This document shows positions 1-64,000 of a stretch of DNA of 64,000 nt, piece after piece. Positions within the stretch are counted from its first letter, which is position 1. Each line of letters begins with the position of its first letter. The notes under the pieces are model-generated. The model worked only from the letters and a program-made list of their open reading frames with translations, was not told the origin of the DNA and made no database searches. The DNA is from Anisus vortex (lineage: Eukaryota > Mollusca > Gastropoda > Planorbidae): contig OX421494.1 of assembly GCA_949126835.1 (NCBI GenBank), forward strand, positions 56,796,358-56,860,357. The letters run 5' to 3'. The position numbers and the translations under genes were made by a program.

Positions 1-1438
1 AGACATACAACAAAACTATACTGACACACTGATATAGTGCAGACTTACAACAAAACTATACTCACACACTGATATAGCCCAGACTTACAACAAAACTATA
101 CTCACACACTGATGTTGCCCAGACTTACAACAAAACTATACTCACACACTGATATAGCCCAGACATACAACGAAACTAAACTCACACACTGATATTGCCC
201 AGACTTACAACAAAACTATACTCACACACTGATATTGCCCAGACTTACAACAAAACTATACTCACACACTGATATAGCCCAGACTTACAACAAAACTATA
301 CTCACGCACTGATATTGCTCAGACTTACAACAAAACTATACTCACACACTGATATTGCCCAGACTTACAACAAAACTATACTCACGCACTGATATTGCCC
401 AGACTTACAACAAAACTATACTCACACACTGATATAATGCAGACATACAACAAAACTATACTTACACACTGATATAGTGCAGACTTACAACAAAACTATA
501 CTCCCACACTGACATAATGCAGACATACAACACAACTATACTCACACACTGATATTGCCCAGACTTACAACAAAACTATACTCCCACACTTATATTGCCC
601 AGACTTACAACAAAACTATACTCACACACTGATATTGCCCAGACTTTCAACAAAACTATACTCACACACTGATATTGCCCATACTTACAACAAAACTATA
701 CTCACACACTGATATTGCCCAGACTTACAACAAAACTATACTCACACACTGATATAGCACAGACTTACAACAAAACTATACTCACATACTGATATTGCCC
801 AGACTTACAACAAAACTATACTCACACACTGATATTGCCCAGACTTACAACAAAACTATACTCACACACTGATATTGCCCAGACTTACAACAAAACTATA
901 CTCACACACTGATATTGCCCAGACTTACAACAAAACTATACTCCCACACTGATATAATGCAGACATACAACAAAACTATACTCACACACTGATATAGTGC
1001 AGACTTACAACAAAACTATACTCCCACACTGATATAATGCAGACATACAACAAAACTATACTCACACACTGATATAGCCCAGACTTACAACAAAACTATA
1101 CTCACACACTGATATAGCTAACATATACAACAAAACTATACTCACACACTGATATAGCCCAGACTTACAACAAAACTATACTCACACACTGATATAGCCC
1201 AGACTTACAACAAAACTATACTCACACACTGATATAGCTAACATATACAACAAAACTATACTCACACACTAATATAGCCCAGACTTACAACAAAAGTATA
1301 CTCACACACTGATATAGCCCAGACTTACAACAAACTATACTCACACACTGATATAGCCCAGACATACAACAAAAGTATACTCACACACTTATATAGCCCA
1401 AACATACAACAAAACTATACTCACACACTAATATAGAT
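1..1438. repeat. 40-bp satellite array, about 36 copies
   Basis: A 40-bp unit beginning AGACTTACAACAAAACTATA repeats head to tail with few substitutions. Units differ mainly in the last four bases (GCCC, GTGC, ATGC, GCTA) and in one T/A after AGAC. The array continues beyond the left edge, so its true length is unknown. No gene is seen inside. Confidence 0.97.
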
Positions 1439-1739
1439 CAGCAATCCAGCTATTGATATTGCCTGTTGATAGAAAAACATTAATGAACAGCCTAGATCAG
1501 CCTGTCTGAGAGAGATAGTGGACGGCAGTGCCCTCACATGGGGGGGGGGGGGAGCACATGGTGCATATGCCCGGTGGCGACACTTCGAGGGGTGCGGCAA
1601 ATATAGTCTAAATATAGCACTAAACAACGCAGTTACAGTATGCAATGGGGGGGGGGGGGGAGTCGCTCAAACTTTTGCCCTGAGGCGCTACAAAGGCTTG
1701 TGTGGGCTCCGGGTGGACAATATATATTATATATATAAC

Positions 1740-1855
1740 TGACACTGACAGTTGTGGAACTTTGTTATTGACACTGACAGTTGTGTAACTGTGTTATTGA
1801 CACTGACAGTTGTGTAACTGTGTTATTGACACTGACAGTTGTGGCACTGTGTTTC
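1740..1855. repeat. 29-bp minisatellite, 4 copies
   Basis: Four tandem copies of a unit containing TGACACTGACAGTTGTG. It follows two poly(G) runs (about 1541-1552 and 1646-1660). The segment 1439-1740 holds no recognisable gene. Confidence 0.9.
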
Positions 1856-1860
1856 ACATT

Positions 1861-2216
1861 TAGAATTTTGTAGCGATTTGGAATCACATTTTATCTGACT
1901 TCATACAGAGTATAATATATGTTATGTGCATTTGTTGCTTCTGAAACTGTTTCGGTACACCTGTCTGTAATTTTCTTGAGCTTTTGAAAAACTATTCCTC
2001 ATTATCAGCGCAATAAACGTAATAATTCATTGCACTTGAGGAGAACCAGTTTGTTTAATCATTTGTGTGCATGTATGTGTTAGATCAAGGTAAACTGTCA
2101 GAACTTGAGAATTAGCTACAGTTATTTAGTTCAGAAAGGACTCAAGGACAGTGCCGTGAACACCGACCATAAGTCGATTGTGTTAATTAACGCCCAAGGT
2201 TGAGTCTTTTCCAACT
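1861..2216. other. No gene recognised
   Basis: AT-rich unique sequence between the minisatellite and the hAT relic. No exon, RNA gene or repeat family was recognised here. Confidence 0.5.
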
Positions 2217-2224
2217 CTATAGAC

Positions 2225-3813
2225 CAGGGGTCTCCAAACTTTTCAGCCCGAGGGCCGCATTAACTATTAAACAGCAGTTAGGGGGCCGACTACACAAGTT
2301 ACTCAAGGTCCGAAAAAAAAATAATCAAAACAAGGATGGTGTTTTTAATTATTTATTTAATATTATTCTATTCAGTTAATATTTAACAACAAACTGAACA
2401 CATGTATAAGTGGAAATGTAGATTAATTGTTTCCTGGTTGCCAAAAAAGCAGACAGTTCTGGATTTAGATTTGATGCCCCTAACATCAACTTTGACCTGA
2501 GATTATCATCGGACAAGTTTGCTCTGACATTGTTCCTGACGTTATAATGTTGTTCCAACAATTAAAAGATACATTGATGCAAATGTTTTGACATTAGAAA
2601 AGTCTTGCTTGGGCAAAAACTGGTAAAAACTCACCAGTCCTTCTTTGAACTTGTCCCTAAGGAGGTCATTTGCTTGAAACTCAATGACCTACAACTGCAG
2701 TTTATCTAGGCAACTGACCACATCTGTTTCAAATGGGTTTTGAAACAGTCTCACTTCTTCTGCCTTTGAATCCTATTCAGAAAACCGCTCCTGATCTCGC
2801 ATGACTCGCATGCAAAAATGACGTGGGAAACTCAGCTGTTGTTTCAGCCATGAAGACCTTGTACTGCTGAAAGTGCGTTAAGTTGTTCGCCTGTACTTGT
2901 TCCGAAAACAATACAAGTTTGGATCTAAAGGCCCTTATGTGGATGTATAGATCAAAAGCTAGATTTTCCTCTCATTTTAGTTTTAGGCTCAGAAAATGTA
3001 AGTTACTAGTAGAGACTAATTTCCATACACATTCTTCATCAGACAGTAGTCTAATGGCTGTGGCTTGCCTTTTTTTTCCAGGAAGTCACATGTTTCCTTT
3101 CTTAACTTAAATACTCTGCTCGGAACTTAGCCATCTTAGTGCTGTGTAATATGGTAATATATGGTAAATCTTGCAATTCTGTGTCTGTATCTTTCAACAT
3201 GTCTCTGAACTGTCTATGGTTGAGCCCATGTGACCTTATTAAGATCACCATCTTCATCAAAGTATTCAGTACACTAATGTCCACATATTTAGCACACAAA
3301 GCTTGCTGGTGAATAATAATTATATAGTGTAGAAACATTGGCTGTGGAATGTTTTTTCCTCTTTACACATCTGCTTCACTTGTCCAACCAAGCCTGTCTA
3401 TATGCCACTCACGTTCTTTCCAACATCAACAGTAAGGCAACTGAGGCAGCTGAGGTTAGTCCAGTCCAAGTTATAATCTGCAAATGTCTTTGAATACATC
3501 ATGTCCAGTAACAGTGCCATACTCCGCCACTAGATGGCGTTATATCATCTTATTGAATGTAGACGTAAGTTGAAAAAGTAAGCAGCGAATAAGGTTTTTA
3601 CAATGTAGTGATCGATTGGAAAACATAACGCACTACTGCCCGCCTCTATTTGAGTTCGGTAAAAACATAACGTCCACGTAGGCGGCGGCTGATCTTGGTA
3701 GGATATAGATAAATTGCCGTAATTTTTTTCGTATCTGAAAAGGTCTCCGCGGGCCGCATGAGAAGGCTTCGGGGGCCGCATGCGGCCCGCGGGCCGTAGT
3801 TTGGAGACCCCTG
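2225..3813 (-). mobile_element. hAT transposon relic with intact 8-bp target duplication
   Basis: The ends are inverted repeats starting CAGGGGTCTCCAAAC and ending in its complement GTTTGGAGACCCCTG, followed inside by GGGCCGC-rich sequence. An 8-bp target duplication, CTATAGAC, lies at 2217-2224 and 3814-3821. That length is diagnostic of hAT transposons. The interior carries broken minus-strand pieces of a hAT transposase of the GTF2IRD2/ZBED-like type. One piece (about 3110-3330) contains HHQQALCAK-like and GLNHRQFRDML stretches; another near 2400-2560 resembles the family's C-terminus. Reading frames are interrupted, so it is not expected to be autonomous. Confidence 0.88.
3110..3330 (-). 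pseudogene. hAT transposase fragment (GTF2IRD2-like)
   Basis: This minus-strand reading frame contains IHQQALCAKYVDISVL and GLNHRQFRDML, which I recognise as the conserved middle of hAT transposases domesticated in GTF2IRD2/ZBED proteins. The frame is lost towards the expected RWLS motif: the sequence reads LPYITILHSTK and then departs. It sits inside the 2225-3813 hAT element and is a decayed copy of that element's own transposase. Confidence 0.75.
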
Positions 3814-3904
3814 CTATAGACTATAGATAATGTTTGGATCAGCGTTAGCAGGCCATGCACTCCGACATGGAAAGTTATGAGTAGGCAGACTCTGTCCGAG
3901 GCTC

Positions 3905-4160
3905 TAGCCACCAAACCCTAGACCTACAAGCTGGTGAAAGAAGGGCGCACAAAGTCCGTGTCTGGCCCACCCAACCACTTCTGTACCCACGGGCTTCAAA
4001 GTGTGAAAGACCGCCGATACGATCGCCTTAACATTACACCGGCGGGCGAACGCATGTGGGACAGCTCCGGGTGCCCCGCTATCCATTGCACACCGAGTAG
4101 GCCCGTGGCCCCGGTGGGGAGGTAAAAAAGGACGTTGCGAACCCGCCTCGAAGAACCTCC
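3905..4160 (-). repeat. Dispersed GC-rich repeat, copy 1
   Basis: On the minus strand this segment shares a patchy but clear match with 17390-17500 on the plus strand. Shared blocks include CCGCCGGTGT, CGTATCGG and GAGACC/GAAGCCC followed by GTGGGTAC. It is probably an old dispersed repeat of unknown class. The reading frames across it look spurious. 4160-4600 shows nothing recognisable. Confidence 0.5.
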
Positions 4161-4617
4161 CGGTGCCTGGATGTCTGTACTTACAGTATAGGATTTGTGC
4201 TACCGGGTAACATTGCAGGTATACAGACGATCCACCACAATAAGGATCCTAGTGAAATCCGCAGGGACTTATAAGATGGGCTGCGGGAACCTTCCCTCTT
4301 ACACGGCACTCTACGCATTCAACGTATCGTGAGGTGGCTGGAGCCAGGACAGAGCTTTGTCGTGCCCCCAATGGCTCACTCCTAATACTTTACACCCAGG
4401 ACTAAAGAGCCCTTAGGGCTCGTCCGTTTTTTTAGAGACTTATAAATTCGGCCCATCCAACAACCGAGTCTTTGACGGGTCAGTACCTCATCTACTCTAA
4501 GCATACGTGTTTAGCTAACCACAAACTCACGTGCCCCAATATTTCTAACGTGACCATGTCCTACTTATTATTTGTATTTGTGATATGACCTACTTACTAT
4601 GACATTGTCCTACTTAC

Positions 4618-4711
4618 ATCTCCGATCATCACCGACACGCTGAGGCAGTTTGTCCTCAACAAGTAAGGCGTTAGGCAGCACAGCGAGAAGGCACATCTCA
4701 TGTAGATACCA
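4618..4711 (-). CDS. Isolated exon of a second TMBIM/Lifeguard-like gene
   Basis: This 94-nt minus-strand exon has a good acceptor (TTTACTCTCAG) and donor (GTAAGTAG). It has the same length and phases (2 in, 0 out) as the exon at 50454-50547. The two translations align end to end without a gap and share the core CCLTPY-L-RTNCLSV. The exon encodes part of a membrane-spanning helix and the next loop of a TMBIM (Bax-inhibitor-1 superfamily) protein. No partner exons of this copy were found between here and 34 kb, so it could be a pseudogene fragment, or part of a gene continuing past the left edge and across the transposon-rich region. There is no stop or frameshift within the exon. Confidence 0.75.
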
Positions 4712-4857
4712 CTGAGAGTAAATAAAACCATTCATCTTGAATATGAAAGAAATGTTAACACTGAGAGTAAATAAAACCATTCATCTTGAATATGAAAGAA
4801 ATTTTAACACTGAGAGTAAATAAAACCATTCATCTTGAATATGAAAGAAATGTTATC
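4711..4857. repeat. 49-bp tandem repeat carrying a splice acceptor, 3 copies
   Basis: Three head-to-tail copies of a 49-bp unit start at 4711, 4760 and 4809. Read on the minus strand, each unit ends with the pyrimidine tract and AG (TTTATTTACTCTCAG) that forms the acceptor of the exon at 4618-4711. The duplicated unit therefore replicates a 3' splice site. Confidence 0.88.
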
Positions 4858-4869
4858 TAAATATAAAGT

Positions 4870-5656
4870 AGACTCTGTATATAAAGTCCGATCCCATTGG
4901 TTAATTTAGAGACAGGTGGTTTTTCATTGGCTATTATTTTACTTCTGCTTAATTGTGCGTGATGTGTCCAGAATGATTCGAGTCACCGACGCGCCACCCA
5001 GCGGGCACACCACGTCGTATCGACGGGGAGAAAACGCGCTGGTCAGGGTTCGTTTCCCCGCTGATAGCGACAACTTTGACAATGTTCTTTAAAAAAGGAT
5101 TTACATAGATCTATATTTTCATGACGACAACCCTTTTTTTTTACTTCCTTTCTATTAACTCGTTTTGTCTGTCTGGTTGATTGCTTGTAAAACTTTGCAT
5201 CAATTTTTCGACCACTTCCCGTGAAGCTGAAACTTGGGCAGCAGACTTGTGGCGACTAACAATACATTCTATCAAAATTTCAGTTAAAAAAAACTTAATT
5301 ATACTATCATTTTGATTTTTTTTTTAATTGAACAAACACTTCATAGATAAATGGTCTATGGTTTGGTTTCACGTTGAAAATGTCGGTCCAACTTTTTTTG
5401 TTTCTCTGCGGGCCAAAGCTTGGAAAAAAAAGGTACTAAAAATTTGTTTGAGGAAATTCATTAGTATGAAATCACTTATATTTATTTTAATCTATCAAAA
5501 TATAAATTAAATATAAACTTAGTTTACAAGGAAAAAGAGTATAATAAAACTTTGTTTTTACGGGTTAGTTTATTTTAAATTGTGTAGTTTCACTGGATTT
5601 GAAGTTTTTTTTAATTATTTTCAATGCGGTATAAGTCTAAATTAAACACTATGGAT
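4870..5656. other. No gene recognised
   Basis: AT-rich sequence with long T runs. A 60-codon reading frame at 5328-5510 shows no family likeness and is probably chance. Confidence 0.5.
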
Positions 5657-5951
5657 CAGGGATGTGCAACAGGCGGCCCGCGGGCCACAACCCGGCCCGC
5701 CAGACCAGTTGGTGTGGCCACAGCTAATAGTGTTTGTTTTTATTTTTTTGCTCACGAATTTTAATTTTTTCATAATTACGAAACCAGTTTTTAAGTTTTT
5801 AAATTGACCATAAAAAATGAAAAGGAGTTAGGCCTACTGACATTTTTGAAGTCATTAAAGAATTTTTAGACATGGCTGGTTCATATATCTTCAACAGCAA
5901 CTGGCCATGACATTAGTGAACAAGTTTTGAGGCTGATGGAGAAATTTTAAC

Positions 5952-6257
5952 TTGACCCTGTGTGGATTGAGTACTGATGGAGCAACCACAATGACAGGGA
6001 GAACTAATGGATTCACCAAGAAATTTTTGGACACCATTGGTACAGAAAGGGTTAATCACTGCATTATAGACCCGGAAAACGTGTGCACAAAGGTAATTGG
6101 TTTCACTGATGTCATGAAAAATTATGTGGTTCAGTGTGTGAATTACATTCACGATTGTGGACTGCACCATCGGCAATTTAAATCCTTTTTAGAAGAACTG
6201 GACTCTGATTACCCTGATATTCTATATCTCACTCCAGTCGATACCGAACACAGATGA
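5952..6257 (+). pseudogene. hAT transposase fragment (GTF2IRD2-like)
   Basis: A 101-codon frame holds the order expected in this family: CGLSTDGATTMTGRTNGF (the D of the catalytic region), then HCIIDPENVCTK, DVMKN, then GLHHRQFKSFLEELDSDYPD. The frame breaks just where the conserved RWLS block should follow, close to the SINE insertion. It is a remnant of the mobile element at 5657-6647. It matches the minus-strand fragment at 3.1-3.3 kb in family but is a separate, better preserved copy. Confidence 0.82.
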
Positions 6258-6269
6258 ACATCTAACAAG

Positions 6270-6550
6270 TCAGCTTTGAGACGCTACCACATCAGCCAGA
6301 GGCTCTGAGTCACAGAAGGTACCGAAGGTCCCGGGTACGAATACTGGTGCAGGCTTGGATTTTTTTTCCGTGTCTGGAGGGTGTCCTTGAGTCTACCCAG
6401 CCCTGATGGGTACCTGACCTTAGCTGGGGTAAAGTAAAGGTGGCTGTGCATTGTGCTGACCACACAATCATCTAGTATGCCGTGGCCACAAAAACTGGTA
6501 AACTTTGCTTCACTGGCGGTAAAGATCAATTTGGTTCGACGGGTACCTTT
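6270..6550 (+). repeat. tRNA-derived SINE, copy 1
   Basis: Shares its order of blocks with four other copies (38.9, 51.9, 53.7, 62.1 kb): a tRNA-like head, TCTGGAGGGTG, a stretch ending AAAGTAAAGG, TGTGCATTGTGCTG, CCACACAATCA and a tail ending GATCAATTTGGTTCGACGGG. It has inserted within the 5657-6647 hAT relic. Confidence 0.8.
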
Positions 6551-6813
6551 CTTTACTTTTAACTATAGCTATCCTATGGAAACTGGCCCTCTTTGTCTTT
6601 CCAAAGTTCCAATGTGGCCCAACATTAGAAAATGTTGCACACCCCTGAACTATAGACTATTGGCCCTATTCATTATAATTCGGCTAGAGGCAGTGTGTCG
6701 TACAGTGCACACCAAAACAACTTCCACCTGCAATTTATTCCAAGAGCGCACTGAGCATGCTAAATTTTATAGCATGGATAGAAGCGCTATATAAATAATC
6801 ATATTTTTATTAT

Positions 6814-7030
6814 TACGCTATTATTACATTTTCCATCTAATTATGATCATAAGGGTTATTATTACTATTATTACATTTTCCATCTAATTATGATCATAAG
6901 GGTTATTATTACTATTATTACATTTTCCATCTAATTATGATCATAAGGGTTATTATTACTATTATTACATTTTCCATCTAATTATGATCATAAGGGTTAT
7001 TATTACTATTATTACATTTTCCATCTAATT
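6814..7030. repeat. 47-bp minisatellite, 4 to 5 copies
   Basis: Tandem units containing CATTTTCCATCTAATTATG and CATAAGGGTTATTATTAC repeat every 47 bp. The following AT-rich stretch to 7620 has no gene but several TAGGCCTA octamers. Confidence 0.9.
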
Positions 7031-7621
7031 ATGATTTATTATATTCGGATCATAAGGGTTAACTATAAATAGTCTAAGCCTATGTCTAACTATGTTATCT
7101 AAATTAATAAATTAGTAGGCCTACCAATCCTACCATCAAAATAAGGTTATTCAACTTAATAAGGATGACAACATTTATATGTTATCTATAGGCCTATAAT
7201 GTATTCCAAAATAGCAAGTAGGCCTATATACTGTTTGTTCTTTAATAATAGGTACATAGACTAGGCCTATGTTATGCTTTAACTTTAGTCTGAAGTTTAG
7301 ACTAGTGTTACCCATGCCTATAACACCGCTGACACCGGGTAAATTAACTAGTAATAATAGGCCTGGGCTATAGCCAACGGTATAGAATTTAAATTAGTCT
7401 ATAATATATAGTATAGGCCTTCACGTATTGCATTCAGGGGCAATGCCAGGAATATTTCCAGGCTGGGCTAAGCTTTCGCGAGATAAAACATTTCTACCAA
7501 TTTTTTTCGCAAACTTTGTAGGCTACAGATTGAAAGTAGGCCCACAGAGACACAAAAATATACTATCCTGAAATTTATTGAGGAAATGGTGACATGTTTA
7601 ATATCTCGGTTTCTGTGCATC

Positions 7622-7692
7622 GCATCGGTGGTCTAGTGGTAGAATACTCGCCTGCCACGCGGGTGACCCGGGTTCGATTCCCGGTCGATGCA
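7622..7692 (+). tRNA. tRNA-Gly (GCC)
   Basis: A 71-nt cloverleaf: acceptor stem GCATCGG pairs with TCGATGC, the D-arm contains TGGTCTAGTGGTAGAAT, the anticodon loop is CTGCCAC (anticodon GCC), and the T-arm is GGGTTCGATTCCC, followed by discriminator A. Internal box A and box B are intact, there is no intron, and a T-run (ATATGTTTTTTATT) follows as a Pol III terminator. It looks functional. Confidence 0.97.
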
Positions 7693-8010
7693 ATATGTTT
7701 TTTATTCTTTATTTTTGTTTTACTAAATTAATATATAGTACCAGGTAATAAAGAGCAGGCGCTCTTGTCTTTTTCTTTTTTCTACTTTGAATAAAATTCT
7801 AACAGTCGAAGCAGAATTTTATTTGTGCAGTCTAATATCTAGATTTTGCCCGATAAACCCCCCCCCCCCCCAAATAAAAAAAAACACAAAAAAAACATAA
7901 AAACAACAACAACAAAAAAACAAAATAGAACAAAAAACGGCTTAAACTCATTTCAAACCCTACAAAAACATGTAGACTAGAGTTGTCAGTTTTAAATCCA
8001 ACAGAAATAT
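7693..8010. other. No gene recognised
   Basis: AT-rich sequence with a poly(C) run near 7860 and A-rich low-complexity sequence. Reading frames here are low-complexity artefacts. Confidence 0.5.
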
Positions 8011-8018
8011 ATGTCATC

Positions 8019-8290
8019 CAGAGGCGTATTTAGGCATGTTTCACATGTTCCAATGGAACAGGGGCCCCCACGCAAAAGGGGCCCCCACACATTCCAAAAT
8101 ATAAAAAAATTAGTCTTTTCTTTCGGCAAGTAGAATAGTGCTGTTGTAGAAGCGCACAATGAACAAATACTGTGAATGGGAAAACACATTTGATTGTTAA
8201 GTGACACTGGCAGGGTCGAGTCCACAAGGGGGCCCCCACATACATTTTGCCCTTGGGAACAGGGCCCCCACAATCCTAAATACAGCAGAG
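8019..8290. mobile_element. hAT-like MITE with 8-bp target duplication
   Basis: The left end CAGAGGCGTATTTAGG and right end CCTAAATACAGCAGAG are imperfect inverted repeats. Both subterminal regions contain GGGGCCCCCAC blocks. ATGTCATC is repeated directly at 8011-8018 and 8291-8298, fitting an 8-bp hAT-type duplication. There is no coding capacity. Confidence 0.7.
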
Positions 8291-8298
8291 ATGTCATC

Positions 8299-8882
8299 TA
8301 TGCCATTATTGTATGTATTTAAAAGATTTAAAAATGAAAAGTTTAAATTTAAAATATCGTGAATTACGCTACAATTTTTAGTTCATCTACCCCTGTTTAT
8401 ATTGAGTGAATGATTGAAGCAAGGGAATAATAAGGGTTGTAGAGTGAGACTGAAAGTTAGTTGTTACACAGACCAGACTTGAACTTCTCCTTCAAGACTA
8501 AGAACCGAGATTACTGTACCATGCAAGTTTTGTTACATTACCATATTATTATAGGTTCGGCAACAAACAGTTAGCCACTCCACGATCCTGCAAGGTGGTG
8601 GCGATCTAACATCACATAATCAACCTTCTCTTCAGCTCCCCACAATTTCGACTCTGCGAATCTTCTTGGGGGCCTAAACGTACTAAAGTAGGCCCTATGG
8701 AACAATGTCCAGTTCGGAACTGGGCTATCGTGCATTGTTACCTTCCGTGTAGCTTCTACCAACGGTCAGCTCGACTTGACCGTTTTAGATTTAGGTTACA
8801 CAGTTGTGAAGTTCTTATAGTTTGCAGTCCTACCCCTGCGCCACCCACCCTATAAGCTACTAAAATTTAGTAAAAAAGTAAC
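8299..8882. other. No gene recognised
   Basis: Unique-looking sequence upstream of the LTR element. A 63-codon minus-strand frame at 8571-8762 (moderate GC) might be an old retroelement scrap, but I cannot name a family. Confidence 0.4.
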
Positions 8883-8886
8883 CTAC

Positions 8887-9911
8887 TGTTACGAAACGTA
8901 AATTCCCTACATTGTAATGTTAATAAACCAACTAAATCATTTAAGCGAATTGCGTTTAAACGATATAAAATATTTCTCAGCTCAAGGTTTCCCCCCGGGT
9001 TTTTCCTAACCTAATGAGAGCATTATTGTTTTTTTATTAACCTCGATAAAAACATGAACTGTTCACGTAAACACAGCGTGTCAAGGTCGTCCGGTCTCTC
9101 CTTATTTTGTTAGAGCATTATTGCTTGACATTCTGATCACGCAGTCAACATGCAGGCTTGATTTAAATATTCGTGTCACTAGGCTGTCTGGTTTTTCCAA
9201 CGATTGACCCGTAATATATTTCTACGCGATTCGACACTTTTGGTCAGTTCTTGGCGTACATTCGATCAGATAACATCTAAGATTCTGAGTCTCTGAGTAT
9301 CGTTTCTATTTAAGTTGTATTATGGAAAATTTATTATTCTACTATTAACTACAATGCTATATGTTCATTGAGGATATTCATTACTAATTGGAATATGTGT
9401 AGTTCTTGATTGTGTATATAATATTATTTGGATTCCTACTGGATTGATGTTGTAAATTAAACCAAATTTATCGTTGCTTTCTACACAACTTGGTTAGCGT
9501 CAATATTTCAAAGTTATATACATGTGTGTATGTGTAATATTTATTCAACTATATTAATAATCTACACTACCACTCGACATCGAGGTTCTTGCTGTATAAT
9601 ATGAGCCACATAAATAATTATACATGAAGTAAATCAACTGAAAACTCTAAAACTACGCTATGTGAATTGCCAGGGGATTATAAGAACCAGGAATACTCTA
9701 GACAACTACAAATAAACTTCAGATTAATATAATAAGATCTTCACTAATACAAGGATACTCACACTAATAATAACAATACTATAACTATTATTTTCATAAA
9801 TTGAATGGGGGCTCTAGCCGTAATAACATTATAAATCATAATTATACTTGTGTGATCTAAATAGAAGGTCTCATCCATAATTTATTATGGTGAATAAATT
9901 GCCTTGTAATA
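8887..9911 (+). repeat. 5' LTR
   Basis: A 1025-bp LTR, aligned base for base with 15897-16921 at a constant offset of 7010. It carries the element's promoter by position; no single TATA box was chosen with confidence. Confidence 0.95.
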
Positions 9912-9914
9912 AAA

Positions 9915-9930
9915 TGGGTTTTGCTCGTCA
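9915..9930 (+). other. Putative primer-binding site
   Basis: TGGGTTTTGCTCGTCA begins three bases after the 5' LTR. It starts with TGG, as expected for pairing with a tRNA 3' CCA end. I could not assign the tRNA species. Confidence 0.5.
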
Positions 9931-10315
9931 GTGATTTACTAACAAACGTTTAGAGGATTTACTTCAACTTCAAGAATCGTTATACTATTTACACAAACTA
10001 TTTACAACTGCCGTAATACATACTCGTAACTTGGATGGATTGTGTTGGAAAATATGAACAATATACAATATACTAAAGATTGTGATTGAATTGAACATTG
10101 CTATTGAGAATCGGAAAACTTAACTATTCAGCCTGGAAAATTATCTGGTGTATTACCTTATCGAACAAAGTAACTCTAAGAAAGTATTATTTTTATGACC
10201 TTGTTGTGAAAAATCTGAACTGTGTGGTGTAGTGAATTATTCAAAGGACAGAAAGTAAGTTGGACACTTTTATTGTATTATTAACAAGATTTACAGTAAC
10301 TTTTAATAATATAAA

Positions 10316-13300
10316 ATGGAGGCCACAAATAATCTTACATTGGATCCAGAGATATTTGATCTAACCTCAGAACAGCTTAATAAAATGTCAATGATACAAT
10401 TAAAAGAATTGGCTAAATCATTGGGCATTTCTATCACAGAAACTAGGCCATCAAAAACTAAATTACTTCAAGAGGTAACTGAGTGTTTAAGAAAACAAGG
10501 TACACTAATTATTGAAGAAACTACTGCTAATGATAACATTAATGATGAATCAGATGATGAATTACCTTTTCCTATAAAACAAAGAGTAAAGCATACAACT
10601 GGTGACTTAAGTGAAGAATTGAAATTTAAACTTGAGTTAAGAAAGATGGAATTAGAGATGGAAAGAGAAAGAGAAAGCCAGAGAATTGAGATGGAAAGAG
10701 AAATAGCAAGAGAGAAAATAGCAAGCCAAGAAAGAATTGAGATAGCAAGGTCTCGTACGTCAAATCATTCGAATGCAAGCTCTGAAGCAGATGCAGAACT
10801 GTATAAGTTTAAGAAACATATTCCAGTTTTTGAAGATAATTCGGTGGAAGAGTTCTTCATGATTTTCGAGAGAAACGCTAGAGACTATCAATTTCCCGAG
10901 GGCAAGAAAGCTATACTTCTACGCTCAGCTCTGAATAAAGGAAAGGCACTTGATGTTGTATTAAGTCTTACTGAAGAGGAATTGTATGATTATGAACTGA
11001 TCAAGAATAGAGTACTGCTAAGTTATGCATTAACACCTGAAAAATATAGAAAAGTGTTTCGTGAGTCTAAGAAAGAACAGGAACAATCCCATGTTGATTT
11101 TCTAAGACAGAAAAAGAAATATTTTGAAAGATGGATTCGATCCAAAGGTGTAAACAAAGACTTTGATAAATTAGCTAATCTTATGCTAATGGAAGACTTT
11201 AACAATAACATCAGAGGTGATGTAAGAATACATTTAGCAGACAAAGGTGTAGAACAAGTAGAAACAGCAGCAGTGATGGCAGACGAATATGTTATTATCC
11301 ATTCCAGCAATAAATTTACAACAGTTGATAAATCTAAATTCCAGAATCGAGATATGAAGGTAGAAAAGAAAACCATGAATCCAAATGAATCCTATCAATC
11401 AAAGAGACATCAGCAGAGCAATCAAGGTCCAACAAATTCCAAGCCAACCTGTAGCCATTGTAAACGAATTGGACATACTAAGGAAAAGTGCTGGATATTG
11501 AATGGGAACCCGAATAAAAAGAATGTTGTCTTATCGTATGTAGCAATGCCAAAACAAAGAACTCATGAAAATGTAAAGAAGGATATTAGAACTCAAACAG
11601 AGATACCTAGTGCTAATGCAGATAACCTGACAAAACACACGTATCTAGGAAACTTGAAACCAGAAATAGTTCCTGAAATAGAGACAATGGTTTTCAATAA
11701 TTCTAATTCTAATCTGAGCTCCAAGGAGTCTATATCAGATAGAACCACCATGAGTACTAAACATACCTCTTACAAAAATAACTTGGATACAGATCTCATC
11801 GATACTGAGATACCAAGCAATTGTTTACCATTCATTGAAGAAGGTACCGTGTCATCCATAATAAATGGTGTCACTAGTGAAAAGAACATCAGAATACTCC
11901 GTGATACAGGGGCTGAGGTTTCACTACTTTTAGAGAATACTGTTCCTACGTCACAATCGACATATACAGGACAGGATCTTACTATTCAAGGTGTATCAAG
12001 GAAAAATGTACAAGTTCCTTTGCATCAAATACAGCTGAAGAGTGCGTACTTCACTGGAAATGTAGTTGTGGGTGTGTACAAATCACTTCCGTTTAAAGGC
12101 GTTTCTTTAATACTGGGAAATGATATTGCTGGAGATGTGGTGCATTCCATATCCAAGAAAAAACAATACCTTAATAAAAGTGAGAGCTTTATCAAACCTA
12201 TATGCATCGTCACGAGAGGTATGGCCCAACAACAAAAGTCTGTCGAAACCATGTCAAAGTCAAAAATAGAACCAGAAATTGACCTACAGGCAACTTTCCT
12301 GGCTGACATCTTGAGTGGTCCCTCAGTCAAGACTACTGAAAGTAATTTGTCACCTCGACAATTACTCCTATTAGAACAGAATAGAGATTCAGGAATTAAA
12401 CACCTGAAGAAAAAGGTGATAACTGAACAGGAGGCAGAAATGAACGGAAATGGATTTTTTCTGAAGGAGGGAATATTAATGCAAAAATGGAGAGATGTGA
12501 AATGTGATAATGACAATTGCAGAGAAGGAAGTCAGATTGTGGTACCAGCCATATATCGCAATGACATCTTACACATGGCTCATGACACACCATATGCTGG
12601 TCATCTAGGAGTGAACAAGACTTACCGTCGAATTCTTCCGTACTTCTATTGGCCTGGACTACATCGTGACGTCACAAAATACTGCAAGTCATGCAATACA
12701 TGCCAGATAGTTGGTAAACCTAACCAGACTATACCGGTAGCACCTCTAAAGCCAATACCCGCCTTTGCAGAACCATTTAGCCACTTGCTAATAGACTGTG
12801 TAGGTCCTTTGCCTAAAACAAAGACAGGACACCAGTACTTATTCACTATAATGTGCACTGCCACGAGATATCCTGAAGCTATTCCGCTACGCACCATTAA
12901 CGCAGATAAGATATCTGACGCACTGATTGCATTTTGTTCAAGATACGGTCTTCCAAAGACTATACAGTCAGACCAAGGATCTAACTTTACATCAAAGCTG
13001 TTTAACCAGGTCTTAAAGAAACTAGGCATCCAACATGCAACTTCAACTGCGTACCATCCGCAAAGCCAAGGTGCCCTAGAAAGATATCATCAGACTCTGA
13101 AAACCATGCTCCGCACATACTGTTTTGAGAACACTGAAGACTGGGATCGCGGTATTCCATTCGCTCTTTTCGCGACTAGAGAAACTGTGCAGGAATCTCT
13201 TGGATTCAGTCCGTTCGAGTTAGTGTTTGGACATTCAGTTCGAGGACCTCTAAAACTGTTGCAGGAAACCTTGTTAAATTCTGATGAAGAGACTGGACTC

Positions 13301-14776
13301 GTAGCTTATGTGGAACAATTTAGCAATAGAATCTATCATGCTTTTAATCATGTTAAAGATAATCTTTTGCAGGCTCAGAAAAGAATGAAAGGGTACTATG
13401 ATGTCAAGGCCAGATCCCGATGTTTCCATCCTGGTGATAAAGTCCTCATGTTGACCCAATTGTCTGGACAACCCCTGAGTGCAAAATATACAGGACCATA
13501 TCAGGTTTTAGATAAAATCAGTGATGTAACATACCTTGTAAAAACCCCTGATAGAAGGAAAACACAGAGACTGTGCCATATAAACATGCTAAAACCTTAT
13601 GTTGTTAGGGAAGAACAAACTGACATTAGGCCAGTGAGTGCTATCAAAACTGTTGAAACACCCCCGCCTAAATTTAAAAAGACAATCATAGAAAGTAAAC
13701 TTCAAAACACTGAAGCACTTAAAAACCTCAATGATAAACTGGCACATCTAGACTCAGGTGAACAGACTTCTATCAAGGGTTTAATCTATGATCATGTAAA
13801 TTTGTTTAGTGATGTTCCTAACAAAACAACTTTGGTTACCCATGATGTAGTTTTAAAAGATGATAATGTTAAACCTGTCAAACAACATCCGTATAGGGTT
13901 AATCCCATACAACTTGAACACATCCGTAAAGAAATTGATTATATGCTGAGCAATGATATAATTACTCACAGTAACAGTGATTGGTCATCCCCATGTGTGT
14001 TGGTTCCCAAATCTGATGGTTCACTACGCTTTTGTGTAGACTATAGGAAATTAAACCAAGTGACAAAAACAGATTCGTATCCCATACCACGGATAGATGA
14101 TTTAATCGATAGAGTAAGCACTGCAAACTATGTAACTAAGATTGACTTACTAACAGCTTATTTCCAAATCCCATTAACAGATAGGGCTCAGGAGGTATCA
14201 ACTTTTGTTACTCCTGATGGATTATATAAGTTTAAAGTAATGCCATTCGGAATGGTCAATGCTCCAGCTAGTTTTCAAAGACTAATAAACACTATTATCC
14301 ATGATATCCCACAATGCCATGCATATCTGGACGATATCGTAGTGTTCAGTAATAACTTTAATGATCATCTACATCAGTTAAAACTATTATTCCAAAAACT
14401 AAAACAGGCTAATCTTACTATAAACCTAGTTAAAAGTCAATTTTGCCATGCAGAAATTGAATATTTAGGTCATGTAGTGGGTAATGGCAAAGTAAAACCA
14501 GTGAATGCCAAAGTCAAAGCTATACAGGAATTCCCTGTCCCTAAAACGCAGAAACAACTTCGAGGATTTCTGGGTATGGCCGGGTACTACAGGAAGTTTT
14601 GTAAAAACTTTTCTATTATCACTTGCCCTTTGACAAATCTCTTGAGAAAGAAAAATCAATTTAAGTGGACTCAGGAATGTGACCAAGCCTTTAACGATAT
14701 AAAAGACATACTGACCAAGGCACCAGTATTAGTCTCACCTGATTATACTAAACCTTTCAGAATAACGGTAGACTAG
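10316..14776 (+). CDS. gag-pol: Gag-protease-integrase-reverse transcriptase polyprotein
   Basis: 1486 codons from an ATG after a 404-base leader. In order: a charged, coiled-coil-like gag region (residues about 80-150, rich in RE repeats); a CCHC zinc knuckle CSHCKRIGHTKEKC near residue 379; an aspartic protease active site LRDTGAEVSLL with the catalytic D at about 530; an integrase HHCC zinc finger (H near 763, CKSCNTC near 790); the catalytic D827, D886, E922 with the classic 35-residue spacing; a GPY/F-type motif YTGPYQV; and RT with the YLDD active site near D1339. RNase H follows in the same frame after a TAG at 14774-14776. Integrase upstream of RT is reversed relative to ordinary gypsy elements. 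The TAG is either a recent nonsense change or a readthrough point; the sequence alone does not decide. Confidence 0.95.
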   Translation: MEATNNLTLDPEIFDLTSEQLNKMSMIQLKELAKSLGISITETRPSKTKLLQEVTECLRKQGTLIIEETTANDNINDESDDELPFPIKQRVKHTTGDLSEELKFKLELRKMELEMERERESQRIEMEREIAREKIASQERIEIARSRTSNHSNASSEADAELYKFKKHIPVFEDNSVEEFFMIFERNARDYQFPEGKKAILLRSALNKGKALDVVLSLTEEELYDYELIKNRVLLSYALTPEKYRKVFRESKKEQEQSHVDFLRQKKKYFERWIRSKGVNKDFDKLANLMLMEDFNNNIRGDVRIHLADKGVEQVETAAVMADEYVIIHSSNKFTTVDKSKFQNRDMKVEKKTMNPNESYQSKRHQQSNQGPTNSKPTCSHCKRIGHTKEKCWILNGNPNKKNVVLSYVAMPKQRTHENVKKDIRTQTEIPSANADNLTKHTYLGNLKPEIVPEIETMVFNNSNSNLSSKESISDRTTMSTKHTSYKNNLDTDLIDTEIPSNCLPFIEEGTVSSIINGVTSEKNIRILRDTGAEVSLLLENTVPTSQSTYTGQDLTIQGVSRKNVQVPLHQIQLKSAYFTGNVVVGVYKSLPFKGVSLILGNDIAGDVVHSISKKKQYLNKSESFIKPICIVTRGMAQQQKSVETMSKSKIEPEIDLQATFLADILSGPSVKTTESNLSPRQLLLLEQNRDSGIKHLKKKVITEQEAEMNGNGFFLKEGILMQKWRDVKCDNDNCREGSQIVVPAIYRNDILHMAHDTPYAGHLGVNKTYRRILPYFYWPGLHRDVTKYCKSCNTCQIVGKPNQTIPVAPLKPIPAFAEPFSHLLIDCVGPLPKTKTGHQYLFTIMCTATRYPEAIPLRTINADKISDALIAFCSRYGLPKTIQSDQGSNFTSKLFNQVLKKLGIQHATSTAYHPQSQGALERYHQTLKTMLRTYCFENTEDWDRGIPFALFATRETVQESLGFSPFELVFGHSVRGPLKLLQETLLNSDEETGLVAYVEQFSNRIYHAFNHVKDNLLQAQKRMKGYYDVKARSRCFHPGDKVLMLTQLSGQPLSAKYTGPYQVLDKISDVTYLVKTPDRRKTQRLCHINMLKPYVVREEQTDIRPVSAIKTVETPPPKFKKTIIESKLQNTEALKNLNDKLAHLDSGEQTSIKGLIYDHVNLFSDVPNKTTLVTHDVVLKDDNVKPVKQHPYRVNPIQLEHIRKEIDYMLSNDIITHSNSDWSSPCVLVPKSDGSLRFCVDYRKLNQVTKTDSYPIPRIDDLIDRVSTANYVTKIDLLTAYFQIPLTDRAQEVSTFVTPDGLYKFKVMPFGMVNAPASFQRLINTIIHDIPQCHAYLDDIVVFSNNFNDHLHQLKLLFQKLKQANLTINLVKSQFCHAEIEYLGHVVGNGKVKPVNAKVKAIQEFPVPKTQKQLRGFLGMAGYYRKFCKNFSIITCPLTNLLRKKNQFKWTQECDQAFNDIKDILTKAPVLVSPDYTKPFRITVD

Positions 14777-14788
14777 TGTAATACAGGA

Positions 14789-15124
14789 ATGGGCGCGGTA
14801 ATCTCACAAATAGGAGATGATTCACTTGAACATCCCATTAGCTTTTGTTCAAAAAAATTTAACCCACATGAGGTAAATTATAGCACAATAGAGCAGGAAT
14901 TAATAGGACTTATCCAAGCATTGAAACATTTCAATTACTATGTAAATGGTTCTCAGTTCCCAATCGAGATATTCACTGATCACAATCCCCTAGTATTTCT
15001 TTCCCGCATCAAACAAAATCAGCGCATTCTAAGATGGAGTTTGTTTATTCAAGCTTACAACTTAAAAATAACTCACTTATCTGGAAAAGATAACATCGTC
15101 GCGGACACCCTATCGCGCATGTAA
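14789..15124 (+). CDS. RNase H domain, in frame with pol beyond a TAG
   Basis: About 111 codons from the first ATG after the stop, in the same frame as the long ORF. Typical gypsy RNase H blocks are present: MGAVISQ, SFCSKKFNPHEVNYSTIEQE, LKHFNYYVNG, FTDHNPLVFL and the ending ADTLSRM. The coding signal begins directly after the stop (CNTGMGAV), so the domain is a natural continuation of pol and not a separate gene. The 772 bases from here to the 3' LTR are non-coding, and no env is seen. Confidence 0.9.
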   Translation: MGAVISQIGDDSLEHPISFCSKKFNPHEVNYSTIEQELIGLIQALKHFNYYVNGSQFPIEIFTDHNPLVFLSRIKQNQRILRWSLFIQAYNLKITHLSGKDNIVADTLSRM

Positions 15125-15896
15125 CAAATGTATAAGGAAATAGATAACTTCATGTATATATTCTGATAATCCTAACTAAGAGAATTGGATCATTTAAAAT
15201 ATAAATGCATGAATATATGAATATGTTGTGATTATTTTATGCAATATCTTATGCCTTATTTTATGCCATGAATATTTCCATTTGCTAAAACAAATATTAT
15301 TATTGTTGTAGGAAAAAAGAAAAAACCTAATAAGTTACTTTTAAGTATTATTGATTTATGGACATAATTTTCTTTATTAGTAAGATAATGAATGAACAGA
15401 AATGTACATCCTTATTTTGAAACAATCAAACTATAGTTGTGATTATGTAAAAACCAAGATAGAGTAATGTGCATACACTTCACATGCTTACACACTTAAG
15501 ATTAAACTCTTACTTTAAAATTTATTTAAATATTAATTTCATTTAAGTTGAATTAATTAATGATTGAATTGTTTAATATGATAACATTAGTTATGTTGAT
15601 TTTTACCTTATAAATAAGATGATGATGTTTATAAGGAATGATATCTCAGAGAGTATAATTTTTAGAATAACGCGAACATGTGTTATGGTCTAAGGATAAC
15701 TTGAGATCCTATATGATGAGGGTTTAATAGAATAAATTATTTCCCTTACTTGTCTTATTTAACGGACTACCCAGGTGGAGTCAGTTTTTTTTTTGTATAT
15801 TGTTTAGAACTAAAGTTAAGTGCAGGCGGTTCTAAAAGAAATTGCACACTTCTATTGTTTAGTATGCAATGTTCTTTTCCTTTTGGTACGGGCGAC
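15125..15896 (+). other. Non-coding 3' region of the LTR element
   Basis: AT-rich with no reading frame of note. A clean polypurine tract is not obvious immediately before the 3' LTR; the last bases are GGTACGGGCGAC. Confidence 0.7.
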
Positions 15897-16921
15897 TGTT
15901 ACGAAACGTAAATTCCCTACATTGTAATGTTAATAAACCAACTAAATCATTTAAGCGAATTGCGTTTAAACGATATAAAATATTTCTCAGCTCAAGGTTT
16001 CCCCCCGGGTTTTTCCTAACCTAATGAGAGCATTATTGTTTTTTTATTAACCTCGATAAAAACATGAACTGTTCACGTAAACACAGCGTGTCAAGGTCGT
16101 CCGGTCTCTCCTTATTTTGTTAGAGCATTATTGCTTGACATTCTGATCACGCAGTCAACATGCAGGCTTGATTTAAATATTCGTGTCACTAGGCTGTCTG
16201 GTTTTTCCAACGATTGACCCGTAATATATTTCTACGCGATTCGACACTTTTGGTCAGTTCTTGGCGTACATTCGATCAGATAACATCTAAGATTCTGAGT
16301 CTCTGAGTATCGTTTCTATTTAAGTTGTATTATGGAAAATTTATTATTCTACTATTAACTACAATGCTATATGTTCATTGAGGATATTCATTACTAATTG
16401 GAATATGTGTAGTTCTTGATTGTGTATATAATATTATTTGGATTCCTACTGGATTGATGTTGTAAATTAAACCAAATTTATCGTTGCTTTCTACACAACT
16501 TGGTTAGCGTCAATATTTCAAAGTTATATACATGTGTGTATGTGTAATATTTATTCAACTATATTAATAATCTACACTACCACTCGACATCGAGGTTCTT
16601 GCTGTATAATATGAGCCACATAAATAATTATACATGAAGTAAATCAACTGAAAACTCTAAAACTACGCTATGTGAATTGCCAGGGGATTATAAGAACCAG
16701 GAATACTCTAGACAACTACAAATAAACTTCAGATTAATATAATAAGATCTTCACTAATACAAGGATACTCACACTAATAATAACAATACTATAACTATTA
16801 TTTTCATAAATTGAATGGGGGCTCTAGCCGTAATAACATTATAAATCATAATTATACTTGTGTGATCTAAATAGAACGTCTCATCCATAATTTATTATGG
16901 TGAATAAATTGCCTTGTAATA
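15897..16921 (+). repeat. 3' LTR
   Basis: 1025 bp, matching the 5' LTR with one visible mismatch (C at 16877). It is followed by target duplication CTAC. Confidence 0.95.
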
Positions 16922-16925
16922 CTAC

Positions 16926-17389
16926 TTACAGGCAAATCAAGACATATACATCGTGGTATAGAAGCCAACATTTCAATTGCGGGCTGAAACAAAAATCAAA
17001 TATAGTTGACCGATGCATCTGTACGTTAGGCTACATTCAAAATAGCCTATCTTACATAAGATTGAATGGCTCCGAATTCGGCAACGGTAAATATGACAAA
17101 ACTCTCAAACCGATAAAGATGGCAACTTAAACAAAATTGCAATGAAAGTCGAAATAAAAAGATATGCACTTCTCCTCGCCTTAACCCTAACCCTAACCCT
17201 CGCCTACTTTATTCCCATGGATCATTAACGCAGTAGCTAGTTCGTAAACCCCAACTATCGCCAGGTAACACAAATACCAGACTTTCAGACAAGGCGTCCA
17301 GGCACCTTGGCGGGGTTGAGACGGGATGCAGCGCGCATTGCTTCCTCCCCACTGAGCCTGAGAGCCTAATGGCAAAGAATTGATCCTTG
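16926..17389. other. No gene recognised; short telomere-like run
   Basis: Unique sequence with a short interstitial run AACCCTAACCCTAACCCT at about 17174-17192. The reading frames here show no family likeness. Confidence 0.5.
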
Positions 17390-17500
17390 GACGCGCGACA
17401 GGAGATGTCACACATGGGCTACCCCGCCGGTGTGCTCTTAATGCAAGCGTATCGGTAATTACTACACTTTACGAGACCATGGGTACATACGTGTCAGCCA
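17390..17500 (+). repeat. Dispersed GC-rich repeat, copy 2
   Basis: Plus-strand match to the minus strand of about 3980-4090, with shared CACATG, CCGCCGGTGT, CGTATCGG and TGGGTACA blocks. The class is unknown. The 17500-17780 stretch is unrecognised. Confidence 0.5.
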
Positions 17501-17787
17501 ATTATCAATGTTATTTTCCTTACATAGCCGGATGCGTATTGCCAATACAGTTACCAACAGCCAACAGCTTATACTTACATGAACATCGAACAGCTGACTG
17601 CAATAGACGTTATGAGAAGCTGTATCAACAGGATGGTGTACACTCGCCGTACGAAAACTGCAGACACAAAAAGATAAACAAATAACAGAAGGCCTGTACC
17701 AGCAATCTGGCATTTATTAAACGCCACAATCATTCACGGAGATATCAATCATATAATATAGATCATACAAAACGTGCAATTTATAGG

Positions 17788-17976
17788 CAAGGGTCGGCAA
17801 CCTTTTGGTAATAGTGTACCAAAGTAAGAGCATAAAAGTCAAACCTCACTTTCCTGTAGAAGGTACTAATTGCCCTTTTTTTGTGAGTCTTCCGCGTGCC
17901 ACTGAAAATTGATCTGCGTACCAAGTCTGGAACACATGTCAAGTCTGGCACACGTGCCAAAGGTTGCCGATCCTTG
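17788..17976 (+). mobile_element. hAT-type MITE (GTCGGCAACC family)
   Basis: Ends CAAGGGTCGGCAACC and GGTTGCCGATCCTTG are inverted repeats. The interior shares CTTCCGCGTGCCACTGAAAAT with copies at 40.4 and 41.3 kb. The flanking 8-mers (TTTATAGG, CTGAAGAA) do not match, so the target duplication is lost. Confidence 0.8.
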
Positions 17977-18053
17977 CTGAAGAATGTTAAAATGCATCTA
18001 AAATGAATCCAGAAAAGCCTTTCAATTTATTTAAAACTGTAATATATTATACC

Positions 18054-18056
<3 letters not shown>

Positions 18057-18136
<80 letters not shown>
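18057..18136. repeat. (TA)n microsatellite
   Basis: About 80 bp of uninterrupted TA dinucleotides. The flanking sequence to 19017 is AT-rich and has no recognised gene; a short CATTCTATCTGATC-containing repeat occurs about three times near 18450-18560. Confidence 0.95.
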
Positions 18137-18138
<2 letters not shown>

Positions 18139-19017
18139 CTTTTATTTCCTTTGCATTTTAAAGTTTATGTATTATTTAGAATTTATGTGTAAGGGCAAAG
18201 ATAAAACTCTAAAAAAAATGTTGCCCTACTGTTATATATAAGCAATATTTCCACTATCAAAATTGTTTAAGTCATAACCAATGTATTTATTATGCATAAA
18301 GCTTATTCAAAACTTTCAGAAAATAATATTTTAATTGTTTAGTTTTGCTTACTCGCTTTCTTCTGTGGATCATCGAATGGCCTGGGGCCGGTAGCAACCT
18401 GGAAGACACCATAGAATTATCAAAAAAGTACAGAATTTTAATGAACAATATATTCTTTCAGATCATGGTGTCGAACATATCTGATCCAATACATTCTATC
18501 TGATCATTGTGTCGAACATATCTGTCCCTCCACAATACATTCTATTTGATTTTGGTGTCGAAGATATCTGACCCTCCACCACGAATTGAGTCGCATTGTG
18601 CCCTAGGGTCATTTTCAGTTATTAAGTATTCCTTGTATTAACTTGAATGCTGATTTCCATGGTGAAAACCGTTTCAAAATCGAAGAAACAGTCTATCAGT
18701 ATATGTGTTTTGCTATACCCACTGTCTGAAACCTTCGTTTAAGAAATTTCTATTTTACTATAATGCTTTTACGAACGAAACAATGCAGGTTGTTATTTTA
18801 ATATAATTTTATTCGTTTATAATTTTAAAAAATCTGACAACAGAAACGTGAAGAAATAAATAAATAATTTGAAATTATCAAAATACGAAAATCCACATTT
18901 TACACCGTCATATTTTTGGCTGTAGCTCAAAAAGGTTTGAGGCACAAAACGACTAAATTTGTGGTAAAGAGTCATACATATAGTCTAGACCTAATACGTT
19001 ATTCGAGGGCTAAAGGG

Positions 19018-19023
19018 AACGTA
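19018..19023. other. Target-site duplication, left (AACGTA)
   Basis: AACGTA abuts the first base of the foldback element. The same six bases follow its last base at 33798-33803. Flanking sequence outside these hexamers is not shared. Confidence 0.9.
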
Positions 19024-19056
19024 AGTAGTGTAGTGTGTAGTTTTCAGGTAGTATTT

Positions 19057-19182
19057 GAGGCGTACGCCTCGAGGTGTACGCCTCAGTTGACCTTTGACCT
19101 TTGACCCCGGCCGTGACCTTTGACCCGGAAGTGACCCCTACCGGAAGTCGTTGTACCGGAAGTGACGTCATCCAAGATGGCG
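19057..19182 (+). promoter_or_regulatory. Terminal cluster of promoter-type motifs, left copy
   Basis: Within 126 bp: two tandem 14-bp palindromes (GAGGCGTACGCCTC, then GAGGTGTACGCCTC, 19057-19084); direct-repeat nuclear-receptor sites (complement AGGTCAAAGGTCA, 19088-19126); three CCGGAAGT ETS cores at 19125, 19141 and 19156; a full CRE TGACGTCA at 19163-19170; and AAGATGGCG, a YY1-type core, at 19174-19182. Spacing is tight, as in TATA-less promoters. Function is inferred from motifs only. Confidence 0.65.
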
Positions 19183-19199
19183 TCTTGTCGTGTTGTTAT

Positions 19200-21300
19200 A
19201 CGAGGGTTTTTTAATTAAGGGTAATACATTTTGTCAGCGGTTCTAAAATTATTTTTCCCATTGTCTTACAATGATTGATTTTCCTATTGCCTTACAATGA
19301 TTGACACATGTCATATTATTTCTCCCATTGTTTTATAATGGTCTTTATAAGGTTCAGCGGTTCTAAAATTTTATAATTATTTGATAATATTAATTAATTG
19401 GTTATTTTTATAGTGTTCTTAATCATTTTCAATAGTAAAAGGCTTTTTTCAATAAGTTTATTGTGTTTTTTGCCCTAATTAGCATCTTTAAATCGATAAT
19501 TGTCTTGTAAGGGTCATTTTTAATTACTTGGAGACAGTAATTGTCTTAATTTATTCTTAATTAATTAACTAATTATTATTTTTATAGCCATAATTAGCAT
19601 GTAAAGGAGCGTTTATTAATTACCAAGGGCCCTAATTATCACATTTTAATCAATAATTCTCTAATAACGTGTCTTATTACTTACTTGGACACAGTAATTG
19701 TCTTAATTTATTCATAATTAATTAACTAATTATTATTTGAATAGCCATAATTAGCATGTAAAAGGGCGTTTATTAATTACAAAGGGGTGTAATTATCACA
19801 TTTTACTCAATAATTCTCTAATAACGTACCTTATTAATTACTTGGACAAAGTAATTTTCTTAATTTATTCTTAACTAATTAACTAATTATAATTTTTTTT
19901 TTTACCATAATTAGCGTGTAAAGGATTGTTTTTAATTACTAAGGGGCCGTAATTACCACTAAATAGACCACATTTTATATACTTTTTCCATTTTTACTTA
20001 CTGGGGTACAGTAATTTTCTTAATTGTATACTTTATTAATTAACTAATTATATTTTTTTAACCATAATTAGCGTGTAAAGGAACGTTTTTAATTACTAAA
20101 GACCGTAATTATCACTAAATAGAACACATTTTATATACTTTTACTTACTTGGACACAGTATTTTTTTTTTATTCCTAATTAATTAATTAATTATAGTTTT
20201 TAGTCATAATTACTATTTTTTAATTTTCTTTTAAACATAATTATTTTTAATTTGAATTGATAATCAATGTTTTGAAAGTCTAAACATATATCCTTAAACA
20301 TTTTTAGAACCCCTGAGTCGCTTATTCACATCGCTGTCGAAATTTTACCTGAGCAGCTGTTTATTTTTATTTTTTATCGCGCACCGTGCGTCTTTTAATG
20401 ACTTTTTCAGCTGTTGTGTAAACTCTTTGGTGGTGCTGTTCTCGCTCGCGCTGTTAATGACTTTTTCATCTGTTGAGAAAAGTCTTTTGATCTTGTTTCA
20501 CTCGCTTTTTAATGACCTGGTGTGAAATAGAGATAAAACTGCCCTTTCAAAGCCTGCTATGGGAGATAATATATATAGCACTAAAAGTTTTTTCTTTACA
20601 ACTTACATTTCCCAGATATTATTCGAGTTTTTTTTTTTGTTTTTTTTATGATTTGCATTAGTTTTGGGGGTATTTTTTCTTTGTATTTCGAGTATTCCTT
20701 TTTTAAATATTTCTCTTTTCAATTTAAATAATTTAAATTTTTTAATCGTTAAATGCAATGTTTGACTTACTATAACATCATTATTTCCTTAATTTTATAC
20801 TTACCTATTTTAAATGTGTATCTTTTAAATTTAAATTTTCTTAATTTTCTTTTGATAATTGAATTTTAAGATTCTTTATTTACTTACTAAAAGCCGTGAT
20901 TTTCTTTATTTTAAACATACACATTTTACAATTAAAACGATAAGTAAATACAATTTTTACTTACTAAAACCAGTAATTTCTTAATTTTATACGAAATTAA
21001 TTAACGAATTATATTTTTTATAGCCATAATTATCTTGTAAATTGGCGCTTTTAATTACTAAGAGTCCTAATAAGCACATTTTAAACGACACTTCTTTTGT
21101 AAGGAACACCTATTTACTTACATGGATAGAGTAATTATCTTTATTTTATACTTAATTCATTATTTAATTTTTATTTTATAACCATAATTATATTGTAAAG
21201 GACGTTTTTTATTAAGATGACGTCTAATTTGTTGTTACACGTGATTTTAATACGTGATTGTTTAAATTTAAGAATGTTAATATTAATATTTTGGTTTAAT
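19200..21300. repeat. TAATTA-rich degenerate tandem repeats, left copy
   Basis: Roughly seven diverged units of about 120-170 bp. Each has a TTACTTGGACACAGTAATT-like block, an AATTAATTAACTAATTA block, CCATAATTAGC and a GTAAAGG run. No coding potential. It separates the terminal motif cluster from the zinc-finger gene. Confidence 0.8.
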
Positions 21301-21899
21301 TAATTTTTTTTCTTATTTATTGACAATAAACAACAGTACAACAGTACGACATAAGGAAAATCAACATAAAAGAAAAACCAAAAATACAATTTTAAGTTAT
21401 ATATGAATTTTATTCATAGTGTTCTATAGGTATAGTATGTACCCCAATTTAAAAAGTTTATTTATACCAACGCATATATACAATAGCAAGTAAAAAAAAA
21501 AAGTTTATTTATAGTAATACATTTATACAAGAGCAATACATTTATACAATAGCAATACAGATGTTCAATCGTTTTATTTACATCAGAATACAATTTTATT
21601 TTACAACTATGAAACCAGTCCAATGTCGGCCCCTAAGTGTAGTCTGTGTGTATGCCCTAGACACGCCAAAACTAATTAAATGTCTAGTGGTATGGTTGTA
21701 AATGAGTCTGATTGCAATTGTCTTTTGATATAAAAATAAGAAAGGGAACTGCGGTGTTGTGTGTATGTAAAGACTGAATTTTCAAGTGTTTTGAAACCTA
21801 TATGTTTACCACCCCCTTATTGTTGTGATGTATTAAAGTAGCTTTATCTAGTGTGTTGTGTTGTTTCGTTAGACCTCATATAAGTTAAGAAATATTGAA

Positions 21900-22799
21900 T
21901 CAACCTACGGGATAATCATTTAGGTGGTAGATATAGAAACTAGTCGCTGGAATACATTCGACCTGATAATTAGTATTTGGCCTGTTTAGAAGTCCTATAT
22001 CTAAAATGTCTGTTTCATTTAAGTGTTCTATGAATGAGTGAAAATCATGTATATTATTAATCAGTCTTGGAGTGTCTAAGGCAGTTGCGTTGTTAACTGA
22101 GCTATGAAAAAAACGAAGTTCATTTGTCTCCTTATGTCTTAAAATGAGATGGTGGCTGTAATTTATTTTGTATCGTTTTGTTTGTTGTGTAAATAGCTGG
22201 TCTGTTAGTCGTGTCTGCCAGTCAATGGGATGTTTACTTAATGGACTATGGAAATAATTATAGGTTGAAATGTGCTTGTGGATGTTATGGTGCGTTTGAA
22301 GAGCAGTCCAATGATCGATATACGTAGCCTTTATGTCTTGTGGCAAATGTTCTAACAAGTCAAGTTCGTCTTGAATGTCCATTAAATCAACGTCGTTATG
22401 TTGGTTGTCTAATACGGTAAGGTCTAATAATGGTCTTTTACTGGTGTTATCTAAATCATTATTTGACTTCCTTTTTTGTGTAGTTGTTGTCTCTGTAGAT
22501 GTGGACGCTGTTGGTGTTGTATCTGCCGCTGTTGGTGTCTCTACCACTGTTGGTGTCTCTGCCGCTGTTGGGGTGGTTGTTTCTGTCGATGTTAGTGTAG
22601 TCGATGTTGAATCCATAGCCTGTGCATGGTCTTTCTTAGTATGTCTTTTTAAAGCATCGGCTCTGGTGTAGAAACGCCCACATATAACACAACTATGATG
22701 TGTTCTACCGTGGACTGAATCTGTATGCCTCGTTAGGTCACAATTCCGGGAGAACACACGCGTGCACTTAGTACATGCAAATCTTTTACGTGCTTCCAT
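21900..22799 (-). CDS. C2H2 zinc-finger protein, left-arm copy
   Basis: 299 codons, identical in translation to the right-arm copy at 30024-30923. Two C2H2 fingers lie near residues 7-31 and 35-59 (C-x2-C-x12-H-x4-H; FACTKCTRVFSRNCDLTRH and SCVICGRFYTRADALKRH). A Thr/Pro-rich linker (about 62-108) with repeated PTAAETPT-type units follows, then a KRK basic patch, an acidic stretch, and a conserved-looking C-terminal block with LRFFHSS, DTPRLIN and NDYPVG. That block resembles the leader preceding polymerase domains in Polinton-type PolB proteins; this is recognition from memory and unverified. A likely role is DNA binding at element sequences. Perfect identity between arms implies recent conversion or a recent origin by duplication. 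Confidence 0.85.
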   Translation of the reverse strand: MEARKRFACTKCTRVFSRNCDLTRHTDSVHGRTHHSCVICGRFYTRADALKRHTKKDHAQAMDSTSTTLTSTETTTPTAAETPTVVETPTAADTTPTASTSTETTTTQKRKSNNDLDNTSKRPLLDLTVLDNQHNDVDLMDIQDELDLLEHLPQDIKATYIDHWTALQTHHNIHKHISTYNYFHSPLSKHPIDWQTRLTDQLFTQQTKRYKINYSHHLILRHKETNELRFFHSSVNNATALDTPRLINNIHDFHSFIEHLNETDILDIGLLNRPNTNYQVECIPATSFYIYHLNDYPVG

Positions 22800-22871
22800 C
22801 TATATATGAATATAGAAAACAAAAAACATGACGTGTACGCGTGTACTATAAAGCTTAAATAATACAGAAAC

Positions 22872-22927
22872 CTAAAAGAATAAAATATGAAACATATAAA
22901 CCAAAAAATATAAAATAGGCAACTTAC
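22872..22927 (-). other. Possible 5' UTR intron, left copy
   Basis: Mirror of 29896-29951: minus-strand donor GTAAGT and acceptor TTCTTTTAG, 56 bases apart, between the TATA box and the ATG of the zinc-finger gene. Confidence 0.5.
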
Positions 22928-23023
22928 TTTATTGTATAACAAATGAACTCAAACGTTAGAGCTAACCAAAATCGCCGTTTGAGGTATTGTCAGGTAAAGC
23001 GTCGAACGAACGCCGACAAGCGA

Positions 23024-23031
23024 TATTTATA
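23024..23031 (-). promoter_or_regulatory. TATA box of zinc-finger gene, left copy
   Basis: TATAAATA on the minus strand, about 225 bases before the ATG, and mirrored at 29792-29799. Confidence 0.65.
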
Positions 23032-23102
23032 CACACCAGACACAAGTGCACTAAAGCACCTGCTCGAGAGAAAATCTATAAACTAACATTCCCAAGCGCA
23101 GG

Positions 23103-23363
23103 TTAATTGCTTCCCCGTCCAGATGGTCTTCCCCTTATCTGCCCACTGGGCGCTGAGCAAAGTAACGACTTCCTGTCCAGATGTTATTTCCCTTATCTGG
23201 TCATGAGCGCTGATCAAGGTAATTACTTCCTGTCCAGATGTTATTGCACTTACCTGACCTTGCTCGCTACTCACGGTAATTACTTTTCTGTACAGGTGGT
23301 CTCTCCCTTATCTGCCCGCTGGTAGCTGACCAAGTTAACGACTTCCTGTCCAGATGTTATTGC
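23103..23363 (-). promoter_or_regulatory. Upstream repeated element, left copy
   Basis: On the minus strand, about four or five copies of CATCTGGACAGGAAGT (E-box CATCTG joined to an ETS-type AGGAAGT), alternating with CAGATAAGG (GATA-type). They lie directly upstream of the TATA box. The arrangement is enhancer-like; function is inferred. Confidence 0.6.
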
Positions 23364-23529
23364 ACGTTCCTGACCGTGAGAAAATCTAAAAGCCAACATT
23401 CCCAGGGTCATGCCAACCCTAACCGTCAACAACGTTCCCCCTTTATTTTATTTTTTTATTTTTATTTTTATTTTTGTTGTTTTTTTTTTATCTTCTTTAA
23501 TTTCTGTCTTTTTACTAACTTTTTATCTG

Positions 23530-24520
23530 TTTCCCGAAAAAATGTTTAAGTACAATTTCTCAAACTCTCCCTCTCTTGAAAAACTTTTTTCACACACTCG
23601 AAAACTTTTCAGGGCACATTTGTTTAATCTTTTTATCCCTCTCGAAAACTTTTGAGAGCAACTTTTCAAAATCTTTTACACCCTCGACAAACTTTTTTAA
23701 GTTTACCTTCCCAAAACCTCTCTCTCTTGACAACATTTTTTTAAGTTCACCTTCCCAAACTATCGATCTCTCCCGACAACTTTTCAAGTACGACTTTTCA
23801 AACGCTCGATCTCTCTTGACAAACTTTTTTAAGTTCACCTTCCCAAAATCTTTTACACCCTCAACAAACTTTTTTAAGTTCGCCTTTCCCAAACTCTCTC
23901 TCTCTCTCTCTTGACAACATTTTTTAAGTTCACCTTCCCAAACTGTCGATCTCTCCCGACAACTTTTCAAGTACGACTTTTCAAACGCTTGATCTCTCTT
24001 GACAAACCTTTTTAAGTTCACCTTCCCAAAATCTTTTACACCCTCGACAAACATTTTTAAGTTCGCCTTCCCAAACTCTCTCTTTCTTGACAAACTTTTT
24101 TAAGTTCGCCTTCCCAAATCTCTCTTTCTTGACAAACTTTTTTTTTTTTTTTTTTTTTTTTTTAGTTCACCTTCCCAAAATCTTTTACACCCTCGACAAA
24201 CATTTTAAGTACGCCTTCCCAAACTCTCTCTCTCTCTCTCTCTCTCTTGACAAACTTTTTTTAAGTTCACCTTCCCAAAATCTTTTACACCCTCGACAAA
24301 CATTTTAAGTACGCCTTCCCAAACTCTCTCTCTCTCTCTCTCTCTTGACAAACTTTTTTTAAGTTCACCTTCCCAAAATCTCTCTCTCACTCTTGACAAT
24401 CTTTTTAAGTACGACTTTTCAAACTCTCGATGTCCCCTGACAACTTTTTAAGTACAACTTTTCAAACTCTCGATCTCTCTTGACAAACTCTTTAAGTTAA
24501 CCTTCCCAAAATCTTTTACG
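23530..24520. repeat. TCTC-rich tandem repeats, left copy
   Basis: Units of about 50-60 bp with CTTGACAAACTTTTTTAAGT, CACCTTCCCAAAATC and TTTTACACCC, joined by TC runs. Long reading frames across it on both strands are repeat artefacts, rich in KVNLKKFV-type units. Confidence 0.85.
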
Positions 24521-24539
24521 CTAACTCTCGCTCAAAAAC

Positions 24540-25620
24540 ACTTTTTCTTAAAAGCTTTCCCACTCTCGACAAACATTGTAAGACACCACTCCTTGGACTT
24601 CGTTCTAACAGTAGCCATCTCTCTGTCTCCAACTCTTTCTCGCCCCATCTCTTCCTCTAACAGAAACTTTAAGTTAACACAACCCTAACCATCACGCATT
24701 CATTCTTTCTGCCTTGCTCAATCTCTGTATCTCTTACTTCATTCTTCTCTCAAACTCTGTATCTCTCTCTCTCTCGCTCTCTCTCTCTAAAAACGTTATG
24801 ATTAACAAAGTCTAACACATATTCCAATCCACATCCTTCATTCTGTCTTTCTCTTTCCTCCGTGCCATCTTTTACTTGTCTCATTCTCAGTACTTACTTC
24901 CCTTACTCTGTCAACACTTATTTCTCTCTTCGTCTCTTTTCGCTAACAAAACTGTATGTTAACCCAACCCTAACATTTACTTATTCCATCTTTCTGCCTT
25001 GTTCAATCTCTGTAGGCCTGTCTCTTACTTCATTCTTCTCTCAAACTTCGTCTCTCTCTCTCTCTCTCTCAAACTTTGTCTCTCTCTCTCTAAAAACGTT
25101 ACGATCAGCAAAAGTCTTACACATATTCCACTTCACATCGTTCATTATGTCTTTCTCTTTCCTGCGTGCCATGTTTTACTTGTCTCATTTTCAGTGACTT
25201 CTTTCCTTACGCTATCTACACTTATTTCTCTCTCCTCTCTTTCGCTAACAAAACTTTATGTTAAGCCATCCCTAAATATTACTCGTTCCGTCTTACTGCC
25301 TTGCTCAATCACTTATTTCATACTTTACTCTTTCTTTAGCTCTCTCTCTAAAAACACTTTATGTTCAGACAACCCTAACACATATTCTTCTCCAAATCTT
25401 TCACTCTGTCTTTCTTTTTCCTGCGTACCATCTTTTACTTGTCTCATTTTCTGTTACTCCCTTTCTTACTCTGTCTCCAGAGCTTTCTCTGACAAAACTT
25501 TAAGTTACTCTAAACATCTCTCTTTCAACAGCGTTCCCTCTTTCTGCCTTGTTCAATCTCTACCTTCTTACTAACTTCATTGTCCTCTTTCTAAAATTGT
25601 CTTCCCTTTTATGTTTTATA
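24540..25620. repeat. Longer degenerate repeats, left copy
   Basis: About three to four diverged units of roughly 260 bp. Each has an AACCCTAAC-like block, TTTCTGCCTTG, TCAATCTCT, TC tracts and TTTTACTTGTCTCATT. The reading frames are low-complexity (SLSLSLS) and are not genes. 25620-25980 is unrecognised apart from an AAGGTCAAGGTCAAC motif near 25721. Confidence 0.7.
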
Positions 25621-26085
25621 ACGTGCAAATTTGTTAAGAATTGTCACACCTAAAACTAAAACGATGTTTACTTTACACGTCACCAAGGTTTTGAAAATAA
25701 TGTTCTTGGGAGATATAGCAAAGGTCAAGGTCAACTGACTCTAGTGTGAATTTGGGAAAAGAGGGGCAGAAGAAAAAAACAATTTGTTGTTACTAGTTTG
25801 GGGCTGCTAGTTAATATTGTAAAGAGTTTTGTAGATCACTAGAACTAGTTTAAAGGAATTGTGATAAGTTTTAGGATGTGTATTTATTATTTTTAGCAAT
25901 TACTACTATAAGTTCGATAGGGTAGTGAAAAATTAATACTTTAAACTGAAGGTGTAGTGTTTTTAAATGTTTTGGACAGGACTAGGTATAGAAGTATTAT
26001 AAGGGTTTGAGTCAAGCAAGATTGCCTAAGTGGGAAGGTATATTTGGGTGTTGTAGATATATGTTTTGGCTTGGGATATCTACAA

Positions 26086-26738
26086 AGGTTTTTTTGAGAT
26101 TAGTGTTTTGGACAGGGCTATCAATAAAAGTATTAGAAGGTTTGGGTCAAGCTAGATTGCCTAAGTTGGAACATATATTTGGGTGTTGTAAATATGTGTT
26201 TTGTAAAGTCTGTGGTAGGACGGGGATATCGTTAAATATAGACTATAAGAAATCTTCCATGACATCAGTCAAGCAAGATTTCCTAAGTGGGGAAATTCAC
26301 TTGTGGGTTGTAAATATGTGTTTTGTAAAGTCTGTGGTAGGACGGGGATATCTATAAAGATAGACTATAAGAAATCTTCCATGACATCAGTCAAGCAAGA
26401 TTTCCTAAGTGGGGAAATTCACTTGTGGGTTGTAGATATGTGTTTTGTAAAGTTGGTGTTAGGACAGGACTATCTATAAAAATATTCTAAGGATTTGAGT
26501 CGAGTAAGATTGTCTAATTTGGAGGATTTATTTTGGGTGGCGATGGTATATGGTAAGATTGACTAAGTTGGAAGGTATATTTGGGTGGCGATGGTATGTG
26601 TTGGGGTTTTGTAAGAGTAGTGTTGGGATATGTTTGTTCACGGTAGAAAAAAAAAATCTGTCATAATGACTGTAGTCATAGAGGGCTGTTTCTCCTATTT
26701 GGTCATAAAACAATTGTATGTGAAATTAAGAAAAAAAA
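26086..26738. repeat. Asymmetric spacer of the foldback element
   Basis: About 650 bp not mirrored. It is built mostly from diverged direct copies of a unit also present at the arm tips, with GGTTGTAGATATGTGTTTTG, GGACGGGGATATC and TCAAGCAAGATT blocks. The right edge (26640-26738) carries a different AT-rich stretch. A reading frame at 26007-26357 is a repeat by-product. Confidence 0.8.
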
Positions 26739-27199
26739 TTGTAGATATCCCAAGCCAAAACATATATCTACAACACCCAAATATACCTTCCCACTTAGGC
26801 AATCTTGCTTGACTCAAACCCTTATAATACTTCTATACCTAGTCCTGTCCAAAACATTTAAAAACACTACACCTTCAGTTTAAAGTATTAATTTTTCACT
26901 ACCCTATCGAACTTATAGTAGTAATTGCTAAAAATAATAAATACACATCCTAAAACTTATCACAATTCCTTTAAACTAGTTCTAGTGATCTACAAAACTC
27001 TTTACAATATTAACTAGCAGCCCCAAACTAGTAACAACAAATTGTTTTTTTCTTCTGCCCCTCTTTTCCCAAATTCACACTAGAGTCAGTTGACCTTGAC
27101 CTTTGCTATATCTCCCAAGAACATTATTTTCAAAACCTTGGTGACGTGTAAAGTAAACATCGTTTTAGTTTTAGGTGTGACAATTCTTAACAAATTTGC

Positions 27200-28662
27200 A
27201 CGTTATAAAACATAAAAGGGAAGACAATTTTAGAAAGAGGACAATGAAGTTAGTAAGAAGGTAGAGATTGAACAAGGCAGAAAGAGGGAACGCTGTTGAA
27301 AGAGAGATGTTTAGAGTAACTTAAAGTTTTGTCAGAGAAAGCTCTGGAGACAGAGTAAGAAAGGGAGTAACAGAAAATGAGACAAGTAAAAGATGGTACG
27401 CAGGAAAAAGAAAGACAGAGTGAAAGATTTGGAGAAGAATATGTGTTAGGGTTGTCTGAACATAAAGTGTTTTTAGAGAGAGAGCTAAAGAAAGAGTAAA
27501 GTATGAAATAAGTGATTGAGCAAGGCAGTAAGACGGAACGAGTAATATTTAGGGATGGCTTAACATAAAGTTTTGTTAGCGAAAGAGAGGAGAGAGAAAT
27601 AAGTGTAGATAGCGTAAGGAAAGAAGTCACTGAAAATGAGACAAGTAAAACATGGCACGCAGGAAAGAGAAAGACATAATGAACGATGTGAAGTGGAATA
27701 TGTGTAAGACTTTTGCTGATCGTAACGTTTTTAGAGAGAGAGAGACAAAGTTTGAGAGAGAGAGAGAGAGAGACGAAGTTTGAGAGAAGAATGAAGTAAG
27801 AGACAGGCCTACAGAGATTGAACAAGGCAGAAAGATGGAATAAGTAAATGTTAGGGTTGGGTTAACATACAGTTTTGTTAGCGAAAAGAGACGAAGAGAG
27901 AAATAAGTGTTGACAGAGTAAGGGAAGTAAGTACTGAGAATGAGACAAGTAAAAGATGGCACGGAGGAAAGAGAAAGACAGAATGAAGGATGTGGATTGG
28001 AATATGTGTTAGACTTTGTTAATCATAACGTTTTTAGAGAGAGAGAGCGAGAGAGAGAGAGATACAGAGTTTGAGAGAAGAATGAAGTAAGAGATACAGA
28101 GATTGAGCAAGGCAGAAAGAATGAATGCGTGATGGTTAGGGTTGTGTTAACTTAAAGTTTCTGTTAGAGGAAGAGATGGGGCGAGAAAGAGTTGGAGACA
28201 GAGAGATGGCTACTGTTAGAACGAAGTCCAAGGAGTGGTGTCTTACAATGTTTGTCGAGAGTGGGAAAGCTTTTAAGAAAAAGTGTTTTTGAGCGAGAGT
28301 TAGCGTAAAAGATTTTGGGAAGGTTAACTTAAAGAGTTTGTCAAGAGAGATCGAGAGTTTGAAAAGTTGTACTTAAAAAGTTGTCAGGGGACATCGAGAG
28401 TTTGAAAAGTCGTACTTAAAAAGATTGTCAAGAGTGAGAGAGAGATTTTGGGAAGGTGAACTTAAAAAAAGTTTGTCAAGAGAGAGAGAGAGAGAGAGAG
28501 AGTTTGGGAAGGCGTACTTAAAATGTTTGTCGAGGGTGTAAAAGATTTTGGGAAGGTGAACTTAAAAAAAGTTTGTCAAGAGAGAGAGAGAGAGAGAGAG
28601 AGTTTGGGAAGGCGTACTTAAAATGTTTGTCGAGGGTGTAAGAGATTTTGGGAAGGTGAACT

Positions 28663-28694
<32 letters not shown>

Positions 28695-29290
28695 GTCAAG
28701 AAAGAGAGAGTTTGGGAAGGCGAACTTAAAAAAGTTTGTCAAGAAAGAGAGAGTTTGGGAAGGCGAACTTAAAAATGTTTGTCGAGGGTGTAAAAGATTT
28801 TGGGAAGGTGAACTTAAAAAGGTTTGTCAAGAGAGATCAAGCGTTTGAAAAGTCGTACTTGAAAAGTTGTCGGGAGAGATCGACAGTTTGGGAAGGTGAA
28901 CTTAAAAAATGTTGTCAAGAGAGAGAGAGTTTGGGAAAGGCGAACTTAAAAAAGTTTGTTGAGGGTGTAAAAGATTTTGGGAAGGTGAACTTAAAAAAGT
29001 TTGTCAAGAGAGATCGAGCGTTTGAAAAGTCGTACTTGAAAAGTTGTCGGGAGAGATCGATAGTTTGGGAAGGTGAACTTAAAAAAATGTTGTCAAGAGA
29101 GAGAGGTTTTGGGAAGGTAAACTTAAAAAAGTTTGTCGAGGGTGTAAAAGATTTTGAAAAGTTGCTCTCAAAAGTTTTCGAGAGGGATAAAAAGATTAAA
29201 CAAATGTGCCCTGAAAAGTTTTCGAGTGTGTGAAAAAAGTTTTTCAAGAGAGGGAGAGTTTGAGAAATTGTACTTAAACATTTTTTCGGG
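27200..29290. repeat. Degenerate and GA-rich tandem repeats, right copy
   Basis: Mirror of 23530-25620, with GA tracts in place of TC. An A-run of about 28 near 28663-28690 and GA tract lengths differ slightly from the left copy. Confidence 0.85.
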
Positions 29291-29459
29291 AAACAGATAA
29301 AAAGTTAGTAAAAAGACAGAAATTAAAGAAGATAAAAAAAAAACAACAAAAATAAAAATAAAAATAAAAAAATAAAATAAAGGGGGAACGTTGTTGACGG
29401 TTAGGGTTGGCATGACCCTGGGAATGTTGGCTTTTAGATTTTCTCACGGTCAGGAACGT

Positions 29460-29720
29460 GCAATAACATCTGGACAGGAAGTCGTTAACTTGGTCAGCTA
29501 CCAGCGGGCAGATAAGGGAGAGACCACCTGTACAGAAAAGTAATTACCGTGAGTAGCGAGCAAGGTCAGGTAAGTGCAATAACATCTGGACAGGAAGTAA
29601 TTACCTTGATCAGCGCTCATGACCAGATAAGGGAAATAACATCTGGACAGGAAGTCGTTACTTTGCTCAGCGCCCAGTGGGCAGATAAGGGGAAGACCAT
29701 CTGGACGGGGAAGCAATTAA
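29460..29720 (+). promoter_or_regulatory. Upstream repeated element, right copy
   Basis: About four or five copies of CATCTGGACAGGAAGT-type sequence with CAGATAAGG between them, 70-330 bases upstream of TATAAATA and oriented toward the zinc-finger gene. Confidence 0.6.
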
Positions 29721-29791
29721 CCTGCGCTTGGGAATGTTAGTTTATAGATTTTCTCTCGAGCAGGTGCTTTAGTGCACTTGTGTCTGGTGTG

Positions 29792-29799
29792 TATAAATA
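29792..29799 (+). promoter_or_regulatory. TATA box of zinc-finger gene, right copy
   Basis: TATAAATA in GTGTATAAATATCGC, followed by a GC-rich stretch around a likely start site near 29820-29830. Confidence 0.65.
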
Positions 29800-29895
29800 T
29801 CGCTTGTCGGCGTTCGTTCGACGCTTTACCTGACAATACCTCAAACGGCGATTTTGGTTAGCTCTAACGTTTGAGTTCATTTGTTATACAATAAA

Positions 29896-29951
29896 GTAAG
29901 TTGCCTATTTTATATTTTTTGGTTTATATGTTTCATATTTTATTCTTTTAG
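29896..29951 (+). other. Possible 5' UTR intron, right copy
   Basis: GTAAGT donor at 29896 and TTCTTTTAG acceptor ending at 29951. It lies between the promoter and the ATG at 30024. RNA evidence would be needed to confirm it. Confidence 0.5.
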
Positions 29952-30023
29952 GTTTCTGTATTATTTAAGCTTTATAGTACACGCGTACACGTCATGTTTT
30001 TTGTTTTCTATATTCATATATAG

Positions 30024-30923
30024 ATGGAAGCACGTAAAAGATTTGCATGTACTAAGTGCACGCGTGTGTTCTCCCGGAATTGTGACCTAACGAGGCATAC
30101 AGATTCAGTCCACGGTAGAACACATCATAGTTGTGTTATATGTGGGCGTTTCTACACCAGAGCCGATGCTTTAAAAAGACATACTAAGAAAGACCATGCA
30201 CAGGCTATGGATTCAACATCGACTACACTAACATCGACAGAAACAACCACCCCAACAGCGGCAGAGACACCAACAGTGGTAGAGACACCAACAGCGGCAG
30301 ATACAACACCAACAGCGTCCACATCTACAGAGACAACAACTACACAAAAAAGGAAGTCAAATAATGATTTAGATAACACCAGTAAAAGACCATTATTAGA
30401 CCTTACCGTATTAGACAACCAACATAACGACGTTGATTTAATGGACATTCAAGACGAACTTGACTTGTTAGAACATTTGCCACAAGACATAAAGGCTACG
30501 TATATCGATCATTGGACTGCTCTTCAAACGCACCATAACATCCACAAGCACATTTCAACCTATAATTATTTCCATAGTCCATTAAGTAAACATCCCATTG
30601 ACTGGCAGACACGACTAACAGACCAGCTATTTACACAACAAACAAAACGATACAAAATAAATTACAGCCACCATCTCATTTTAAGACATAAGGAGACAAA
30701 TGAACTTCGTTTTTTTCATAGCTCAGTTAACAACGCAACTGCCTTAGACACTCCAAGACTGATTAATAATATACATGATTTTCACTCATTCATAGAACAC
30801 TTAAATGAAACAGACATTTTAGATATAGGACTTCTAAACAGGCCAAATACTAATTATCAGGTCGAATGTATTCCAGCGACTAGTTTCTATATCTACCACC
30901 TAAATGATTATCCCGTAGGTTGA
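30024..30923 (+). CDS. C2H2 zinc-finger protein, right-arm copy
   Basis: Identical 299-residue product to the left-arm gene; see that entry for domains. The ATG follows TTCATATATAG and is the first in frame after the candidate 5' UTR intron. Polyadenylation signals AATAAA occur downstream (for example 31223-31228). The gene reads toward the right end of the element, as its twin reads toward the left end, so the two are divergent from the centre. Confidence 0.88.
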   Translation: MEARKRFACTKCTRVFSRNCDLTRHTDSVHGRTHHSCVICGRFYTRADALKRHTKKDHAQAMDSTSTTLTSTETTTPTAAETPTVVETPTAADTTPTASTSTETTTTQKRKSNNDLDNTSKRPLLDLTVLDNQHNDVDLMDIQDELDLLEHLPQDIKATYIDHWTALQTHHNIHKHISTYNYFHSPLSKHPIDWQTRLTDQLFTQQTKRYKINYSHHLILRHKETNELRFFHSSVNNATALDTPRLINNIHDFHSFIEHLNETDILDIGLLNRPNTNYQVECIPATSFYIYHLNDYPVG

Positions 30924-31519
30924 TTCAATATTTCTTAACTTATATGAGGTCTAACGAAACAACACAACACACTAGATAAAGCTACTTTAATACATCACAA
31001 CAATAAGGGGGTGGTAAACATATAGGTTTCAAAACACTTGAAAATTCAGTCTTTACATACACACAACACCGCAGTTCCCTTTCTTATTTTTATATCAAAA
31101 GACAATTGCAATCAGACTCATTTACAACCATACCACTAGACATTTAATTAGTTTTGGCGTGTCTAGGGCATACACACAGACTACACTTAGGGGCCGACAT
31201 TGGACTGGTTTCATAGTTGTAAAATAAAATTGTATTCTGATGTAAATAAAACGATTGAACATCTGTATTGCTATTGTATAAATGTATTGCTCTTGTATAA
31301 ATGTATTACTATAAATAAACTTTTTTTTTTTACTTGCTATTGTATATATGCGTTGGTATAAATAAACTTTTTAAATTGGGGTACATACTATACCTATAGA
31401 ACACTATGAATAAAATTCATATATAACTTAAAATTGTATTTTTGGTTTTTCTTTTATGTTGATTTTCCTTATGTCGTACTGTTGTACTGTTGTTTATTGT
31501 CAATAAATAAGAAAAAAAA

Positions 31520-33620
31520 TTAATTAAACCAAAATATTAATATTAACATTCTTAAATTTAAACAATCACGTATTAAAATCACGTGTAACAACAAATTAGA
31601 CGTCATCTTAATAAAAAACGTCCTTTACAATATAATTATGGTTATAAAATAAAAATTAAATAATGAATTAAGTATAAAATAAAGATAATTACTCTATCCA
31701 TGTAAGTAAATAGGTGTTCCTTACAAAAGAAGTGTCGTTTAAAATGTGCTTATTAGGACTCTTAGTAATTAAAAGCGCCAATTTACAAGATAATTATGGC
31801 TATAAAAAATATAATTCGTTAATTAATTTCGTATAAAATTAAGAAATTACTGGTTTTAGTAAGTAAAAATTGTATTTACTTATCGTTTTAATTGTAAAAT
31901 GTGTATGTTTAAAATAAAGAAAATCACGGCTTTTAGTAAGTAAATAAAGAATCTTAAAATTCAATTATCAAAAGAAAATTAAGAAAATTTAAATTTAAAA
32001 GATACACATTTAAAATAGGTAAGTATAAAATTAAGGAAATAATGATGTTATAGTAAGTCAAACATTGCATTTAACGATTAAAAAATTTAAATTATTTAAA
32101 TTGAAAAGAGAAATATTTAAAAAAGGAATACTCGAAATACAAAGAAAAAATACCCCCAAAACTAATGCAAATCATAAAAAAAACAAAAAAAAAACTCGAA
32201 TAATATCTGGGAAATGTAAGTTGTAAAGAAAAAACTTTTAGTGCTATATATATTATCTCCCATAGCAGGCTTTGAAAGGGCAGTTTTATCTCTATTTCAC
32301 ACCAGGTCATTAAAAAGCGAGTGAAACAAGATCAAAAGACTTTTCTCAACAGATGAAAAAGTCATTAACAGCGCGAGCGAGAACAGCACCACCAAAGAGT
32401 TTACACAACAGCTGAAAAAGTCATTAAAAGACGCACGGTGCGCGATAAAAAATAAAAATAAACAGCTGCTCAGGTAAAATTTCGACAGCGATGTGAATAA
32501 GCGACTCAGGGGTTCTAAAAATGTTTAAGGATATATGTTTAGACTTTCAAAACATTGATTATCAATTCAAATTAAAAATAATTATGTTTAAAAGAAAATT
32601 AAAAAATAGTAATTATGACTAAAAACTATAATTAATTAATTAATTAGGAATAAAAAAAAAATACTGTGTCCAAGTAAGTAAAAGTATATAAAATGTGTTC
32701 TATTTAGTGATAATTACGGTCTTTAGTAATTAAAAACGTTCCTTTACACGCTAATTATGGTTAAAAAAATATAATTAGTTAATTAATAAAGTATACAATT
32801 AAGAAAATTACTGTACCCCAGTAAGTAAAAATGGAAAAAGTATATAAAATGTGGTCTATTTAGTGGTAATTACGGCCCCTTAGTAATTAAAAACAATCCT
32901 TTACACGCTAATTATGGTAAAAAAAAAATTATAATTAGTTAATTAGTTAAGAATAAATTAAGAAAATTACTTTGTCCAAGTAATTAATAAGGTACGTTAT
33001 TAGAGAATTATTGAGTAAAATGTGATAATTACACCCCTTTGTAATTAATAAACGCCCTTTTACATGCTAATTATGGCTATTCAAATAATAATTAGTTAAT
33101 TAATTATGAATAAATTAAGACAATTACTGTGTCCAAGTAAGTAATAAGACACGTTATTAGAGAATTATTGATTAAAATGTGATAATTAGGGCCCTTGGTA
33201 ATTAATAAACGCTCCTTTACATGCTAATTATGGCTATAAAAATAATAATTAGTTAATTAATTAAGAATAAATTAAGACAATTACTGTCTCCAAGTAATTA
33301 AAAATGACCCTTACAAGACAATTATCGATTTAAAGATGCTAATTAGGGCAAAAAACACAATAAACTTATTGAAAAAAGCCTTTTACTATTGAAAATGATT
33401 AAGAACACTATAAAAATAACCAATTAATTAATATTATCAAATAATTATAAAATTTTAGAACCGCTGAACCTTATAAAGACCATTATAAAACAATGGGAGA
33501 AATAATATGACATGTGTCAATCATTGTAAGGCAATAGGAAAATCAATCATTGTAAGACAATGGGAAAAATAATTTTAGAACCGCTGACAAAATGTATTAC
33601 CCTTAATTAAAAAACCCTCG
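31520..33620. repeat. TAATTA-rich degenerate tandem repeats, right copy
   Basis: Mirror of 19200-21300. Confidence 0.8.
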
Positions 33621-33638
33621 TATAACAACACGACAAGA

Positions 33639-33764
33639 CGCCATCTTGGATGACGTCACTTCCGGTACAACGACTTCCGGTAGGGGTCACTTCCGGGTCA
33701 AAGGTCACGGCCGGGGTCAAAGGTCAAAGGTCAACTGAGGCGTACACCTCGAGGCGTACGCCTC
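33639..33764 (-). promoter_or_regulatory. Terminal cluster of promoter-type motifs, right copy
   Basis: Mirror of 19057-19182: CGCCATCTT at 33639, TGACGTCA at 33651-33658, ETS cores, AGGTCAAAGGTCA repeats and the two 14-bp palindromes, facing into the element. Confidence 0.65.
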
Positions 33765-33797
33765 AAATACTACCTGAAAACTACACACTACACTACT

Positions 33798-33803
33798 AAC
33801 GTA
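33798..33803. other. Target-site duplication, right (AACGTA)
   Basis: Matches 19018-19023 exactly. Confidence 0.9.
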
Positions 33804-34117
33804 TTGGGTCAGCCACTGATGGCAAGTTGGGTCACTCTTTTATTGGGTCAGCCACTGATGGCAAGTTGGGTCACTCTTTTATTGGGTCAGCCACTGATGG
33901 CAAGTTGGGTCACTCTTTTATTGAGTCAGCCACTGATGGCAAGTTGGGTCACTCTTTTATTGAGTCAGCCACTGATGGCAAGTTGGGTCACTCTTTTATT
34001 GAGTCAGCCATTGATGGCAAGTTGGGTCACACTTTTATTGAGTCGGCCACTGATGCTACGTTGGGTCACTCTTTTATTGGGTCAGTTATTGATGCCAAGT
34101 TGGGTCACACTTTTATT
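33804..34117. repeat. 39-bp minisatellite, about 8 copies
   Basis: Unit TTGGGTCAGCCACTGATGGC plus AAGTTGGGTCACTCTTTTA, repeated directly against the right end of the foldback element. Open frames of 111-113 codons across it are repeat by-products, since 39 is divisible by three. It is not present on the left flank. Confidence 0.95.
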
Positions 34118-34180
34118 GCTAATATCTTCCGTGTTGTGAGTTTGTGTGTCCATAATTATTTTTTTTAAATCCAATATAAC

Positions 34181-34650
34181 ATGCAAATGGATGGCGTAAC
34201 TATTAGAAATGCAATTAGAGATCATGCAATGTGTACGAGTAGGTATTCACAGCTGACAATAGTGACACCAATAATTAAATCACTAAGCCTAGAAACACTA
34301 GAGAACCAAAAGTTAAAGAGTAAAGTTGTTATACCCTACATAAGGCATTTAATATTAATTTAGAAATACAATACTAAAAGAAATATGTTACAATGCTCAG
34401 ATACACTTAAGGACAAAAACACTTTTCGTATCCCTTATGCAAGAACAAATGCATATAAGTACTCTTTCATCCCCGTGGTATCCGCGCATTGAATGGGTTG
34501 CCTGAACAAACTAGGAAAACCAGTAACTTAACCTCACTTAAAACACTAATAGAATTGCAGGACTAGACTCTTAACTACGAATGTGCGTAGGATGCCATAA
34601 TCTTTTTTATAGAAGAGGGGTCTGTAATGTATAAGATAAGATATGTAGTG
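34181..34650 (+). pseudogene. LINE 3' end: reverse-transcriptase C-terminus and tail
   Basis: The frame at about 34181-34363 encodes SRYSQLTIVTPIIKSLSLET followed by a charged stretch, a pattern typical of the C-terminal end of mollusc LINE reverse transcriptases. The following 290 bases (AAGGACAAAAACACTTT, GTTGCCTGAACAAAC, AACCAGTAACTTAAC, TTTTTTATAGAAGAGG) are shared with 54.8-55.9 kb and, inverted, 62.2-62.6 kb. It is truncated at the 5' end and shifted in frame: a dead copy. Confidence 0.75.
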
Positions 34651-34980
34651 GAATAGTGTTTGTCTACAGAACATTTAGTGGAATAATTTTCGTCTAAGGA
34701 ACCTTTAATGGAAAAGTGTTTTTAAAATATATAATATGTGTATTTTAAAAATGTAATTAATTTGTAAAGAAATAGTGCAACTGCTCAGAAAGCCATCTTA
34801 TTCAAAATAATATAGAGGATTTGAACAAAGAGTATCTCTTGTAATTCTAGGTACAAATTAAAAGCTATTTCCAATTTAAGTGTAGGCCTATCTCTTGTAA
34901 TTCTATGTAAGAATTAAAAGCTATTTCCAAGTTAAACAAAGTGTATATCTTGTAATTCTATGTTAGAACTGAAAGCTATC
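34650..34980. repeat. Short tandem repeats, no gene
   Basis: Three diverged copies of a unit containing TCTTGTAATTCTATGT and AAAGCTATTTCCAA. The terminal part may be the 3' UTR of the minus-strand gene ending at 34988. Confidence 0.6.
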
Positions 34981-34987
34981 TCTAATT

Positions 34988-35361
34988 TTAATTAGAACAC
35001 TCAGCTGAATCTAGTCCAGGATCCGATTCTATCTGGTTGGCGTTGACGTCACCAGTGGCGGGAACTTGTTCACTGTCGTCTGCGTAGGCGTGGTCCTCCG
35101 GCGGGATCACACGGACGATGTGTGTCAGCGAGTTCTGAGCCGACAGGGGCGGGTCTTCCCGGGCGCTGTACCCAGGGGGCGGAGAATGAATGTCGTATTC
35201 AGGTAAAGGCTGCAGGTATTGAGTGTCCGGTCGTTGAACTGACAGGGGCGGATCTATCCGGGCGCTGTACTTGGGGGGCGGAGAATGAATGTCATATTCA
35301 GGTAAAGGCTGCAGGTATTGAGTGCCCGGACGTTGAACTGACAGGGCGTGAGGATTCGCTC
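34988..35361 (-). CDS. Last exon, proline-rich gene, copy A
   Basis: Begins after acceptor TTTGCCAG at 35361 in phase 1 and ends at a stop at 34988. It starts GANPHALSVQ, equivalent to GPNPYAQYV in copy B (53126-53415), and both share the later block TH-I-VIPP-(E/Q)-(D/E)HAY. It contains a tandem 33-residue duplication (QRPGTQYLQPLPEYDIHSPP unit, with PPPKYS and PPPGYS). I do not recognise the family. The Pro/Tyr-rich tail resembles WW-domain ligand regions, which is speculative. Its upstream exon carries a premature stop, so copy A may be a pseudogene. Confidence 0.65.
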
Positions 35362-36196
35362 CTGGCAAATATATAGACTATGATAAATATGTCCATGTAA
35401 TTGGTATTTACAGTACAACACAAGAAGGCATTCCAGACCAAGTATACATAAAATTGTTTAATTTTACAGTGGTGCTTTTTTTTTTCTCAATAGACGGTTA
35501 TTCAAATGACAAATATAAAAATAATCAAAAAGACAGAACAAAGAAAGAAAGAAAGAAAAAATTACAATAGAAAACTGCAGTGAGAACGTTTCTTTTGGTA
35601 TTTAGTTTTCGTTCTTTTTTTTTTTTAAATATTTTTTCCGGTCGCATTCTGTTGCTTTCAAGCGTTTTGTATTAAAACGTAGAGAATATTGATTTAATTT
35701 AATGATTATTCATTAATAAATAACAAATATGTATTAGACATCAGGCGAATTACACATCTTTCATTTGAATCTGCATAAGTCTATTCTGTAGACCTACATA
35801 TACGAAGACCAGGGTTTTATTTAAAACATTAATACAAATGAAAGACTAAGCATAGACTCAGACTACGGATGAGCGTAGGACGCAATAATCTTCTCTATAG
35901 AAGCAGCGTCTGTAATGTATAGGATAAGATAAGAAGTCAGACTTTTGTAGTTTCGAGTTATTCCAATTTTATCAAAGGACTATGGCTCTTTTTCCATTGT
36001 ACAGGTTTTTTTCTTTTCTTATTTTCCTATGGTTAATGTCATTTTTTTTCACATGAAAAGTAGTTCAGTAACTGTTCAGTACATACTTTGTATGACAATA
36101 TATATATATCACGGGCTGTAACTTAAAAAAAAATGTCCTGTGTGTTCTTTTTTAAAAATAACAAAAGATAAAAAAAAGTCTATGTTCTATCTATAC
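35362..36196. other. Intron of copy A with LINE tail fragment
   Basis: AT-rich. About 35830-35945 matches the LINE tail seen at 55.85-55.92 kb (GGATGAGCGTAGGACGCAAT). Nothing else is recognised. Confidence 0.55.
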
Positions 36197-36549
36197 CTTT
36201 AATCGTCAGCTTATGGGCGCTGGAATTCTTATTGTCCAGCCCGTTGTCGCCACGCATTAGGGTGTCATTCACCTGAGACCGCCCCGTGCTGCCATCAATT
36301 TTCCTGGCCGGTTTAGCTATAAACTTACCCGAGGGATTTCCTGCGGATCTCGCCAGTTCGGAGCGATTCGCGGAGCTGGTGGGACAGAGCTTTCTAAAGC
36401 GTGTCGTTGCCCCGTGTGATGTTTCCTGGCGCGCGCTGGTTCTGCTGGTTCTGTTGATGCGTCTGTGGGCCGCGGGATCAACGTCCGAATAGCAGCCATT
36501 GCAGATTCTTTTATTGGGCCGCAGCAAGGTTAACATTTCTTACCTAGGA
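36197..36549 (-). pseudogene. Penultimate exon, proline-rich gene, copy A, with in-frame stop
   Basis: 353 nt between acceptor CTGTTTTAG and donor GTATAG, the same phases as 54086-54477 in copy B. It encodes LTLLRPNKRICNGCYSDV near the start, equivalent to LLRPDKRICNGCYSDV in B, then a poorly conserved Ser/Arg-rich middle and NDTLMRGDNGLDNKNSSA at the end. In the shared frame a TAA lies at 36540-36542, where B has GAA two codons before the ATG. Translation could only start at the downstream ATG (36534-36536), or this copy is dead. Confidence 0.6.
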
Positions 36550-36649
36550 CTAAAACAGAGAAACGTTTTTTTTTAGAAGATTCAGAGAATGAGACACGTG
36601 ACAATAAAAAAGACCATATCAACAATATCAACTGATAGATTAGATCAGA

Positions 36650-36760
36650 GGTTGGCAACCTTTTGATAATATTGTGTCAAAGTAGGATTTCTAAATCATT
36701 CAGCGTGCAAAAAGTTTAAAAAGTTTCCTGCTGTAGGAGATTTTTTTTCATTAAACATGT
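36650..36760 (+). mobile_element. Truncated hAT-type MITE
   Basis: Starts CAGAGGTTGGCAACC and continues with CAAAGTAGGATTTCTAA as in the 40.4 and 41.3 kb copies, but the right inverted end is missing. Confidence 0.65.
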
Positions 36761-37750
36761 TTCGATCCCTATACGGTTTTACTTGTATATGAAGACAATT
36801 TGAATGTTATAAAACAGTATTATAAATGTATGATATAATCATGTGACAAGATCCAAAGACCTTGCAAAGACTATTCTGCGGGACACAGTAGTCCTGTTAT
36901 TCAACTAGGTATTCGGTCGCACCTGAACAGGTCGCTGTTGAAACGGGGAGACCTTTACACCGAGAGCACACGACAGACAGGAGAGACCATATTTCAGAAG
37001 TGTCCAGGAGTGACGCAGCATTTGGTACATCTGGGCGGTCACTATCTTTAAGCAGGAGAGGCTTTACTCATCACTGCTGCTCACCTACCCTTGTTATTTT
37101 TCTTGAAAAAAACTCCACTTTTCATTCTTGTAAATAAATATTTATATTTAGACAATAATTGAAAATGTCCCACTTTTTATTTCTGAAAAATTGGAAAAGG
37201 CCCTACTTTTTTTTTCTTGAAAAGACACCATTTTGTTTTAAAAAAAAGCCCAATTTTTTTTATCATTGAATCACTTGTTTTTCTAAAATAGTAAAAAGGC
37301 CAGTGTCATGTTGAAAAGTCCAACGTCAAGTGTTTCAGCTAAATGTACTTACCTATGGCTATAGTGATGTAATTGTATATCGGTGGAGTCAACTCTCGAT
37401 GTTAAGAATAAATTTATTTAATTTTATTTTTTCAAAATGTGAGTTCCACCATCTTCTCTTGATGTTTTATTTTTAGTGAAGAAATTTTTTAGACATTTGT
37501 TTGTCCTACGAAAATTAATCTCCGCTTAGTAGGTCAGTTCACTGGCAGTGCTGAATTGAAATATTGTCAAAGTTGTCTGGATGGTTGGTGCGTAATGTAA
37601 TACATTCATCTCTTTCTTTCATCTCTCTAATCTTATGCTACTAAAACTGAAATCCTTACCGAATAATCTAGCGTATGTATGTGTTTTTCACCCACAAGAA
37701 AAAAAACAGCTTTACTGAAAACTCAAAATATATACCAACTTTTAGACTTA
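36760..37750. other. No gene recognised
   Basis: AT-rich sequence upstream of copy A. No exon with both splice sites was recognised on either strand. Confidence 0.45.
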
Positions 37751-37779
37751 GAATTGAAAAAGAAATGATCGAAACTAAA

Positions 37780-38690
37780 ATTGAATTTAGATTTATATAA
37801 AGATATTATTTACCAAAAACTCCACCATGGCTTTTTGAAATCCCGCCTATAAACTTAGAATTAAACCATAGAAAGAAATAGGATTCTTGCCTGAATAGGC
37901 CTATGTTTAAAGAAGTGCTACAAAAATACCCAAATTATGTACAAATATACACAGATGGATCGAAAAATGATACAGCGACATCTTCGGTTGCTCTTACCTC
38001 AAATAAAAGTTAAAAAAAGAAATTATAATTCCAGTATCTCAATAAATACTGCAGAGGCTTTAGCAATATGCCTGGCATTAGACATTGCAGCGGAATCAGA
38101 AAACCAAAATGTTGTTATTATATCCGATTTGTTATCTTGTCTTACTGCTATGGGAAATTGTAATACCAGGAATATATCTGCCTTGGACATTTTGACAAAA
38201 TACCAATCGATACATGAAAGAGGCAAACGCGTCGTTTTCTGTTGGGTTCCTGGTCACGCAGGGATAGAGGGAAATGAAAAAGCTGACAGAGAGGCAAAAG
38301 GCGTCCTGTTGTTATCAGAGAGTATTATCCCAATACCATATCGAGACTTGAAACCTTTAATAATTAAACATGTAAGACAAAAATGGACTAACTTCTTGAA
38401 AACCGAAAGGACGCAGTTATTCTCTGCAGACTACATACAGGACATACAAAACTAACACATTCTTTTCTCTTAAAACGAGAAATGGCCCCAATGTGTGCTT
38501 TCTGCAATGTCAACTTAACAGTGTCTCACATTTTGTCGGAATGCAATACATTTGGTGAAATTCGCCGTAAATTCTTTTACTGTAGAACTCTTCATGAACT
38601 TTTCAGCAAAATTAAACCAAAATATATAATAAACTATATTAAAGACATACAACTGTAAAACATAATTTAAAGATATAAGAACAATAAAAT
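37780..38690 (+). pseudogene. LINE 3' end with RNase H domain
   Basis: Frame 37937-38455 encodes an RNase H fold of the type found at the end of Jockey/I-like non-LTR elements: TAEALAICLALDIAAE, VVIISDLLSCLTAM, then VVFCWVPGHAGIEGNEKAD (the H-E-D portion). The catalytic start (QIYTDGSKND) is encoded at about 37940 in another frame, so a frameshift separates it. After the stop at 38455 a further frame shows CAFC and HILSEC, the usual Cys/His tail. It is 5'-truncated and broken, so inactive. Confidence 0.85.
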
Positions 38691-38877
38691 GGATACAAGA
38701 GAAACATGACAACAACGTTTTCAAAAAGGCCCTATATAACCTTAGATGTTGATGGGCCAGAAATTCAACAATTCAATTACAAAAGAACTGTGCGAAAGAA
38801 GTGAATTATTCATTTTTGTATTTGAGGCCAGTCGATATACTCAAACAATAATAGCAGGACTTATCTTTTATTTAGTT

Positions 38878-39066
38878 TTTAGGGCCGGCGAAGCTGCGTT
38901 CACCAGTTTATGTGGCCACGGCATATTAGGGAATTGTGTGGCCAGTACAATGTCTAGCCGCCTTTACTTTAACCTTAACCCAACTGATACCAGATACCCA
39001 TCAGAGCTGGGTAGTTTGGGGGGGGGGGGGACACCTTCCAGACCCGAGAACAAATCCTAGTCTTCA
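38878..39066 (-). repeat. tRNA-derived SINE, copy 2
   Basis: Minus-strand copy with AGGGCCGGCGAAGC, TGGCCACGGCATA, TTGTGTGGCCAGTACAATG and a poly(G) run near 39019. The head is incomplete. It lies 200 bases after the LINE tail. Confidence 0.8.
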
Positions 39067-39194
39067 CCAGACGAACGCACTGCCGCTCGGCAGTCGTGCG
39101 CAATAGGTGCCTATTACTTGAAATTCAACTAAATGTTGGCTTATAGCTTACTCGCATGTTACAATAATCTACAACTAGCACGTCAATGGGAGAT

Positions 39195-39310
39195 ATTGCT
39201 GCTGAGAGTTAACACCCTTGCCCCTTTTACAAGTCAATCTTTTATGACTGACTTGTAAATTAAAAGATTGACTTGTAAAAGGGGCAAGGGTGTTAACTCT
39301 CAGTAGCAAT
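39195..39310. repeat. Palindromic MITE-like hairpin
   Basis: Arms of about 48 bp (CTGAGAGTTAACACCCTTGC, continuing with CCCTTTTACAAGTCAATCTT) around an 18-base loop. The arms match almost perfectly; the outermost bases are ATTGCTGCTG against ATTGCTACTG. No coding content. Confidence 0.88.
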
Positions 39311-39462
39311 ACGGCCCATTGGCTACACAAGTAAATTGAATGAGCTTATATACATTTTTTTTTTACGATAAACATTGTTTTTAGAGATTGGTTTAAATGT
39401 TTTATTCAGTTTAGGAAAACAAAATTATAAAGACAAAAAAAATAAAAATGGAACAAAAACAT

Positions 39463-39534
39463 TTCCCATGCCGGGAATCGAACCCGGGCCGTCTGGGTGA
39501 AAGCCAGAAATCCTAACCACTAGACCACATGGGA
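39463..39534 (-). tRNA. tRNA-Glu (TTC)
   Basis: 72 nt on the minus strand. Acceptor TCCCATG pairs with CATGGGA. The anticodon loop CTTTCAC gives TTC, and the T-arm GGGTTCGATTCCC is intact, with discriminator A. A T-rich stretch follows on the minus strand. Nearly identical to 58217-58288. Confidence 0.96.
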
Positions 39535-40390
39535 TATATGATGAGAGATAAAGTATTGCTACCATTCATGGCAGTATCATGTATTTTTATGAAGAACACT
39601 TTCACAAACTATTGTCAATAGTCTAGTTTTGTTTACATATAATAAACCAAATGGTTGGATGCAATCTTCAGTTAAGTCAGTTTTTTGTTTGTTTTCTTAG
39701 GAGGGGGCTAAACATTTCAAGGAAAAGGTTAGCCCAGCGGTTAGCCCAGCGATTAGCCGACATTAATAGACATCTCGATGGGTCTCATGGTCTTTTGAGA
39801 TACACACACAAATAAAAATGAAAACAAAAATGAAAACAAACGAAACTAAAAGCAATTTTATGAAAAGTTTGATTGATAAGTTCACTCCCTTCAATATGAG
39901 ATACGAAGATAAAAAGTAAATTTATATTATGGCATTCAGGTCACTTAGATAAGCCAATTCAATAGGCAGTACGCCTACGCCTATATATTTCCTTATTTGT
40001 AAAATTGTCATATATATATTATATAGCCTCCTATACATGCATATATGTATATATATATAGAGAATATATAGCCTTCTTACGGTTAAATAGTCTTGTTTAT
40101 AGGCCTACTTCCGCAAATTATATTTTCAATTTAGGACTTAGGCATTAGACCTACAGATCAGAGGCTATTTATACTAATCTATACAACTGTACGTTCTCGA
40201 ATTATCTAGATTGCTCGAGGTAGGCCTATCCTATGTGTGTATGTGACGTCATTTTCATTCTTATTTCTAAAATAAAATGTTCGGACTTCACAGTTAGACT
40301 AGTTCCTGAACCAAAACGTATTTATTTAAGGTATCTGCTATTAATTGCCTATTAATCATGTCTTTATTTATTTGTTGTTGTGAAGAATGT
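39535..40390. other. No gene recognised
   Basis: AT-rich sequence with repeated TAGGCCTA octamers and short TA runs. Confidence 0.5.
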
Positions 40391-40397
40391 TTTAAGG

Positions 40398-40597
40398 CAG
40401 AGGTCGGCAACCTTGTGATAACAGTGTTCCCCAAGTAGGATTTCTAATTCATTCTGCGTGCCAACAGCCTTAAAGTCAACCTACTCTTTTCTTGTAGAAG
40501 AGACTTGATTTATCTTTTTTTCAGAGTCTTCCGCGTGCCATTGAAAATTGCTCTCCGTGCCAAGTCCGGAACGCGTTTCGTAGGCTGCCGACTCCTA
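40398..40597 (+). mobile_element. hAT-type MITE
   Basis: Starts CAGAGGTCGGCAACC and ends GGCTGCCGACTCCTA, with interior CTTCCGCGTGCCATTGAAAAT. Flanking 8-mers TTTTAAGG and CTCTAAGG agree at 6 of 8 positions. Confidence 0.8.
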
Positions 40598-41012
40598 CTC
40601 TAAGGTATAAGGAAGTTAATATATAGGCCTAATTTGTTTGAAATATCAATGAATCTTTTAGTGACTGCATTGTTTTATTTTCATATGACTCATAAAAAAA
40701 AATAGATATTTGCATACACGTTTAATTTTTTCATTATTTAATACTTAGCCTAATCGAGTGGTTTGAGTGAATTATTTTCAACTGAACAAAACCCTAGACA
40801 GAGGAGAATAGTATAGGAATATATAGAACAAAAACTAATAAGATAAACGCAATGAAAAGTAAATGATCAATCTTTTAATCCACTTGATGAAGTAAGTTCA
40901 TTTTGTTCGGCTAGCTCTGCACAACGTTATAATAATTAAAATATATGCAAACAACAATAATAGGCCTAAGTCCTGTTGATACGTGCACAGCTAGGCGTAC
41001 AGAACCCAGGGA

Positions 41013-41162
41013 CTAGCTTTTAGACGAGTCTACTATATCTAAAATGTACATGAACAAAAGCACGACGTCTAAGTACAGCATGATGGCGCCAAATATGTAC
41101 ATCCCGGTGTCCAGTTCATGGTGCTTTCCTCCCATCATCAATTGGGTGTCCATAACGATGTA
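41013..41162 (-). CDS. TMBIM/Lifeguard-like gene, last exon
   Basis: 50 codons with stop, after acceptor TTTTTTCAG. It starts YIVMDTQLMMGGKHHELDTG and continues through a hydrophobic segment with MLYLDVVLLFMYIL. This is the signature C-terminus of the TMBIM (Lifeguard/GRINA, Bax-inhibitor-1) family: the DTQL-MGG motif and the final membrane segment with YLD. Such proteins sit in ER/Golgi membranes, conduct or regulate calcium and modulate cell death. Phase 0 joins it to the exon at 42559-42612. An upstream ATG in the track-length frame lies in intron sequence and is not used. Confidence 0.88.
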   Translation of the reverse strand, partial: YIVMDTQLMMGGKHHELDTGMYIFGAIMLYLDVVLLFMYILDIVDSSKS

Positions 41163-41306
41163 CTGAAAAAACATTGCAAGTCTAACATGTATTGGAAGTA
41201 ACATGGACAGGGGGGTGGGGTTGATGGTGTGCTTCTAGGTCATGCCTTTCTGTACACACATAAGCCACACAAGCTGGCGAAGTGTGTAAGCCAACGTCGT
41301 CTAGAG

Positions 41307-41511
41307 CAGGGGTCGGCAACCTTTTGATAATAACGTGCCAAAGTAGGATTTCTAATTCAGTCTGCGTGCCAAAAGCTTAAAAGTCATACTGCTCTAGCGC
41401 TCAATTTCTTGTAGAAGAGTCCTGCATTGCCTTTGGTGTGTCTTCCGCATGCCACTGAAAATCACTCTCCATGCTAAGTGTGACACGCGTGCCTCAGGTT
41501 GACGACCCCTG
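41307..41511 (+). mobile_element. hAT-type MITE in Lifeguard intron
   Basis: CAGGGGTCGGCAACC at the left and GGTTGACGACCCCTG at the right. Flanks GTCTAGAG and CTCTAGAG agree at 7 of 8 positions. Confidence 0.88.
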
Positions 41512-41941
41512 CTCTAGAGTGAGCCGGTGTGCTAAAGTACGGAGTGCCTCCCAGGACCAGGGCGCGCCGTAGACTCAGCGGCAAGAAAGACAAACGAGAA
41601 TCGGCAGATAATTTTGGCCAAGAGGTTATTGTATAAGGCAGATCGTGAATTATACACGTACTTACATAATAGAAAGAGATATTTTTGATATGGGGTCTGT
41701 ACACGGCTAGCAGGCATTGCAGGCATACGAAACATGCACCCGCCCCCTCCTTGTTGATGGTCGCTATAGGGATATACACTAAGCTTTCCGTTAGGGGAAG
41801 GCGAAGCGAACCAGTGTAACAACCTATAGACATGCTACAAAGTGGCACGCCTCAGTCTTGAGACTATGTCTTCCAGCATGTTGTATAGACATAAAGAAAT
41901 AGTCCAGCCAGATGTTTTCGGTGAGGCTCTAAACTCCAGAG

Positions 41942-42290
41942 CAGGGGTCGGGAACTTTTTTGTCTTAGAGAGCCATGGATACCACATATTTTGAAAAGTA
42001 ATTCTGTGAGAGTCATATATTATGTTTAAAACTAAAAATTCAAAGTAAATGTGTGCTTTTTGTGTAATTTTAACACTAAAAGAACAATAATTATGTCTCT
42101 GAATTCTTCTAATGCTGAGCTGCAGTAGACTTTAGCTTATTTGTAGAATGAAATATTGATATGCAATTAATATGTAGATTAAAAAGTCTAAAAATACATT
42201 TTTTGAAAAAATCGAACATTTGTCTGCGAGCCAGATGCAGCTATCAAAAGAGCCACATCTGGCTCGCGAGCCATGGATTCCCGACCCCTG
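41942..42290 (+). mobile_element. hAT-type MITE, second subfamily
   Basis: CAGGGGTCGGGAAC at the left and TTCCCGACCCCTG at the right. The interior has GAGCCACATCTGGCTCGCGA. Flanks CTCCAGAG and CTCTATAG agree at 6 of 8. Confidence 0.82.
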
Positions 42291-42558
42291 CTCTATAGTG
42301 ATGATTCTAATTTTTATAGAATGAGGCGACAGGGCTCAAGATTAGCATCTTCAGTGTCTCGCGATCGGGGGTCAAATCCCAAAAAACTGTACCTCTCCTC
42401 CTCTCCCCACCAAACACTCCCGAGAGATTTGAACGGTGCTTAGAGTTAATCCAGACCGTAGGAAGGGTTTGGGTCACAGAAAGTTCAAAGTGTCACAGCA
42501 ATGAAGGCTTAAATATATCCTTATTGTCTGAAATACACTGACTATGAAATCTACTTAC

Positions 42559-42612
42559 AATGCACATAATTAATGCTCCAAGTACAGCGTAGACAAGCTT
42601 TAAAATTGGTAT
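42559..42612 (-). CDS. TMBIM/Lifeguard-like gene, internal exon
   Basis: 54 nt, phase 0 at both ends, acceptor TTTTCAACAG and donor GTAAGTAG. Encodes IPILKLVYAVLGALIMCI, the penultimate membrane segment; the YA-LGAL pattern is family-typical. It joins the DTQL exon directly. Confidence 0.85.
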
Positions 42613-42729
42613 CTGTTGAAAAGAAATGTTCATTATAAAATACAATATATTGGGTCAATAATATGGCTAGTCTAGTCTTTCAGGAAGAAAAAAATCAACT
42701 TGTCCCATTAAGGCATAATGTATTTATAA

Positions 42730-44169
42730 TGCCGGTTCAGTAGCATGCCGATTCAGTAGCATGCCGATTCAGTAGCATGCCGGTTCAGTATCATGCTGGT
42801 TCAGTATCATGCTGGTTCAGTATCATGCTGGTTCAGTAACATGCTGGTTCAGTAACATGCTGGTTCAGTATCTTGCTGGTTCAGTAACATGCTGGTTCAG
42901 TATCTTGCTGGTTCAGTAACATGCTGGTTCAGTATCTTGCTGGTTCAGTATCATGCTGGTTCAGTATCTTGCTGGTTCAGTAACATGCTGGTTCAGTATC
43001 TTGCTGGTTCAGTAACATGCTGGTTCAGTATCTTGCTGGTTCAGTAACATGCTGGTTCAGTATCTTGCTGGTTCAGTAACATGCTGGTTCAGTATCTTGC
43101 TGGTTCAGTAACATGCTGGTTCAGTATCTTGCTGGTTCAGTAACATGCTGGTTCAGTATCTTGCTGGTTCAGTAACATGCTGGTTCAGTATCTTGCTGGT
43201 TCAGTAACATGCTGGTTCAGTATCTTGCTGGTTCAGTAACATGCTGGTTCAGTATCTTGCTGGTTCAGTTACATGCTGGTTCAGTATCTTGCTGGTTCAG
43301 TTACATGCTGGTTCAGTATCTTGCTGGTTCAGTTACATGCTGGTTCAGTATCTTGCTGGTTCAGTTACATGCTGGTTCAGTATCTTGCTGGTACAGTTAC
43401 ATGCTGGTTCAGTATCTTGCTGGTTCAGTTACATGCTGGTTCAGTATCTTGCTGGTTCAGTTACATGCTGGTTCAGTATCTTGCTGGTTCAGTTACATGC
43501 TGGTTCAGTATCTTGCTGGTTCAGTAACATGCTGGTTCAGTATCTTGCTGGTTCAGTAACATGCTGGTTCAGTATCTTGCTGGTTCAGTAACATGCTGGT
43601 TCAGTATCTTGCTGGTTCAGTAACATGCTGGTTCAGTATCTTGCTGGTTCAGTAACATGCTGGTTCAGTATCTTGCTGGTTCAGTAACATGCTGGTTCAG
43701 TATCTTGCTGGTTCAGTAACATGCTGGTTCAGTATCTTGCTGGTTCAGTAACATGCTGGTTCAGTATCTTGCTGGTTCAGTAACATGCTGGTTCAGTATC
43801 TTGCTGGTTCAGTTACATGCTGGTTCAGTATCTTGCTGGTTCAGTATCTTGCTGGTTCAGTAACATGCTGGTTCAGTATCTTGCTGGTTCAGTAACATGC
43901 TGGTTCAGTATCTTGCTGGTTCAGTAACATGCTGGTTCAGTATCTTGCTGGTTCAGTAACATGCTGGTTCAGTATCTTGCTGGTTCAGTAACATGCTGGT
44001 TCAGTATCTTGCTGGTTCAGTAACATGCTGGTTCAGTATCTTGCTGGTTCAGTAACATGCTGGTTCAGTATCTTGCTGGTTCAGTTACATGCTGGTTCAG
44101 TATCTTGCTGGTTCAGTATCTTGCTGGTTCAGTAACATGCTGGTTCAGTATCTTGCTGGTTCAGTAACA
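42730..44169. repeat. 16/32-bp minisatellite, about 90 half-units
   Basis: Core CTTGCTGGTTCAGTAT alternates with CATGCTGGTTCAGTAA, making a 32-bp higher-order dimer. Runs of the variant GTTACATGCTGG occur near 43260-43520 and again at 43810 and 44080. It lies in a Lifeguard intron. Overlapping 84-116 codon frames are repeat by-products. Confidence 0.96.
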
Positions 44170-44445
44170 TGTTGGCTCTAAATCTAGTTGGCTTTTCAGC
44201 ATGGTGGCCCACAATCAAGATGTCTCAGACGCTTAGAAGATCAGGGGCATTGTGGCTAGTGCAAGACTGAACAAGTTTTTTTTTCAAGTCTAGCACAGTA
44301 GTATTGATGGTAGAGGAACTGCAAGACATTAAATATGTTATAATACTCAACACCAGTAGGAAAAATTGCATGCTGTATGCTGAATTGTTTTGTTCTCATC
44401 ACACTATCGTTTTCATGGCAAAGCAAGTTGAACTTGATGGCTAGC

Positions 44446-45170
44446 TGAAATTGATGGCCAGATGAACTTGATGGCCAGATGAATTTGATGGCCATATGAA
44501 CTTGATGGCCAGATGGACTTGATGGCCAGATGAACTTGATGGCTAGATGAACTTGATGGCCACGTGAACTTGATGGCCAGATGAACTTGATGGCCAGGTG
44601 AACTTGATGGCCAGATGAACTTAATGGCCAGATGAACTTGATGGTCAGATGAACCTGATGACCAGGTGAACTTGATGGCCAGATGAACTTGATGGCCAGA
44701 TAAACCTTATTGTCAGATGAACTTGATGGCCAGATGAACTTGATGGCTAGATGAACTTGATGGCCTGATGAACTTGATGGCCAGATGAACTTGATGGCCA
44801 GATGAACTTGATGGCCAGATGAACTTGATTGCCAGATGAACTTGATGGCCAGATGAACTTGACGGCTAGATGAACTTGATGGCCAGATGAACCTGATGGC
44901 CAGATGAACGTGATGGCCAGATGAACTTGATGGCGAGTTGAACTTGATGGTTAGATGAACTTGATGGCCAGATGAGCTTGATGGCCAGATGAGCTTAATG
45001 GCTAGATGAACTTGATGATCTGATGAACTTGATGGCTAGATGAACTTGATGGCGATATGAACTTGATGGCTAGATGAACTTGATGGCTAGATGAACTTGA
45101 TGGCTAGATGAACTTGGTGGCTAGATGAACTTGATGGCTAGATGAACGTGATGGCTATATGAACGAGATG
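44446..45170. repeat. 17-bp minisatellite, about 42 copies
   Basis: Units of GATGGCCAGATGAACTT with GATGGCTAGATGAACTT variants concentrated at the right end. Same intron as the preceding array. Confidence 0.95.
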
Positions 45171-45409
45171 GCTTTTGTTCTAAGATTTTATATACTGACA
45201 CTGCAAGACAGCTTTTGAAAAAAAAATCTAAATTATACGTCTATTTTGCTGCAGCTTACAATGGAACGTACACTAGTTGACATAGCCCAAAATGAGTAAA
45301 CTAACATGATTAAGTATCTATGAATAAAGTACACATTGCTGTAGATATATTGATCAAAGCCAGAAGAGTATTGGGTTTACTTAGAAAACAATGTCGGCAA
45401 CATACTTAC

Positions 45410-45541
45410 CTGTTGGTATAAAAGTGACGCCATGATTCCAAACAGAATTAGTATGAAGAAGAAGACAAAGACAATGGCGTAGAGACCCGTGAAGTCATAC
45501 TTGCAGCAACAAGCGACCAACGTGAGTCCTAGCACACACGC
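45410..45541 (-). CDS. TMBIM/Lifeguard-like gene, internal exon
   Basis: 132 nt, phase 0 both ends, donor GTAAGTATG, acceptor CTATTCTGTAG. Encodes ACVLGLTLVACCCKYDFTG followed by a hydrophobic LYAIVFVFFFILILFGIM segment. KYDFTG between two membrane segments is a hallmark of Lifeguard proteins. The first bases of the exon and its acceptor form the edge of the 44-bp tandem repeat that follows at higher coordinates. Confidence 0.9.
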
Positions 45542-46100
45542 CTACAGAATAGAGTAATGATTAATGTTAGCCCAAGCACACACGCCTACAGAATAGAGTA
45601 ATGATTAATGTTAGCCCAAGCACACACGCGTACAGAATAGAGTAATGATTAATGTTAGCCCTAGCACACACGCCTACAAAATAGAGTAATGATTAATGTT
45701 AGCCCAAGCACACACGCCTACAAAATAGAGTAAGGATTAATGTTAGCCCTAGCACACACGCCTACAGAATAGAGTAATGATTAATGTTAGCCCAAGCACA
45801 CACGCCTACAGAATAGAGTAATGATTAATGTTAGCCCAAGCACACACGCCTACAGAATAGAGTAATGATTAATGTTAGCCCACGCACACACGCCTACAGA
45901 ATAGAGTAATGATTAATGTTAGCCCAAGCACACACGCCTACAAAATAGAGTAATTATTAATGTTAGCCCAAGCACACACGCCTACAAAATAGAGTAATTA
46001 TTAATGTTAGCCCAAGCACACAGCCTACAGAATAGAGTAATGATTAATGTTAGCCCTGTCACACACGCCTACAAAATAGAGTAATTATTAATGTTAGCCC
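45535..46100. repeat. 44-bp tandem repeat duplicating a splice acceptor, about 12 copies
   Basis: Unit CCTACAGAATAGAGTAATGA plus TTAATGTTAGCCCAAGCACACACG. On the minus strand every unit reproduces TTACTCTATTCTGTAG followed by GCGTGTGTGCT, that is, the acceptor and first bases of the 45410-45541 exon. Up to 12 potential 3' splice sites therefore precede the real exon. Confidence 0.93.
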
Positions 46101-46532
46101 CCAGCAAAAATAATTATCAACTAAAAAAGAATAAGCGCTAATTTATTGCAAGGGCAATAGCTCATTTAAAATCTATTTAGCACCCTTGGCCAATTCATAC
46201 TAGGCCTACTATAATATACTTAGCGGTAATAGTACAGAAGAAAAAAAGTATCATGCAAACCATATCTCGACGTAGTAATAAAAAACAAACTCCAACACAT
46301 TTTTCAGCTAATTGTGTTTCACTTGCCATGTTTGGCGATCCTTCATATTTTAAATCCTTTATATCAACTTCGTTTTCATTTCATTCTTTGTGGGATGCAA
46401 AGGGAGAACTCTTCAGAAGTCTAATTGACGTAATCCAGTCAGATTATCGAGCTTAAAACTTGGCATATAGTCTCGTTGGCACTTAGCCTCGTTGCGGAAT
46501 AAGACGCATTGTAACAACTTGTTTAGCTGCAT

Positions 46533-46676
46533 CACCCATCGTCACCAATCAGCTACATCACCCATCGTCACAATCAGCTACATCACCCATAGTCATCAAT
46601 CAGCTACATCACCCATCGTCACAATCAGCTACATCACCCAATGTCATCCATCAGCTACATCACCCATCATCACCAT
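46533..46676. repeat. 26-bp minisatellite, about 6 copies
   Basis: Units of CATCACCCATCGTCACAATC plus AGCTA. The segment 46100-46530 upstream shows nothing recognisable. Confidence 0.9.
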
Positions 46677-46917
46677 ACATGCAAGAGAAATTTTACTCCA
46701 CTGTGACATTTATTTTTATCTTGTGGTTTATTTTTCTTTTATTGTCTTATTTGGAGAAAATAAATTGAAGCCACAGAAAGGAGACTGGTAACCAAATTAT
46801 AATTTATTTAGACGTTTGGCTCGGTACGGTCGCCAGCACCATTTGAGTTCGGTGTGCTCGGTTCGGGATCGGTTCGATTCCCATTTCTACCCTAGACTAG
46901 ACAGATTACATACTCAC

Positions 46918-46963
46918 CGTTGTGACCGCTGTAGCTATAAGAACGGATTCTTGAGACTTTGTT
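46918..46963 (-). CDS. TMBIM/Lifeguard-like gene, internal exon
   Basis: 46 nt, acceptor TTTCTTATACAG, donor GTGAGT, phase 2 in and 0 out. Encodes TKSQESVLIATAVTT, matching the family's T-(S/E)-SVLIA-GIT stretch before the KYDFTG segment. Joins 50113-50150 and 45410-45541 in frame. Confidence 0.87.
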
Positions 46964-46969
46964 CTGTAT

Positions 46970-47605
46970 AAGAAATATCAACAACGAAAAAATTTAATAC
47001 ATGTACCGCTTATTGACGTTAATAACCCATACGTACTATAGGCCCCTATCAAAGCATTGTAGGGGACATAATCCAACAATAATTGAAATTACGACAGACA
47101 TTTAGAAAGGGGAATACGGAGTTGGGGAACTTTAATATTTAACAACGATCCGTGTGCACATTTTCCCTTTGAAATAATGTACCGGTAGCTAAATATGTGT
47201 TTATCAGCCTCAAGCTCACATTAGGCCTTTAAATGCAATAACAAACGGATTTAACATTGAACATCAAACAACTAAGAACACGGATATAATTTTCTAGGCA
47301 AAAAATTATAAAGCTAATAAATAATCTTAAAACTTTACAAACATATGACAAAGCAAAGAATTTAGCATTAATCCACCTACAAATATATGACAAAGCAAAA
47401 TATCACCACTTTGTATTCAATTCTGGCTCTCACGGGGAGCCGATGGAACCGACGCTGGAAAACTGTTTCAGAATCGCGCCTTGGCATACGCATGACCAGC
47501 CGGGCGGCACTGTATGACACTGTAATTTGGCGACTTTAACGTCAGGTTTCCCGAATAGCAGAGCATTACAGTAGTCGAGGCGCGAGAGTACATACAAAGG
47601 TAGTG
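46970..47605. other. Intron, no repeat or gene recognised
   Basis: AT-rich intron sequence of the Lifeguard-like gene. Confidence 0.5.
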
Positions 47606-47611
47606 GTAAGT

Positions 47612-48160
47612 TTCTTTGCTGAGTCCAACGACAGATAAGGTCAGATGTGGCTCTTAGTCCAACGACAGATAAGGTCAGATGTGGCCCTTAGTCCAACGAC
47701 AGATAAGGTCAGATGTGGCCCTTAGTCCAACGACAGATAAGGTCAGATGTGGCCCTTAGTCCAACGACAGATAAGGTCAGATGTGTCCCTTAGTCCAACG
47801 ACAGATAAGGTCAGATGTGGCCCTTAGTCCAACGACAGATAAGGTCAGATGTGGCCCTTAGTCCAACGACAGATAAGGTCAGATGTGGCCCTTAGTCCAA
47901 CGACAGATAAGGTCAGATGTGGCCCTTAGTCCAACGACAGATAAGGTCAGATGTGGCCCTTAGTCCAACGACAGATAAGGTCAGATGTGGCCCTTAGTCC
48001 AACGACAGATAAGGTCAGATGTGGCCCTGAGTCCAACGACAGATTAGGTCAGATGTGGCCCTTAGTCCAACGACAGATAAGGTCAGATGTGGCCCTGAGT
48101 CCAACGACAGATAAGGTCAGATGTGGCCCTGAGTCCAACGACAGATAAGGTCAGATCTGA
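47612..48160. repeat. 34-bp minisatellite, about 16 copies
   Basis: Unit AGTCCAACGACAGATAAGGT plus CAGATGTGGCCCTT, highly uniform, within the same intron. Confidence 0.96.
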
Positions 48161-50112
48161 CCAAGTCTACGCAGCTGTATTTAAAGGCAGCTTCATAGAT
48201 TGCCTATGTGGGCGTCGAAAGACAACTGTGAGCGAAGAATGACACACAGGTTTTTTTTTACAATCATTTTTTTCATTTTGATTTCTGCTATTTTATGTAA
48301 TAAATAATTTTTTATTTGCTGGACCGAAACCGATTTATATTTTCAATATACATTGACATGTCTTAAAGATTATGCATGCATAATGTTTGAAAGTGTATAA
48401 CATTTCCGGTCCCATTTGCTAAAAAAACATGTCTGTGTGTAATGTTTGAAAATATACATATAAATTATTTAGTCTTAAAGTATTTGTTCACTTTTCAAAT
48501 ACTTTTTACAACTTGATCATTTCTAAGTTATAAATTGTAAGCCATTTACTTTTTTGTAAAAGAAGAAAAAAAAATCATTAGAAATATTAGTTCAAATAAA
48601 ACGGTCTAATTATCTCCCTTTACATTCAAATAAAGTTTCCACATTTGATTCAATAGTGATGCCAGTAAAGTTATGTTTTGTAATATATCAAATATTATTG
48701 ACTAATTATTATTTATTTATAAAAATCCAACATTATGGTATTCATTACAAGATTTGATTATTAGAGGATTAAAATTAATTTACGTTCAACAGTTGTAAAT
48801 AAACATTTCCTGCGTTAATTGTTAGTCTATTTATGGAGTTTATATTTTAAACATTAATAATTACAGAAATTACATAATGTAGTGCTATTAAATAAATCTC
48901 TTATATTTCTTTAATTCATAATACAAATAAATTTGTTTTAGAATAACTTATATTTATGTTTCATTGAAGAAGATGAACATAAAAACTCTTTTAAATTTCT
49001 GTATGAATTAATGAGCGGTCAAGTGTAAATGACCTCTTTGTATGCTTAAAACAGCTTTCATGTACGAAAAAATATGTTCATAAGTGTAAGTTGAACCAAA
49101 AGCAGAAAGTAAAAGAGAGAATGTATAGCAGTTGAAAATAACAGATGACTTTCCCACGCAGCTTCCTTGAAAATGTTTCCCGCAAATGGGCTGTTTTGGA
49201 TGCCCTTTGTTTTAAATGTTTAAAAATCAACTTTTAGCATTTTAAAATCGCTAATATCCCTATACTTAAAAAAAAAAACACCTACATTTAAGAATTTTGC
49301 AGTAACATCAAACCAGTTAGACATGATATGGTAATGAAAAAATGAGTCCGTTAATTTGATAGTCTTGGCTTTGAATAGAAAACTCCGCTTTCAGTGCTTG
49401 GGTATACTTCTAAAAAAGTCCAACCGTCTATCTTAATACATGCCATAATATAGGGACGTACATATAGTTAAATGTTTTGAAATTGATTTCACGGCAATAT
49501 ATGTCCAGTTTCAATGAAAATGCATTCCAGTGGTCTTTGTAAATGTAAGTTCAACTCACTGAAATGTGTCGATATGTCATTCAGCAACATCGGCTTCAAC
49601 AGTCAGTTTTCCAGAACCGGAAAATGTTTTGTTTTGTTTTTATCAAGAAAAAAATACCTATTGGGGGCCTCTCGCGTGCCATTGCAAATCGCTCTGCGTG
49701 CCGAGCCATCTATTTGTAATCTCAAACTTATTGCTTGATTCAAACAATTTTTAGTTTTTTGTTTTTACGGATTGTGTTATTTTATAAGCAAGGGCGCATT
49801 TCTTGACTAATTTATTTTTAAAACAAAGCTTAATTTTACTGAACGCGATTAACACTTTGAGTAACTTTTGATGTTAAAAAACGGATACCTCATACTAATC
49901 TTGTAACATTCGTATATTTCTAAAATACCAGAACTGGCCGTCGAGGATGAAATGAATTGTCAAACACCAGCAATAGCATGTTTTTTGTTTACGGAAATGG
50001 CACCGGATGTTCATGCTCTATTTAGTTTGAAAAGGTTAGGCCTAATTAAGATTGTCATTATAATTGATACGTAACTATTATTATATTACAAGACTGTGAT
50101 ATAAGTACTTAC
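48160..50112. other. Long AT-rich intron segment
   Basis: No exon recognised. A fragment near 49665-49710 (CTCGCGTGCCATTGCAAATC) matches the interior of the hAT-type MITEs, so it is a decayed copy. Confidence 0.5.
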
Positions 50113-50150
50113 ACTGTTATAAAGCTCAGAACTCCTGCCATTCCGATAGT
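50113..50150 (-). CDS. TMBIM/Lifeguard-like gene, internal exon
   Basis: 38 nt, acceptor TTTGTCCTCCAG, donor GTAAGTAC, phase 0 in and 2 out. Encodes TIGMAGVLSFIT plus two bases, matching the small-residue membrane segment (GM--G-(I/L)SSF) of the family. It is short, but fits its neighbours in frame on both sides. Confidence 0.8.
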
Positions 50151-50400
50151 CTGGAGGACAAACAAATATTTATAGATACGATGTTATAATTATTATTTTT
50201 TTTTACGTCACTTTGCATAGAATAACCACAAACTGTGTATTTGTACGCCTCTTTGCATTGTTTACCCCCCCCACCCCACACTCCTTGCATTGTTTAACCC
50301 TCCCCCCTTCCCCCCACGCTCGTCATGTTGAAATAGCCATTTCTAACGTCTTCTTACGTATGGCATAGATCTACTTAGTTTTTTCAATGTGTAATGACAT

Positions 50401-50505
50401 ACTTACTAATGTGACCAGCACCAACACACTGAGGTGTGTAATGACATACTTACTAATGTGACCAGCACCAACACACTGAGGCAGTTTGTCTTCAACATGT
50501 AAGGC
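50401..50505. repeat. 49-bp duplication of an exon end with its donor
   Basis: The sequence TACTTACTAATGTGACCAGC with CCAACACACTGAGG occurs twice, 49 bases apart. On the minus strand the second (downstream) copy repeats the last about 30 coding bases of the 50454-50547 exon and the GTAAGTATG donor. Confidence 0.92.
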
Positions 50506-50547
50506 GTCAGGCAACACATCAGTATGGCGCAGGCCAGGTAGAGAAAC
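50454..50547 (-). CDS. TMBIM/Lifeguard-like gene, internal exon
   Basis: 94 nt, phase 2 in, 0 out, donor GTAAGTATG. Encodes FLYLACAILMCCLTPYMLKT followed by NCLSVLVLVTL: one membrane segment, a short loop and the start of the next. The orthologous position in the second gene copy is the exon at 4618-4711 (same length and phases). Its 3' end and donor are duplicated just downstream. Confidence 0.88.
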
Positions 50548-50749
50548 CTAGACATAAAATGACGTTATTATCATGCCACTGTAGTGTTTAGAAATATCGT
50601 ATATCGAACAACCTGAAAGAAACGCTTACATCTGCATGACTTTGTTGTAACATTAAAAACAGAACAATTCAATGTAAACTAAACTAGCTCCCTATTTGAA
50701 AACTGTGTTAACAAGTTTTCAAATGTGAAAAAATATTTGTAGTCTAGAC

Positions 50750-50920
50750 CAGGGGTCGGCAACCTTCTGCGCGCGTGCCAGACCCCCCCCCTCCCTTTCA
50801 AAGAGGCAATTCAAGTCTCTTCTACAAGAAAATAGCAGGATGACTTTTAGGCTGTTGGCACATTGAATGAGTTAGAAATCCTACTTTGGCACAATACTGT
50901 CAAAAGTTTGCCGACCCCTG
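50750..50920 (-). mobile_element. hAT-type MITE with perfect target duplication
   Basis: CAGGGGTCGGCAACC at the left, TTTGCCGACCCCTG at the right, and GTCTAGAC at both 50742-50749 and 50921-50928. It is inserted in the opposite orientation to the 41.3 kb copy. Confidence 0.9.
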
Positions 50921-50929
50921 GTCTAGACC

Positions 50930-51460
50930 TTTCAATTGTAAGTTTTAAAAACAAAAGACAGCGTATAACTACTTTTTTTTAGTAATTAATAATTAGGAGA
51001 AAAAAAGGTGTGTGTTGGCGGGGGGGGGGGGGGGGGGAGATAGTTTGATCTAAGTTTTAGGGGATGGGGGTCTCTGTAAGCTTGACAATTGTTGATAAGG
51101 GGAAGGGGAGGGTAAACATTTTCTATTAATTGTTGACGTAATTAATGGACGTCCCCTATCGTAGTTCCGTTTCTTATTGGCAAGAGGTCCTAATTATATG
51201 TCTTCATCGTTTAGCCATAACCCTGCGCAATCTTCCTGGGAGCTGCACATTATTCTCTAAAGAACTATTTTACAACGTCTACAACATAAAACAACAACAG
51301 TTGTAGCCTTCTGGTTCTTTGTCCAGGGAGTGACAATGTAAAGGGGTTGGTCCGTGACTAGCCATCCCGCGGAACGCCGATAATGCATGCCCTTTAAACA
51401 GTGTACGATCTCCGCAGTCACGTGCATTTCTAATTAAAGACAAGCGCGTGAGCTACTCAC
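50930..51460. other. Intron with poly(G) tract
   Basis: A G-run of about 19 at 51019-51037 (GGCGG start). Otherwise nothing recognised. Confidence 0.5.
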
Positions 51461-51514
51461 ATAAAGACGTATATCCAGTAAGGGTTGGCCATAATCCAAG
51501 ACTTCACCCGTGGA
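51461..51514 (-). CDS. TMBIM/Lifeguard-like gene, internal exon
   Basis: 54 nt, acceptor TTTATGTTTCAG, donor GTGAGT, phase 2 in and out. Encodes PRVKSWIMANPYWIYVF, the V-(K/R)-W---NP-W-YY loop and start of membrane segment typical after the first transmembrane helix of Lifeguards. Joins one of the LLVTS exons (52.15-52.50 kb) as MFV-P. Confidence 0.88.
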
Positions 51515-51886
51515 CTGAAACATAAAATAACAACAATGATCATAAACCATAATAACTGAACGACACTTCAGTACATATATATAATGGTCAGGATAGAAGG
51601 GTAGTATAATAGTATTTAAAAAAAAGAATTTGAAGTAGAGATAGTCATTTTGAAATGATAATTTCCTAGAGATGGGAATCGAACCCAAATTTAGAAGTTC
51701 GTGTTCGATTTGTTGCTAACCAGTGTTCGAGTTAAGTTTTTTCGGTTCGTGTTCGTTGGTTCGATTCCAATCTCTGTATTTTCCACGTGTGTTCCCAGTA
51801 TATTGACGGTGAGAGATTTTCAAGCCGCCGAGAAACTTTGTGTCTTAGAGCGCTGTGGTTTGATTTTTTGGTTTTAGTTTAGCATT

Positions 51887-52113
51887 GGAGGCACGGTAAC
51901 CGAGCAGCAGCGCGTTCGACAGGCATACCGAAGGTTCTATGTTCAAATCCTGTTGCAGGCTAGGATTTTTTCCCGGGTCTGGAGGGTGCCCTGAGTCTAC
52001 CTGACCTTATTTGGGATAAAGTAAAGGCGGTTGTGCATTGTGCTGGCCACACAATCACCTTGTACGCTGCTTCACCGGCCCTATGGATCAATTTGGTCCG
52101 ACGGGATACTGTA
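51887..52113 (+). repeat. tRNA-derived SINE, copy 3 (most complete)
   Basis: Head GAGGCACGGTAACCGAGCAG with box-A-like and box-B-like (GTTCTATGTTCAAATCC) segments, then GGTCTGGAGGGTG, AAAGTAAAGGCGG, TGTGCATTGTGCTGGCCACA and end GATCAATTTGGTCCGACGGG. A good reference copy for the family in this window. Confidence 0.85.
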
Positions 52114-52154
52114 CTGTACTACTTTAGTTTAAGTAGGCCTATGAAGTTACTTAC

Positions 52155-52195
52155 ACAAACATTGAACAGCATACTGCAGCGGAAGTCACTAGCAG
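52155..52195 (-). CDS. Lifeguard-like exon, tandem copy 4 (3'-most)
   Basis: 41 nt encoding LLVTSAAVCCSMFV plus two bases, the end of the first membrane segment. Acceptor GGTACAG and donor GTAAGTAAC are intact. It lies in a 103-bp unit repeated four times. Closest to the next exon (51461-51514). In this copy the upstream base run reads CTCATGGTACAG. Confidence 0.78.
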
Positions 52196-52257
52196 CTGTA
52201 CCATGAGGATACTGTACTATACTACTTTAGTTTAAGTAGGCCTATGAAGTTACTTAC

Positions 52258-52298
52258 ACAAACATTGAATAGCATACTGCAACGGAAGTCACTAGCAG
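52258..52298 (-). CDS. Lifeguard-like exon, tandem copy 3 (variant)
   Basis: Same 41-nt exon with two changes, giving LLVTSVAVCYSMFV (A to V, C to Y). Splice sites are intact. Confidence 0.75.
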
Positions 52299-52360
52299 CT
52301 GTACCAAGAGGATACTGTACTATACTACTTTAGTTTAAGTAGGCCTATGAAGTTACTTAC

Positions 52361-52401
52361 ACAAACATTGAACAGCATACTGCAGCGGAAGTCACTAGCA
52401 G
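52361..52401 (-). CDS. Lifeguard-like exon, tandem copy 2
   Basis: Coding sequence identical to 52155-52195, with acceptor and donor intact. Confidence 0.75.
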
Positions 52402-52463
52402 CTGTACCAAGAGGATACTGTACTATACTAATTTAGTTTAAGTAGGCCTATGAGGTTACTTAC

Positions 52464-52504
52464 ACAAACATTGAACAACATACTGCAGCGGAAGTCACTA
52501 GCAG
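52464..52504 (-). CDS. Lifeguard-like exon, tandem copy 1 (5'-most)
   Basis: Same 41-nt exon with one silent change; product LLVTSAAVCCSMFV. Splice sites are intact. I could not find the expected preceding exon for the FIRKVY-type motif between here and 52766. Confidence 0.75.
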
Positions 52505-52765
52505 CTGTACCAAGAGGATACTGTACACTCTCCGAACAAAAACTAAAATCAACGAAAGAAAACAAAAATTTCATAAATAGTAGAATTAGAAACAGTTTGT
52601 TTAAAATAATTAGTTGGTGGCTCCCTTATAGAAGATTCATATTCTAGGAGAGGTGAAACTAACGTCAGGTAGTCTTTCAGTTTTATGATCTTTTTACATT
52701 TGATAAATGTGCCAATCTGGCCTAGGGATTACATCATACAAAAAATATTATAACATATTGCTTAC

Positions 52766-52811
52766 TGGCTCTCTTCACAGGATCGTCCAATGGCTTTAAA
52801 GTGATAACAAT
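52766..52811 (-). CDS. Tentative 5' exon of the Lifeguard-like gene
   Basis: 46 nt with acceptor TTTCATTATCAG and donor GTAAGC. One frame reads LKPLDDPVKRA, resembling the DD--(V/I)R(R/K)-F stretch just before the first membrane segment. Its end phase (1) does not join the 41-nt exons directly, so a further short exon must intervene or the assignment is wrong. The start codon was not found. Confidence 0.4.
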
Positions 52812-53125
52812 CTGATAATGAAACAGAACGGAATTATTATCAAAATGTAATGAATTTCAAGGGTCAATAAAATAAATATTGTACTTACATAACAAGGACA
52901 TATCTACAGAACATATAATAATGGAATGTTGTTAAAATAGAAGAAGGTTTTTAAATCGATGCGCATATATATTATAGATGTAAATTGATGCATTCAATAT
53001 GTATTGAAAAAGTGGTATTAGGCAGACTGCGATAAACAACAAAAAAATATGCGATTATAAACATTGTAATTGGAATATCCCCTTACAAGCCTGGTGTGAT
53101 ATAAAGATTAAAAGCTGTTTCCTAG

Positions 53126-53415
53126 CTAACTAAAATACTCAGCTATTTGCTGCCCAGCAGGGGCGTAATCTTGCTGGTTCGTGTAGACATTGCCCTGGTT
53201 GGCGCCCTGGGGCATCACCACCGTAGTCTGACTGCTGTTGGTGTAGGCGTGCTCCTGGGGCGGGATGACGTAGATGATGTGAGTTTGGGGGTTCTGGTAG
53301 GGCACTGACATGCCTTCCTGCACACTGTACCCGGGTGGAGGGTAATACTGCTGCTGTTGGTATTGTTGGTACTGGTTGGGTGGGTGATCCACGTACTGGG
53401 CGTAAGGATTCGGAC
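53126..53415 (-). CDS. Last exon, proline-rich gene, copy B
   Basis: After acceptor TTTTCCAG in phase 1. Encodes GPNPYAQYVDHPPNQ, a Q/Y-rich run, YYPPPGYSVQEG, then PQTHIIYVIPPQEHAY and ends QQIAEYFS. About 96 residues, low complexity, with no signal or membrane segment. The PPPGYS/IPP-HAY pattern is shared with copy A at 35 kb. The function is unknown to me. It ends about 310 bases before the first tentative Lifeguard exon on the same strand, so the two genes are tightly spaced head to tail, or the Pro-rich exon is an alternative terminus of one gene. Confidence 0.72.
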
Positions 53416-53644
53416 CTGGAAAATAGATCGATACTACAGTTGCGTAATAAACGGGTGTAATAAAGATATCAATGCTGTCCCCATGGGCCTCAAAGCAGGC
53501 GAAACGTATTAACCGCCGATACGTTCCCATTAAGAGTTCTCCGGTAGGCTAACGAATGCGGGGACATCTGCTGTCGCGAGTACGAAATCTCATTTCACCG
53601 GCGAGAGCGACCGAGACTCGGTGGGGGGGAAAAAATGTGCGTAA

Positions 53645-53757
53645 CTACAAAAGGGACACCCTTCAGAACGGGGAAAAGAATCCTAGCCTGCACCAGGATT
53701 CGAACCCAAGACCTTCGGTATGCCAGTCGAACGCTTTGCCACATGACCACAGTAGGG
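53645..53757 (-). repeat. SINE head fragment, copy 4
   Basis: Minus-strand tRNA-like head: CACCAGGATTCGAACCCAAG, CCTTCGGTATGCC and AGAATCCTAGCCTG match the SINE at 51.9 kb. The 3' half is missing or replaced. Confidence 0.7.
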
Positions 53758-53955
53758 TCTATAAAAATGTTTCACGAAGTTATGTTATTATTTATTGATT
53801 ATGAATACTAAACACACACAGCATCTAAGCCATGATTTTTAAGGGGGGTGGGGTGTACCTTTCCTTGACAAACATCTAATAAATTTTTCGTAAATTTACA
53901 GCTTTAATTTTTTTAAATTGTTCAAAATCCATAATTTGTTTGTCTTCGTACCCGC

Positions 53956-53957
53956 AC

Positions 53958-53988
<31 letters not shown>

Positions 53989-53998
53989 CACACACATA
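53956..53998. repeat. (CA)n microsatellite
   Basis: CA dinucleotide run with interruptions in the intron of proline-rich copy B. Confidence 0.9.
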
Positions 53999-54085
53999 CA
54001 TAGGGGCCTATATACACACAAGTACAAGTAGGCCTACTAGAAACAGAGGACTGATTAAAGTTTCATTTTATAGCTTTTTTTTTAC

Positions 54086-54477
54086 CTTCATGTGGTATAA
54101 TTGGCGGCTTATCAGCGCTGGAATTCTTATTTTCCAGCACATTGTCGCCACACACGAGTGTATCATTCTCCTGGAAAGGCTTTGCACGACCATCAATAGT
54201 CACGGCTGACTCAGCTATACTTGCGGGATCTCCCGCGGAACCCGTCACTGCTGGTTCTTCCACCGCTTGGGAGTCCTTCGCGGAGTTGATGCAGCAGGGC
54301 TGTCTGCTTCGTGCCGCTGTAGGGCCGATCTCGTCAGCCCCGTCTGTTGTTGCCGGAAGTGCGCTGACTCTGCTGGTGTGTTTGCGTACGGTGGGCTCAA
54401 CGTCGGAATAACAGCCATTGCAGATTCTTTTATCGGGCCTCAGTAGTGACAGCAAAGTTAACATTTCTTCACGATGC
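54086..54477 (-). CDS. Penultimate exon, proline-rich gene, copy B
   Basis: 392 nt, acceptor AACTTTTTTCAG, donor GTAAAA, phase 1 in and out. It opens HREEMLTLLSLLRPDKRICN then GCYSDVEP, followed by a variable Ala/Ser/Thr-rich stretch and NDTLVCGDNVLENKNSSADK. The Cys pair in ICNGCYSD is conserved in copy A (36197-36549). Unlike A, the frame is open through the whole exon, so copy B is the likely functional gene. Upstream exons lie beyond 54.5 kb and were not identified. Family unrecognised. Confidence 0.72.
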
Positions 54478-54779
54478 CTGAAAAAAGTTTAAACTAAGAC
54501 ATATTTGGCTTATCTAAGTTCCACTTTTTGGTGGAATAGATAAAATATTAGTTTTTACATGGTCTAACATATATAGGCTTTATAATCCAGATTAGCGCTA
54601 CAATATGTTTATTACTAGTAACAATCCATATGCATGTTCCAGGGCCGTAAACAATGAAGAAAAAAGCTAAATACCGAAAGAAACGTTCTTAATGCAGTTT
54701 TTATTTTTCTGTAATAATGTTTTTTTCCCCTCTTTTAACAAAGCACATTGTAATAATTTGTTTCTCCTTCATTTTGACG

Positions 54780-54990
54780 GGTATAACTCCTAGTATTATT
54801 CATAACTGACAAGAGTAACATCAACAGTTAAATTACTAAACCTAGAAACACTGGAGGACAGAAGGGCAAAGGAGTAAAGTAGTAATAATACATATGGCAT
54901 TAAATTCTAACTCAGAAAATTCAACACATTAACATCCTGTTGCAATGCTTAGATAAACATAAGGACAAAAACACTTGTATTATTTTATAT
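54780..54990 (+). pseudogene. LINE 3' fragment, copy 2a
   Basis: Shares AAACCTAGAAACACTGGAGG and CTTAGATAAACATAAGGACA with 34.25-34.43 kb. Truncated on both sides. Confidence 0.65.
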
Positions 54991-55184
54991 GCAAAAACAT
55001 ATATATGTCTGCGTCTAGTCTTACAGTGTATCACCGTGTGAGTCCGAAAATAACCAATAGAAGTTATTTTTAGATTTATATCACCCACCATTTAGTCCCT
55101 TTCCTTTGGCACCGTCTTCTAGAAAATACCCCCCCCCCGCCCCCCCCCCCCCCCCCCAAGGTTTTCTTTCCCAGGTAGCGTCTT

Positions 55185-55545
55185 ATCGTTTCTGTAGAGG
55201 GCGGAGCCAGAAACTCCTGGCAGACTAGCAATCTTATTGTTTCTGTAGATGGCGGAGCCAGAAACTCCTGGCAGACTAGCAATCTTATTATTTCTGTAGA
55301 GGGCGGAGCCAGAAACTCCTGGCAGACTAGCAATCTTATTGTTTCTGTAGAGGGCGGAGCCAGAAACTCCTGGCAGACTAGCAATCTTATTGTTTCTGTA
55401 GAGGGCGGAGCCAGAAACTCCTGGCAGACTAGCAATCTTATTGTTTCTGTAGAGGGCGGAGCCAGAAACTCCTGGCAGACTAGCAATCTTATTGTTTCTG
55501 TAGAGGGCGGAGCCAGAAACTCCTGGCAGACTAGCAATCTTATTG
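55185..55545. repeat. 51-bp minisatellite, 7 copies
   Basis: Unit TTTCTGTAGAGGGCGGAGCC, AGAAACTCCTGGCAGACTAG, CAATCTTATTG. The 186- and 143-codon minus-strand frames are by-products of 51 being divisible by three. A C-run of about 28 precedes it (55129-55157, one interruption). Confidence 0.96.
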
Positions 55546-55674
55546 TACAAGTAGCTAGACCTAGGTTGCCATCGAAATCAATGGAATATGGGTGTCCTGA
55601 GTGATAAATCCGCATCCAAAAGTTACATAATAGCAATTCAATATGCGTATGTTTTTATATATAATATAAAACAT

Positions 55675-55925
55675 TGCAATGCTCAGATAAACATAAGGAC
55701 AAAAACACTTTCCTTATCCCTTATGCGATAACAAATGATAAGTACTCTTTCTTCCCGAGTGGCATTCGGGCATGGAACTCGTTGCCTGAACAAACCAGGA
55801 AAACCAGTAACTTAACATGATTTAAAACATTAATAAAGATGCAAGACTAGGCTCGGACCACGGATGAGCGTAGGGCGCAATAATCTTCTTTATAGAAGGA
55901 GCGCCTGTAATATATAAGATAATAT
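55675..55925 (+). pseudogene. LINE tail, copy 2b
   Basis: GCTCAGATAAACATAAGGAC, GTTGCCTGAACAAACCAGG, AAACCAGTAACTTAAC and GGATGAGCGTAGGGCGCAAT match the tail after 34.4 kb. A WNSLPEQT-like coding trace is the usual end of these LINE products. Confidence 0.7.
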
Positions 55926-55999
55926 AAAGTTAAAAGTCAAAACTTTTAAACAAAAACAATTTACCTACTGATATAATGATACTATTTATATCCACTAAA

Positions 56000-57278
56000 C
56001 TCTAGCTGTTCCAAATAATCTAGACCGTTCAATCTAGACCGTTCAACATATAGATCTAGATGTTCCAAATAATCTAGACCGTTCAATCTAGACTGTTCAA
56101 CATATAGATCTAGATGTTCCAAATTATCTAGACCGTTCAATCTAGACCGTTCAACATATAGATCTAGATGTTCCAAATAATCTAGACCGTTCAATCTAGA
56201 CTGTTCAACATATAGATCTAGATGTTCCAAATAATCTAGACCGTTCAATCTAGACCGTTCAACATATAGATCTAGATGTTCCAAATAATCTAGACCGTTC
56301 AATCTAGACCGTTCAACATATAGATCTAGATGTTCCAAATAATCTAGACCGTTCAATCTAGACCGTTCAACATATAGATCTAGATGTTCCAAATAATCTA
56401 GACCGTTCAATCTAGACCGTTCAACATATAGATCTAGATGTTCCAAATTATCTAGACTGTTCAACATATAGATCTAGATGTTCCAAATAATCTAGACCGT
56501 TCAATCTAGACCGTTCAACATATAGATCTAGATGTTCCAAATAATCTAGACCGTTCAATCTAGACCGTTCAACATATAGATCTAGATGTTCCAAATAATC
56601 TAGACCGTTCAATCTAGACCGTTCAACATATAGATCTAGATGTTCCAAATAATCTAGACTGTTCAACATATAGATCTAGATGTTCCAAATAATCTAGACC
56701 GTTCAATCTAGACCGTTCAACATATAGATCTAGATGTTCCAAATTATCTAGACTGTTCAACATATAGATCTAGATGTTCCAAATAATCTAGACCGTTCAA
56801 TCTAGACCGTTCAACATATAGATCTAGATGTTTAAAATAATCTAGACCGTTCAATCTAGACTGTTCAACATATAGATCTAGATGTTCCAAATAATCTAGA
56901 CCGTTCAATCTAGACCGTTTAACATATAGATCTAGATGTTCCAAATTATCTAGGCTGTTCAACATATAGATCTAGATGTTCCAAATAATCTAGACCGTTC
57001 AATCTAGACCGTTCAACATATAGATCTAGATGTTCCAAATAATCTAGACCGTTCAATCTAGACTGTTCAACATATAGATCTAGATGTTCCAAAAAATCTA
57101 GACCGTTCAATCTAGACTGTTCAACATATAGATCTAGATGTTCCAAATAATCTAGACCGTTCAATCTAGACTGTTCAACATATAGATCTAGATGTTCCAA
57201 ATAATCTAGACCGTTCAATCTAGACTGTTCAACATATAGATCTAGATGTTCCAAATAATCTAGACCGTTCAACATATA
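56000..57278. repeat. 54-bp satellite rich in AGATCT and TCTAGA, about 24 copies
   Basis: Unit CATATAGATCTAGATGTTCC, AAATAATCTAGACCGTTCAA, TCTAGACCGTT, with T/C variation (ACCG or ACTG). Several units lack the 18-bp TCTAGACCGTTCAA submodule, giving shorter spacings at about 56455, 56660, 56750, 56955 and 57260. Frames of 73-161 codons are by-products. Confidence 0.96.
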
Positions 57279-57689
57279 GATCTACATTTGATTATCATCT
57301 GACAAAGATGTGCTATACAAAAGCCTTTTGTTGTTTGTTTTTATGTTGTAGCGACACAATCTTCTTGATGTTTCTTCCCAACGAAATATATATTTCCGTT
57401 TTGTTCAGTGACAGTGTTGAATTGTTCAAGTAATGGTTGGTGCGCACAGGTGTCTTATCTTCTTCCATCACAAGGAAGTGAAGATCTTTTGAAATGGATT
57501 TACTGGAAATAAATGTTTAGAAAATAAGCGAGATAGCAAGCACCGTATAGGTCTCAGGATAAACACGATATACGAAGTGTCGCATTAGACCAAATGTCGG
57601 TAGACCAAGTGTCGTTATACGAGTTGTCATGGTAGACGTAATATCGGTAGACCCACTTTCTGTAGACAAAGTGTCGTAGACGAAAAGTC

Positions 57690-57831
57690 TGTAGACGATT
57701 CAATCTCAATATCCGGCCCGAAAGTATGGAATCAACTTCCAATCGAACTCTGACGAACAAGTTCTAACGTCACTTTTAAAAAGAACTTGAAAACATATTT
57801 TTATTTTAATATTTACTTTCGTTGAACAATT
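57690..57831 (+). pseudogene. LINE tail of a second family
   Basis: SGPKVWNQLPIEL-like coding followed by TFKKNLKTYFY matches the usual C-terminal ending of non-LTR elements (VWN-LP). The 57550-57690 stretch upstream has TAGACnnnnTGTCG repeats. Heavily truncated. Confidence 0.6.
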
Positions 57832-58011
57832 TTAACCCTTCCCGTACCGACCTACTTCGATCTATGCTGCCTTCAGTTCCGCTATATACGCGCCCGGGAC
57901 TGTAAGGGTTTAGACCCTACTGTTTATATTATTAACCCTTACAGTCCCGGGCGCGTATATAGCGGGACTGAAGATATTCATGGGAAAGTAGGTCGGTACG
58001 GGAAGGGTTAA
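57832..58011. mobile_element. piggyBac-type palindromic MITE
   Basis: Bounded by TTAA at 57832-57835 and 58008-58011. The termini are TTAACCCTTCCCGTACCGAC and its complement. Inside is a second palindrome, CAGTCCCGGGCGCGTATATA, around a short loop. TTAA duplication with CCCT ends is characteristic of piggyBac. No coding content. Confidence 0.88.
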
Positions 58012-58216
58012 TTAGATTTATATCCTTTTTAACCTAGAGTCTAGAGAATTCTATCCATGTTCTTGCATGTTTGTTGCTCAATGTTAAATTCCCTCTGAGC
58101 TTACTTTATGTTTGTTGGCAGAGCTATTACTGTCCAACTATTACTGCCTGCAAGCGAAGAAGCAAATGTCAAAGGTCGTGCAGTAAAAAAATCTAAATTC
58201 GAAAAAAACAAAACAT

Positions 58217-58288
58217 TTCCCACGCCGGGAATCGAACCCGGGCCGTCTGGGTGAAAGCCAGAAATCCTAACCACTAGACCACATGGGA
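58217..58288 (-). tRNA. tRNA-Glu (TTC), second copy
   Basis: 72 nt, differing from 39463-39534 at one acceptor-stem base (T-G wobble at position 6). Anticodon TTC, T-arm GGGTTCGATTCCC, discriminator A. A few flanking bases (AAACATTT side) also match. Confidence 0.95.
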
Positions 58289-58950
58289 TCTTGCATTCTG
58301 TTAGGATTGCTTTTGCCATAAGCATAGTCTAATCTGTTTCGACTTTTTTTTAAAAAAAGACACCTTTTAAATAAAAGCATGAAAATGATTATAAAAAAAA
58401 CTTGTTAACGTTAAATTTTGTTTTTTAAACTTATAGATATCTACTAAGAAAAAATGTATAAATTGAGTCACAAGAAAGCTTGATTTTTTTTTTAAATCTG
58501 AATTTAAGTAGGTCAGTAACTTCACGTGGCTTTTATTGACGTGACCAATCAAATGAAAGGAAAGAAGAAAACCGCATTTTATTGAATAAGTAACTGAGTT
58601 CACTTCTTTCTGTAAATTGTCAACGATATAAATACTGAATGTAGGCCTATACTGGTTGTTATGATGTCCTTGTAGGCCTATACCATAAACTTATGATGTA
58701 ATAAAGACAAACTTAGATAAATTAACACAAAGATTTCAAAATGTCAAAATTCTAATAGCTCTATAAATTTTATTATAATATGGAGAGCACGACGCAGACT
58801 TGGTAGGCAAGATAGAGTCACGCGGACAAGAAGATAAATAAATAGATAAATAGATGGTTAGAAAAATCGATAAACAGACCACAGATATATGACTAGATAT
58901 ACGGATGGACAGATAGACTTACGTATATAAAGATATTTAGAAAGATGTAT
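58289..58950. other. No gene recognised
   Basis: AT-rich sequence; short GATA-type runs begin near 58840. Confidence 0.5.
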
Positions 58951-58952
58951 AG

Positions 58953-59196
58953 ATTTACGGAGGTACAGGTTGATAAATACATGGATGGAGAGATTTACGG
59001 AGGTACAGGTTGATAAATACATGGATGGAGAGATTTACGGAGGTACAGGTTGATAGATACATGGATGGAGAGATTTACGGAGGTACAGGTTGATAGATAC
59101 ATGGATGGAGAGATTTACGGAGGTACAGGTTGATAGATACATGGATGGAGAGATTTACGGAGGTACAGGTTGATAGATACATGGATGGAGAGATTT
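58953..59196. repeat. 40-bp minisatellite, 6 copies
   Basis: Unit TTTACGGAGGTACAGGTTGA plus TAGATACATGGATGGAGAGA, highly uniform. Confidence 0.95.
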
Positions 59197-59743
59197 ACAG
59201 GCAGATAGACACAGAGATAAACTGATAGATGTGGCAGCATTAGTGACTGTGTAACTCTGAGATTGTAAATAACTGTGTAATTATGTACTGACTGAAACAC
59301 AATGGGACTGTGTTATTGTAATGTGTAGACTGAGCTTATTTACCTGATAGCCCTGTGTTGTTATAATATTGACTGACTGGACACTGTGAGTTGTATTCAT
59401 GAATGACTTAATTGAGTATAACAAATACTGAGTGTAAAAAGAAAGTATAAAAAGATTGTAGAATAAAAGGTTAGTTGTTACACAGGCGAGCCAGTTGGCA
59501 GTTTGTTTACATTAACAGATAAATCTATGAATAGATAAATAAATGTAAAGCTTTAAGGTGGGGAGGTGTATAGATGGATAGATTTACGAATAGATGGATA
59601 GATCGATAGATACATAAATAGATGATTAAATGAATAAATTATGGTTAGATCGAAAGATCGAAGAATAGATAGCTAGAAGATAAATAGATAGCCTAGATAG
59701 ATAGGGAGCCATGAATTGGGCGTGTGCGCGTATAAATAAATAT

Positions 59744-59752
59744 ATATATAGC

Positions 59753-59799
<47 letters not shown>
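59744..59799. repeat. (GA)n microsatellite
   Basis: GA run with interruptions, next to GATA-type repeats at 59570-59700. 59800-60740 has no recognised gene apart from a LINE-tail scrap at 60240-60290. Confidence 0.9.
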
Positions 59800-59800
<1 letters not shown>

Positions 59801-60748
59801 CGTAAAGAGGTCAAATCAGAAACTAACACTTCGCAGTCAAGACATTTATATAGGTCAGGCTATGTGCCGCTTTCTTCCCCCCACACCATCCCCCCACCCC
59901 CTACAATCACCTCCTCCCCCACCCAGGACTGAAGCAATATCGATGTGTTTGAAGATAGAACTTGAAACACCATCTGTTACCTGATTGGCAAATGAAAAAG
60001 AACGATTCAATCCTGTTTCCCCCTCCCCTGCACCCACACATCATTCCCCATCACCATTATTAACAACACCAACAACAACAAAAAGAGTTTAACTCATACA
60101 TTTCTAATGTCCCAGTTTGCATCCCAAAACACCAGAGGTCGGCTGGTCCTGCGTTTAGTTCACTGGACTGTCAACTTACAGGTCGCGAGTTCTATCCCTG
60201 CCGCCGACCGATCTCTGTAGCCCTGCAGGAGTTTTGGGCCTAGTGGACGTAATAATCTTCTATATAGAACGAACGTCTGTAAAACTTATAAGTCATTAAC
60301 AAAAGTAAATAGCAGCCATGATGGTGATGATGTTAAGAAACATTGTTATTTAACATGTCTATTATACACGCAAAATATAAGGAATTTGTTTGCATAAATC
60401 TTGATATTTAACTTTGATTCTAGCCATTAGTAGTCCGTCCACGAAGTAAACAAGATTTGAGGCTTCTATAGTTTTTCAAAAGCTCTTGTGAAACATTGCT
60501 CAGCCTGCCTTTTGCTTTACTTTTAGATAGTAAGTAATTCCATTGATTTTTAATGGTTTCAATTTTACCTTTGAATGTTAATTTTCAGCGCATGGTAGTG
60601 TTTATATATTTTTAACTCATATTGTTGAAATGATAATATTTAAAAATAAAACCTTCATAAGCCTATAGTAATACGGCTGCCATTTGTCACCACTAGACAA
60701 AGTAAACAAACAGCACGTGCTTTTTTTCACGCGAATGCAAATGCTCAA

Positions 60749-60836
60749 TAGATCTAGATTTACACATAGATCTAGATTTACACATAGATCTAGATTTACA
60801 CATAGATGTAGATTTACACATAGATCTAGATTTACA
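60749..60836. repeat. 18-bp minisatellite, 5 copies
   Basis: Unit GATCTAGATTTACACATA. The minus-strand frame with CVNLDL repeats is a by-product. Confidence 0.95.
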
Positions 60837-60839
60837 CAA

Positions 60840-61860
60840 TCGGGAAAACACACAACTAGTACAGTGGAAAGAAATGAACTAAAACAGACAATGGTATTCA
60901 TAGTTGGCACCAATTAGCTTGGAAGATAAGGAAAAATGTCTACACAGTTAAAAAAAATATGTGTTTATAGATTCGTACAAGCCTTAATTATAATGTAGGC
61001 CTAAAGTTTTTAAGCATACAAACAAACAAACAAATGCGAATGCAGTTAGACATAGAAAAGGGGATTGGGGCGGGGGGGGGGGGGGGAGGGGGTAGGATTG
61101 GTGACTTCCATACTCACCTCATTTTTGTTCCTTTACTGTAATATTCCTATATTTTAAAATGTCTTTTAATTTTGTACCTACCCCACTGAGCTATAAAAAG
61201 AATGGATTAAGCACGGAAGTAACATCCTTAAAGAAAGTTATATTATAAGCTTATTATTAATTAGAAGTCAGAAGCTTGACAGCAACAATTTAAATGCATA
61301 TTGTGTAAAATGGCAGCAACATAGTGTCCGTTCCGATCTATTTATAGATCAGTGGCGCAGTAAGTTCTTAGACACAATTTTATATTGATAAGCGCGTGGG
61401 AAATTTTTAGATTTTCCTGTCTTTACTTTGCTCAAATTAATTTATTAAGAAGGCGCAATCCATTCTTTTTATAGATCAGTGACCTACCCTCCCCCCTGCA
61501 TTATGTTTAGCGCAAGGATATAAATAGTTTTATTCCATACAGAGGTAGCCTATTCCAATCTGGACAGTGTGCGCTGCCAATACAGATGAAATTTACACAT
61601 GAAATATATCATTTTGATTTTAAAATGTAACGGTTAAATATTGGTTTGAGATGTGTAATTTCATTTTAATGAATTAATTGCTCAACAAAACGTGGATTTT
61701 TTTAATTTGTAGGTATACGGGTTTTTGGTTTAATGTTCTTTTGTTTTGCGATAGGAAAAAAAGGGGAGTTTTGGTTTGTGTGTGTGCGTGCATGTGTGCT
61801 TGTAAGTTAAATACGTTTTCCACAAAGTCCCACATAAAGCCTTTATTTTTGTCTTGAAAG
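60840..61860. other. No gene recognised
   Basis: AT-rich, with a poly(G) run at about 61069-61085. Confidence 0.45.
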
Positions 61861-61864
61861 TCAA

Positions 61865-62056
61865 GTTTGATAACTGTCTACACTACAAGTTTGATAACTG
61901 TCTACACTACAAGTTTGATAACTGTCTACACTACAAGTTTGATAACTGTCTACACTACAAGTTTGATAACTGTCTACACTACAAGTTTGATAACTGTCTA
62001 CACTACAAGTTTGATAACTGTCTACACTACAAGTTTGATAACTGTCTACACTACAA
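61865..62056. repeat. 24-bp minisatellite, 8 identical copies
   Basis: Unit GTTTGATAACTGTCTACACT plus ACAA, with no visible differences between copies, ending directly at the SINE below. Confidence 0.96.
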
Positions 62057-62076
62057 GCTGGTGAAACAAGTATCTC

Positions 62077-62232
62077 GTCGGACCCAATTGATCCATAGGG
62101 CCGGTGAAGCAGCGTTCACCAGTTTCTGTGGCCATGGCATAATAGGATGATTGTGTGGCCAGCACAATGCCCAGCCGCCTTTTACTTTGCGCCAACTAAA
62201 GTCGGGTACCCGTCAGAGCTGGGTAGAGTCAG
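62077..62232 (-). repeat. tRNA-derived SINE, copy 5 (3' part)
   Basis: CGTCGGACCCAATTGATCC, GGCCGGTGAAGCAGCG, TGTGTGGCCAGCACAATGC. The tRNA-like head is replaced by a LINE tail at about 62240. Confidence 0.82.
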
Positions 62233-62239
62233 GGACAAC

Positions 62240-62590
62240 GTTCAACGTTACAGACGCTCCTTCTACAAAGTAGATTATTGCGTCCTACGCTTATCCGCGG
62301 TTTGAGTTTTATCTTGAATTTTGATTAGTGGTTTAAATAATGTTAAGTTACTGATTTTAATGGTTTCCACGCACGAATGCCACTTTGGGAAGAAAGAGAA
62401 CTTACGTGCATTTGTTCCTGCATGTGGAATATATAAAAAAAAGTGTTTTTATCCTTATGTTTATATTATAATCATTGTAATAGATTGTTTTTTTTTATTT
62501 CTAAGGTAGAATGCCTTATGTATTATTACTACTTTACGCTTTGCCCACCTGTCCTCTAGTGTTTCTAGGTTTAGGGATTTAGCTATTAAA
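62240..62590 (-). pseudogene. LINE 3' end, copy 3
   Basis: Complement contains GGATAAGCGTAGGACGCAAT, ATTCGTGCGTGG and ACTAGAGGACAGGTGGGCAA, matching the order in the copies at 34 and 55 kb. Truncated and non-functional. Confidence 0.68.
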
Positions 62591-63127
62591 TAACGCTTCA
62601 CATTTAAAATAACAACAAACAGATTTCACAATATTTCTTTGCGAATTAAAAAAAAAACGTTCACAATATATATCGATTTTTTTTTGTATTTAAATCTAGA
62701 TCTAATCCTTTGTCATAAAATTGGCTTGCGGGTTTGATCCAATCGCTGTGTTTGTTATTTTTAACTTTCCACACGGCTTGTGTGATGTGTGCGTATATTA
62801 TGTGTGTGTGTGTTTTAACAAAGGTAGTTACTTCCCTTGTGTGAGGGGGAGGGGGGTGACCGCCATAACAGACTTGAGGATCGCCTGCCCCTTGTGTCTG
62901 CACGATCTATGATGTCACACATACAGGAGCTCGAAGCGAGGACAACGCTACCATCTGGACTGGCTCAGTCTTTCGCTAGTGCGGCCGACTAGATAGCTTG
63001 TCCTACGGTGAAGGGGCTGAAGTATCTTACCACACTTCGACTTGCCCTACTTCAGTCGGATTATTTCTTTGAACCCAAATGGAGTAATTGACGATGGAGG
63101 ACTAAAAGGGATAAAAAAACACGTCAC

Positions 63128-63292
63128 ATGCGCCCTACCATGATACGACTGCGCAGGGATGGGGAGAATCGGATTAACTTCGGCGCCCCGGCCAGGAAGT
63201 GGAATCCGGGTGGCGTAAGCTTTGACAGCGTGCACCCCAGGGAGCAACCGGCGCCAGTGGCGACGGATGAAGGACTATTCGCCTACATAAGC
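63128..63292 (+). CDS. Possible first exon of an unknown gene
   Basis: A GC-rich island in AT-rich surroundings. From ATG at 63128 (or 63140) 55 codons run open to a strong donor GTGAGT at 63293: RINFGAPARKWNPGGVSFDS is a central stretch. No signal peptide. I do not recognise the family. The upstream 62900-63120 is also GC-richer and could be its promoter and 5' UTR. Opposite-strand frames exist, so coding strand is judged only from the donor and composition. Confidence 0.4.
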
Positions 63293-63509
63293 CGTGAGTA
63301 TATATATATATATATTTATTTATTATAATCTTGTTCGATACCCTTTACAATAGAAGAGGCGAAGCGGGGCTTGTGGGGGGGGGGGGGGGGTCTGACTTTT
63401 TCCAGCGTCTGCAAGTTTTCAAGGAACAAATTGACTCTCATACCCGCCATTTCATTGTTACTGTAAATATTCTGCCCATTCCAGGAAATGATATCCATCA
63501 ATATATCAA

Positions 63510-63775
63510 TATATCTATCTAATATCTATATTTAACTATAATTATCTATCTATCATATATCTATTGATCTATCTATTTATTTATCATATATCTATCATCT
63601 ATTTTTCTTCTACCTATGTATCATCTATCATCTATTTTACAATTTATCTAATATCTAGCTATCATATATCCATCATTTATTTATCATCTATCTATCATCT
63701 ATTTCCTTCTATCTATCATCTATCATCTATTTATCTATCATCTATTTATCTATCATCTATTTATATATATATCTA
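63510..63775. repeat. Degenerate (TATC)n tract
   Basis: TATCTATCATCTATTTATC-type sequence. Before it lies a poly(G) run at about 63376-63390. The last 225 bases of the window hold nothing recognisable. Confidence 0.9.
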
Positions 63776-64000
63776 TCTACTTGTTTGTGATAATTCCCCG
63801 GTCTTGGGTTCAGCTATTGGCGTTAGACTTGCCAGTTTGGATTATTTTATTTTTAATGAACATTGTAGTTCGTTTCTAAAAATGTGTTCTTCTTTATTAA
63901 AAACTATTTTCTGTTGTTCAATGGATGCCATCCATAAGCTGTATAGTCCCCTTAATGGTTTAACAAATATTAAAGCAACCATTTTAAAAATATTCTCACG

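Follow-up and report, generated by a model that had tools for sequence, protein, structure and literature searches.

Results

The 64,000-nucleotide stretch of Anisus vortex DNA analysed here (the window) contains a giant palindromic element of 14,774 bp (19024-33797), which is bounded by AACGTA on both sides and is one copy of a large mobile DNA family. From sequence comparison, the family quite probably consists of non-autonomous Polinton/Maverick satellites, which would be mobilised in trans and whose arms would be rebuilt by fold-back copying. The initial annotation had read the element as a Polinton satellite in giant-palindrome form, and this reading is the best supported one, given that many further copies share its ends but not its 6-bp duplication, and that a PolB-type frame lies in four elements with the identical end.

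Structure of the palindrome

The two arms align in opposite orientation (19019-26095 with 33802-26731) at 99.746% identity over 7,082 alignment columns, with 2 substitutions and 16 gap columns between them; each is about 7.07 kb long, and the 635-bp centre is non-palindromic (Table 1). The flanks are unmirrored, because the alignment of the arms ends at the duplication. The reverse-complementary arms (put at about 7.06 kb), the 6-bp direct duplication AACGTA and the non-homologous flanks of the initial annotation are thus upheld, and the ends given there as AGT...ACT do start with AGT but are really AGTAGT, a duplicated triplet.

A promoter-like array was found in 20 of the 20 arms examined, and its motifs CCGGAAGT, TGACGTCA and AAGATGGCG are presumably ETS-like, CRE-like and YY1-like, respectively. 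At the site of the subterminal 14-bp palindrome, L023 and L025 carry a different inverted repeat (by eye). GC skew is -0.46 in 24001-26000 and +0.465 in 28001-30000. The central spacer of the window copy holds 122-bp tandem repeats (26146-26484), and homologous spacers of 1.1-1.5 kb are present in all eight other copies compared. At TTGTAGAT, the spacer changes over to an inverted copy of the left side; this switch at the window centre, with its 8-bp microhomology, looks like the trace of one fold-back copying event.

Table 1. Features of the palindromic element and their positions in the window
Feature	Position	Strand	Basis
Target-site duplication AACGTA, left copy	19018..19023		Arm alignment and end reading
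Palindrome left arm	19024..26095	+	Arm alignment
Left terminus AGTAGTGTAGTGTGTAGTTTTC, terminal triplet AGT duplicated	19024..19045	+	End reading, genome match count
Subterminal 14-bp palindrome GAGGCGTACGCCTC	19057..19070; mirror in right arm about 33751-33764		Sequence comparison of copies
Promoter-like array: TGACCT repeats, CCGGAAGT, TGACGTCA, AAGATGGCG	19090..19190	+	Copy comparison
157-bp tandem repeats, 4.1 copies	19472..20115; mirrored at 32610-33349		Repeat analysis
ORF of 299 aa, two C2H2 zinc fingers and conserved C-terminal domain, outward	21900..22799	-	ORF list, comparison
CT-rich tandem repeats, strong strand asymmetry	23588..25332		Repeat and skew analysis
Spacer part of other copies (about 335 bp), turned arm in window copy	25762..26095	+	Copy comparison
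Central spacer	26096..26730		Copy comparison
8-bp microhomology TTGTAGAT	26739..26746	+	Copy comparison
Palindrome right arm, reverse complement of left	26731..33797	-	Arm alignment
Right-arm copy of 299-aa zinc-finger ORF, outward	30024..30923	+	ORF list, comparison
Right terminus, 22 bp identical to left	33776..33797	-	End reading, genome match count
Target-site duplication AACGTA, right copy	33798..33803		Arm alignment and end reading

Termini and family size

The 22-bp terminus (G or A at position 7) has 190 exact matches in the genome, 99 forward and 91 reverse, and a reversed-pattern control has none in either direction. Both ends were read in 18 copies, which are pairs among the 40 best-scoring matches, not a random sample, and are therefore probably the youngest. 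A script found a perfect 6-bp duplication in 16 of these, and the remaining two show it when one end is allowed an additional AGT triplet. Since the duplications recur in 18 copies and the 190 termini stand against a control of zero, chance origin is excluded. The further copies with identical ends and different 6-bp duplications, which the initial annotation had suggested looking for, are thus present in the same genome (18/18 copies read), the duplication sequence differing among all 18. AGTAGT stands at both ends of every copy read. A third AGT was seen at 2 of the 36 ends; initiation by jumping back could produce such variation.

Of the 190 termini, the 100 listed comprise 45 plus/minus pairs with partners no more than 25 kb apart and 10 single ends. 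Within the 45 listed pairs, two Bcl-2 matches lie in 15, one Bcl-2 match in 2, two zinc-finger matches in 5, and one frame of 1,431-1,434 aa with a relative of the zinc-finger ORF in 4; neither of the listed cargoes occurs in the remaining 19, and the family thus has more variety than this description covers. Three larger copies were inspected as well. The 21.8-kb copy was rejected as an autonomous form, as its retrotransposon frame closely matches one found in the window, and so was the 18.5-kb copy, whose frames by eye resemble gag and integrase; the centre of the 17.6-kb copy has no frame of at least 110 aa. Searches of viral contigs (IMG/VR) gave no relatives of the 22-bp terminus, the zinc-finger proteins or the Bcl-2 protein, and the arm sequence had no match among phage records.

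Cargo genes

Each arm has a single cargo slot, occupied by the zinc-finger ORF in 4 of the 17 copies read and by a Bcl-2 gene in 13. The earlier claim of one zinc-finger gene per arm therefore holds for the window copy, but not for the 13 copies with Bcl-2. Nor is the gene an unrelated leftover: on comparison with its relatives, the 299-aa ORF is the N-terminal piece of a gene of PolB type. DNA_pol_B_2 has seven matches in the genome, all above the cut-off (control, 0/14 genomes), and four of them share frame length and phase with relatives of the zinc-finger ORF at 53% identity, which lie about 1 kb upstream (frames of 1495, 1492, 1516 and 1291 aa). The short form of the gene occurs as inverted pairs at 18 of 21 loci, five partial loci dropped by hand being left out, versus 2 of 32 for the long form (Fisher p 3e-9); with these five included, the counts are 18/26 and 2/32 (p 6e-7). 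Between divergent copies, pN/pS of the ORF is 0.43, from three sequences only. An AlphaFold model of the protein has a mean pLDDT of 49.7, and NCBIfam gave nothing useful for it.

Among the frames of at least 90 aa in the element, the 299-aa ORF is the longest, so that Polinton PolB is represented by this N-terminal part and by no longer frame, and no frame is of transposase size. Three frames were run against Pfam, with no rve integrase, ATPase, protease or capsid match among them; the short frames outside this run look repetitive by eye. An IL3 Pfam match above cut-off on a purine-rich frame was taken as a low-complexity match.

The Bcl-2 gene is gastropod-type and intron-bearing. Its predicted protein fits the family, with a Bcl-2 domain with BH regions (PF00452, E 1.2e-23; Bcl-xL, E 9e-28) and a putative C-terminal membrane segment, the C-terminus being hydrophobic by eye; the match to TIGR00865 has an E value of 1.3e-28, yet its 100.5 bits are below the 283-bit cut-off. 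The 146 scored matches comprise 60 opposite-strand pairs within 16 kb, no same-strand pairs and 26 singles, and no internal stop is listed in 108 of them by our own count. Exon readings are open in 7 of 8 copies, L022 having an in-frame stop at codon 4, and pooled pN/pS over these eight copies is 0.35, from few and non-independent changes. A related Bcl-2 gene (75-76%) was also seen just within the end of a distinct element bearing the same kind of terminus.

Candidate helper elements

In four of the 45 listed exact terminus pairs (13.7-16.3 kb), one long frame of PolB type is listed. These frames of 1,431-1,434 aa contain close relatives of the zinc-finger ORF inside elements with an identical terminus, and they carry the N-terminal domain found ahead of DNA_pol_B_2 at other loci. 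DNA_pol_B_2 itself was not found in these four elements; they are therefore candidate helpers by their shared termini, their length and the N-terminal domain. The four loci with DNA_pol_B_2 and a zinc-finger relative in one frame are within no listed terminus pair, though the list covers them. The portion of the genome covered by the list has ten loci where close relatives lie in long frames: four are enclosed by exact terminus pairs, one is next to a lone exact terminus and five are in neither situation. It had been proposed to look for Polintons sharing the terminal 100 bp; four elements with a PolB-type frame do share the end, but only 22 bp are known to be common.

Discussion

The arms are near-identical within a copy, while the copies differ from each other. 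Arms of one copy group as sisters in the outer 1.2 kb (10/10), the 2-4-kb segment (9/10) and the inner 1.5 kb (7/9), the non-sister arms being L013/L014 and L019/L020 in the inner segment and L023/L024 in the 2-4-kb segment. The earlier idea of a collapsed palindrome is thus amended: the arms are no frozen collapse but have been homogenised within each copy. Taken on its own, arm identity could result from gene conversion in the chromosome after insertion, long inverted repeats are known conversion substrates, and the central switch of the window copy could mark the end of a conversion tract. However, the arms of L023/L024, an older copy, are about 1% apart with substitutions in every 500-bp bin, so in-place conversion has not kept that copy equal, and cassette and outer segment each match between both arms of a copy. 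We therefore consider conversion a rather unlikely source of the identity; it bears on nothing but the arms and would not conflict with a Polinton satellite. Near-perfect palindromes are also a known form of assembly artefact, arising from a collapsed hairpin or an inverted read chimera, but the spacers are unique, the arms carry some substitutions and indels, and the unmirrored flanks and 18 different 6-bp duplications at 18 loci led us to reject this explanation, whose probability is negligible.

Two further explanations concern the nature of the element. Very long, repeat-rich inverted arms around a short centre are usual in Foldback, Galileo and Tetris transposons, and the palindromes could belong to such another superfamily (P/Galileo, Mutator or Foldback), with a transposase of their own and no kinship to Polintons. 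This is very improbable, because Foldback and Galileo elements (P superfamily) have a P-type transposase and 7-9-bp target duplications versus 6 bp in 18/18 copies read, the 22-bp termini are identical to those of elements with a PolB-type frame, and one cargo is itself a PolB N-terminus. The palindromes might also be a second genome segment or mutualist of a Polinton-like virus, giving Bcl-2 and a zinc-finger regulator to a 16-kb element that gives replication. The Bcl-2 frame does appear maintained (pN/pS, open readings and stop-free matches as above), two cargo classes occupy one slot, and the related Bcl-2 gene lies inside a distinct element with a similar terminus. But a satellite too would retain a useful gene, nothing shows that the helper needs Bcl-2, the pN/pS value comes from few, non-independent changes, and the zinc-finger class has only a PolB fragment; we regard this explanation as improbable.

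For Polinton satellites rebuilt by fold-back copying, the following mechanism can be proposed. The candidate helper Polintons would provide a protein-primed polymerase, which would initiate at the AGTAGT triplet repeat through jumping back, as in adenoviruses. The displaced 14.8-kb strand could fold back to form a hairpin with a 7-kb duplex, and copying round the loop or mismatch repair in the hairpin duplex would make the arms identical in each cycle, before an rve integrase from the helper inserted the product and produced the 6-bp duplication. The self-complementary form may give the satellite a replication advantage comparable to that of copy-back defective-interfering genomes. The Bcl-2 cargo would have been taken from host genomic DNA, and it plausibly keeps the cell alive for longer while the helper replicates there. 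More tentatively, and with somewhat less than an even chance, the family may descend from satellites of a Polinton virus of animals that became endogenous, with self-complementary DNA genomes both packaged and replicated by the helper and one half rebuilt from the other in each cycle. They would serve as gene shuttles, with an anti-apoptotic host Bcl-2 gene captured from genomic DNA together with its intron and cassettes swapped by recombination. If true, copy-back defective-interfering genomes would have a counterpart made of DNA and fixed as a family of mobile elements, and the virophage-type hyperparasite an analogue in animals.

The family makes arm homogenisation, triplet jumping-back and the capture of a host survival gene readable from sequence, and it offers a natural system for testing how linear genomes with protein priming form fold-back products. 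A way is also suggested for an intron-bearing host gene to get into a mobile element and then spread, each insertion adding two copies. Polintons are regarded as ancestral to many eukaryotic DNA viruses. In titles and abstract openings of the open-licence literature on palindromic or non-autonomous Polintons, we found no account of Polinton-dependent satellites.

The inverted ends of Polintons/Mavericks start with AG. The elements described here resemble these and polinton-like viruses in their 6-bp target duplications, AG-starting inverted ends and similar length; in addition, their ends are common to local elements with a PolB-type frame, and one cargo is the N-terminus of such a gene. They differ in that a complete frame for PolB, integrase, ATPase, protease or capsid was not seen in the element, and in their 6-7-kb arms, duplicated cargo and small unique centre. 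Terminal inverted repeats of polinton-like viruses are reported to be a hundred to thousands of bp long, and there they form the ends of gene-bearing elements (PMC12220804). Adintoviruses have a PolB with an N-terminal extension, OTU-like by description, comparable to our PolB-type N-terminus, and some have zinc-finger 'Ziftr' genes, a possible parallel to our zinc-finger ORF; they are gene-bearing viruses, whereas the present elements are palindromic, with no virion genes seen. For adenovirus ends, a duplicated triplet, 3'-GTAGTA, serving jumping-back initiation is described (PMC4974454); the AGTAGT ends are duplicated in the same way, and terminal-protein priming would be the corresponding process here.

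Foldback, Galileo and Tetris transposons have similar arms and a short centre but a different duplication length. Self-complementary vector genomes and defective-interfering genomes of the copy-back or snap-back type depend on a helper, with one half copied from the other. Both are similar to our elements in self-complementarity, in half-from-half copying and in the switch at short homology, and our elements would share the dependence on a helper; they differ in that our elements are DNA, inserted in the chromosome with target duplications, and carry cargo genes.

Structure of the palindrome and its family

The giant palindrome claimed by the initial annotation is real: the two arms align in inverted orientation at 99.746% identity over 7,082 columns, with 2 substitutions and 16 gap columns, and this alignment does not extend into the flanks; AACGTA borders the element on both sides. 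The genome holding the element comprises 863 Mb in 159 contigs. A 39-bp tandem array starts at the right border, so the element lies at the margin of a satellite array. Other neighbours include many minisatellite arrays and a young LTR retrotransposon with two direct 1,027-bp repeats (99.9% identity), between which lies a frame judged by eye to be of gag/pol type; a nearly identical frame is inserted in L029, a 21.8-kb palindrome copy (L numbers denote fetched parts of other copies in the same genome).

Coordinates of the features (window positions unless a contig is named)
Feature	Position	Remark
Window	C3:56796358-56860357
Element	19024-33797	14,774 bp
Duplication AACGTA	19018-19023; 33798-33803
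Aligned arms	19019-26095; 33802-26731	inverted
Central spacer	26096-26730	non-palindromic
Switch point	26739-26746	8-bp identity TTGTAGAT
Mirrored GC skew, extreme	24001-26000; 28001-30000	-0.46; +0.465; from CT-rich repeats adjoining the centre
LTR retrotransposon	8885-16921
Its gag/pol-type frame	10310-14776	1,488 aa
39-bp tandem array	33802-34118	8.1 copies
Minisatellite arrays	1-1436; 42729-44175; 44429-45172; 45531-46100; 47622-48156; 56001-57284	units 17-54 bp; several >90% homogeneous
Copy L027/L028	C14:7.87-7.89 Mb	19.4 kb
Divergent PolB-type frames	C15:33896860 (-); 33899902 (+)	1,545 aa each; 3 kb apart

When the terminal 383 bp were used as the query, 40 of 599 candidates were scored, of which 36, by our own reading, can be matched up as 18 inverted pairs with spacings of 13-22 kb; one of these is the window element. 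Beyond the window copy, both halves were fetched for 10 pairs, whose inverted arms measure 4.5 to 7.2 kb, and the ends only for the remaining 7. A 6-bp duplication was found by script in 16 of the 18 copies and in the other two once an extra AGT triplet at one end was counted, and its sequence differs in all 18. Since the copies read are the best-scoring ones, they are probably the youngest.

Just inside the terminus lies a subterminal inverted repeat whose sequence varies among copies, and each of 20 arms carries TGACCT repeats there, together with 3-5 CCGGAAGT motifs and single copies of TGACGTCA and AAGATGGCG, these three motifs being ETS-like, CRE-like and YY1-like. AGTAGT is present at every end read in the 18 copies. 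The exact 22-bp terminus AGTAGT(A/G)TAGTGTGTAGTTTTC has 99 forward and 91 reverse matches genome-wide, and the reversed-pattern control gave zero exact matches in the genome. The terminal AGT is doubled in the ends read, and it is tripled in 2 of 36 (one end each of L042 and L035); jumping-back initiation might leave such ends. In adenovirus, a doubled terminal triplet serves jumping back in protein-primed initiation (PMC4974454).

Two kinds of gene cargo

Each arm has one gene slot, which in the 17 copies read holds a zinc-finger ORF (4) or a Bcl-2 gene (13); the 18th copy has Bcl-2 matches by position. The Bcl-2 protein matches PF00452 (1.2e-23) and Bcl-xL structures (9e-28). Immediately 3' of the BH2-region tryptophan codon comes a putative intron bounded by GTAAGT...CAG, 117 nt long in the reference copy, and its presence suggests that the gene was captured from DNA rather than mRNA; human BCL2 carries an intron at the corresponding position. 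With the two exons joined, the 199-aa product shares 64% identity with a Biomphalaria protein that contains a Bcl-2 domain although its source names it heat shock protein 30C, and 60% with a Bulinus Bcl-2-like protein; it clusters with both and with two unnamed proteins at a support of 0.996. A database protein (P0004) 99% identical to the cargo comes from a 2,882-bp ENA contig, which could be a transcript.

Across 8 copies the pooled pN/pS was 0.35, a value built on few, non-independent changes. Exon readings are open in 7 of 8, with a stop at codon 4 in L022; L014 has a 9-nt deletion and L047 is disrupted. Genome-wide, 146 of 504 Bcl-2 candidates were scored, and by our own count 38 of them list an internal stop. 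The 146 comprise 60 opposite-strand pairs within 16 kb, no same-strand pairs and 26 singles, and 58 of the 60 pairs point outward. Two pairs of more distant matches (75-76%) point inward, and the fetched edge of one, about 1.5 kb outside the gene, shows AGTAGTATAGTAGG, accompanied by a stretch resembling an inverted repeat and by a motif array of the type found in the palindromes. This locus represents a second type of element.

The window ORF, 299 aa and outward-pointing in each arm, encodes two C2H2 fingers (PF00096, 4.6e-6) and a C-terminal domain, and a protein search returned three relatives. In the genome search 131 of 2,134 candidates were scored, and the following figures hold among the matches listed. 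Residues about 125-299 of the ORF have relatives (53% identity) within open frames of 1495, 1492, 1516 and 1291 aa. Four of seven DNA_pol_B_2 matches stand about 1 kb downstream of these relatives in frames of equal length and phase, their offsets (1,482 or 1,467 bases) being divisible by three; the remaining three matches have such a relative nearby in a different listed frame. The DNA_pol_B_2 profile had no match in any of 14 control genomes. Closer relatives (88-91%) occupy frames of 1,333-1,572 aa at no fewer than 19 loci, and a separate short frame about 120 bp upstream often encodes the zinc fingers (residues 1-62). The window ORF therefore corresponds to the N-terminal portion of a PolB-type gene.

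Among the matches listed, we took 72 loci to cover the C-terminal domain. Frames of at least 1,200 aa occur at 32, of which 2 are in an inverted pair, whereas frames below 320 aa occur at 21, of which 18 are (Fisher p 3e-9). With five partial short-frame loci restored, the latter count becomes 18 of 26, and p rises to 6e-7. Two divergent PolB-type frames on C15 possibly mark a palindromic element both of whose arms retain the long gene.

Helper candidates sharing the 22-bp terminus

Terminus pairing covers the 100 listed of the 190 termini, which lie on C1 through the initial portion of C9; 90 of them can be grouped into 45 +/- pairs spaced no more than 25 kb, leaving 10 without a partner. Exactly one listed long PolB-type frame lies in each of four pairs (16,292, 16,277, 16,272 and 13,660 bp), which we regard as helper candidates and which, judging from the match list, appear to have no second, inverted gene copy. 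Two listed Bcl-2 matches are held by 15 of the 45 pairs and one by 2, while 5 hold two zinc-finger matches among those listed. None of the listed matches falls in 19 pairs, the match lists themselves being partial; these span 9.3-16.2 kb and may carry further cargo classes. Over the same stretch of the genome, 10 close-relative loci have long frames: 4 belong to listed pairs, 1 has a lone exact terminus next to it, and 5 have neither. The DNA_pol_B_2 model has no match within the four candidates, and the four loci joining DNA_pol_B_2 to a zinc-finger relative in one frame lie inside no listed pair.

Arm homogenisation and the central switch

The two arms of any one copy differ little: those of L025/L026 by 1 substitution in 7,182 bp and those of the older copy L023/L024 by about 1%. 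Between copies of one cargo class the difference is 0 to about 15% per 500-bp bin, inner-arm-end bins left aside, and it is larger across classes. In trees of 10 copies (L027/L028 left out), the outer 1.2 kb places the two arms as sisters in every copy (10 of 10), the 2-4-kb segment in 9 of 10 (exception L023/L024) and the inner 1.5 kb in 7 of 9 (exceptions L013/L014 and L019/L020; L011/L012, with shorter arms, left out). The outer-segment tree groups the Bcl-2 copies L011, L013 and L021 with the zinc-finger class, whereas the cassette tree does not, and because of this conflict cassettes appear to have been exchanged, alike in both arms.

A homologous central spacer, 1.1-1.5 kb long and containing 122-bp tandem repeats, is shared by eight other copies and occurs in either orientation; that of L017 is without about its first 380 bp. 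The centre of L011/L012 has frames resembling, by eye, a non-LTR retrotransposon reverse transcriptase, its spacer being replaced or interrupted, and L027/L028 has a third Bcl-2 match and, in its interior, a further 2.9-kb duplicate of its left end in inverted orientation. In the window copy the spacer can be followed to roughly position 862 of the L009 spacer, beyond which it continues as inverted sequence from position 324 onward, so that about 335 bp of former spacer are now arm on both sides. A strand folding back and copying its own other half would be expected to leave such a switch at a short identity; alternatively, the switch may mark where a conversion tract ended.

Proposed mechanism and comparison with known systems

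The ends in common, the duplications, the doubled cargo, the homogenised arms and the central switch are established. Under the fold-back reading, a helper polymerase would start protein-primed replication at the AGTAGT ends, the displaced strand would fold into a 7-kb hairpin, one arm would be regenerated from the other, and a helper rve integrase would insert the product. Duplications of 6 bp are typical of rve integrases (PMC12220804). Among the open-licence papers listed, no title or abstract start described palindromic, non-autonomous or Bcl-2-bearing Polintons. We file the palindrome family as a Polinton satellite, not a Polinton, and its closest functional analogue is the copy-back defective-interfering genome.
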